34,344 nt of DNA from Caldifarciminota bacterium (GTDB taxonomy: Bacteria > Hydrothermota > Hydrothermia > LBFQ01). The notes under the pieces are model-generated. The model made no database searches and had not been told where the DNA came from. It was given only the letters and a program-made list of their open reading frames with translations. A program made the translations under genes and the position numbers. Where the stretch lies: assembly GCA_027002825.1 (NCBI GenBank), contig JALWZG010000110.1, forward strand, positions 1 to 34,344. Direction: 5' to 3'. The first letter of the stretch is position 1; the number at the start of each line of letters is the position of its first letter. This document shows, piece after piece, positions 1 through 34,344 of this stretch.

Positions 1-367
1 GTGGGGGGTGATAAGGACAAAGGGGGAGTTGACGGAGAGCCTTGTGAAGATCAGGGAGGGGATCAAAAAGGTGTGCGAGGAGTTCGCACCGGAAAGGGCG
101 GTGATGGAGGCCGTGATATACCACAGGAACCCAAAGGTGGCCATACTCTTGGGCGCCGTCAGGGGGGTTATACTTCTGACCCTATCCGACATGGGGGTAC
201 CCGTGATGGAGGTCTCACCCTCAAGGCTCAAAATGGCCTCCACGCGCTATGGGAGGGCATCAAAACACCAGGTGGCCCAAATCCTCAAGAACCTCTACTC
301 GCTTGATGTGGATGTACCCGACCACGTCACCGACGCTCTGGCGGCTGTAAACCTCCTTGTGAAATGA
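1..367 (+). CDS. ruvC: Crossover junction endodeoxyribonuclease RuvC (5'-truncated by window edge)
   Basis: This is the C-terminal two thirds of RuvC, the Holliday-junction resolvase that works with RuvAB. The reading frame is already open at base 2 (W-G-V-I-R-T-K), and this matches the G-x-I-R-T region of RuvC, so the GTG at base 8 is an internal Val, not the start. Visible active-site elements are the Glu in the MEAVIYHRNP segment and the DHVTDALA segment. The latter gives the His/Asp pair seen in Thermus-type RuvC, where His replaces the third Asp of E. coli. The first catalytic Asp (about residue 7) lies upstream of the window. The stop TGA overlaps the ruvA start by 4 bases (ATGA), so the two genes should be translationally coupled. 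No ruvB follows. Confidence 0.93.
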   Translation, partial: WGVIRTKGELTESLVKIREGIKKVCEEFAPERAVMEAVIYHRNPKVAILLGAVRGVILLTLSDMGVPVMEVSPSRLKMASTRYGRASKHQVAQILKNLYSLDVDVPDHVTDALAAVNLLVK

Positions 368-930
368 TGATATCCAGGCTGAAGGGCAAGGTCGTGGGGT
401 TGCAAAACGACCTATTGGAGCTGGAAACACCCGCGGGTATAACCTTCCTCTTGAGAGTCCCACGTACGGTCGTCCTGAGGGAAGGGGACGAGACCTGGCT
501 GTACGTCCATACCGTGTTCTCACAGAGCGGCTTTGAACTCTTCGGCTTCCTGAAGAGGGAGGACATGAGCGTGTTCAAGGCGCTCCTTGAGATTCCGGGC
601 ATAGGTCCCTCTATGGCCTTGAGGATACTCTCCGAGCTGAGCATATCGGAGATCTCGGAGGCCGTCCGGAACAGAAACGTGAACGTGTTCAAGAGGGTAA
701 AGGGATTGGGTACGAAAAAGGCCGAGATGATAGTGTTCGCCTTGAAGGACACCCTCCTACCCGAGGAGGATTCGGATGAAAATCGGGTCTTCCTTGAAGC
801 CGTGAAAACCCTCACCGCCCTCGGATTAAAGGACAGCGAAGCCGTAAACCTCACCAAGGAGGCCCTGAAGAACGGCTTGAACGACCTGGAGGGCGTGGTG
901 AAGTACGCCCTCCAGAACAGAAAGGTTTAG
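364..930 (+). CDS. ruvA: Holliday junction branch migration protein RuvA
   Basis: RuvA binds four-way junctions as a tetramer and loads the RuvB motor. The 188-residue length is typical. It has an N-terminal OB-fold (about residues 1-62), two helix-hairpin-helix motifs (LLEIPGIGPSMALRIL near 78 and FKRVKGLGTKKAEMIV near 110), and a C-terminal RuvB-contacting domain (about 140-188). There are two possible start codons (ATG ATG). The first overlaps the ruvC stop, so ruvC-ruvA form an operon. The stop overlaps the stop of the convergent SPFH gene by 4 bases, leaving no room for an intergenic terminator. Confidence 0.96.
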   Translation: MMISRLKGKVVGLQNDLLELETPAGITFLLRVPRTVVLREGDETWLYVHTVFSQSGFELFGFLKREDMSVFKALLEIPGIGPSMALRILSELSISEISEAVRNRNVNVFKRVKGLGTKKAEMIVFALKDTLLPEEDSDENRVFLEAVKTLTALGLKDSEAVNLTKEALKNGLNDLEGVVKYALQNRKV

Positions 931-1850
931 TCGCCCTTTTTGGCCTCCATCACGTCCTTGACCATACCCAAACCCGCCACCAGGTTGGAGAGCTCAACCG
1001 GGAAGAAGATCTTGTTGGCCTCGCCTTCGGCGAGCTTCTTAAGAGCCTCCAGGTATTGAACGGTGATGACCTCTCCCGTGGGTTGTGCCTCCTTTATGGC
1101 GTTGAAAACGGCGAGTATCCTGTACTTCTCAGCATCGGCCACCAGCTGTATGGCCTGAGCCTGACCCTCCGCCTCAAGTATCTGGGCCTGCCTCTTACCT
1201 TCGGCCTGGAGTATCTGGGCCTGCTTTTCACCTTCCGCCCTCTTTATCTGGGACTCCTTATAACCCTCCGCCTCCAGGATCATCGCCCTCTTTTCGCGCT
1301 CCGCTTTCATCTGCTTGTGCATAGCCTCCATCACGTCCCGCGGAGGGTCTATCCTCTTGAGCTCAACCCGCGTGACCTTTACACCCCAGGCGTCCGTCGC
1401 CTCGTCAAGCGTCGTCCTGAGCTTGGAGTTGATTATCTCGCGGCTGGTCAGGGTTTCGTCAAGCGTGAGCTCACCTATTATGTTCCTCAGGTTCGTCTGG
1501 GCGAGGTTTATAACGGCATTCCTGAAGTTGTGGACCTTGTACACCACGTCCTCCGCCTTTATGACCTTGTAATATATGACACCGTCAACGGTCACGACGA
1601 CGTTGTCCTTTGTGATAACCTCCTGAGGTGGCACATCCACCACCCTCTCCCTCATGTCAACCTTTATGACCCTGTCAACTATGGGGATGACGAAGTGGAG
1701 GCCGGAGTAAAGCGTGCGTTGGTATTTTCCGAACCTCTCCACTATGGCGGCCTCGTACGGCCTGACGATCACCACCATCCTGGTGATGAAGACGAGAAGC
1801 ACCCACAGAAAGATAACGGCGACGACTATGGTGAATATTCCTCCTGTCAT
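927..1850 (-). CDS. SPFH/stomatin-like membrane protein (QmcA/HflK-type)
   Basis: A 307-residue band-7 protein that probably forms large oligomeric rings on the inner membrane. It has one N-terminal membrane segment (about residues 4-26), an SPFH domain (about 27-185, with the family-typical VRPYEAAIVERFGKY start and an IDPPRDVMEAM segment), then a Glu/Lys/Ala/Gln-rich coiled coil (about 185-245) and a hydrophobic C-terminal part. The coiled coil is built from 11-residue repeats that also show in the DNA. It lies directly downstream of an NfeD-family gene, the classic partner of SPFH proteins. Its Shine-Dalgarno site (AAAGGAGGT) overlaps the nfeD stop, so both are made from one mRNA. The partnership is established for the families; the exact role (membrane protein quality control or microdomains) is inferred. 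Confidence 0.93.
   Translation of the reverse strand: MTGGIFTIVVAVIFLWVLLVFITRMVVIVRPYEAAIVERFGKYQRTLYSGLHFVIPIVDRVIKVDMRERVVDVPPQEVITKDNVVVTVDGVIYYKVIKAEDVVYKVHNFRNAVINLAQTNLRNIIGELTLDETLTSREIINSKLRTTLDEATDAWGVKVTRVELKRIDPPRDVMEAMHKQMKAEREKRAMILEAEGYKESQIKRAEGEKQAQILQAEGKRQAQILEAEGQAQAIQLVADAEKYRILAVFNAIKEAQPTGEVITVQYLEALKKLAEGEANKIFFPVELSNLVAGLGMVKDVMEAKKGD
1146..1260 (-). repeat. 33-bp degenerate tandem repeat inside the SPFH coiled coil
   Basis: On the plus strand the string TATCTGGG recurs at 1179, 1212 and 1245, a spacing of exactly 33 bases or 11 codons. Flanking bases are also partly conserved. In protein it gives a repeated ILEAEG/ILQAEG unit, consistent with an 11-residue (hendecad) coiled-coil period. 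This is a coding repeat, not a separate element. Confidence 0.8.
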
Positions 1851-1853
1851 GTT

Positions 1854-2288
1854 TTACCTCCTTTTTACTTTCAACCTGACCCCGACAACGTCCAAAACCA
1901 CAACCTCCTCCCCCACGGATAGGACATCCTCGCTCTCCGCTCTCCACTCCTCACCGTTCACCTTCACCACGTATCCCCTCTCGTCAACCGATACGACCCT
2001 TGCGGTTTTCCCCTTTAAAGCCTCAGGTGTGAAGGCTTCGGGTGGGGGCCCATCCTCCCTCCTTGAAAACCTGTAGGCGATCACCACTATTGAGAACACG
2101 ACAAGGGTGAAAACCACGACCTGCACCACGACGGGCACACCCATGTACGTCATTATGGCCAGGGATACAAAACCCATCCCTATGGCAAACATCTCAAAAT
2201 TCGTAGGCAAGCCCATCTCAAGGATCACGAAGACGGCGGCTGTTAGGAGAAAAAGACCACTCAAAACCTCCTTTCCCCACCCCTGCAT
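1854..2288 (-). CDS. nfeD: NfeD-family membrane protein (short form)
   Basis: A 144-residue short NfeD protein. It has three membrane helices (about residues 10-30, 32-53 and 55-76) followed by a soluble C-terminal OB-fold (about 90-144, beginning ALKGKTARVVSVDERG). It lacks the serine-protease domain of long NfeD proteins. Short NfeD proteins associate with SPFH proteins, and an SPFH gene follows 3 bases downstream. I chose the ATG at 2288 because a perfect TATAAT on the minus strand ends 6 bases before it, which would put the transcript start at or next to the ATG. The GTG at 2291 is the alternative and adds one residue. Confidence 0.9.
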   Translation of the reverse strand: MQGWGKEVLSGLFLLTAAVFVILEMGLPTNFEMFAIGMGFVSLAIMTYMGVPVVVQVVVFTLVVFSIVVIAYRFSRREDGPPPEAFTPEALKGKTARVVSVDERGYVVKVNGEEWRAESEDVLSVGEEVVVLDVVGVRLKVKRR

Positions 2289-2294
2289 CACGGA

Positions 2295-2300
2295 ATTATA
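2295..2300 (-). promoter_or_regulatory. -10 box for nfeD-SPFH operon
   Basis: TATAAT on the minus strand, 6 bases before ATG 2288. A weak -35 candidate (TTTACG, plus-strand 2317-2322) lies 16 bases upstream. The expected transcript start falls on the start codon, so the mRNA should be leaderless. The same AT-rich patch read on the plus strand gives TTATAG, 9 bases before the GTG of the divergent gene at 2311. Confidence 0.65.
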
Positions 2301-2310
2301 GCCCCGAAAA

Positions 2311-3489
2311 GTGGCCCGTAAACACCGGTTTGGGTTGCAAAAACCCTACACGGGTGCTTGCTTCGGACGTACCATATACCCTATGCCGATGGGAATTGTG
2401 TTCGCCACCTTGGAAGGCGGTAGCGGTGATACCCTGTCCCCGAAAAGGGATAGGGACGAGATGACGTTCGTGGCCAGTCAGTGCGTCCTCGGATGCTGCG
2501 TTTACCCCACGCTTGTGGGTTTTTGGGTTGGGATTACGACGGAAAACGCTGACCTGGGGTTGTGCTGCTGTATGACCACACCCCTCGCCGTCCTCGGTAC
2601 CTCATCCTTTATAGCCCTGAACAGACCCATAAGGAAACCCATGGGTGTGGCGACGTTTTCGTGGACGCTCAACGGCTTGGTTTGGAGCGCTTTGGCATAC
2701 TCAAACCTTGTGGCCTGGACGGAATCCCCCGAGCTGGCCGATCCGAAGATCACATCCACGGCTCTGCTGTTCGGCACATCCGCCGGCAACACCGTCGGCT
2801 ACTTTATGGGTGCAAGCGGATACGGCTCTGAAGGCTCACACGTCCTCAGCCTCTTCGCAACCTTTCAGGGACCCTATTACTACTTTCAGCTCAAAAGGTT
2901 GGTGTTCGGAACGTTTTATGCGAACTGGGAGAGAGGCATCACCTTTGCCAAGGTTGACCTCACGCTTTCCTCCATGGCGGGTGTTGGTGCATCCCTCCTC
3001 GCCTTCAACGTGACCAAGGACTGGAAGGACTTCACGGGTGGGGACGGAATCTTTATGGGAGCAAACGTGGTAAAGGGTTCTGTGGCCTTCAGCGCACCCG
3101 TCAGGAGTCTTGCCGTGGCCACATGTGGGGGGCAGGCCGGGGAAGAGGACATATGGACGGGAACGGTTTTTATGGACGCCTACACGTGCAACGGTCGGGA
3201 AAACACGCTTCTTACCCGTCTCTCCTCCCTTGCCCAGATAGGAGGGGCGTTTGCGGGGATTTACATATCCCACAGGATTATAAAAGAGGAGGATTTCAAC
3301 CTTGTTGAGGGTCTCGTGTACGGGGTTGTGCCTATACTCGCATACTACGCCGCCGCCGCGCCTCTGATCCTCTTCAGAAACGATCCAAACACCGCCCACG
3401 CCTACTACACCGTGATGCCGTTGGTTCAGGTGGGCTTGGACCTCGGAACCTCCTACATGCTTTACAAACTCTTTACCAAGCGCTTTTAA
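2311..3489 (+). CDS. Unrecognised glycine-rich membrane protein
   Basis: I do not recognise this 392-residue protein. It has at least six hydrophobic, Gly/Ala/Ser-rich stretches, for instance near residues 60-80, 85-110, 140-165, 208-225, 310-325 and 330-350, with small-residue spacing that suits tightly packed membrane helices. Cys residues cluster near the N-terminal part (SQCVLGCC and GLCCC segments), and the protein ends in Phe. No catalytic motif or clear signal peptide is visible. The start is uncertain. GTG 2311 sits 9 bases after a TTATAG hexamer, as in other lead genes here, but ATG at 2383 or 2389 would also work. It is followed 66 bases later by the V-ATPase B gene, which has its own -10 box. 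It could be an inner-membrane protein or an unusual outer-membrane protein; no function is offered. Confidence 0.72.
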   Translation: MARKHRFGLQKPYTGACFGRTIYPMPMGIVFATLEGGSGDTLSPKRDRDEMTFVASQCVLGCCVYPTLVGFWVGITTENADLGLCCCMTTPLAVLGTSSFIALNRPIRKPMGVATFSWTLNGLVWSALAYSNLVAWTESPELADPKITSTALLFGTSAGNTVGYFMGASGYGSEGSHVLSLFATFQGPYYYFQLKRLVFGTFYANWERGITFAKVDLTLSSMAGVGASLLAFNVTKDWKDFTGGDGIFMGANVVKGSVAFSAPVRSLAVATCGGQAGEEDIWTGTVFMDAYTCNGRENTLLTRLSSLAQIGGAFAGIYISHRIIKEEDFNLVEGLVYGVVPILAYYAAAAPLILFRNDPNTAHAYYTVMPLVQVGLDLGTSYMLYKLFTKRF

Positions 3490-3541
3490 ACCACGTGGGA
3501 TTTCGTTCCAAAGGCCCCGCGGAAGGGGAAATCTACCCCAG

Positions 3542-3547
3542 TATAAT
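3542..3547 (+). promoter_or_regulatory. -10 box for V-ATPase B gene
   Basis: Perfect TATAAT, 8 bases before the ATG at 3556. No convincing -35 hexamer lies 16-18 bases upstream. The 66-base gap also holds a CCACGTGG palindrome (3491-3498), which I do not interpret. Confidence 0.6.
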
Positions 3548-3555
3548 AGCCGCTT

Positions 3556-4959
3556 ATGGAACTCGCAACCAAAGAGTACCTGGGGGCCAAGTACATCTCA
3601 GGGCCCCTTGTGATAGTTGATAGGGCGAGAGAGCTCCCCTACGGCAGCTTGGTTGAAATAGAACTTCCGGACGGCACGAAGAGGAGTGGGCAGGTCCTGG
3701 AGGTTTCGGAGGATCTGGCCGTAATACAGGTTCTTGAGGGTACGCTGGGACTTGACGCTGAGTCCATACGCATCAGGCTTGTGGACAACGTGGTCCGTAT
3801 CGGCGTTTCCGAGGAGCTCATCGGCAGGGTTTTCAACGGTAGGGGTGAGCCTATAGACGGCCTCCCCCCCATAGTCCCCGAAAAACGCCTCCCCATAATC
3901 GGTGAGGCCATAAACCCCGTGGCAAGGGACAAGCCCTCGGACTTCATACAGACGGGTATCTCCTCCATAGACGGCTTCAACACCCTCGTCCGTGGCCAGA
4001 AGCTCCCCATCTTCTCCGGCGCCGGTCTCCCGGCCAACGAGATAGCCGCCTTCATAATGAGGAACGCCACCGTCCGTGGTGAGGGGGAGCAGTTCCTGGT
4101 GGTATTCGCCGCCATGGGAATAACCCAGAGGGAGTACGCCTTCTTCAAGCAGCAGTTTGAGGAGATGGGAGCGGCGAGCCGCCTGATAGCCTTCATAAAC
4201 CTCGCCGACGACCCCCCAATTGAGAGGCTCTTAACCCCAAGGTTCGCCCTCACGGTGGCCGAGTACTTCGCCTTTGAAAAGGACTACCACGTCCTGGTGA
4301 TCCTCACCGACATGACCAACTATGCGGAGGCCCTCCGTGAGATAGCCGCCGCCCGTGAGGAGGTCCCCGGAAGGCGAGGCTATCCGGGGTACATGTACAC
4401 CGACCTGGCCACCATATACGAGCGTGCCGGCCGTATAAAGGGACGCAAAGGCTCTGTCACGCAGATCCCCATCCTCACGATGCCCGACGACGACATAACC
4501 CATCCCATCCCCGACCTGACGGGGTACATCACCGAGGGTCAGATCGTCCTTTCCCGCGAGCTTCACGCCTCCGGTGTGTTCCCTCCCATAGACCCCCTGC
4601 CCTCCCTGAGCCGTCTGATGAACCTCGGTATAGGGGAGGGCAAGACGGCGGAGTTCCACAGGAACTGGGCGGACCAGCTCTTCGCCGCCTACTCAAGGGG
4701 CAAGGACGTAAGACGTCTCGTTTCAATAGTGGGTGAGGACGCCATAGACGAGAACGAGCGTGTCTACCTCTACTTCGCCGACAGGTTTGAACGGGAGATG
4801 TTGAACCAGGGGAACAGGCCGCGGAACATAGAGGAGACCTTTGAGATAGGCTGGAAGCTCCTCGCCATGTTCCCGGAGAGCGAGCTGACACGTATAAAGA
4901 GGCAGTACATAGAGAAGTACCTCAGGCCGGTGAAGGAGAAGCTGGAGAAGAAGGAATAA
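3556..4959 (+). CDS. ntpB: V/A-type ATP synthase subunit B
   Basis: The 467-residue non-catalytic nucleotide-binding B subunit of a V/A-type rotary ATPase, which alternates with A subunits in the V1 head. Family hallmarks are the N-terminal beta-barrel, the degenerate P-loop region ([16 protein letters not shown], about residues 149-164, without a GxxxxGKT loop as expected for B), [15 protein letters not shown], and the long conserved stretch [18 protein letters not shown] followed by [20 protein letters not shown]. The length is normal. Oddly, no other ATPase subunit (A, D, E, I, K) is next to it: upstream is an unrecognised membrane protein and downstream is phosphofructokinase. The start is fixed by the -10 box 8 bases upstream, so the message should be leaderless. 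Confidence 0.96.
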
Positions 4960-4969
4960 ACCACACCCG

Positions 4970-5950
4970 ATGTCCCGGAGGAGGGTCGGTATCCTCACAT
5001 CCGGGGGTGATTGCCCCGGTTTGAACGCCGCCATAAGGTCCTTCGTCAAACTCGCCCTCAGGCGTGGGGTGGAGGTGTGGGGCTTTGAGAACGGTTGGGA
5101 GGGGGTCGTGAACTCCCGATACCTCGTCATGAAGCCGAGGGACGTCAGCGGAATACTCCCGCTCGGCGGGACGGTTCTTGGGACCTCCCGCTTCAACCCC
5201 GTCTTTGACCGCAGGGCAGAAGAAAAGGCCCTTGAGACCCTTCAGAACGTAGACGCCCTTGTCGTAATAGGTGGGAACGGGTCCCTCCACATAGCCCATC
5301 ACTTTCAGAGGAAATGGGGCAGGGTGATATTCATACCCAAGACAATAGACAACGACATATGGGGGACGGAGAGCATAGGCTTTCAGACGGCCGTTGAAGT
5401 CGCCACCTCCCTCATAGACCGCCTGCACACCACGGCCGAATCCCACAGGAGGGTGTTTTTCGTCCAGCTCATGGGCAGGCACACCGGATGGATAACGCTC
5501 TACGCCGGAATGGCAGCCGGTGCGGACGTTATGGTCATACCGGAGTACCCCCTGAGCGAGGAGGAGATAGCCGAATACATAATGCACAGGAAGAGGATGG
5601 GAAAGAGCTTCAGCATAGTGGCCGTCGCCGAGGGCGTCAGGTACTCCGGACAGAAGGAACAGAACGTGGGGATATACCTTCAGAGGCGCATCTCGGATCT
5701 CCTAAAGGTGGAAACGAGGTTCGTTGAAATAGGTTACGTCCTCCGCGGAGGTGTCCCCTCATCCTACGACCGCCTCATGGCCCATCAGATGGGGTATTTC
5801 GCCTTTCACCTCTTTGAAGAGGGGATGTTCGGATACATAACCGCCTACAACGGGTACGTTGAAAAGGCCATGCCCATGGAAAGCGCGGTGGGGCGTCTTA
5901 AAACCGTAAGCCCGGAGGAGTACTTCGCCGCCTTACCCTACTTCGGGTGA
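4970..5950 (+). CDS. pfkA: 6-phosphofructokinase
   Basis: A 326-residue glycolytic phosphofructokinase whose numbering lines up with E. coli PfkA. Seen here: GILTSGGDCPGLNAAIR (7-23), GGNGS (101-105), PKTIDND (123-129, catalytic base Asp127) and the MGRHTGWI substrate loop. Family knowledge says Gly104 allows ATP binding, whereas pyrophosphate enzymes carry Asp there; Lys124 is usual in pyrophosphate enzymes and in some ATP enzymes such as trypanosome PFK. The G104/K124 pair therefore suggests ATP use, but it is not decisive. Position 103, normally the magnesium-binding Asp, is Asn here. The gene follows ntpB by 10 bases, with no good ribosome site, so it is probably in the same transcript. 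Its last 18 bases overlap the convergent peptidase E gene. Confidence 0.93.
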   Translation: MSRRRVGILTSGGDCPGLNAAIRSFVKLALRRGVEVWGFENGWEGVVNSRYLVMKPRDVSGILPLGGTVLGTSRFNPVFDRRAEEKALETLQNVDALVVIGGNGSLHIAHHFQRKWGRVIFIPKTIDNDIWGTESIGFQTAVEVATSLIDRLHTTAESHRRVFFVQLMGRHTGWITLYAGMAAGADVMVIPEYPLSEEEIAEYIMHRKRMGKSFSIVAVAEGVRYSGQKEQNVGIYLQRRISDLLKVETRFVEIGYVLRGGVPSSYDRLMAHQMGYFAFHLFEEGMFGYITAYNGYVEKAMPMESAVGRLKTVSPEEYFAALPYFG

Positions 5951-6619
5951 CCCTATGGGTTCTTCTACTATTGCGTCCGAAACCCTGTAGACCCTGTACG
6001 CCCAGGCGCCGTCATAGGCGGAGAAAACCCTTTCAACCTCGCCCTCCGTGAAGAGCAGGGCGGCGCCGTCGTCTATGGCGTAGGCGAAGTCCATCCTCCC
6101 CTCCTTTAAAAACCTGTGCGTGTAAACCCTCCTCTCGCCTTCAAGCATGTAATGTGGGGCGCAGGCTCCCTTCAAAAACCCCAAACCGTCTATCAGCTCC
6201 AACCGTCCGGCCCAGGAATCCGTGAGGGCCTTCTCAAACCAGCATATCGCCCCCGCACTGACACCTCCCAAGACCACACCCCTCTCGTAAAGTTCTCTCA
6301 GTATTCCGTCCAGACCGTAAGCCCTCCACACGGCCAGCATGCTGAAGGTGTTTCCGCCACCCACGAAGACGGCGTCCACATCCGAGAGAACACCTTTCAG
6401 ATCGGGTGTCCTCCTGAAAAGGGGTACGACCACCGGCTCCGCGCCGCTCTCCTCACACAACCCCACAAACCTCTCAGCCCCTTCCGCCCGATCACCGCTT
6501 GCCGTACCGAGGTAGGCCACCCTTGGAAACTCCCTACCCGTCAGACCCACAAAAACCCCGAAGAGCTTCCTCGCCGCCTCAACGCTCGGCAGTCCACCTA
6601 TTGCGAAGATCCTCCTCAA
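5933..6619 (-). CDS. Peptidase E-like serine peptidase (family S51)
   Basis: A 228-residue class I amidotransferase-fold peptidase of family S51, resembling dipeptidase E / YgaJ proteins. The nucleophile Ser is in GGVSAGAICWF (about residues 117-127) and the probable catalytic His in ACAPHYML; the VGGGNTFSM segment is also typical. S51 enzymes cut Asp-X dipeptides or, in cyanophycinases, Asp-Arg polymers; the substrate here is unknown. No signal peptide is seen, so it should be cytoplasmic. The start is TTG, overlapping the prenyltransferase stop by 4 bases, which implies translational coupling. An 18-base overlap with the convergent phosphofructokinase gene means the two mRNAs are complementary at their 3' ends. 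Confidence 0.88.
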   Translation of the reverse strand: MRRIFAIGGLPSVEAARKLFGVFVGLTGREFPRVAYLGTASGDRAEGAERFVGLCEESGAEPVVVPLFRRTPDLKGVLSDVDAVFVGGGNTFSMLAVWRAYGLDGILRELYERGVVLGGVSAGAICWFEKALTDSWAGRLELIDGLGFLKGACAPHYMLEGERRVYTHRFLKEGRMDFAYAIDDGAALLFTEGEVERVFSAYDGAWAYRVYRVSDAIVEEPIGSPEVG

Positions 6620-7518
6620 GACAGAACAACCCCCAGGATCAGCAGGAGGGTTGTACCCACGTTCAGGAGAATAGTCCTGGCGCAGAGCCTCTCAAGGGTT
6701 TTCCTGTCCCTCCACCTACCCCTCAACACGTCTGAGACGTTCCACACGGCGAGGGCGATCGCGGGCAGCGCGGGGAGGAACGCTCCGTATCCGAGCAGGG
6801 CGGGGATCAGGACGCTCAACGTGAACAGAAAACCCGCAAGGGCGTAGAGAACCGCCGCCCTCTCCCTTCCCAACCGCACCACAAGGTTCCTTTTACCCAC
6901 CAACCTGTCGGCGGGGTAGTCGGGAAACTCGTTTATAAGTATAACCATAAAGATGGAGAGGGCCACGGGCGTTCCGTACAGGATTATCGGGAGGATATCC
7001 CACGACCTGGTGTGCAGGTAATATCCCACGGCCACGGGAACCCACCCGTAAGAGATGGCTATGAAAATCTCGCCCACACCCCTGTAGGCCCAACGGAACG
7101 GCGGTGTGGTGTAGAAGAACCCCATGAAGGATACGAGGGCCCCCACGGCGAAGAGCTCCGGTCCGTAGCCGAGACCCAAAGAGAGGTAAAGGCCGAGGAC
7201 ACCCGCCAGGACAAAGGCAACGCTTGCGGCTACAAAGGCCGTTCTCCTGTCTATCCCACCTCCCTGCAGGACGAGGGTTCCCCCGGAAAACCTGTTCCTC
7301 TCCATCTGGGCCGAAAGGACGTCCACCTCGTAGTCAAACACCTCGCCGGACCAGTACGTGGCCAGCATTACAAGGATCACGCAGAGAAGGGCCAAAACCG
7401 TGGGAACGAGGGTGAGGTATCCCACAGCCTTAAACCCCAGGGCGACCCCTAAGAGCAGGGGGAAAACACCAACCGTGTGGAACTCCGGTCGTGAGAGCCT
7501 GATCCACTCCTTCAGCAT
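6616..7518 (-). CDS. UbiA-family prenyltransferase (MenA-like)
   Basis: A 300-residue polytopic membrane prenyltransferase with about eight or nine helices. The two Asp-rich motifs are present in subfamily form: VFDYEVDVLSAQMERNRF near residues 63-80 and NEFPDYPADRLVGKRNLVVR near 203-222. These bind prenyl diphosphate through magnesium. The closest role known to me is attachment of a polyprenyl tail to a quinone precursor, as MenA does for menaquinone, but no other menaquinone gene is nearby and the acceptor is unproven. I chose the ATG at 7518 because a TATAAT lies 10 bases before it and the protein then begins MLKEWIRLSRPEF, typical for the family. The frame is also open to a GTG at 7545, which would start inside the promoter. 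Confidence 0.88.
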   Translation of the reverse strand: MLKEWIRLSRPEFHTVGVFPLLLGVALGFKAVGYLTLVPTVLALLCVILVMLATYWSGEVFDYEVDVLSAQMERNRFSGGTLVLQGGGIDRRTAFVAASVAFVLAGVLGLYLSLGLGYGPELFAVGALVSFMGFFYTTPPFRWAYRGVGEIFIAISYGWVPVAVGYYLHTRSWDILPIILYGTPVALSIFMVILINEFPDYPADRLVGKRNLVVRLGRERAAVLYALAGFLFTLSVLIPALLGYGAFLPALPAIALAVWNVSDVLRGRWRDRKTLERLCARTILLNVGTTLLLILGVVLS

Positions 7519-7528
7519 AGAAGCCGCT

Positions 7529-7534
7529 ATTATA
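7529..7534 (-). promoter_or_regulatory. -10 box for prenyltransferase-peptidase E unit
   Basis: TATAAT on the minus strand, 10 bases before ATG 7518. The ten bases after it begin AGCGGCTT, nearly the same as the AGCCGCTT that follows the ntpB -10 box. No strong -35 is visible. It excludes the upstream GTG 7545 as the start. Confidence 0.6.
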
Positions 7535-7546
7535 CGAGCGCCCACT

Positions 7547-7774
7547 TCAGAAGACCACCTCTACGAGCTTTTCCCTCCCCTTAAAACCCCTCAGTATCCT
7601 CACGTGTGTTTTCGGAACGTTGAAGTACCTCGCCAGAAGCTCCACGGCCTCGGAGTTGGCCATACCCCTCTGAGCCGGCGCCTTAACCCATACGGTTATC
7701 CGGCCGTCCCTCTCCTCCACCCTCGCCATTCTGGAGTTGGGCTTCACCCTGACCTTTATACGTCTGCGAGCCAT
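7547..7774 (-). CDS. DUF167 / YggU-family protein
   Basis: A 75-residue member of the small conserved DUF167 family. Typical features are KVRVKPNSR near the N terminus, VWVKAPAQRGMANSEAVELL in the middle, and a C-terminal GFKGREKLVEV segment. The function of the family is not established. It has its own -10 box (TAAAAT) 9 bases before the ATG. The prenyltransferase downstream also has its own promoter, so the two may be transcribed in tandem. It is divergent from the exbB operon across an 83-base gap. Confidence 0.9.
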   Translation of the reverse strand: MARRRIKVRVKPNSRMARVEERDGRITVWVKAPAQRGMANSEAVELLARYFNVPKTHVRILRGFKGREKLVEVVF

Positions 7775-7783
7775 AAAACTAAG

Positions 7784-7789
7784 ATTTTA
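7784..7789 (-). promoter_or_regulatory. -10 box for DUF167 gene
   Basis: TAAAAT on the minus strand, 9 bases before ATG 7774. It faces the exbB promoter (-10 at 7843-7848) in the same 83-base divergent region. Confidence 0.45.
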
Positions 7790-7810
7790 CGCGTGTTTCT
7801 AAGGGCTGAG

Positions 7811-7823
7811 GTTGGATTCCAAC
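7811..7823. promoter_or_regulatory. Inverted repeat between divergent promoters
   Basis: GTTGGATTCCAAC is a perfect 5-bp-arm inverted repeat with a 3-base centre. Outer GAGG/CCTC arms extend it imperfectly (7808-7828). It lies between the DUF167 and exbB -10 boxes, about 20 bases upstream of the latter. This is a reasonable place for an operator, but no regulator can be named. Confidence 0.35.
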
Positions 7824-7842
7824 ACCTCCCGATGTTCGTGCT

Positions 7843-7848
7843 TATAAT
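7843..7848 (+). promoter_or_regulatory. -10 box for the exbB-tonB-receptor-T9SS operon
   Basis: Perfect TATAAT, 9 bases before ATG 7858, with no clear -35. It is the only convincing promoter seen before the terminator at 22664, so it probably drives the whole 14.8-kb unit. Confidence 0.65.
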
Positions 7849-7857
7849 ATCTGTATC

Positions 7858-8493
7858 ATGATGACCACTCTCTTGGATCTCTTTCAGCGTGGTGGCCTGA
7901 TGATGTGGCCGATCCTCATCGTGGCCCTAATAGCCTTGGCCATATCCCTTGAGAGGATTTACTCCCTCTTCTTCAAGATAAGGACGAACCCCGTAAAACT
8001 GACCGAGCAGGTTATATCCATAATTGACGAAAAGGGTGTGAACGAGGCCATAGATTACCTCTCCAAAAGCAAAAGCCCCATAGCAAAGGTCCTCATGGCC
8101 GGACTTGAGAAGGCCGGAAAGTCAAAGATAGCCGTAGAGGAGGCCATGACCCGCCGCGCCCTGCGCGAGCTCGCCTTCCTTGACAGGGGGATGATATACA
8201 TAGCGGCCGCCGTCACCCTCGCACCCATCCTCGGATTCTTGGGAACCGTCTCGGGAATGATAAACGCCTTCAACGCCATAGCAAAGGCCGGTGAGGTTGA
8301 GCCTACGGTGGTGGCCGCGGGTATATCCGAGGCCTTGATCACCACGGCCTTCGGTCTGCTTGTGGCCGCACCCTTCTCACTCTTCTACGCCATATTCATG
8401 GACAGGATCAACTCCTATCAGAGGCAGATAGAGGAGGCTGCCAACTACCTCTTGGAGTACATGGCGGAGGCCGGCATAGTAAGGGAGGCCTGA
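7858..8493 (+). CDS. exbB: ExbB/TolQ/MotA-family proton channel protein
   Basis: A 211-residue inner-membrane protein that with ExbD forms a proton-driven motor to energise TonB. It has a first membrane helix (about residues 15-34, ILIVALIALAISLERIY), a cytoplasmic region, then two helices (about 103-130 with the PILGFLGTVSGMINAF signature, and 152-180). The signature and three-helix layout are clear. It is the first gene of the operon and should be translated from a leaderless or near-leaderless mRNA. ATG 7861 is an alternative start. The gene order exbB-exbD-exbD-tonB and the receptor that follows favour Exb over Tol function. Confidence 0.94.
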   Translation: MMTTLLDLFQRGGLMMWPILIVALIALAISLERIYSLFFKIRTNPVKLTEQVISIIDEKGVNEAIDYLSKSKSPIAKVLMAGLEKAGKSKIAVEEAMTRRALRELAFLDRGMIYIAAAVTLAPILGFLGTVSGMINAFNAIAKAGEVEPTVVAAGISEALITTAFGLLVAAPFSLFYAIFMDRINSYQRQIEEAANYLLEYMAEAGIVREA

Positions 8494-8494
8494 C

Positions 8495-8917
8495 ATGGCC
8501 ATAGTCAAGAGGGTGAGGATGGAGGAGGAGGCCGAAATCCCGACGGCATCCATGGCCGACATCGCCTTCCTCCTCATAATATTCTTCATGACCACCACCA
8601 ACTTCGCCCGCGAAAAGGGGTTGAAATTCCTCCTGCCGGAGAAGAAGGACCAACCCCAGGAGCTCAAGATAGCCAAGAAAAACCTCCTGAAGATCTCCAT
8701 AAACGACCGCGGTGAGGTGTTTTTAAACGACGAGCAGATCAACCCCAACTCCCTTGAAAAGGAGATAAAGAGGCGGCTTGAAGAGAACAAAAAGCTGATA
8801 ATCCTCATAAGGACGCACGAGAAGGCCCCTTACGGCATGATGATAAAGGTGTTTGACGCCGTAAAGGTTGCGGGCGGTAAAAAGGTGGGCCTTGGTGTTA
8901 TAAAGGAGGAGACATGA
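8495..8917 (+). CDS. exbD: ExbD/TolR-family biopolymer transport protein (first copy)
   Basis: A 140-residue protein with one N-terminal membrane helix and a periplasmic domain. The signature IPTASMADIAFLLIIFFM (about residues 11-28) contains the membrane Asp that carries protons in ExbD. The periplasmic part ends with a YGMMIKVFDAVKVAGGKKVGL segment of ExbD type. It starts 1 base after exbB with a GGAGG site 6 bases upstream. Its last codons (AAG GAG GAG ACA) also form the ribosome site of the next gene, which it overlaps by 4 bases. Confidence 0.93.
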   Translation: MAIVKRVRMEEEAEIPTASMADIAFLLIIFFMTTTNFAREKGLKFLLPEKKDQPQELKIAKKNLLKISINDRGEVFLNDEQINPNSLEKEIKRRLEENKKLIILIRTHEKAPYGMMIKVFDAVKVAGGKKVGLGVIKEET

Positions 8918-9321
8918 GGCTGAAACGCAAAAAGGAACTGCGCGCGAAAATTCCGACGGCTTCCATGTCCGATATCGCTTTCCTCCTTATAATATTCTTC
9001 ATGACCGTGACCGTGTTCAGGAAGGCGAAGGGGCTACCGGTCCAGCTCCCCTTCGCAAAGGCGACGGAGAGGATACTCAAGCAGCGCGACCTCGCCTTCA
9101 TATGGATAGGGAAGAACGGAAAGGTCAGCGTTGACGACAACATAGTACCCCCTGAGAGGGTGGTCCCGATCTTCCGGACAAAGGTGGCGGAAAACCCCGC
9201 CCTGGTCGTCAGCATCAAGGCCGACAGAAACGTCCAGTACAAGTACGTTTACAAGGTAATGGAAGCCCTGAGGGAGGCACGCGCGCTTAGGGTGGTGTTC
9301 GCCACGAGGAAGGGTGGGTGA
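8914..9321 (+). CDS. exbD: ExbD/TolR-family biopolymer transport protein (second copy)
   Basis: A second, diverged 135-residue ExbD with IPTASMSDIAFLLIIFFM (about residues 11-28), keeping the membrane Asp. Two ExbD genes in tandem are known in FCB-group bacteria, and the ExbD dimer inside the ExbB pentamer may therefore be a heterodimer here (inference). It overlaps the previous gene and tonB by 4 bases each, so all four energiser genes should be made in coordinated amounts. Confidence 0.93.
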   Translation: MRLKRKKELRAKIPTASMSDIAFLLIIFFMTVTVFRKAKGLPVQLPFAKATERILKQRDLAFIWIGKNGKVSVDDNIVPPERVVPIFRTKVAENPALVVSIKADRNVQYKYVYKVMEALREARALRVVFATRKGG

Positions 9322-9983
9322 TGGAGAAAAGGGACAGGATCTCCCTCATAAGGAAAATCTTCTTGGAGAGCAAGCTGGAAGAGGAGTATCCGAGGGACCT
9401 CAACCTCGCCTTTACGTTCGCCCTGCTCCTGACCATAGGCGCCTTCCTTTTTGTAAAGGGGTGCAAGATGCAGGAGTACGGCAGGAGGGGAAGTCAGGAG
9501 ACCATGCTTGAGCAGATCGACATACAGACGGAGTTTGAGGAGCCACCCCCTCCACCCCCTCCAAAGCCGAAGGTTTCCCTTCCGGAGGAGATAGAAGAGG
9601 TGGAGAGCGAGGAGGAGGCCGACACCATAGACATAGCCGAGACGGTTGACTTCAGCGAAGAGGATATACCACCACCACCACCACCATCTCAGGTGTTTGA
9701 GATTTACGAGGTCAGCGAGGAGCCGAAACTGCTCGTAAACGTCCAGCCGGAGTATCCGGAGATAGCCCGTCAGGCCGGACTGGAGGGGAAGGTTATAGTG
9801 GAGGCCATCATAGACGAGAACGGAAACGTGATAGACGCACGCGTCGTGTACAGCGACAACGAGATCTTCAACAAGGCCGCCCTGGACGCCATGCGCAAGA
9901 TGAGGTACAAACCGGCAAAGCATAAGGGCATACCTGTAAAGGTTAAGATCAGGCAGCCCTTCGTCTTCAGACTGAGGAGGTGA
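9318..9983 (+). CDS. tonB: TonB energy transducer
   Basis: A 221-residue TonB. It has a cytoplasmic N-terminal segment, a membrane helix (about residues 31-50, LAFTFALLLTIGAFLFV), an acidic and proline-rich periplasmic stretch with runs of seven and six prolines (about residues 75 and 118), and a C-terminal TonB domain (about 138-221, with VQPEYPEIARQAGLEGKV). Its long cytoplasmic lead and double ExbD partner resemble TonB systems of the FCB group. The C-terminal domain contacts the TonB box of outer-membrane receptors, and such a receptor is encoded two genes downstream. The CCA-codon run at 9670-9687 is simply polyproline. Confidence 0.93.
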   Translation: MMEKRDRISLIRKIFLESKLEEEYPRDLNLAFTFALLLTIGAFLFVKGCKMQEYGRRGSQETMLEQIDIQTEFEEPPPPPPPKPKVSLPEEIEEVESEEEADTIDIAETVDFSEEDIPPPPPPSQVFEIYEVSEEPKLLVNVQPEYPEIARQAGLEGKVIVEAIIDENGNVIDARVVYSDNEIFNKAALDAMRKMRYKPAKHKGIPVKVKIRQPFVFRLRR

Positions 9984-9986
9984 GCT

Positions 9987-10232
9987 ATGGTTTGGATAGG
10001 GGCGTTTGTCTCGGGATCGTTCCCGGTGGCCCTCACATCTGCCCCCAGCGGAAACGTCGCATGGGCCGGTATAAGCCACTCCACCGACGAGATCTTCAAC
10101 GAGGCGGCCCTTGTCGCCGCGCGCAAGATGAAGTTCAAGCCGGCCAGGGTAGGAGGAAAACCCGTTAAAGTTAAGGTCGTTATACCTTTCGTCTTCAGCC
10201 TAAAGGAGCGCAAAAGGGGAGGTGAAAGGTGA
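9987..10232 (+). CDS. Stand-alone partial TonB C-terminal domain
   Basis: An 81-residue protein whose last 50 residues repeat the end of TonB (EIFNEAALVAARKMKFKPA against EIFNKAALDAMRKMRYKPA, then PVKVKV and PFVFSL). DNA similarity over this part is visible too, pointing to tandem duplication. The N-terminal half is altered: the PEYPEIARQAGLEGK segment is missing and about 10 extra residues lie before the SGNV strand. It has no membrane anchor and no clear signal peptide, only a mildly hydrophobic start (MVWIGAFVSGSFPVAL). A good ribosome site (GAGGAGGTGAGCT) precedes the ATG, so it may be translated. It could be a decaying duplicate or a small accessory protein; I cannot decide. Confidence 0.65.
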   Translation: MVWIGAFVSGSFPVALTSAPSGNVAWAGISHSTDEIFNEAALVAARKMKFKPARVGGKPVKVKVVIPFVFSLKERKRGGER

Positions 10233-10257
10233 AGGGTATGGTGGCGCTTTTCAAAAA

Positions 10258-10262
10258 GGAGG
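10258..10262 (+). promoter_or_regulatory. Ribosome-binding site setting the receptor start
   Basis: GGAGG within AAAAAGGAGGTG, 5 bases before ATG 10268, which begins a normal signal peptide. A second GGAGG at 10219-10223 precedes an in-frame GTG at 10229 that would add 13 residues, so two starts are possible. Confidence 0.6.
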
Positions 10263-10267
10263 TGAAT

Positions 10268-13200
10268 ATGAAAATGAAGAGGTTTTTTGCATCTCTTTTG
10301 GCGCTTACGTTTGCCCTACCGCTCTTCGCCCAGTACGGCAAGATAGTCGGTAGGGTGGTCAGCGCGGAAAACGGCGAGCCTATACCGGCTGCCATCATAA
10401 AGATCGTCAGCGGCCCTGCCGTGGGTGGAACGTACGCCGATGAAAAAGGCTATTACGTCCTCCTGAGGTTGCCACCCGGAACCTACACCTTGCAGGCCAA
10501 AGCCGTGGGCTATAAGCCCCAGATCATAAAGAACGTCGTGGTTGAGGCGGATCACACGGTTGAGGTCAACTTCAGCCTACCCTCCGAGGCCATAGAGGTG
10601 GAGGCGGTCGTGGTGGAGGCCAAGGAGAAGATAATAAGGAAGGACGAGACGGAGAGCAAGGCCATCATAAAGGGTGAGAACATACAGAACATACCCGTCG
10701 CATCCTTGGAGCAGGCCATCTCCCTTTCCTCCGGCGTCAGGGTGAGCGGCGCCGTGATCCAGGTGAGGGGTGGCCGTCCCGGTGAGGTCTCCTATGTCGT
10801 GGACGGCGTTGAGATAACCGACCCCTACAGCGGCATCCAGACCATAAGCCTTCCCCTGAACGCGATACAGGAGGCATCCGTCAGCAAGGGCGGTTTCGGT
10901 GCGGAGTACGGCTCGGCCTCCTCCGGTGTGGTCCAGGTCTCAACGAAGGAGGGTACGGAAAAGTACGAGGCCTCCCTGCAGATCTTCTCAAGCGCTGGAA
11001 TGGGTGGGTTCTTCAACACCAACGTCGGAGACCCCTATATGAAGTACTTCCAGCCCCCCTACTTCTACGGCGGAGACAGGTACTACGTGGACGCCGAGAA
11101 GAGCAAGACGGGTACGGCGCTGTGGAACGAGTTCGCACAGTTTGACAGCGTAAGGGCGGCCGTTTACAACCAAAAGGCCTCCGAATTTATCGGTAAGGAT
11201 CCCTACTTTAAGGATTTCGCCACGTACTTCATAGGCAAGGACTACTTCATGTATCCCTGGCGTGAGAACTACTTCAGGCCCATAATCGGCATAGGCGGAC
11301 CCCTGCTTCCCTTCTACAAGGCCCTGAGGTTTTATCTCTCATACGATTACCTGAGGTCAAACGGCACTTACCCCAACACGCAGGGGGTCACAGGCTCTTA
11401 CCAGTTCAAGCTCTCCTGGTTCATAACACCCCAGCTGAAGATCTTCTTCGGAAGCGTCGGGGATAACAGCCAGTCCGGATGGGGGTTCGATCCCGAATGG
11501 AGACTCCTTCTGACGAGGTTGCCCAGCATAAAGACCACCAGCCGTCAGTTCGCCTTCGGTGTCAACTACGCCTTTAACCCCAAGACCTACGCAGAGCTGC
11601 GTGTGGGTTATCACAGAAACCTCGTCAGGGCGATCACGCCCGTTGATATGGACCTTGACGGCGTCATAGACTTCACGGACAGGGATGGGGACATGCTCGT
11701 GGAGGTTGACCTGGACATGGTGCGCAAGATAGGGAGGTCCGTAAACCCAGCCCTTATAAACGAGGAGAAGGAGAACTGGGTGGAGCTGAAGGCCTGGTGG
11801 TGGGAGCAGACCGCCACGGGTCTTTATCCCACACTCGTCAAACAGACGACCAGGCAGAACTACTTCCTTGGAGTTGTGAAGGGGACGAACGACACTGTCC
11901 TGGTCGCCGTCGGTGAATACCTTTACGACAAGGACGGCAACCCGGTGGAGCTGGACACGGTCTTCAGGGTAAAGGACTGCTACGTCCCGGCCGAGGATAC
12001 CGTAAAGTCGTGTACGACTAAGATGGTCTTCTCCAACATATACCAGCCCGCCGACCACATATGGTACAACAGGACGGTGTACTACACCCGCAAGACTCAG
12101 ACCTGGAGTACGAGGTTTGACTTCCTCGCTCAGGACCCCCTCAACCTCCGCGGCCACGAGTTCAAGACCGGATTTGAGTTCTACAAGTACAGCGTGTTCA
12201 CCATAGACGTGGACTACGCCTCCGGTGGCAACATATACATGAACTACGTGGACGCCCACCCGGTTAAGTTCGCCTACTACATCCGTGATAAGATGGAGTT
12301 TGAGGGCTTCATAGCCAACGTCGGTTTCAGGTTTGACTACTACGACGCCAACGCCTGGGTCCCGGCGGACCTCAGGGATCCCGTAAAGAACTACTCCATG
12401 GCCCAGAGGGGCCCGGTCTTCCTGAGGGATTCCGCGGCCTGGACGAATCCCAACATCAGGGATACGTTCTTCATAAAGAATCCCAAGCGTGTCCCGGCCA
12501 CGTTCTACGTAAGCCCCCGCATAGGAATCTCCCATCCCATATCCGAGAGTGACGTCCTCCACTTCACCTACGGACACTACTTCCAGGTCCCCAGGATGAG
12601 GTGGCTGTACGCCAACCAGTTCTGGCTCATGACGGGTGCGTTTGACATAATAGGAAACCCTGCCCTCAAACCCGAGAAGACCATATCCTATGAGGTGGGT
12701 ATAAAGCACGCCTTCAACCCCTACACCGTCCTTGACGTGACGGCCTTCTACAAGGACATAGCCGACCTGGTCCAGAGCCAGAACGTCCAGATAGGAAACA
12801 CGCAGAACTCCTACACCACCTTCGTGAACCAGGACTTCGGTTCTGTCAGGGGTCTTGAGTTCAACTTCATGAAGCTGCCCGGCGGAGGTATACCGCTGTT
12901 GGCTCCGCTCACGGTCAACATCTCCTACACCCTGCAGTTCGCGAAGGCCACGTTCGCAAGCCAGTACGCCATGTACCGCCTTGAGTGGCTCGGAATAGCC
13001 CCCGACTACACGGAGGAGCATTACGTGGACTGGGATCAGAGGCACGTGATAAACGCCGTCGTATCCTACGATGTCCCCCTGGTGAGGAAGACCCTGACCA
13101 CCCAGTTCATGACCGGATACGGCCTCGCCTTCATATACAGCTACGGCAGCGGTACTCCCTACTCACCTCCCCTGAGGTCACCTCTGGACGTCATAGAGAG

Positions 13201-13459
13201 GACCAACTCCATGCGTCTTCCTTCGGTTCAGAACGTTGACTTCAGGCTTTACAAGAACTTCGGTCTCCCCTTCGGCGCCACCCTCAGGCTCTTCGCGGAC
13301 ATATACAACCTCTTGAATGATAGGACTATTGTGGGCTACGCCGACATAAACTACTACTACTACTTCGGAGATCCCGAGGGACCCTCCAAGCACCCGGCCG
13401 TCTACCGCAGGGGTAGACTCACGCGCTACGGTTTGCAGATAACTTGGCGTGCCAAGTAA
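10268..13459 (+). CDS. TonB-dependent outer-membrane receptor with carboxypeptidase-like N-terminal domain
   Basis: A 1063-residue SusC/FecA-type outer-membrane gate. In order: signal peptide MKMKRFFASLLALTFALPLFAQ; a CarboxypepD-regulatory-like Ig domain (about 22-105, GRVVSAENGEPIPAAIIKI); a possible TonB box around EVEAVVVEAKEK; a plug domain (about 125-225, with QVRGGRPGEVSYVVDGVEI); then a large beta-barrel ending near LYNLLNDRTIVGYADINYYY. An insertion at residues 460-475 carries DxDxDGxxD followed by DRDGD, a calcium-loop pattern probably in an exposed loop. TonB and ExbBD just upstream should power it. The genes after it encode T9SS-exported proteins and a surface lipoprotein, so it may work with these in uptake. 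The substrate is unknown. The final residues (ITWRAK) lack the usual terminal aromatic. Confidence 0.92.
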   Translation: MKMKRFFASLLALTFALPLFAQYGKIVGRVVSAENGEPIPAAIIKIVSGPAVGGTYADEKGYYVLLRLPPGTYTLQAKAVGYKPQIIKNVVVEADHTVEVNFSLPSEAIEVEAVVVEAKEKIIRKDETESKAIIKGENIQNIPVASLEQAISLSSGVRVSGAVIQVRGGRPGEVSYVVDGVEITDPYSGIQTISLPLNAIQEASVSKGGFGAEYGSASSGVVQVSTKEGTEKYEASLQIFSSAGMGGFFNTNVGDPYMKYFQPPYFYGGDRYYVDAEKSKTGTALWNEFAQFDSVRAAVYNQKASEFIGKDPYFKDFATYFIGKDYFMYPWRENYFRPIIGIGGPLLPFYKALRFYLSYDYLRSNGTYPNTQGVTGSYQFKLSWFITPQLKIFFGSVGDNSQSGWGFDPEWRLLLTRLPSIKTTSRQFAFGVNYAFNPKTYAELRVGYHRNLVRAITPVDMDLDGVIDFTDRDGDMLVEVDLDMVRKIGRSVNPALINEEKENWVELKAWWWEQTATGLYPTLVKQTTRQNYFLGVVKGTNDTVLVAVGEYLYDKDGNPVELDTVFRVKDCYVPAEDTVKSCTTKMVFSNIYQPADHIWYNRTVYYTRKTQTWSTRFDFLAQDPLNLRGHEFKTGFEFYKYSVFTIDVDYASGGNIYMNYVDAHPVKFAYYIRDKMEFEGFIANVGFRFDYYDANAWVPADLRDPVKNYSMAQRGPVFLRDSAAWTNPNIRDTFFIKNPKRVPATFYVSPRIGISHPISESDVLHFTYGHYFQVPRMRWLYANQFWLMTGAFDIIGNPALKPEKTISYEVGIKHAFNPYTVLDVTAFYKDIADLVQSQNVQIGNTQNSYTTFVNQDFGSVRGLEFNFMKLPGGGIPLLAPLTVNISYTLQFAKATFASQYAMYRLEWLGIAPDYTEEHYVDWDQRHVINAVVSYDVPLVRKTLTTQFMTGYGLAFIYSYGSGTPYSPPLRSPLDVIERTNSMRLPSVQNVDFRLYKNFGLPFGATLRLFADIYNLLNDRTIVGYADINYYYYFGDPEGPSKHPAVYRRGRLTRYGLQITWRAK

Positions 13460-13471
13460 AGGAGGTTGAAA

Positions 13472-15766
13472 ATGAGGAGGTTTCTGCTCTTGTCTTTAAT
13501 TGCGGCGACCCCCCTCATGGGGAGGGATAAGGACGCCCCGGTCGGAAGTTTCAAGGCCCTACCGGTTGACAAAAAACCCCTGGCCATAACCGTGGGGGAG
13601 GTCTGGAACACGCATACGAACTACGGAAGACACGGGGACCCGGCCGGTGTAATGCCCAGCTACAGCCGGCCGGGGGATGCACCCGGTGAAAACGTGTACT
13701 ACCTCTGGCACGGGGGCCTCTGGATAGCGGCCTTCGCGGGTGGCCAGAAGTACGTGACCCACGACGAGTACAACGAGGAGGAGTGGACACCGAGTCCGGA
13801 CAACGGCGCGATCGGTTTTGCATACGTAGGACCGGGCAAGTCCTACATGGACGTTGAGGCCCGCTATCAGGACTTCTCCGGAGATCCGGACAACGCCTCC
13901 GGCAGGCACCTCGGCCTGAAGGTGATAGAGAGGGTCCTGTCCTGGCCACACCACCCCTACAACGAGTTCTTCGTTTATGAGGTGGGTATAACCTACGACA
14001 AGAACTCCGCCGACATACCATCACCTCCGGACGTCCTGCAGATATACGTGGGCTACAAGTACGACGCCGACGTGTGCGGCGCGGACCACACCGATCCCCA
14101 CATAGACGACCTCGTGTACTACGACGGCGCCCCTGAGGAGTGCGGAATACTCCTGATGGATCACAAGATGGGTTGGGAGGACGAGGTGACCGTCCTTTCC
14201 GATACCGTAATACCCCTGCCCGACGGGATTCCCGACGGCTTTACGGTTTGGGGAGACGATCCGGAGGAGAAGCAGATAACTATAGCCTATTACGAGACAC
14301 ACTTCGGTCCGGGCGCCAGACCCGATAGCTTCCAGCTCACAAGGCCTGCAAGGGATGGTGGAACCGAGACGGTGTACTACTACTACCTCATACCCCGGAA
14401 CATGTCCGTCATATACGACGGTGATAACCCCGCGGAGCCCGGAGATGACCGTGGGGAAGGGGGTGCGTGCAGCGGATGGATAGGGATGAGGCTCATATAC
14501 GCCCCTCCGAGTCCCGAACACAAGGTGGCCACCAACGGACAGGCCACCGGATCCTTCTGCTCGGCCATAACCACGGCCAAAAGCACAGGCCCCAACGATA
14601 CCATATGGATGATCTACCCAAGGGGCCATCAGTGGTGGAACTGGGAGAACGATCCCCCCAACGACGTGGCCAAGTACGACTACATAGTGGGGGATCACCC
14701 CGCCACACGGCCTTACAGGTTTGCCCCCCATCCCTACGATTTCGGAGCGTCCGAGTTTGACTACAGGTTCCTCCTCACCAGTGGTCCCCACTCGCTCGCG
14801 GACGGTGATACCCTGTGGTTCGTTTTCGTGGGCGCCGTGGGTGAAGGGTTGAACGGAGGTCCGAACGATCACTGGTACGGAGGTGCGTACAGGTGGGGTC
14901 TCCGCACGCTCATGGACAAGGCCCTCGTGGCTTACTACACGGGTGTTGACGGCCTGTGCGATCCCGCCCACCCATGCTCTCCGATTGAGGGTAACCACTG
15001 GCAGATCCCCGTTCCTCCCGTTTCCCCATTCCTCTCCTACGGCACATCCGAGAACTCCGTGATACTCATGTGGGACAAGAGGGCGGAGAACACACCCGAT
15101 CCCATCAAACAGCAGATAGACTTCGTGGGATACGCCGTCTACAGGGCCGTGTTCGCCCCCAACTTCACCGATCCTCCACTCAAGGTGATCATAGACAAGA
15201 GCAAGCCCCAGAGCGTGAAGGATGCCCTCAGGGGCTACTGGGCGCAGTACTTCCAGGAGATGGGTGTTGACACCAGCGGTAGGATCGTGGAGAAGGACCT
15301 GACGGGTCAGAACACGTACGTGGACAGCGATCCCCCTGTCGGTTATCCGCTCTACTACGCCGTGACGGCCTTTGACACTGATACGCTTGAATCCGCAAAG
15401 GACAACTACCTCAAGACGGCCAGCGGTGCTCCCATGCCCGTTTACGTGGGAGGCGTCCCCGGCACGGGCGATTGGACGAAGGACATCGTGATAGCCCCCA
15501 ACCCGGTTTACGGTTCAACCTTCTGGTCCGCCACGAGCCTGACACCGGAGGTGAAGTTCTTCAACGTACCCGCCCACGCCCGCATAGACATATACAGCTT
15601 TACCGGGGATCACATCCAGACCCTCTACAACAACCTACCCACCAAGGGCTACGTCACCTGGAACCTCCTCACGCCTCAGGGAAGGCTCGTCGCCCCCGGC
15701 ATATACTTCGTCCGCATAACCGACGGTGAGAAGGTGTACTACGGCAAGTTCGTCGTCTTAAGATAG
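13472..15766 (+). CDS. Secreted protein with FN3-like domain and T9SS C-terminal sorting domain
   Basis: A 764-residue exported protein of unknown function. The signal peptide is MRRFLLLSLIAATPLMG. A large aromatic- and Gly-rich middle part (about 20-500) has no motif I can name. A fibronectin type III-like domain follows (about 510-640, with SVILMWDKRAENTPDP, FVGYAVYRAVF and YPLYYAVTAFDTDT), and the C terminus (last about 90 residues, from APNPVYG) is a type A T9SS sorting domain ending GIYFVRITDGEKVYYGKFV and VLR. I chose ATG 13472 because GGAGG lies 6 bases before it; a TTG at 13466 is less likely. It sits between the TonB-dependent receptor and the PorV/Q-like gene in one operon, so it is a likely surface partner of the receptor. 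Confidence 0.85.
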   Translation: MRRFLLLSLIAATPLMGRDKDAPVGSFKALPVDKKPLAITVGEVWNTHTNYGRHGDPAGVMPSYSRPGDAPGENVYYLWHGGLWIAAFAGGQKYVTHDEYNEEEWTPSPDNGAIGFAYVGPGKSYMDVEARYQDFSGDPDNASGRHLGLKVIERVLSWPHHPYNEFFVYEVGITYDKNSADIPSPPDVLQIYVGYKYDADVCGADHTDPHIDDLVYYDGAPEECGILLMDHKMGWEDEVTVLSDTVIPLPDGIPDGFTVWGDDPEEKQITIAYYETHFGPGARPDSFQLTRPARDGGTETVYYYYLIPRNMSVIYDGDNPAEPGDDRGEGGACSGWIGMRLIYAPPSPEHKVATNGQATGSFCSAITTAKSTGPNDTIWMIYPRGHQWWNWENDPPNDVAKYDYIVGDHPATRPYRFAPHPYDFGASEFDYRFLLTSGPHSLADGDTLWFVFVGAVGEGLNGGPNDHWYGGAYRWGLRTLMDKALVAYYTGVDGLCDPAHPCSPIEGNHWQIPVPPVSPFLSYGTSENSVILMWDKRAENTPDPIKQQIDFVGYAVYRAVFAPNFTDPPLKVIIDKSKPQSVKDALRGYWAQYFQEMGVDTSGRIVEKDLTGQNTYVDSDPPVGYPLYYAVTAFDTDTLESAKDNYLKTASGAPMPVYVGGVPGTGDWTKDIVIAPNPVYGSTFWSATSLTPEVKFFNVPAHARIDIYSFTGDHIQTLYNNLPTKGYVTWNLLTPQGRLVAPGIYFVRITDGEKVYYGKFVVLR

Positions 15767-15776
15767 GAGGTGGAAA

Positions 15777-16772
15777 ATGTTGATGCTCATGGTTTTGTCT
15801 CAACAGGGTGAAGGGGAATGGAACCCCTTCGCCAAGGTCGGAATTGCGGGAAGTAAGTTCCTGCAGCTTCACACCTCTCCCAAGGTGGCAGCCATGGGAG
15901 GCGCGGGTGTGACCCTCTTCGGAGACGACCCCCTCCTCATGATCAACAACCCGGCATCCGCCATGTTCGCCACCAACAAGGCCGTGGGTGTGGGCTTTAT
16001 GCCCTACTGGGTAAGCACATACGTGAGCGATATAGCCTACCTCCATCCCCTCGGTAGGTTCAAGCTGGGGGGGTACATCCACGGCGTCACATCCACGGGA
16101 TTTGAAGAAGTTAGGCTCAACGAGGAAACCTACATGTACGAGAAGACGGGTAAGACGTTCAACTACACGGCCATGGCCCTCGCCTTTGTCGCCGGCGCGA
16201 GGCTGACGGACAGGTTCTCAGTGGCCCTTGCCCCTAAGTTCATATACGAGGGTTTCGGCAGCTACACCAGCACCTGGGCCGTGGCCGTGGACGTGGGTAC
16301 GGTATTTGAGACCGGATGGAGAGGGGTAAACCTCGGGATGAGCGTCCAGAACTTCGGAACCGACCCAACCCTCAAAGGCTCCTACATCAGGTACTCCTTC
16401 CAGGGCGGCCAGGTGGTCCAGGACACCATACCCTACAAGAGCTACAACCTTCCCCTGACCTTCAAGGCCGGTCTCTCCATGGACATATTCAGAAACTCCT
16501 ACAACGCCGTTGTCGCCGTAGTTGAGGCCAACCACCACACGGACAACGCCGAGTCCTACAACCTCGGCTTCCAGTACTCCTACTCCGACATGTTCTTCCT
16601 CAGGTTTGGGAAGAGGTTCTTCGGAGGGTTTTCCTGGGTGCCCGAATCCCACGATGAGGTCTTCGGTCTCGGGTTTGGCGTTAAGTTTGCCGGCTTCTCC
16701 TTTGACTACTCCTACACCGTAAACTACCGCATGCCGGATCTGAACAGGTTCAGCCTTGTTTACAGGTTTTAA
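15777..16772 (+). CDS. PorV/PorQ-family outer-membrane protein
   Basis: A 331-residue predicted outer-membrane beta-barrel. The N-terminal signature (FLQLHTSPKVAAMGGAGVTL, then DDPLLMINNPASA) matches the PorV/PorQ family, in which PorV shuttles T9SS cargo to the attachment complex. The rest is alternating, aromatic-rich barrel sequence ending YRF, a proper terminal Phe. Flanking genes encode T9SS cargo, which supports a shuttle or anchor role, though PorV/PorQ-like proteins are also found next to TonB-dependent receptors without proven function. The start is supported by GGAGG 6 bases before the ATG. The resulting signal (MLMLMVLSQQ) is very short and has no Lys or Arg. Confidence 0.83.
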   Translation: MLMLMVLSQQGEGEWNPFAKVGIAGSKFLQLHTSPKVAAMGGAGVTLFGDDPLLMINNPASAMFATNKAVGVGFMPYWVSTYVSDIAYLHPLGRFKLGGYIHGVTSTGFEEVRLNEETYMYEKTGKTFNYTAMALAFVAGARLTDRFSVALAPKFIYEGFGSYTSTWAVAVDVGTVFETGWRGVNLGMSVQNFGTDPTLKGSYIRYSFQGGQVVQDTIPYKSYNLPLTFKAGLSMDIFRNSYNAVVAVVEANHHTDNAESYNLGFQYSYSDMFFLRFGKRFFGGFSWVPESHDEVFGLGFGVKFAGFSFDYSYTVNYRMPDLNRFSLVYRF

Positions 16773-16786
16773 AAGGAGGTTGGAAG

Positions 16787-19633
16787 ATGAGAAATGCCTT
16801 TATCTTGGGTTCTCTTGTTGTGGCGACTCCCCTGTTGGGGGTTAGCAGCGTTGACATATACCTTCCCACCCTCAAGATCATGTACTCGGTTGACGATATG
16901 CCCACCAGTGTTCCGGTAATGGACTCCACGCCCTACGCCTATATAGTCGGCCTAAAGGCGAACGTATACCCCATGAACCTCGTGGACGTACCGTCTTTCC
17001 GGGATTTCCCACCCATAGGATGGAGCGCCGATTCCGGATGGTTCAGGAAGCTGGAGCAGTCGGGCCAGACCTTCCTCTTCCTCGGCGCAATACAAACGGC
17101 GACGTCCAACACCGGGGATTACGCCCTTACGTCCTCCGACATAAACCTTGACACCACGAACGTACCTCTGAACGACACGTTTAAGTTCAAGTACAGGCTC
17201 ACGTATCTGAACCCCAGCGATACCATATTCGTAGAGATCAAGAATGCCTCCGATGCTTCCACGTGCTGGACGCCCATAGGAAAGCTGACGGATGCCCATG
17301 CCACGGGGGATACGGCTTGGGCGGTTTTGGACGTTGTACCGGCATCTTACCCGTGCGGCTCGTTGACGTCCAGCAGTGTGGTGAACGTGAGGTTCCGCTT
17401 TGACGACAACAGCAACGTCTCGGACGATACGTCCAAGTACTTCGCCCTCTACGAGATGTACCTCGTGGGCAAATGGTACAGGCCTACACCAAACGATACG
17501 CTGTCCGACGCCCAGCTCGCCGATTACGTGGACAAGGTCAAAAGGGCGTTTACGGGGGTTCCCGAAGCCGTATTCGGCGTAGCCGGTATAACACAGGAGG
17601 ATCTCAAGACCAAAAGGAGCGACAAAAAAGTCGTGATATTCGTAGGCCCGCTCAACATGTCCACGAGTGGGGTTGACAAGAAGATCCGTGTTGGCTTTTG
17701 GGATATGTACGATACGCTCAACACCAGCGATGTGATATACATAAACACCGCTCAGGGATCTGCCAATCTACTGTTCGGCGCGGTCTGGGACACCTTAAAG
17801 ATAAGGAAATACCTCGCCTTCCAGTACGCGAGGATAGTGGCCTACAGCATGGACACCACGGAAAAGAACGACATTTATCCCGAATGGTTCAACCAGTTCC
17901 AGGTGGTGGCAAAGGCGGCCTGGCTTGCCCACAGAGCCCTGCAGGACATGGGAGATCCCTACGGGTTGGCCTGGGGGATAGAGCAAACCTCCTCGGCCGT
18001 TGGCAAATCCGACATGCACGTGTATCCCTTCAGCTTTGAGTACGACGGTAAGGTGATCTCCCAGCAGAACCTTACCAAACTCCTGTCATGGCTCGTGTTC
18101 GTTGAAGAAAAGGTGGGAACCGGAAATCTCGTGAACTCCTTCAAGGAGGCCGATGTTCCGTTTGCCTATCTACCAAGTCTACCCAACTCCATAGGGAACG
18201 TACTCGCCCTGAACGGGTTGGACTTCTACGAGGCGGTTGAGGAGTACTACCTGAGGTTGCTCTTCACCAACCAGCCGTGGGCTTTGGACGAGTACAAGTT
18301 CATCGGTCCGGATACGGTTTTCAACAAGGTCACCATGGGCAAGTACTCAGGGGCCGGAACACAGGAGAACACGGCGTTTCCCGGACTCGCAGCGGTCCGC
18401 TACAACTTGGTTCCCATCTCCGTCCCGAAGGTCTACTTTGACGGTTATGACTACAACAAGGTCGTGACCATAACCGGCGATACCTTAAACGGGTTCTCCC
18501 TTTACCTGTTCAATACCAACACGCAACAGCTCCAGAAGGTGGATCTGGACGAGCGGATGAGGTTCAACCTCTACGAGAGCGACGGTTTGGGCGAGTACAA
18601 GCTCTTCCTCATAAACCTCGGTCCCGTATCCTCCATGTCCCTGGGAACGCGGGATACGATCGCCCCGCAGGTGATAGACGTGGGCATACTGCCGAGCGCA
18701 GCGGCCCCTGAATACGTGGACATTTACGTCCTCGGAAGGAACTACACACCCGACACGGGCAACCTCGATCTGGGCAAGTTCTATTACGATGCCGGATCGG
18801 AAGGTGTGCTTTTCGCCTTTTGGCCGGCCGAGAACACGGATCTCTACGATACGCTTTTCGTCGTCGCCAGGTTCGTGGCATTTGTTGAGGATTCATCCTC
18901 CCACTTCGGTACGACGGAGGGATGGGTGTATCCGTTTAACTTCGCCAGCGTCAGGATGGAGTTCAAAGACCTCTTCGGAAACAGGTACTACGGCAAGATC
19001 AGGTACCGCATAAAGTACGCCCAAAACCCCACAGGTATAGACTACACGAAAGCGGCGGGTGTGGACGACGATGAGGGTGAGATTTACAGCGTCAGGATAG
19101 GAAACGACCTGAGCGAGATAATAGAGGGCGAGCTCTACATGTCCTCCCTTACGGGTGAAAAGTCCTTCATACTCATACCCAACGGTAAGGAGTACACGTT
19201 TACCTCCCCGGTTTCCGCCCGTGTGAAGGTGAAGATGGAAGAGGGTGAGCGCGTGTACGCCCACATGGACGGTGAGTGGAAAGAGGTCCCCTTCTACTAC
19301 TACCCCGAAGAGGGCTTGGCAGAGGTCTTTATAAACTCCGCCCGCGGCATATACGTGGGCAGGGACAAGCCCAAATCCTCTTACGTCTCCGAGTTCTCCG
19401 TCAAATCCGACGTGAACCTCGTGCGCGTTTCCGTTCCCTCCGCGGGCAAGATCACGCTTAAAATATACAGCTCAATGGGTCGCCTGGTTAGGATGATAGA
19501 CTACGAGGCGAAGGAGGGTGGGAAGTACGCCTTCAACCTCTCCAACCTGCCGCGCGGTGTATACCTCGTGGAGGCCCGTTTCGGAGACGAGAGGAAAACC
19601 GTAAAGGTTATAGTCATAGGAGGTGAGAGATGA
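16787..19633 (+). CDS. Large secreted protein, degenerate metallopeptidase-like, with T9SS tail
   Basis: A 948-residue exported protein. The signal peptide is MRNAFILGSLVVATPLLG. Residues about 235-420 recall the scaffold of secreted gluzincin-type metallopeptidases (YVDKVKRAFTGVPEAVFG, then KKVVIFVGPLN, then DVIYINTAQ, then a helix). However, the place of the zinc motif HExxH is taken by FQYAR (345-349), and the downstream W-x-N-E-G region reads WFNQF. If the comparison is right, every zinc ligand is gone. The C terminus (about 880-948) is a T9SS-type sorting domain with LPRGVYLVEARFGDERKTV. The last four residues (GGER) are encoded by the ribosome site of the next gene, which it overlaps by 4 bases. 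A binding or structural surface role is more likely than proteolysis. Confidence 0.78.
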   Translation: MRNAFILGSLVVATPLLGVSSVDIYLPTLKIMYSVDDMPTSVPVMDSTPYAYIVGLKANVYPMNLVDVPSFRDFPPIGWSADSGWFRKLEQSGQTFLFLGAIQTATSNTGDYALTSSDINLDTTNVPLNDTFKFKYRLTYLNPSDTIFVEIKNASDASTCWTPIGKLTDAHATGDTAWAVLDVVPASYPCGSLTSSSVVNVRFRFDDNSNVSDDTSKYFALYEMYLVGKWYRPTPNDTLSDAQLADYVDKVKRAFTGVPEAVFGVAGITQEDLKTKRSDKKVVIFVGPLNMSTSGVDKKIRVGFWDMYDTLNTSDVIYINTAQGSANLLFGAVWDTLKIRKYLAFQYARIVAYSMDTTEKNDIYPEWFNQFQVVAKAAWLAHRALQDMGDPYGLAWGIEQTSSAVGKSDMHVYPFSFEYDGKVISQQNLTKLLSWLVFVEEKVGTGNLVNSFKEADVPFAYLPSLPNSIGNVLALNGLDFYEAVEEYYLRLLFTNQPWALDEYKFIGPDTVFNKVTMGKYSGAGTQENTAFPGLAAVRYNLVPISVPKVYFDGYDYNKVVTITGDTLNGFSLYLFNTNTQQLQKVDLDERMRFNLYESDGLGEYKLFLINLGPVSSMSLGTRDTIAPQVIDVGILPSAAAPEYVDIYVLGRNYTPDTGNLDLGKFYYDAGSEGVLFAFWPAENTDLYDTLFVVARFVAFVEDSSSHFGTTEGWVYPFNFASVRMEFKDLFGNRYYGKIRYRIKYAQNPTGIDYTKAAGVDDDEGEIYSVRIGNDLSEIIEGELYMSSLTGEKSFILIPNGKEYTFTSPVSARVKVKMEEGERVYAHMDGEWKEVPFYYYPEEGLAEVFINSARGIYVGRDKPKSSYVSEFSVKSDVNLVRVSVPSAGKITLKIYSSMGRLVRMIDYEAKEGGKYAFNLSNLPRGVYLVEARFGDERKTVKVIVIGGER

Positions 19634-20859
19634 GGAAGCTGAGTCTGGCGCTGGTAGCCGTTTTTGTGGGGGGTGTTGTGGTGGGGTGTAGGCCTTCGGA
19701 TGAGCTCAAGGATATTCCCGACCTCGTTAAGAAAGAGGACCTGCTGAAGAGCGGTTGGAAGCTTTACAAGGAGGGCAAGTTTGACTCCTCCTTCGCAAAG
19801 TTTGACAGCGTCATCACCTATATGGACGCAACGGACCTGGAGGCCCACCTCGGAAGGGGTCTCTCCGCTATGCGCCTCGGAGACTTTGCCCTTGCCCACA
19901 AGGAGTTCGGCCTCTTATACTCCCAGTACGTAAAGGAGGAGATCAGAAGCTACACCCTCTACGTGCCGGATGCCCAACAGGACACCATAGGGGGTGGAAA
20001 GTCAAACGTTCAAATGGTGTGTCAACCTTTGGCCGCCCTTCCGAGCGGTGGAAACTACACGATGGGCGTCTGGAAGATGGGGGTTTTCGCCGATGCGAAC
20101 AACCCATCACAACAGCTGAAGGACCTGTTTGAGGACAGCGACTACATCTATTTCCCTGTGGATGTGCTTACCGCAAAGGTCGTACACGATGGAGGAGGTG
20201 ATAAGACCATAGACCCGGCCACTTTTGGTCTTGCCTTTACGCCCACAGCCCAACCGTTAACCGAAAACGGCGGAAGCCTGTCATACACGGATACGGCGGG
20301 TCCGGTTTTCATGTACGCCTCCTCCGTCAGCGGTGCGAGCGAGGAGCCCATACTCTGCGGATGGATGTACGATGGAAACGGCGATACCGTCAAGGTGTCC
20401 TTCGTATCCTACAGGATAAGCAAGCAAAACCCCCTTGGAGGTGAGAATCCCGCCCTCGTCTGGATAGCACTGGCGGCCGACGCCTACGCCTATTACACCG
20501 ACCCCTCCTTTACCTACAAGAAGAGGGCGGCCTACCTGGCCTACATGGCCTATCTCCTCCACCCCTTCAGGGGTGATGTTCCCACCGACCTCCAAAACCT
20601 TGAGGGGCTTACGGAATCCGACGATGTGGTCAAGAACGGACTTCTCGGCATAGCCACGCTGGGGTATTACAAGGACAAGAGGGTTGGAAACGCCGTATCC
20701 CTCATACGTTTTTACGGTGATAACGCCTTCCCCGGCTCCGACTGGAACTACCTGCCGGGTACATCGCAGGAGATGAGCGGGACGGTGGGCTTTTGCAAGG
20801 ATCCGAACGCCAACGTTTCCGTCGTTTGGAAGGTTAACGAGCTTTTCTATGGAAGGTGA
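19630..20859 (+). CDS. TPR-containing surface lipoprotein
   Basis: A 409-residue predicted lipoprotein. The signal MRKLSLALVAVFVGGVVVGC has a lipobox-like VVGC with Cys20 as the lipid site. TPR-like helices follow (about residues 38-100, LLKSGWKLYKEGKFDSSFAK and AHLGRGLSAMRLGDFALAHK). The middle (about 115-265) is beta-rich and unassigned, and the C-terminal part is helical again (from about 270). In this context it resembles the lipoprotein partner that often accompanies TonB-dependent receptors in the FCB group, but sequence alone does not show it to be SusD. A GGAGG site lies 6 bases before the ATG, inside the end of the previous gene. Confidence 0.78.
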   Translation: MRKLSLALVAVFVGGVVVGCRPSDELKDIPDLVKKEDLLKSGWKLYKEGKFDSSFAKFDSVITYMDATDLEAHLGRGLSAMRLGDFALAHKEFGLLYSQYVKEEIRSYTLYVPDAQQDTIGGGKSNVQMVCQPLAALPSGGNYTMGVWKMGVFADANNPSQQLKDLFEDSDYIYFPVDVLTAKVVHDGGGDKTIDPATFGLAFTPTAQPLTENGGSLSYTDTAGPVFMYASSVSGASEEPILCGWMYDGNGDTVKVSFVSYRISKQNPLGGENPALVWIALAADAYAYYTDPSFTYKKRAAYLAYMAYLLHPFRGDVPTDLQNLEGLTESDDVVKNGLLGIATLGYYKDKRVGNAVSLIRFYGDNAFPGSDWNYLPGTSQEMSGTVGFCKDPNANVSVVWKVNELFYGR

Positions 20860-20865
20860 TAAAAA

Positions 20866-20870
20866 GGAGG
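20866..20870 (+). promoter_or_regulatory. Ribosome-binding site choosing ATG 20878
   Basis: GGAGG in AAAAAGGAGGT. It is only 1 base from the ATG at 20872 but 7 bases from the ATG at 20878, the spacing used elsewhere in this operon, so 20878 is the better start. Confidence 0.6.
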
Positions 20871-20877
20871 TATGAGC

Positions 20878-22644
20878 ATGATGCTTTTTGTAGCCTATGC
20901 GGTTGCATCGCCTTATCCGATAACCAAGGCGAAGGTGTGGAGGGAGAACCTCCACGAGAGGGTTGCACCCTTCAGCTGGAAGGCTGGAGGTGCTGATCAC
21001 TCGCTCTTCGGTGGGAGCGTCCTGCTGACGGACTCCTCCGGACATTACTGGACAAACCTCCTCAACGGTCCCCGTCCCCTCCTCATCAGGGGTGATACCA
21101 TAGCGTGGGTCCACAGAGGCGTTCCCGCTACCGAGAATCTCGTGGTGTGGTGGTCCTTTGACGGTGGTAACACGTGGCACTACAGGGACAACGTTGAAGA
21201 GGGTATAACCGGAGGCTCTGGATTCGGATGGTATCCCCAGCTTGCCGGTTTCACCAGCGATGGGAAGGTGGTGGTAGTATATCCGGACCCTGCTCCCGGT
21301 TCTAATGCGGTATGCGCCGTTGAGGTGGTTGAGAGCGGAACGCTTGAGGGCGCCTGTGAGAGCAGCGTTCCCCACGACGACTACGCCCAGTACGCTTGGC
21401 AGATAGGTCCCGATCAGTTCGCCATCCTCTCCTCCTCTTACCGCTTTAGCGATACCGCCTCCCTGTACTACTTGGTCTACGATGCCAGCACAAACTCCTT
21501 CTCCACTCCTCAGGCCATAAGGGACGGCGCCGCCCAGGAGGACTTCACCATCATAGAGGCGCACCTCTTCGGGGATTCCGTCTTAGTGGTCGGAAGCAGC
21601 GACAACGCCACCGCCGTATGGGGTGAGCCTTCGGGATACGGGTACATCTGGGTCAGGAACGACGGGACCACCAACCCCGATGCTCCCTCCATCAGCGGGG
21701 ACATGTTCTACGGCGACCTCTCAAGTCAGTTTATCCTGACCATAGGCGGCACAGAGTACTATCCCTTCGGTTATACGAACGTGCAGTACCACACGGCCGT
21801 CTCTCCGGACGGAAGCGTCTGGATCGCGTACCCTTCAAACGACACGTCTATCACCGGCTGGAGCTGGGAGGACCTCGGCGGTTGGTTGGAGCAGTCGAGC
21901 CACATAATCGTCACGAACAAGTCCCCGTTCACCACGGGTATCATACCCTTCTTCTACCCCGATGACGGCTCCGGCGGCGTCAACACGAACAGGACCCTCA
22001 CGTGGCCCGTCGTGTTCTTCGGAAGCACACCCGATACCATGGCCGTGGTCTGGATTCAGTACGAGGAGAACACACCTCCCGCCTGTAGCCCCGATCCCGC
22101 AAGCCTCACCACCTTTGACTTTACGAGCGTTCTGGCCTTTGCCAAAAGCACGGACGGGGGGTACACCTGGTGCACGGACACGATCCACGTTGAGGGTGGG
22201 TACTTCGGCTTCCCCGTCGCCCCTGTGGTGGGCAAGTTCGCCAACAGGCTCGTAAACGACTCCGCCTATATAGTCTACGTCACGCCCATGGCGGCCTCCG
22301 GTGCCAAGGATCCCTTCTGCCACCTCATGCACAGGTTCCAGGGTGGAACCGAACCCTACTACGCGGTTGACGTTAAGCTCTTCAAGTTCTCCACGTCCTG
22401 CAGCGGTGATCCCACGGGTATAAGCGCGGACGTGATCCTTGACGTCGCCGAGAGACCCGCCCAGCTTCCCGACAGGGTCGTCGTTGAGGTCGTAAAGGGT
22501 GGTGTAAAGGTCTCCGGTGCCGCTTCCGTATACGACATCAGAGGATCCCTCGTCGCCGAGACCGAAGGTGGATTCGTCGCCCTCAAGAGGGGCGTGTACT
22601 TCGTCAAGACGGCAAACGGTGCCACGAAGGTGGTCGTCAGGTAA
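20878..22644 (+). CDS. Secreted beta-propeller-like protein with Asp-box repeats and T9SS tail
   Basis: A 588-residue exported protein, the last gene of the operon. A short uncharged signal (MMLFVAYAVAS) is followed by beta-rich sequence with two Asp-box (BNR) motifs, SFDGGNTW (about 95-102) and STDGGYTW (about 422-429). Asp boxes mark turns in sialidase-like and other beta-propellers; catalytic sialidase residues were not identified. The C-terminal segment (about the last 60 residues, with VYDIRG, then ALKRGVYFVKTANGATKVVV and a final R) is a compact T9SS-type sorting tail. It should be exported to the surface with the other cargo proteins of the operon. An intrinsic terminator begins 19 bases after the stop. 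Confidence 0.82.
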   Translation: MMLFVAYAVASPYPITKAKVWRENLHERVAPFSWKAGGADHSLFGGSVLLTDSSGHYWTNLLNGPRPLLIRGDTIAWVHRGVPATENLVVWWSFDGGNTWHYRDNVEEGITGGSGFGWYPQLAGFTSDGKVVVVYPDPAPGSNAVCAVEVVESGTLEGACESSVPHDDYAQYAWQIGPDQFAILSSSYRFSDTASLYYLVYDASTNSFSTPQAIRDGAAQEDFTIIEAHLFGDSVLVVGSSDNATAVWGEPSGYGYIWVRNDGTTNPDAPSISGDMFYGDLSSQFILTIGGTEYYPFGYTNVQYHTAVSPDGSVWIAYPSNDTSITGWSWEDLGGWLEQSSHIIVTNKSPFTTGIIPFFYPDDGSGGVNTNRTLTWPVVFFGSTPDTMAVVWIQYEENTPPACSPDPASLTTFDFTSVLAFAKSTDGGYTWCTDTIHVEGGYFGFPVAPVVGKFANRLVNDSAYIVYVTPMAASGAKDPFCHLMHRFQGGTEPYYAVDVKLFKFSTSCSGDPTGISADVILDVAERPAQLPDRVVVEVVKGGVKVSGAASVYDIRGSLVAETEGGFVALKRGVYFVKTANGATKVVVR

Positions 22645-22663
22645 GCTATAACCCACAGCTTAG

Positions 22664-22692
22664 GGGCCGCCCGATCGGGCGGCCCTTTTTTT
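22664..22692 (+). terminator. Intrinsic terminator of the exbB operon
   Basis: A perfect 9-bp GC stem (GGGCCGCCC / GGGCGGCCC) with loop GATC is followed directly by seven T residues. It is the only textbook intrinsic terminator seen in the window. Its T-run ends 13 bases before the -10 box of the next gene. Confidence 0.95.
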
Positions 22693-22705
22693 GTTTGTGC
22701 AAACT

Positions 22706-22711
22706 TATAAT
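22706..22711 (+). promoter_or_regulatory. -10 box for lytic transglycosylase gene
   Basis: TATAAT, 9 bases before a TTG at 22721. The spacing equals that at exbB and at 25229, which supports TTG 22721 as a near-leaderless start. Confidence 0.6.
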
Positions 22712-22720
22712 ATCTGGCCG

Positions 22721-24403
22721 TTGCTCATCCCGCTCTTCCTCTCCGCTTCGGAGATAGACTCCCTCCTGAGGCTCTACCCGGAGATAGAGCCTTATCTGCT
22801 CTACGAGAAGGTCAGGAGGGGGTATGGGGACGTTTACACCGCCGCCGGGAGAATTTGCAAGAGGGGATGGGACTCGTGGCCGTGCAGGGCGATGTGTTCG
22901 CTCGTTGCGGAGAGAAAACCGAAACTGCTACCGCGCTTGAGGTGTAGACCTACGCTTAAGGTCTTAAAGGCGCTCTACGAGAGTACAGGCGATAGGGGTT
23001 ATCTGATCGAAATCGCGAGGAGATATCCGCGCAGCAGGGATGCCCTAAAGGTTTTGGAGTTGAACGGTGTGGATAAAACCCTTAAACTCTCCGTGATGTT
23101 GGAGCATGGGATGTACGACAGCCTGAAGGCTTTGGCGGATACCACAAAACCCGAAGAGTACGCCTTTGTCCTTCTTGTCAGGTGGAGGGAGGATGGAACC
23201 CTTCCCGATTTCAAACACATCCGCTTTCTACCTGTCAGGTATAGAAAGCGCATCCTCATAAAACACCTTGTGCGCTACCTGAAGGCCGAGGACTACGATT
23301 CCATAAAACTCGCCCTACTCTATCTGGTGGATATGGGGGACGGGAAAAGGGCCTACAGGGTTATGGCCTCGGAGGTCGCCAAGCCCTTCCTGAAGTACCC
23401 GTCCATGGACCTCTACTACGCCCTTACATCAACTGTGGGAGAGGACCTTGAAGCGGAGGGTTTCGTATGGTTGGGCATAGCGGCCTACGGTGTGCATTAC
23501 TTGGAGGACGCGTACAACTGGTTTGTGGAGGCGAGGTTGAGGGCTGACACGGGTGATTTCGTATGGACGAGGGCCACGTTCTGGCTCTACAGGATAACCC
23601 GCGATGAGAGGTATTTAAATGACCTGCGGAAGTACAACCCTTTGAGCTTTTTCTCCTTGAGTTTGGGGATCAAGCCCGTGTGGGTGGAGGGTGAGGTTTG
23701 GGATACGTCCGGAGACTTGAGGAATTACCGTATGGGCCGTATAGTTGAGGGGATAGCAGGCTACAGGGAGGCTTTGAAGTGGTACGTCAGGGATGTGCCT
23801 TCCCTTTACAGGAGGGCGAAGGATTTCCTTGAAGACGGAAACTTCGTCGCCGCCTCCTATCTGCTGTTCAAGCTCTACGAAATAGCCCCCAAGGAGGGGG
23901 GTATCCCCCTCTGGTGGGGGAGGATGACCTTTCCCTACGAACCCTACAGGGAGGAGATAGACTCCGCCGCAAAGGAGTTCGGTGTCGATCCCCTGTTTCT
24001 CACGGCGATAGTCAGGGAGGAGAGCAGGTTTAAAAGGAGGGCGAGGTCAAGGGCGGGTGCGATGGGTCTGGCCCAGATAATGCCCTTCAACGTTAAAAAG
24101 TTTGCGAGGGAGATGGATGAAAGGGTCAGAAACCCCTACGATCCCCTGACGAATCTGAGGATGGGGGCGTGGCTACTCTCAAAGGACCTAAAGGTTTACG
24201 GATCGTACCACCTGTCCGCCGCATCCTACAACGCCGGAAGGGGAGCGCTGAACAGGTGGCTCTGCGATTACGCTTACGAGCTCCTTGACTTCCACCACTT
24301 CCTTGAGATAATCCCCTACACGGAGACCCGAAGGTACGTGCGCAGGGTGATGAGGAGCTATTGGGTCTACAAGAGCCTTTACGGTGGGGTATGGGAAGAG
24401 TAG
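22721..24403 (+). CDS. slt: Slt-type soluble lytic murein transglycosylase
   Basis: A 560-residue exported enzyme that cleaves peptidoglycan to 1,6-anhydro-muropeptides. A short signal-like start (MLIPLFLSAS) is followed by a long helical region (about 15-400) resembling the superhelical ring of Slt70. A C-terminal lysozyme-like SLT domain follows (about 415-545). The catalytic Glu434 is in AIVREESRF, followed by the conserved GAMGLAQIMP and AASYNAGRG motifs. I chose TTG 22721 from the -10 box; starts further upstream would lie inside the promoter. The 3' end overlaps the next gene by 13 bases. Confidence 0.88.
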   Translation: MLIPLFLSASEIDSLLRLYPEIEPYLLYEKVRRGYGDVYTAAGRICKRGWDSWPCRAMCSLVAERKPKLLPRLRCRPTLKVLKALYESTGDRGYLIEIARRYPRSRDALKVLELNGVDKTLKLSVMLEHGMYDSLKALADTTKPEEYAFVLLVRWREDGTLPDFKHIRFLPVRYRKRILIKHLVRYLKAEDYDSIKLALLYLVDMGDGKRAYRVMASEVAKPFLKYPSMDLYYALTSTVGEDLEAEGFVWLGIAAYGVHYLEDAYNWFVEARLRADTGDFVWTRATFWLYRITRDERYLNDLRKYNPLSFFSLSLGIKPVWVEGEVWDTSGDLRNYRMGRIVEGIAGYREALKWYVRDVPSLYRRAKDFLEDGNFVAASYLLFKLYEIAPKEGGIPLWWGRMTFPYEPYREEIDSAAKEFGVDPLFLTAIVREESRFKRRARSRAGAMGLAQIMPFNVKKFAREMDERVRNPYDPLTNLRMGAWLLSKDLKVYGSYHLSAASYNAGRGALNRWLCDYAYELLDFHHFLEIIPYTETRRYVRRVMRSYWVYKSLYGGVWEE

Positions 24404-25218
24404 CAGTTTTGGGGGCGAGCGGAACCCTCGGAAGGGCGCTTGCGGAGGTGCTGGGGAATTCCGGCAAGTACCACACGCGTAAGGTCTGGGATCTGCGAAA
24501 ACTTGAGGGTCTTGAAGACTTCCTTTTCGCATTCCTTGAAGACGTTGATGCCGTTATAAACGCCGCCGCCTATACGAACGTCAACAGGGCGGAGGAGGAA
24601 AGGGAGGAGGCCTTCGTGCTGAACGCCCTCTTTCCGGAGGTTCTGGCCAGGGTTTCAAGGTCTCTGGGACTGAAGATGGTGCATGTGTCCACGGATTACG
24701 TCTTTGACGGGAGGGTGGGTTTTTACCGGGAGGATGATGAGCCTTCTCCCCTGAGCGTCTACGGACGGACAAAGCTGGAGGGTGAGAGGAGGGTTTTGGG
24801 CGTTTATCCAGACGCCCTCGTAGTCCGGACCTCATGGCTCTTCGGTTTGGGTGGTAAGAACTTCTTCAGCAGGTTGCCTTTTATGTTGAAGAGGGGTGAG
24901 GACATTTACGCCCACTCCCACCAACTCTCCTGTCCCACCTACGCCCCCAGACTCGCAGGGGTTCTGATCGGTATGCTCCGCGCGGGGCTGGAAGGTGGGA
25001 TTTACCACATAACGGGCAAAACCCCCACAACCCCCTACGACTTTGCCCTGACGGTTTCCGCCCTCCTTCACCCCACGTCGCGTGTGGTGCACTTCTTGCC
25101 CGATATGAGCATAAGGCCGAGGGTTTCCGTCCTGCTCTCCAACAGGTACGATTACCCGGCTTTTCCACTCTTTGAAGACTTCTCCCGGTACTACGCCCGC
25201 TCCGTAGCGGGCTTATAA
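24391..25218 (+). CDS. rmlD: RmlD-like dTDP-4-dehydrorhamnose reductase
   Basis: A 275-residue extended short-chain dehydrogenase. It has a Rossmann motif GASGTLG (residues 7-13), a conserved AAAYTNVNRAEEE segment, STDYVFDG, and the catalytic YGRTK (YxxxK). This pattern is typical of RmlD, which makes dTDP-L-rhamnose with NAD(P)H, and also of the related MAT2B and sugar-nucleotide reductases. No rmlA, rmlB or rmlC is nearby, so the substrate is inferred. ATG 24391 begins MGRVAVLGASG, the natural start of the fold, and overlaps the slt stop. Coexpression with a murein enzyme suits a cell-envelope role. The stop codon lies inside the -10 box of the next gene. Confidence 0.83.
   Translation: MGRVAVLGASGTLGRALAEVLGNSGKYHTRKVWDLRKLEGLEDFLFAFLEDVDAVINAAAYTNVNRAEEEREEAFVLNALFPEVLARVSRSLGLKMVHVSTDYVFDGRVGFYREDDEPSPLSVYGRTKLEGERRVLGVYPDALVVRTSWLFGLGGKNFFSRLPFMLKRGEDIYAHSHQLSCPTYAPRLAGVLIGMLRAGLEGGIYHITGKTPTTPYDFALTVSALLHPTSRVVHFLPDMSIRPRVSVLLSNRYDYPAFPLFEDFSRYYARSVAGL
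25195..25212 (+). other. Hairpin at the end of rmlD, abutting the next promoter
   Basis: GCCCGC-TCCGTA-GCGGGC is a perfect 6-bp GC stem inside the last codons of rmlD. It is followed by only two T residues, then directly by the TATAAT of the next gene. It lacks a real T-run, so it is at best a weak terminator or pause site. Confidence 0.4.
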
Positions 25219-25219
25219 T
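25214..25219 (+). promoter_or_regulatory. -10 box for the cargo gene at 25229
   Basis: TATAAT, 9 bases before ATG 25229. The rmlD stop codon TAA is contained within this hexamer. No good -35 is visible. Confidence 0.6.
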
Positions 25220-25228
25220 CCTCTGGCC

Positions 25229-26233
25229 ATGAGGTACGTTTTCGCGTTTTTGCCGACGTTTTTGCTCGTAGGGGTTTTAAACGCACAGGCTCTCAACTAC
25301 CTCGGCATAAGGGTTGGGGCTGAAGGCGTGTACCAGGGATGGGAGTACGATTCAACCTACAACTCGTTCTCAGGTTCCACGGCCGGCTCTTCAACCGCCG
25401 CCGAGACCCTTCAGGTGAACCAGGAGTTCACGTATTCGGGCAACCTCGGAAGGGGGATACTCAGAAAGAGGTACTTGAGCGGCTTCAACAACGACACCAC
25501 GGTTTACGTTGACACGGTTTACGAGGTCGGGGGCGATATGCGCCGCCTGATGATAGTCGGCACGGACTCCAACGCCACTTTGGGGATATTCTTCAAGAAG
25601 CTGGACGTACTCGCGATAAAAACGCCTCTGACGGTCGGAGATGTGTGGACGCTCGGTGTGGCAGGGACTTCAGTCGCCGCCGAGGTTGACGGTGATGGAG
25701 ATTACTCCCTTTTGGACACCTTGCTCTTTCTCTTGGACACGGTTAAGGTGCTTTCCATGGGGACTCTGACCGTGCCGGCCGGCACATTTGACAGTGTCTA
25801 TACCATACACGTCGCCGTGCGCGGAAAGCTGTGGTCCTCATCGGCGTACAACCAGACGGGTAGCAGCTCTGAGTCCTGGTCGGACACCCTTATAAGGGAT
25901 TACTACGTCTTCTGGAGGCCGGGTGTGGGACTTGTGAAGGATTCCATGTACCAGTACGTGGAGTTTACCCCCTTCTTCGTAACCGTCAGGGTTTTCAAGT
26001 GGAGTGTGAACGAGATGGTTTACCACAGCGTACCCGTAGATGTGTCCGAGCGGGATTTCACGGACCACGGGGGTATAACCCTGAGCGGAAACCTCCTCAT
26101 ACTTAAAGAGGACGGAGTGGTTCATGACCCTTCCGGAAGGGTGGTCTTCCGGGGTGAGGGGAGTGTGCGGCTGAGCAGGGGTGTTTACTTCGTGGTTGAG
26201 GGGAGGAGGGTTTACAGGGTACTCATCAGGTAG
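25229..26233 (+). CDS. Secreted protein with short T9SS-type tail
   Basis: A 334-residue exported protein with no recognised enzymatic motif. The signal peptide is MRYVFAFLPTFLLVGVLNAQ. The body is beta-rich, with Ser/Thr-rich loops (a SFSGSTAGSSTAAET stretch) and a PAGTFDSVYTIHV segment of the kind found in secreted beta-sandwich proteins of FCB bacteria. The last about 55 residues (DPSGRVVF, then LSRGVYFVVEGRRVYRVLIR) form a compact version of the T9SS sorting domain shared with the other cargo proteins here. It is a single gene with its own promoter, and clpP with its own -10 box follows. Confidence 0.78.
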   Translation: MRYVFAFLPTFLLVGVLNAQALNYLGIRVGAEGVYQGWEYDSTYNSFSGSTAGSSTAAETLQVNQEFTYSGNLGRGILRKRYLSGFNNDTTVYVDTVYEVGGDMRRLMIVGTDSNATLGIFFKKLDVLAIKTPLTVGDVWTLGVAGTSVAAEVDGDGDYSLLDTLLFLLDTVKVLSMGTLTVPAGTFDSVYTIHVAVRGKLWSSSAYNQTGSSSESWSDTLIRDYYVFWRPGVGLVKDSMYQYVEFTPFFVTVRVFKWSVNEMVYHSVPVDVSERDFTDHGGITLSGNLLILKEDGVVHDPSGRVVFRGEGSVRLSRGVYFVVEGRRVYRVLIR

Positions 26234-26257
26234 TTGCGTCCCCTTACCTTTCGGGGC

Positions 26258-26263
26258 TATAAT
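26258..26263 (+). promoter_or_regulatory. -10 box for clpPX
   Basis: TATAAT, 12 bases before ATG 26276, with a weak -35 candidate TTGCGT at 26234-26239 (18-base spacer). A perfect 8-bp palindrome CCGGCCGG (26266-26273) covers the expected transcript start and could be an operator or chance. Confidence 0.6.
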
Positions 26264-26275
26264 TTCCGGCCGGAT

Positions 26276-26887
26276 ATGAGGAGTCAGTACGTGCCGATGG
26301 TCATAGAGCAGGAGGGGAGGGGGGAGAGGGCTTACGATATATACTCCCGGCTTCTGAAGGACCGCATAATTTTTCTGACATCTCCCATAGACGACCACGT
26401 CGCCGGACTCATCATCGCCCAGATGCTCTACCTTGAGACCCAGGACCCGGAAAAGGACATATACTTCTACATAAACTCCCCTGGAGGACACGTCACGGCG
26501 GGCCTGGCCATTTACGACACCATGCAGTACATAAAACCGCCCGTGGTGACGGTTGGACTCGGCATGGCGGCCTCCATGGCCGCCGTCCTCCTGGCCGCGG
26601 GGCATCCGGGTAAGAGGTTGATGCTCCCACACGCGAGGGTGATGATACACCAGCCCTGGGGGGGTGTTCAGGGACAGGCGACGGACATAGAGATAGAGGC
26701 GAGGGAGGTCTCACGTTTGAAGAGGATGCTCAACGAGATCCTGTCCAAGCACACGGGACAACCCCTGAAGAAGGTGGAAAAGGACACGGACAGAAACTTC
26801 TACATGTCCGCCCAAGAGGCCGTGGCCTACGGCATAGTTGACAGGATAGTGGACCTGAGGAAGGCTGGAGATGGCAAAAAGGGCTAA
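26276..26887 (+). CDS. clpP: ATP-dependent Clp protease proteolytic subunit
   Basis: The 203-residue barrel-forming peptidase that works with ClpX. The fold is textbook, including the N-terminal [26 protein letters not shown], the nucleophile Ser100 in GMAASMAA and His125 in MIHQP. The third triad residue, Asp172 in B. subtilis (DTDRDNF), aligns with Asn174 here ([10 protein letters not shown]). A natural Asn at this place is known in Listeria ClpP1, which needs a partner for full activity. I chose ATG 26276, which gives the normal ClpP start; the frame is open further upstream but would run through the promoter. It overlaps clpX by 17 bases in another frame, so the pair is co-translated. Confidence 0.96.
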
Positions 26888-28106
26888 AAAGGCGGGGTTG
26901 AAGTGTTCCTTCTGCGGACAGCCGGTGGAGGTGGGGAAGTTCTTCACGGGTAACGGTGCGGTCATATGCTACGGATGCGTTCAGACGGCCTTTTACATGA
27001 TAGAGGGGGAGCTTCTGGAGGGGGAGGAGAGGGATCTCCCCGAACTCCCAACACCCTCAGAGATAAAGTCCTATCTTGACAGGTACGTCGTGGGTCAGGA
27101 GGAGGCGAAAAAGGTCATATCCGTGGCCGTTTACAACCACTACAAGCGCATATACAACAGGGAGAGGTTGGGTGATGTTGAGTTTGAGAAGTCCAACATC
27201 CTCCTCATAGGTCCCTCCGGGACCGGCAAGACCCTCATAGCGAAGACCCTGGCCAAGATCCTCTACGTCCCCTTCGCCATATACGATGCCACACCGCTCA
27301 CGGAGGCGGGATACGTGGGAGAGGACGTTGAGAACATACTCCTGAGGCTCGTTCAGGCCGCCGATTACGATATTGAGCGGGCCCAAAAGGGCATAGTCTT
27401 TCTGGACGAGATAGACAAGCTCGCCCGCAAGGGGGACAGCCCGTCCATAACGCGGGACGTATCCGGTGAGGGCGTCCAGCAGGCCCTTCTGAAGATCATA
27501 GAGGGCACCGTGGCAAACGTGCCTCCAGCGGGTGGAAGAAAGCATCCGGAACAGGCCTATCTGCAGGTTGACACGACGGACATACTCTTCATATTCGGAG
27601 GTGCCTTTGAAGGACTGGAGGACATAATACGCAGGCGGATGGGCAAGAGGGCGATAGGCTTCAAGGTCAACGATGAGGATGTAAAACCCCAGGAGGAGAG
27701 GTACAACCTCCTGAAGCACATAACACCGGAGGACCTCATAAGGTACGGCATGATACCCGAATTCGTGGGCAGGGTGCCGATAGTGGTGCCCTTGCACCCC
27801 CTTGGTGAGGAGGAGTTGGTCAGGATACTGACCGAGACCTACAACGCCCCCGTGAAGCAGTTCAAGAAGCTCTTTGAGCTTGAGGGTGTGGACCTGCAGT
27901 TTGATGAGGGTGCGTACAGGGCTATAGCCCGCAGGGCTATGGAGATGGGTACGGGTGCAAGGGGACTGAGGAGCGTACTGGAGGGGATACTCATGGACGT
28001 CATGTTCAAACTGCCGAGCATAGCGAGGGATGTTGAAAGGGTTTTCGTGGACGAGAACCTGAGGGTCATAACGGTGCCGAGGAGGAGGAAGAAGAGGGCG
28101 GTTTAA
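26871..28106 (+). CDS. clpX: ATP-dependent Clp protease ATPase subunit ClpX
   Basis: The 411-residue AAA+ unfoldase that feeds ClpP. It has an N-terminal zinc-binding domain (CSFC near residue 12, CYGC near 35), Walker A GPSGTGKT (about 115), the pore loop [10 protein letters not shown], Walker [12 protein letters not shown], the RKH loop in GGRKHPEQ, and an IGF loop (AIGFKV) for docking to ClpP. All expected elements are present and the length is normal. It lies in a clpP-clpX operon driven from the -10 box at 26258. Its stop overlaps the convergent tsaE stop by 4 bases. Confidence 0.97.
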
Positions 28107-28510
28107 TCGGGGGACACACGTATCTCCCTCCTGTTCCCGCCGAGGTTTTTGAGGAAGACCCTCACGCCTTCCACTCGTTCCGGGAGGCGGTCCGCCCATT
28201 CCACGATAGTCATCTCCCTGCCCAGAAAATCGGCAACACCGAGTGTGTAAAAGTCCTCAGGTGTTTCCACCCTGTAGAGGTCTACGTGGAAGATCCTGCG
28301 GATGGGTGTTTTGTACACGTTTACGAGGGTGAAGGTGGGACTTCTAACGCCGTACCCTCCGGCTACCCTTACCATTCCCCGCGTCAGGCTGGTCTTTCCG
28401 CTTCCCAAATCCCCGAAGAGCAGGAATGTCCTGTGGGTGCGCGAAAACCTACACATCAACCACCCCCCCAACCACTCCGTCTCCTCCTGTGAGTCCGTTA
28501 TGAAAACCAC
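28103..28510 (-). CDS. tsaE: tRNA threonylcarbamoyladenosine biosynthesis ATPase TsaE
   Basis: A 135-residue P-loop ATPase needed with TsaB and TsaD to make t6A37 on ANN-decoding tRNAs. It shows Walker [14 protein letters not shown] (about 34-46), [16 protein letters not shown] and VEWADR, all family hallmarks. The start is GTG 28510, with a GAGGT ribosome site that lies across the end of the upstream C25 protease gene, so this housekeeping gene seems to be read from the protease transcript. No separate promoter was seen in the 2-base gap, though one inside the protease gene cannot be excluded. Confidence 0.94.
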
Positions 28511-28512
28511 TT

Positions 28513-31500
28513 CTACCTCAAAAGCACCTTGTAAACCCTTCTCTCCCTCTCGTCCTCGGCCTTCAGCAGATATACCCCTCGCGGGAATCCTCCGAGGTTC
28601 AGGAGCAGATCCGAATCCCCATCGGCGGATAGCAGGAGACGGCCCGAAACGGAGTAAATCTCAACGCTGACCTCCCCATAACCCTCAACCCTCAGCTCCC
28701 TACCCTTTAAGGTGTAGGTTAGCCTCCCGTATTTGGTGGTTTTCTCCGCTACGGATACGGCTATCTCGTCGGGCAGGGAGTCTACGGGTGAATTCGTACT
28801 CCACCTGTTGTAAAAGCGGTGGCCCCAAACGGCCCTTCCGTCGGCCTCCCATATGTGCAGGACGTTCGCCTCGGACGGCCCGTATATGTAGAGCTTGCCG
28901 TTGTACTCGTAAGCCGCCGGTGAAATAACCTCCGCGCTCCTGAAGCCGTTCCTGTCGGAGAGGTCTATGGGGAAACCGGGATGGTCCGGGACGTCCCAAC
29001 CGAAGGAGAAGGCGTGCAGCTTGCTCCTGCTGTCCGAGAGCAGGAATTCCGCCTTTCCGTCCCCCGTTATGTCCGCCGCGATTCCGAACTTGGCCTTTGT
29101 CCCCAGTCTGAAGGCGTGGAAGAGGAGCTGTACCATACCTGTGTCCTGAACCTCCCAGACGTGTACCTTACTGCGGACGGTGTGGTAGAAGGCCACGTCC
29201 ACCGTACCGTTCCCGTTGAAGTCAAGGGGGAAGCACATGTTAACCTTGTCCAGGAACTTGCTGTCGCTCCAGGATATCATGCCGTAAGGCTCAACGATGT
29301 AGTTGACGTCTCCGCACACGAAGATCTCCTCACCCGAATCCCCGTCAACATCGTAGACGAACAGCCCTCCGAACCCCCCCGTTATATCCGGAACGTAGAC
29401 GGGGAACCCCGGTAAGGGGTTCAGATTTCCGTCCACCACCCACAGGCTGTCATGCAGCCTGAAGACTATCTCCCAGTTCCCATCTCCGTTGAAATCGTAG
29501 GTGGCGGGTGGTGATAGGACGTCCTCAGGTGTGTTCACAAGGGTATAGGCCGTAAGGTTCCCCCGACCGTTGAAGAGCAGCCTGCTCCCCTTCCGAGTCA
29601 TGATGAATATGAAGGGGCCGCTGTCCGAGAAGGGTTTCGTTATCATGGCATAGGCCGGAAGGGGGAGGGAATCCTCCTCTCCGGGGAACACGGGCAGATC
29701 CACCTCCCACTCAAGGCTTCCGTCCCTACCGTTCAGAACCTGTATCCTGAAGGACGTTATGGCCACGACCTCGTAGGTTCCGTCATCGTCCAGGTCGGCG
29801 ATGAGGGGTAGGGTGTATATCCAACCGTACGTGTTGACGTCCCACAGCTTCTCCCCCCCATCGTAGGTGAAGGCCATTATTCGGTTGTAGGCCGTGGCGA
29901 CGACCACCTCGGGTTCGGCGGTGTTCGGCAAAAGTTGGGCCATGACGGGTTGGGAGTTCACGGTGTAGACGGGATGGGCCGAAAACCTTATGAGCTCAAG
30001 GTTCAGGGCGCGCACGCGTCTGGGCTGGGAGGAGACCACCTCGGCGAAGAGTGGAGGTCCTTCAACACCCCCCACAACGGGGTACACCACCAAGGTGTCC
30101 ATATCACCCCACGCGATCTCGTGCGTGTAGTTTGACCCCCTCAGCATGCCGAGACTTACGGTTTTTCCACCCGCCCTTACCTTCCAACCGAGGGATAGGG
30201 TATCCGGGAAGTGGTAATCCCACCTCAGAACAACATAACCCTGTTCGGGTTCGCTCCAGTGTTTTAGGAGGATCGGGAGGGGCATGGGATTGGCGATCAC
30301 CACGCTGAAGGTGTCGTACATAACACCCTCGGCGTAGAGTCTAAACCTCAGCCTGTGCCTGTTGGTGAGCGGTCCCACGAGCTTCATGACCATGGAATAA
30401 TCGGTGCTCTGTCCTGGGGGCAGGAGGTCGTAGGTCGCAGGTCCGAGGGAGGACAACCCACCGGATACCACAACGACCCTTATATCCCTTGCCGTATCCG
30501 TGCCGGAATTCCCTATATCAAACTCAAGGACGACGGTATCGTAATTCATGAACCACCTCGCCGAAACGAATTCAACTAAGGGGGCGGCGAGGGAGACGTA
30601 GAAGGAGTCGTTTATGTGATCACCGTAAATCCTAACCCTTGTGAATCTCGGCGCGTCCACGAAGGGGGATCTGGCAACCCGCCAATCGTAGAAGGTCGTA
30701 CCTCCGGCCGGTACCCCCGCGGGAGAGGGTCCGGATAACACGTAGAGATCGGGGGAGGAAATGTTGGGTGCGAAGGGGGGAACCGGTGTCCCTCCCCTGT
30801 TCCTGACCCACACCCTCAAAACGGTGGTGTCCTCGGGGGAGAGGAGAGAGGCCGAATCCACGACCAGCTGGGGGGCTTCCACGCTCACGTGTGTGGTGCC
30901 GACCTTTACAAGGGAGGTGGGATGCCATACGCCCCAAACCACCCTTCCCCCCTTCACGTGTAGGGTGGCCATTCCGGACGTCCCGGTGTACACCGGACCA
31001 AAGGTGACCCTACCGTCGGTGGCCGAGACGACGGACATGGGGAGGGGGGTGTTGAGCAGGGAATCCCTCACGTAGAACGTGAGGGTTGAATCACTTCCGT
31101 TTAAGGAAACTTTTATGGGTTTCCTCCTGTAGGTGAAAACCCTTACGGTGGGATCTCCTATGAGGTTGTACGAGAACATGAGGGAGCGGTAAAGGACGGA
31201 GACACCGGCCATCCACTCAACGTTCAGCCTCACCAGGTAGACCAGGTCTCCGATGGGTGGTGAACCGCCGAGGGATCGGAGGTTTTCAAAGAAGGGCGTC
31301 CAGAACACCTCCGCCGATATGGAGTAGTCGGCCTTGGAAGAACCGAAGGACGCCACAGCCTTCCCCCTCTTTACAACCTCAAGGCCTATGGAGTTGGAGA
31401 AGGGATCGTTTATAAAGCAACCTATCCATCCGGCCACAAACCTGTTGGGACTTGAAAAGCTACCCACGTACAGGTAGCTCAGGGCATCGTAGGCGGAGTT

Positions 31501-32763
31501 GGAGTTCCTTGTCATCAGTATCCTGTGGTTGGAGTGTCCTATGCCGAACAGGAAGGTGGGCTTGAAGGAGTTCACGGAATCCACCACCTCTACGGCCGGC
31601 CTCTCGCATACGTACCTCCTCTCACCGACGCTTATCTTGCTCCCCAGGTCGTAGGTTATGAGACAGCCGTCTGCGCTGTCGGGGTCCACGGTGTCCCCGA
31701 AGAGGTTGGAGGCCACAAACATGTACTTGGGCACGTCAAAATCGCTCGTAGTCTCATAGGCGTAGACGCTCGCCACGTACCTCTGGACGTCCTCAGGCGT
31801 CCTGACCGGAACCCTCCCGACTATTATGTCGGGCATCAGGTCTATTCCCGTGTCCCACCTACCCTCCATATCCCCTTCCCACGCGTCCCCACTGGTGTTC
31901 CACTCACCGTCAAGTGCGGAGTAGTAGTAGTCGGTCAACAGATAGTTCTGGAAGTACTTTCCGTAGAAGTTGTCCAGCGTATCGGAGAAGTTTTCAACGT
32001 ACGTCCTCAGGGTGGGGACGCTCAGGTGATCCCCTCCGAGTAACAGGTAGGAGATCCCCCACGTCTTGTAGGCGTACTTGAGGAAATTTCTTATCCTCTC
32101 CTGGGGTGATCCACCGGGGAAGTTGGAGTTTATCCACTCAACCGTGAAGATCTCCGTGGCCAACCCCATGGCGTTCCTGAGATCGGCGAGGGGTTCCCAA
32201 TAGGGTTTGAGCTCTTCCGTGGTTATTATAACGAAATCCACCCTTGACTGGGGGACGAAGTTTCCGTATACGGAGGGGTTGGAAAGTCCCATGGACGAGA
32301 AAACGTGCTCCCATACGGGTAGATCGGAGACCCTTGGGACCTCGTAATCGGCGTCGTCCGGACCTTTTAAAACCTCAAACTCAACCCTCTCGTTTAGGAA
32401 CACCCTCCCACCTTCAAGTGTTATGGCGCTGACGGCCAGCACGGCTATTTTGCGTCCCCTTAAAAACCCCTGGTTCCCAACGAGAACCTCCCTTTCGGGG
32501 AATTTCCCCTCCGGTGTTATCTCAAGACGCCTGCGAAGGGGATCGCCGGCGCTGTCTATCACCTGTGTGAAGGTCGGCGCGTAATCTATGGGTCTACGCT
32601 CCACGGCGGTTATGCGCACTTCGCTTATCCTCTCCCCTGGGGAGAGGGGGACGAAGAGGAGCTTGACCGGAACCTCCGGATATCCGGGGTAGAGGGCCAG
32701 CTTCGGAAGCCTCTCCACATCCCCGGCCGAAAACACAACCGTATAGGACAAAACCCACATCAT
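28513..32763 (-). CDS. Gingipain-like C25 cysteine protease with FG-GAP propeller and T9SS tail
   Basis: A 1416-residue secreted multidomain protein. A short signal (MMWVLSYTVVFSAG) leads to a pro-region (to about 150), then a peptidase C25 domain (about 175-520). The probable catalytic His410 is in GIGHSNHR and Cys449 in WIGCFIND. Their 39-residue spacing is close to that of gingipains (33). Ig/CARDB-like domains follow (about 545-800). Next is a propeller of FG-GAP/VCBS repeats with Asp-rich loops (LDDDGTYEV, FNGDGNWEI, VDGDSGEEI, FNGNGTVDV, ITGDGKAEF; about 960-1290). It ends in a T9SS sorting domain (FPRGVYLLKAEDERERRVYK, then VLLR). I chose ATG 32763 (32760 is also possible) from the TTGAAA / TAAAAT promoter just upstream. 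C25 proteases are typical T9SS cargo; the substrate is unknown. Confidence 0.88.
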   Translation of the reverse strand: MMWVLSYTVVFSAGDVERLPKLALYPGYPEVPVKLLFVPLSPGERISEVRITAVERRPIDYAPTFTQVIDSAGDPLRRRLEITPEGKFPEREVLVGNQGFLRGRKIAVLAVSAITLEGGRVFLNERVEFEVLKGPDDADYEVPRVSDLPVWEHVFSSMGLSNPSVYGNFVPQSRVDFVIITTEELKPYWEPLADLRNAMGLATEIFTVEWINSNFPGGSPQERIRNFLKYAYKTWGISYLLLGGDHLSVPTLRTYVENFSDTLDNFYGKYFQNYLLTDYYYSALDGEWNTSGDAWEGDMEGRWDTGIDLMPDIIVGRVPVRTPEDVQRYVASVYAYETTSDFDVPKYMFVASNLFGDTVDPDSADGCLITYDLGSKISVGERRYVCERPAVEVVDSVNSFKPTFLFGIGHSNHRILMTRNSNSAYDALSYLYVGSFSSPNRFVAGWIGCFINDPFSNSIGLEVVKRGKAVASFGSSKADYSISAEVFWTPFFENLRSLGGSPPIGDLVYLVRLNVEWMAGVSVLYRSLMFSYNLIGDPTVRVFTYRRKPIKVSLNGSDSTLTFYVRDSLLNTPLPMSVVSATDGRVTFGPVYTGTSGMATLHVKGGRVVWGVWHPTSLVKVGTTHVSVEAPQLVVDSASLLSPEDTTVLRVWVRNRGGTPVPPFAPNISSPDLYVLSGPSPAGVPAGGTTFYDWRVARSPFVDAPRFTRVRIYGDHINDSFYVSLAAPLVEFVSARWFMNYDTVVLEFDIGNSGTDTARDIRVVVVSGGLSSLGPATYDLLPPGQSTDYSMVMKLVGPLTNRHRLRFRLYAEGVMYDTFSVVIANPMPLPILLKHWSEPEQGYVVLRWDYHFPDTLSLGWKVRAGGKTVSLGMLRGSNYTHEIAWGDMDTLVVYPVVGGVEGPPLFAEVVSSQPRRVRALNLELIRFSAHPVYTVNSQPVMAQLLPNTAEPEVVVATAYNRIMAFTYDGGEKLWDVNTYGWIYTLPLIADLDDDGTYEVVAITSFRIQVLNGRDGSLEWEVDLPVFPGEEDSLPLPAYAMITKPFSDSGPFIFIMTRKGSRLLFNGRGNLTAYTLVNTPEDVLSPPATYDFNGDGNWEIVFRLHDSLWVVDGNLNPLPGFPVYVPDITGGFGGLFVYDVDGDSGEEIFVCGDVNYIVEPYGMISWSDSKFLDKVNMCFPLDFNGNGTVDVAFYHTVRSKVHVWEVQDTGMVQLLFHAFRLGTKAKFGIAADITGDGKAEFLLSDSRSKLHAFSFGWDVPDHPGFPIDLSDRNGFRSAEVISPAAYEYNGKLYIYGPSEANVLHIWEADGRAVWGHRFYNRWSTNSPVDSLPDEIAVSVAEKTTKYGRLTYTLKGRELRVEGYGEVSVEIYSVSGRLLLSADGDSDLLLNLGGFPRGVYLLKAEDERERRVYKVLLR

Positions 32764-32774
32764 GAGGCGAGTGT

Positions 32775-32804
32775 ATTTTAAAGCCGAGGGCAAAGGCTTT
32801 TCAA
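32775..32804 (-). promoter_or_regulatory. Promoter of the C25 protease-tsaE unit
   Basis: On the minus strand, TTGAAA (32804-32799), an 18-base spacer, then TAAAAT (32780-32775), 11 bases before ATG 32763. This is the best paired -35/-10 in the window. Its -35 lies 3 bases from the -10 of the divergent apbC promoter, so the two should interfere. Confidence 0.65.
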
Positions 32805-32807
32805 GGG

Positions 32808-32813
32808 TATAAT
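32808..32813 (+). promoter_or_regulatory. -10 box for apbC-dapB
   Basis: TATAAT, 6 bases before ATG 32820, so the transcript should start on or next to the start codon (leaderless). No -35 is evident. Confidence 0.62.
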
Positions 32814-32819
32814 AAACCG

Positions 32820-33854
32820 ATGGCCACAAAAAAGGTCCTTGACATACTCAGGAGTATAACCTTTAACGGCAAGGATATAGTGAGCGGCGGTTTGCTCGGA
32901 AGCCTCTCCGTTGAGGGAAACAGGGCCGAGATAGTCCTCCTGATCCCGGAGGGGCAGGAGGGGTCGGTGGAGGAGCTGAAGGGGAGTATAAGGGAGGCCC
33001 TGAAAAAGGAGGGGTTTTGGGCCGAGATCACACACAGGGTTAAGAGGAAAGACCGTCCCTTCGTGAACGTAGGGGCTGTGGTGAGCCTTAAGAGGAGGAT
33101 CCCCGGAGTTAAGAGCGTCATAGCAGTGGGGAGTGGGAAGGGAGGGGTTGGGAAGTCCACGGTCGCCGTAAACCTGGCCTCTGCTCTGAAGAGGCTGGGG
33201 TACAGGGTGGGGCTTTTTGATGCCGACGTTTACGGGCCGTCCGTCTCCGTCCTCCTTTCGCTTGAAGGTGAGAAGGTCTTCGTCTCCCCCCAGAAGAAGT
33301 TCATACCTGTGGAGAAGTTCGGAATAAAGGTGATGACCTTCGGGGTCCTGGTGAAGGAGGACACCCCCATACTCTGGAGGGGGGCCATGCTCCACAAGGC
33401 CTATGAGGACCTTTTGATGAACAGCGAGTGGGGAGATCTGGACTTTCTCGTGGTGGACCTGCCACCCGGAACGGGGGATTCCCACATATCCATCGCCCAG
33501 AGCTATTCGCTGGACGCGGCCGTCGTGGTGACCACACCTCAGGTGGTGGCCGTTGCCGACGTGCTCAGGGCGATAAAGGGTTTTAACAAGTTGGAGGTGA
33601 AGGTGGTGGGTATAGTTGAGAACATGGCCTACTTTCCGTGTCCGGAAACCGGAAAGAGGTACCACATATTCGGACGTGGCGGGGCGGAGCGTCTCTCCGA
33701 GATCACGGGAATACCCGTAATAGCACGGATACCCATAGACGAGTACATCTCCGCGAGCGGGGACGCCGGTGTTCCCGTCGTTGAGGCCCATCCCGATTCA
33801 CCGAGCGCCAAGGCCTTTTTGGACCTAGCCAAAAGGCTTTCCGACGGAGCATGA
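32820..33854 (+). CDS. apbC: Mrp/ApbC/NBP35-family iron-sulfur carrier ATPase
   Basis: A 344-residue P-loop protein. It has an N-terminal DUF59/MIP18-like domain (about 1-85), then the Mrp ATPase with the deviant Walker A GKGGVGKST (about 105-113), DADVYGPSVS, VVDLPPGTGDSHISIAQ and NMAYFPCP. Family members assemble or carry Fe-S clusters. The usual CxxC that binds a bridging cluster is C274-P-E-T277 here, so the second Cys is missing while the surrounding IFGRGGAERL is intact. It may therefore bind clusters differently or act mainly as a nucleotide-dependent regulator. The start is set by the -10 box; the stop overlaps the dapB start by 4 bases. Confidence 0.93.
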   Translation: MATKKVLDILRSITFNGKDIVSGGLLGSLSVEGNRAEIVLLIPEGQEGSVEELKGSIREALKKEGFWAEITHRVKRKDRPFVNVGAVVSLKRRIPGVKSVIAVGSGKGGVGKSTVAVNLASALKRLGYRVGLFDADVYGPSVSVLLSLEGEKVFVSPQKKFIPVEKFGIKVMTFGVLVKEDTPILWRGAMLHKAYEDLLMNSEWGDLDFLVVDLPPGTGDSHISIAQSYSLDAAVVVTTPQVVAVADVLRAIKGFNKLEVKVVGIVENMAYFPCPETGKRYHIFGRGGAERLSEITGIPVIARIPIDEYISASGDAGVPVVEAHPDSPSAKAFLDLAKRLSDGA

Positions 33855-34344
33855 ACAGACCCAGGGTCGCCCTCGTGGGTTTCGGTAGGATGGGTAGGGA
33901 GGTGTACGGCGTTTTGAAGGAGAGGGGTTATACGGTGGTGGGTGTGGTGGAGAGGGGTGGAAGTCTAAAACCCATAGACGGGGCGGACGTGGTGGTGGAG
34001 TTCGCCCTTCCGGAGGCCACCCTTCCCGCCCTTAGGTACGCCGCCCAAAGGGGGAAGAGATACGTTATAGGGACGACGGGCCACACCCCAGAGCAGATGG
34101 AGGAGATCCTGAAGCTGAGCTGGAAGACGGCCGTCCTCAAGTCCTCAAACTTTTCAAGGGGAATAGCCGTTCTGAGGGTTGTGTTGAGGACAGCTCTCCC
34201 CCTGTTGGAGGACTGGGACAAGGAGGTGTTTGAGGTCCATCACAGGTGGAAAAAGGATTCCCCAAGTGGGACCGCTCTGGACCTGGCAAGGCTCATTTCG
34301 GACGACATAACCACAAACCGCTCAGGTCCCAGGAAGAAGGGGGA
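33851..34344 (+). CDS. dapB: 4-hydroxy-tetrahydrodipicolinate reductase (3'-truncated by window edge)
   Basis: The first 164 codons of DapB, which reduces hydroxytetrahydrodipicolinate in the lysine/diaminopimelate pathway. The protein starts MNRPRVALVGFGRMGREV with the N-terminal nucleotide-binding glycine motif. It continues with VIGTTGHTPEQ and SSNFSRGIAVL, and reaches the catalytic signature VHHRWKKDSPSGTALDLA (His-His, Lys). The frame is still open at the last base of the window. The ATG overlaps the apbC stop (ATGA), so it is coupled to apbC. Confidence 0.94.
   Translation, partial: MNRPRVALVGFGRMGREVYGVLKERGYTVVGVVERGGSLKPIDGADVVVEFALPEATLPALRYAAQRGKRYVIGTTGHTPEQMEEILKLSWKTAVLKSSNFSRGIAVLRVVLRTALPLLEDWDKEVFEVHHRWKKDSPSGTALDLARLISDDITTNRSGPRKKG

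Follow-up and report, generated by a model that had tools for sequence, protein, structure and literature searches.

Eleven open reading frames (ORFs) of a Caldifarciminota bacterium, encoding an ExbBD-TonB energizer, a TonB-dependent receptor (TBDR), a PorV/PorQ-family barrel, a lipoprotein, and three proteins with type IX secretion system (T9SS) sorting tails, one of them barely detectable, form an operon whose genes behave as a single evolutionary unit, as supported by their recurrence in the same order in related genomes. We propose tentatively, with a little less than even confidence, that the operon encodes a SusCD-like, TonB-driven outer-membrane transporter whose outer subunit is delivered by the T9SS and anchored by a barrel instead of a lipid anchor.

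In the ORF list of the window (the whole stretch of DNA analyzed; 34,344 nucleotides), the 11 ORFs lie on the same (+) strand and span positions 7858-22644. The original prediction of co-directional genes with gaps of 35 bases or less was borne out, and the spacing proved even closer, at −4 to +14 bases. The features are as follows.

7843..7848, + strand: possible −10 element (TATAAT), in the gap separating divergent genes (7774 and 7858)
7858..8493, + strand: ExbB/MotA-family proton channel (PF01618, MotA_ExbB, 7e-30)
8495..8917, + strand: ExbD/TolR-like protein 1 (PF02472, 2e-29)
8914..9321, + strand: ExbD/TolR-like protein 2 (PF02472, 7e-25)
9318..9983, + strand: TonB, with one membrane span, a proline-rich spacer, and a TonB_C domain (PF03544, 2e-22, and sequence)
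9987..10232, + strand: ORF 5, shortened second copy of the TonB C-terminal domain, 81 aa (PF03544, positions 16-79 of 79)
10229..13459, + strand: TBDR with N-terminal CarboxypepD_reg, an Oar/SusC-type architecture (PF13620, PF07715 [Plug], PF00593)
13466..15766, + strand: c766, surface protein (TIGR04183, 24.7 bits, above cut-off)
15777..16772, + strand: PorV/PorQ-family outer-membrane barrel (NF033709, PorV_fam, 134 bits, 7e-39, cut-off 90)
16787..19633, + strand: c948, with a lugdulysin-like (M30) metalloprotease domain, an Ig-like part, and a type A sorting tail (TIGR04183, 31.6 bits, above cut-off)
19630..20859, + strand: TPR-like lipoprotein, 409 aa, with lipobox VVGC and the motif DIP...GW..Y..G.F..A...F (sequence and TPR stretch, backed by relatives)
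20872..22644, + strand: c590, exported protein, probable beta-propeller with BNR-like motifs and a weak sorting tail (sequence)
22662..22687, + strand: intrinsic terminator (11-pair stem, 9 G-C, T run)

One of the 11 ORFs, ORF 5, is only a TonB fragment. The textbook terminator expected after the last gene is there and is the strongest among the 17 terminator-like sites found. A −10 box had also been proposed ahead of the first gene: the TATAAT is present, but support for a promoter is weak, as the promoter scan found no −35/−10 pair at the 7843 site and scored promoter-like sites at chance level. Because this element sits only 10 to 15 bases upstream of the ATG, a transcript starting there would have almost no leader.

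Genomes across the organism's class share the order ExbB-ExbD-ExbD-TonB-TBDR-c766-PorV/Q-c948-TPR lipoprotein-c590. The core (TBDR-c766-PorV/Q-c948-lipoprotein) is found in Calditrichota, KSB1, Neomarinimicrobiota, Gemmatimonadota, and Fermentibacteria bins, usually followed by another sorting-tail protein; its presence is near-universal, and a genome usually has a single best copy. The original prediction was to fail if homologues in related genomes never occurred together; instead, the gene immediately upstream of c766 encodes the TBDR in 64 of 70 loci, and the one immediately downstream encodes PorV/Q in 65 of 69. With its order kept between families and between phyla, the arrangement is more than chance. 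Triads of TBDR, tailed protein, and PorV/Q also recur as paralogous loci: among the 150 PorV-family matches listed, at least 25 (operon copies included) are preceded by a same-strand Plug domain no more than 8 kb upstream, versus about 2 expected. Genomes of this phylum carry 3 to 22 PorV/Q paralogues. A search of open-access literature found no published description of the gene block or of its function, which is weak evidence of novelty. The gene order and its deep conservation, the domain identities, the tail types, the lipobox, the TonB-box-like motif, and the SprA- and PorU-like genes are all read from the sequence itself.

The Ton genes are less exclusive to this system than was first thought. 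They had been taken as the receptor's own energizer, but the operon ExbB (55 to 89% identical in syntenic relatives) is the sole ExbB-family gene in six near-complete relatives, which carry three to seven Plug-domain receptors; because it is the only ExbB in several genomes, we ruled out a dedicated energizer. Nor are the Ton genes bound to the core: outside the class, 36 of the 55 loci of other phyla have no ExbB nearby. They occur in two placements, upstream of the core in the WOR-3/Hydrothermota class and in the TBDR-c766 gap in Fermentibacteria/Aegiribacteria. Second TonB copies are present in loci L030 and L032 as well. A search for GldM in 60 relatives gave no match, and neither did the control; we considered whether this Ton operon powers the T9SS in place of GldLM but do not claim it.

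The TBDR carries a TonB-box-like sequence, EAVVVEA, at residue 125. This EVVVxA-type motif, just ahead of the plug, is kept with some variants in orthologues long enough to show it, and its retention makes coupling of the TBDR to proton motive force plausible. Against the SusC-type model TIGR04056, the TBDR scored 64.2 bits, below the family cut-off of 368.

Export of the operon's tailed proteins by the T9SS is likewise plausible, because this genome and nearly all relatives encode SprA- and PorU-like proteins. At G000:C15, SprA scored 289 bits in total (cut-off, 200), and a PorU-like protein, encoded outside the operon, scored 271 bits, below the 420 cut-off; relatives have a separate PorU with adjoining PorV-family barrels.

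Three T9SS cargo proteins had been predicted, a description that groups dissimilar proteins: c948 pairs an ordinary type A tail with a dead metalloprotease. The tail of c766 is instead of the PorZ/PorU type, more like that of a retained component, and that of c590 is barely detectable. c766, better conserved than the other surface proteins of the set, consists of an acidic N-terminal domain of ∼500 aa that has no Pfam match, an Fn3-like part, and the C-terminal domain, which matches the PorZ and PorU models in 23 of 23 relatives (c948 tails do so in only 2 and 3 of 22, respectively). PorU and PorZ are held by PorV and PorQ in the T9SS attachment complex (PMC7463736) and retain their C-terminal tails (PMC5121618); by its sequence, c766 looks like a retained T9SS machine component rather than ordinary cargo. 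We ruled out that c766 is PorZ itself, since only its tail aligns with PorZ and PorU, and it has neither the two propellers of the former nor the C25 peptidase of the latter. A search with its AF2 model (pLDDT, 82.6) gave no informative match for the ∼500-aa domain (best TM-score to query, about 0.25), and fold searches of both c766 and c948 mainly yielded generic Ig/Fn3 matches, whose TM-scores were low. The neighboring barrel is nearer the PorQ model (79.5 bits) than the PorV model (47.3 bits), with both scores below equivalog level (220 and 250 bits, respectively). Its profile matches the PorV structure 6h3i at 6e-24 and a FadL-family structure weakly, at 0.003, leaving its identification as BamG unsupported.

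Profile searching identified c948 after the uninformative fold search: its middle domain matches lugdulysin (7bb9) at 2e-29 in a sequence-profile comparison, and none of 67 positional homologues has an HExxH zinc motif. By sequence, then, c948 is a dead M30 metalloprotease, its domain kept and its catalytic motif lost. This assignment replaces that of an inactive M6-type protease (NF052323), whose match, where coordinates were seen, covered only the sorting tail. For the lipoprotein, profile search returned only generic TPR matches and no SusD. c590, the least conserved member of the set, is below the TIGR04183 cut-off; its tail was seen only by a home-made profile, at 3e-6 in a small database and with a profile partly trained on c590 relatives. 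A BNR_2 match in the Calditrichota protein at the c590 position accords with c590 being a beta-propeller. Profile-profile comparison finds the c948 and lipoprotein positions homologous across phyla at 98 to 100%, and hhalign gave 99.4% for c590 within the class and none outside; BLAST found no cross-family match for these three proteins except one for c590.

To these features the transporter model adds a direction, a substrate, and a physical assembly that we infer. c766 would cross the outer membrane via SprA, keep its PorZ/PorU-type tail, and dock on the neighboring PorQ-like barrel in the manner of PorZ on PorQ; once docked, it would cover the TBDR and handle its ligand. c948, which may by now bind peptides or proteins, would join the lipoprotein and c590 as accessory surface subunits. 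ExbBD-TonB would power ligand entry along with the cell's other receptors, and our guess is that the imported ligand is protein- or peptide-derived. The original suggestion, a surface machine that uses proton motive force for outer-membrane capture or assembly, may likewise apply.

Several observations sit poorly with a transporter: the lipoprotein is not SusD by sequence and, in contrast to SusD, is encoded four genes away from the TBDR; the ∼500-aa domain of c766 gave no informative fold match; in many relatives of the core, no Ton genes are close by; and a near-universal, usually single best copy fits envelope building equally well. The operon might instead encode a T9SS attachment-like or BAM-like machine for placing, folding, or anchoring surface proteins, with the TBDR as energy source or scaffold. 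We consider this unlikely, though the most probable of the alternatives. Very deep synteny and a usually single best copy suggest a core function, a protein with a PorZ/PorU tail type adjoins a PorQ-like barrel, and the outer-membrane BAM complex of Bacteroidota is an example from FCB phyla of an assembly machine extended with a FadL-family barrel (BamG) and surface lipoproteins (PMC12611786). However, the unit has no BamA or SprA gene, relatives already possess the separate PorU and its PorV-family barrels, and c948, the lipoprotein, and c590 diverge fast, which is odd for core assembly machinery.

The TBDR and ExbBD-TonB could also export or release the operon's tailed c948 and c590, in the way that Oar handles PopC in Myxococcus, but this seems improbable. 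The TBDR shares its N-terminal CarboxypepD_reg architecture with Oar, and secretion of PopC through a TBDR, with a need for ExbBD-TonB, is established (PMC6434023); in the survey of that paper, however, this architecture is common (28% of TBDTs), and the cargo here has T9SS tails in a genome whose SprA and PorU already provide a dedicated exporter. More improbable still is a loose grouping of outer-membrane genes cotranscribed only for dosage and forming no joint machine, with Ton genes that serve all receptors. The sole ExbB in relatives with several Plug receptors favors such a grouping, but dosage would not hold the TBDR-c766-PorV/Q order constant in so many phyla, and it would not give rise to the triad again in paralogous loci.

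Returning to the transporter, its logic may extend beyond this operon. It is possible, at rather less than even confidence, that a class of TonB-powered outer-membrane machines exists through a large part of the FCB group other than the well-studied Bacteroidota. The extracellular subunit of such a machine would come from the T9SS and be anchored by a PorV/Q barrel, so a secretion system would build the outer half of an energized transporter. If so, its most conserved form would serve these phyla as a core surface complex. A single machine would join TonB transport and type IX secretion, usually studied apart; would give a function to a block of proteins kept in order across several phyla with few or no cultured members; and would suggest that some of the many PorV/Q paralogues hold surface subunits beside receptors. 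The cultured Calditrichota (Caldithrix abyssi) are the evident source of a tractable copy.

Among known systems, the operon resembles SusCD/RagAB of Bacteroidota in its TonB-dependent barrel with N-terminal CarboxypepD_reg, co-encoded surface proteins, and paralogous loci per genome; it differs in that no operon protein matches the SusD family, the putative outer partner being a T9SS-tailed protein beside a PorV/Q barrel instead of a SusD lipoprotein. As in the PorU-PorV-PorQ-PorZ attachment complex, a PorV/PorQ-family barrel adjoins a protein with a PorZ/PorU-type tail, but c766 lacks the PorZ propellers and PorU peptidase, and the operon adds a TBDR, an inactive protease, and a lipoprotein. 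It shares with Oar-PopC the receptor's domain architecture and ExbBD-TonB coupling; unlike Oar-PopC as described in the abstract of PMC6434023, its co-encoded proteins bear T9SS tails and the unit includes a PorV/Q barrel. Similarly, a single machine, Bacteroidota BAM with BamG and BamH, employs a FadL-like barrel together with extracellular subunits, a use specific to FCB bacteria (PMC12611786), whereas the operon has neither BamA nor BamD and its barrel aligns with PorV and only weakly with the FadL family. c948 resembles lugdulysin (peptidase family M30) in its middle domain but differs in lacking, like all its positional homologues searched, the zinc-binding motif. Finally, as with PorP/SprF-type specialized shuttles for type B tails (PMC12618676), a cargo gene lies beside its own outer-membrane barrel; here, however, the barrel belongs to the PorV/Q family and the tails are type A-like.

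Eleven ORFs, all on the + strand and spaced −4 to +14 bases apart, make up the operon, which an 11-pair stem, the best terminator of the region, closes; the original prediction of a one-direction run ending in a terminator was thus borne out. Because the preceding gene lies in the opposite orientation, the 83-base gap between it and the operon is the expected transcription start. The −10 box predicted before the first gene is present there as TATAAT, but a promoter scan found no −35 partner for it, with promoter-like sites at chance level.

7547-7774 (−): gene preceding the operon
7843-7848: TATAAT
7858-22644 (+): operon, comprising ExbB, two ExbD, TonB, a TonB fragment, a TonB-dependent receptor (TBDR), c766, a PorV/PorQ-family barrel (PorV/Q), c948, a lipoprotein with a TPR stretch, and c590
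9987-10232 (+): truncated second TonB C-terminal domain
13466-15766 (+): exported protein c766
16787-19633 (+): exported protein c948
20872-22644 (+): exported protein c590
22662-22687: terminator
22691-24403 (+): SLT-domain lytic transglycosylase, beginning 46 bases past the operon, right behind the terminator
26234-28106: clpP-clpX, a few genes 3′ of the operon
28513-32829 (−): 1438-aa peptidase of the C25 (gingipain/PorU) family, bearing a T9SS sorting tail and an FG-GAP repeat

The source organism groups with WOR-3/Hydrothermota-like lineages, Candidatus Caldipriscus being among its same-family relatives. Relatives of c766 occur in 57 of 60 related genomes, in many of which the C-terminal part alone matches. 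Across the class, the order ExbB-ExbD-ExbD-TonB-TBDR-c766-PorV/Q is nearly constant. After it come a large tailed protein (about 730 to 1200 aa), a lipoprotein, and often one more tailed protein. A one-genome-per-species scan also recovered loci from Calditrichota, KSB1, Neomarinimicrobiota, Gemmatimonadota, Fermentibacteria, Aegiribacteria, and others (bin labels of variable quality). The predicted conserved unit emerged from this neighborhood check: among full-length c766 loci with sufficient flank, TBDR lies immediately 5′ of c766 in 64/70 and PorV/Q immediately 3′ in 65/69; a c948-like gene (51/53) and the lipoprotein (41/44) are also present, as upper estimates, since the profiles for these two derive from the very loci counted and certain contigs nearly duplicate one another. 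A loose grouping of genes is a less likely explanation of such loci. Outside the organism's family, median identity to the window is 39% for c766, 35% for TBDR, and 32% for PorV/Q; c948 and the lipoprotein have no long BLAST match there, and independent profile-profile comparison backs their positions (98-100%) and confines c590 homology to the class. In a Calditrichota bin (L103:4085-6685), genes reading as clpP, clpX, and engB lie directly 5′ of the same TBDR-to-lipoprotein core; clp genes and core are possibly an old neighborhood.

Three T9SS cargo proteins with tails had been predicted; the tails were confirmed in c766, where the type A cutoff is exceeded, and in c948, with a type A tail; the c590 tail was detected only by a profile built on relatives' tails. 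PorZ and PorU models match the c766 tail in 23/23 relatives, versus only 2/22 and 3/22 c948-type proteins. PorZ and PorU are T9SS components that retain their tails (PMC5121618), with PorQ and PorV serving as their anchors (PMC7463736). The operon barrel belongs to the PorV/PorQ family (134 bits; 6e-24 against PorV of known structure), scoring higher with the PorQ model than with the PorV model. From this tail type and the PorQ-leaning barrel, we infer that c766 is not simply released cargo but would remain at the cell surface, held by its neighbor. No Pfam domain was found in c766, but Asp-rich and HQWWNWE motifs are conserved within its N-terminal ∼500 residues. Its predicted model is of good quality (pLDDT 82.6), and a structural search with it gave no informative match. 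This N-terminal domain also occurs within 1400- to 1500-aa proteins (L058, L109, L111, and L129) away from TBDR or PorV/Q genes.

A 22-homologue c948 profile matches the catalytic domain of lugdulysin (M30; 2e-29). HExxH is absent from 67/67 positional homologues, with FQYAR at the corresponding place in the window. In all lineages examined, c948 has the appearance of an inactive protease, more likely to bind than to cleave.

The TBDR has CarboxypepD_reg, Plug, and barrel domains and a TonB-box-like EAVVVEA at residue 125, retained with variants in orthologues long enough to cover the region. ExbB lies ≤6.5 kb upstream of c766 in 19/55 loci. In the WOR-3/Hydrothermota class it precedes TBDR; Fermentibacteria and Aegiribacteria carry it between TBDR and c766. 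These two placements suggest that Ton genes joined the core twice, separately. In six genomes of 95-100% completeness (G013, G015, G018, G023, G026, and G028), the single ExbB-family match sits in the operon or its counterpart alongside 3 to 7 Plug domains genome-wide; there, the operon Ton genes serve the whole cell. The window genome has another ExbB-family system (contig C11; L169:4970-10533, −), adjoined by a 362-aa distant TonB homologue, with an 851-aa large protein upstream. Partial second TonB C-terminal domains follow TonB in three related genomes (the window, L030:5485-5799, and L032:14396-15489), differing in state of decay or remodeling.

Other arrangements occur among relatives. 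Three loci (L160:8009-17388, L161, and L167) keep the Ton-TBDR-X-PorV/Q order, where X (990 to 1010 aa) matches c766 only over the last ∼230 residues, as though its front domain had been exchanged. Another (L171:30-9615 and L172:2375-10111) comprises TBDR, a barrel of the PorV/Q family (with a score in L172 only), an ∼315-aa lipoprotein, a 612-aa protein with a PorZ-type tail, and a 440-aa lipoprotein.

Most protein families of the operon already have known relatives; the open-access literature searched held no description of the unit. Our leading, still tentative reading of these sequences is a TonB-driven transporter whose outer subunit would be delivered by the T9SS and anchored by the barrel, with transport direction, ligand, and physical assembly being assumptions of the proposal. 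An envelope-building complex is the main competitor, though a less likely one; deep conservation suggests it, as do the FCB-specific additions to BAM, among them a FadL-like barrel and surface subunits (PMC12611786). Oar-like secretion (PMC6434023) is less likely still. Separate paralogous TBDR-tailed protein-PorV/Q triads occur in the same genomes, their tailed proteins sharing just the last ∼230 residues with c766; among the PorV-family and Plug-domain matches listed, 25 of 150 PorV-family ones have a same-strand Plug domain ≤8 kb upstream (about 2 expected), operon copies included. We prefer the transporter mainly because SusCD loci multiply in a similar way.
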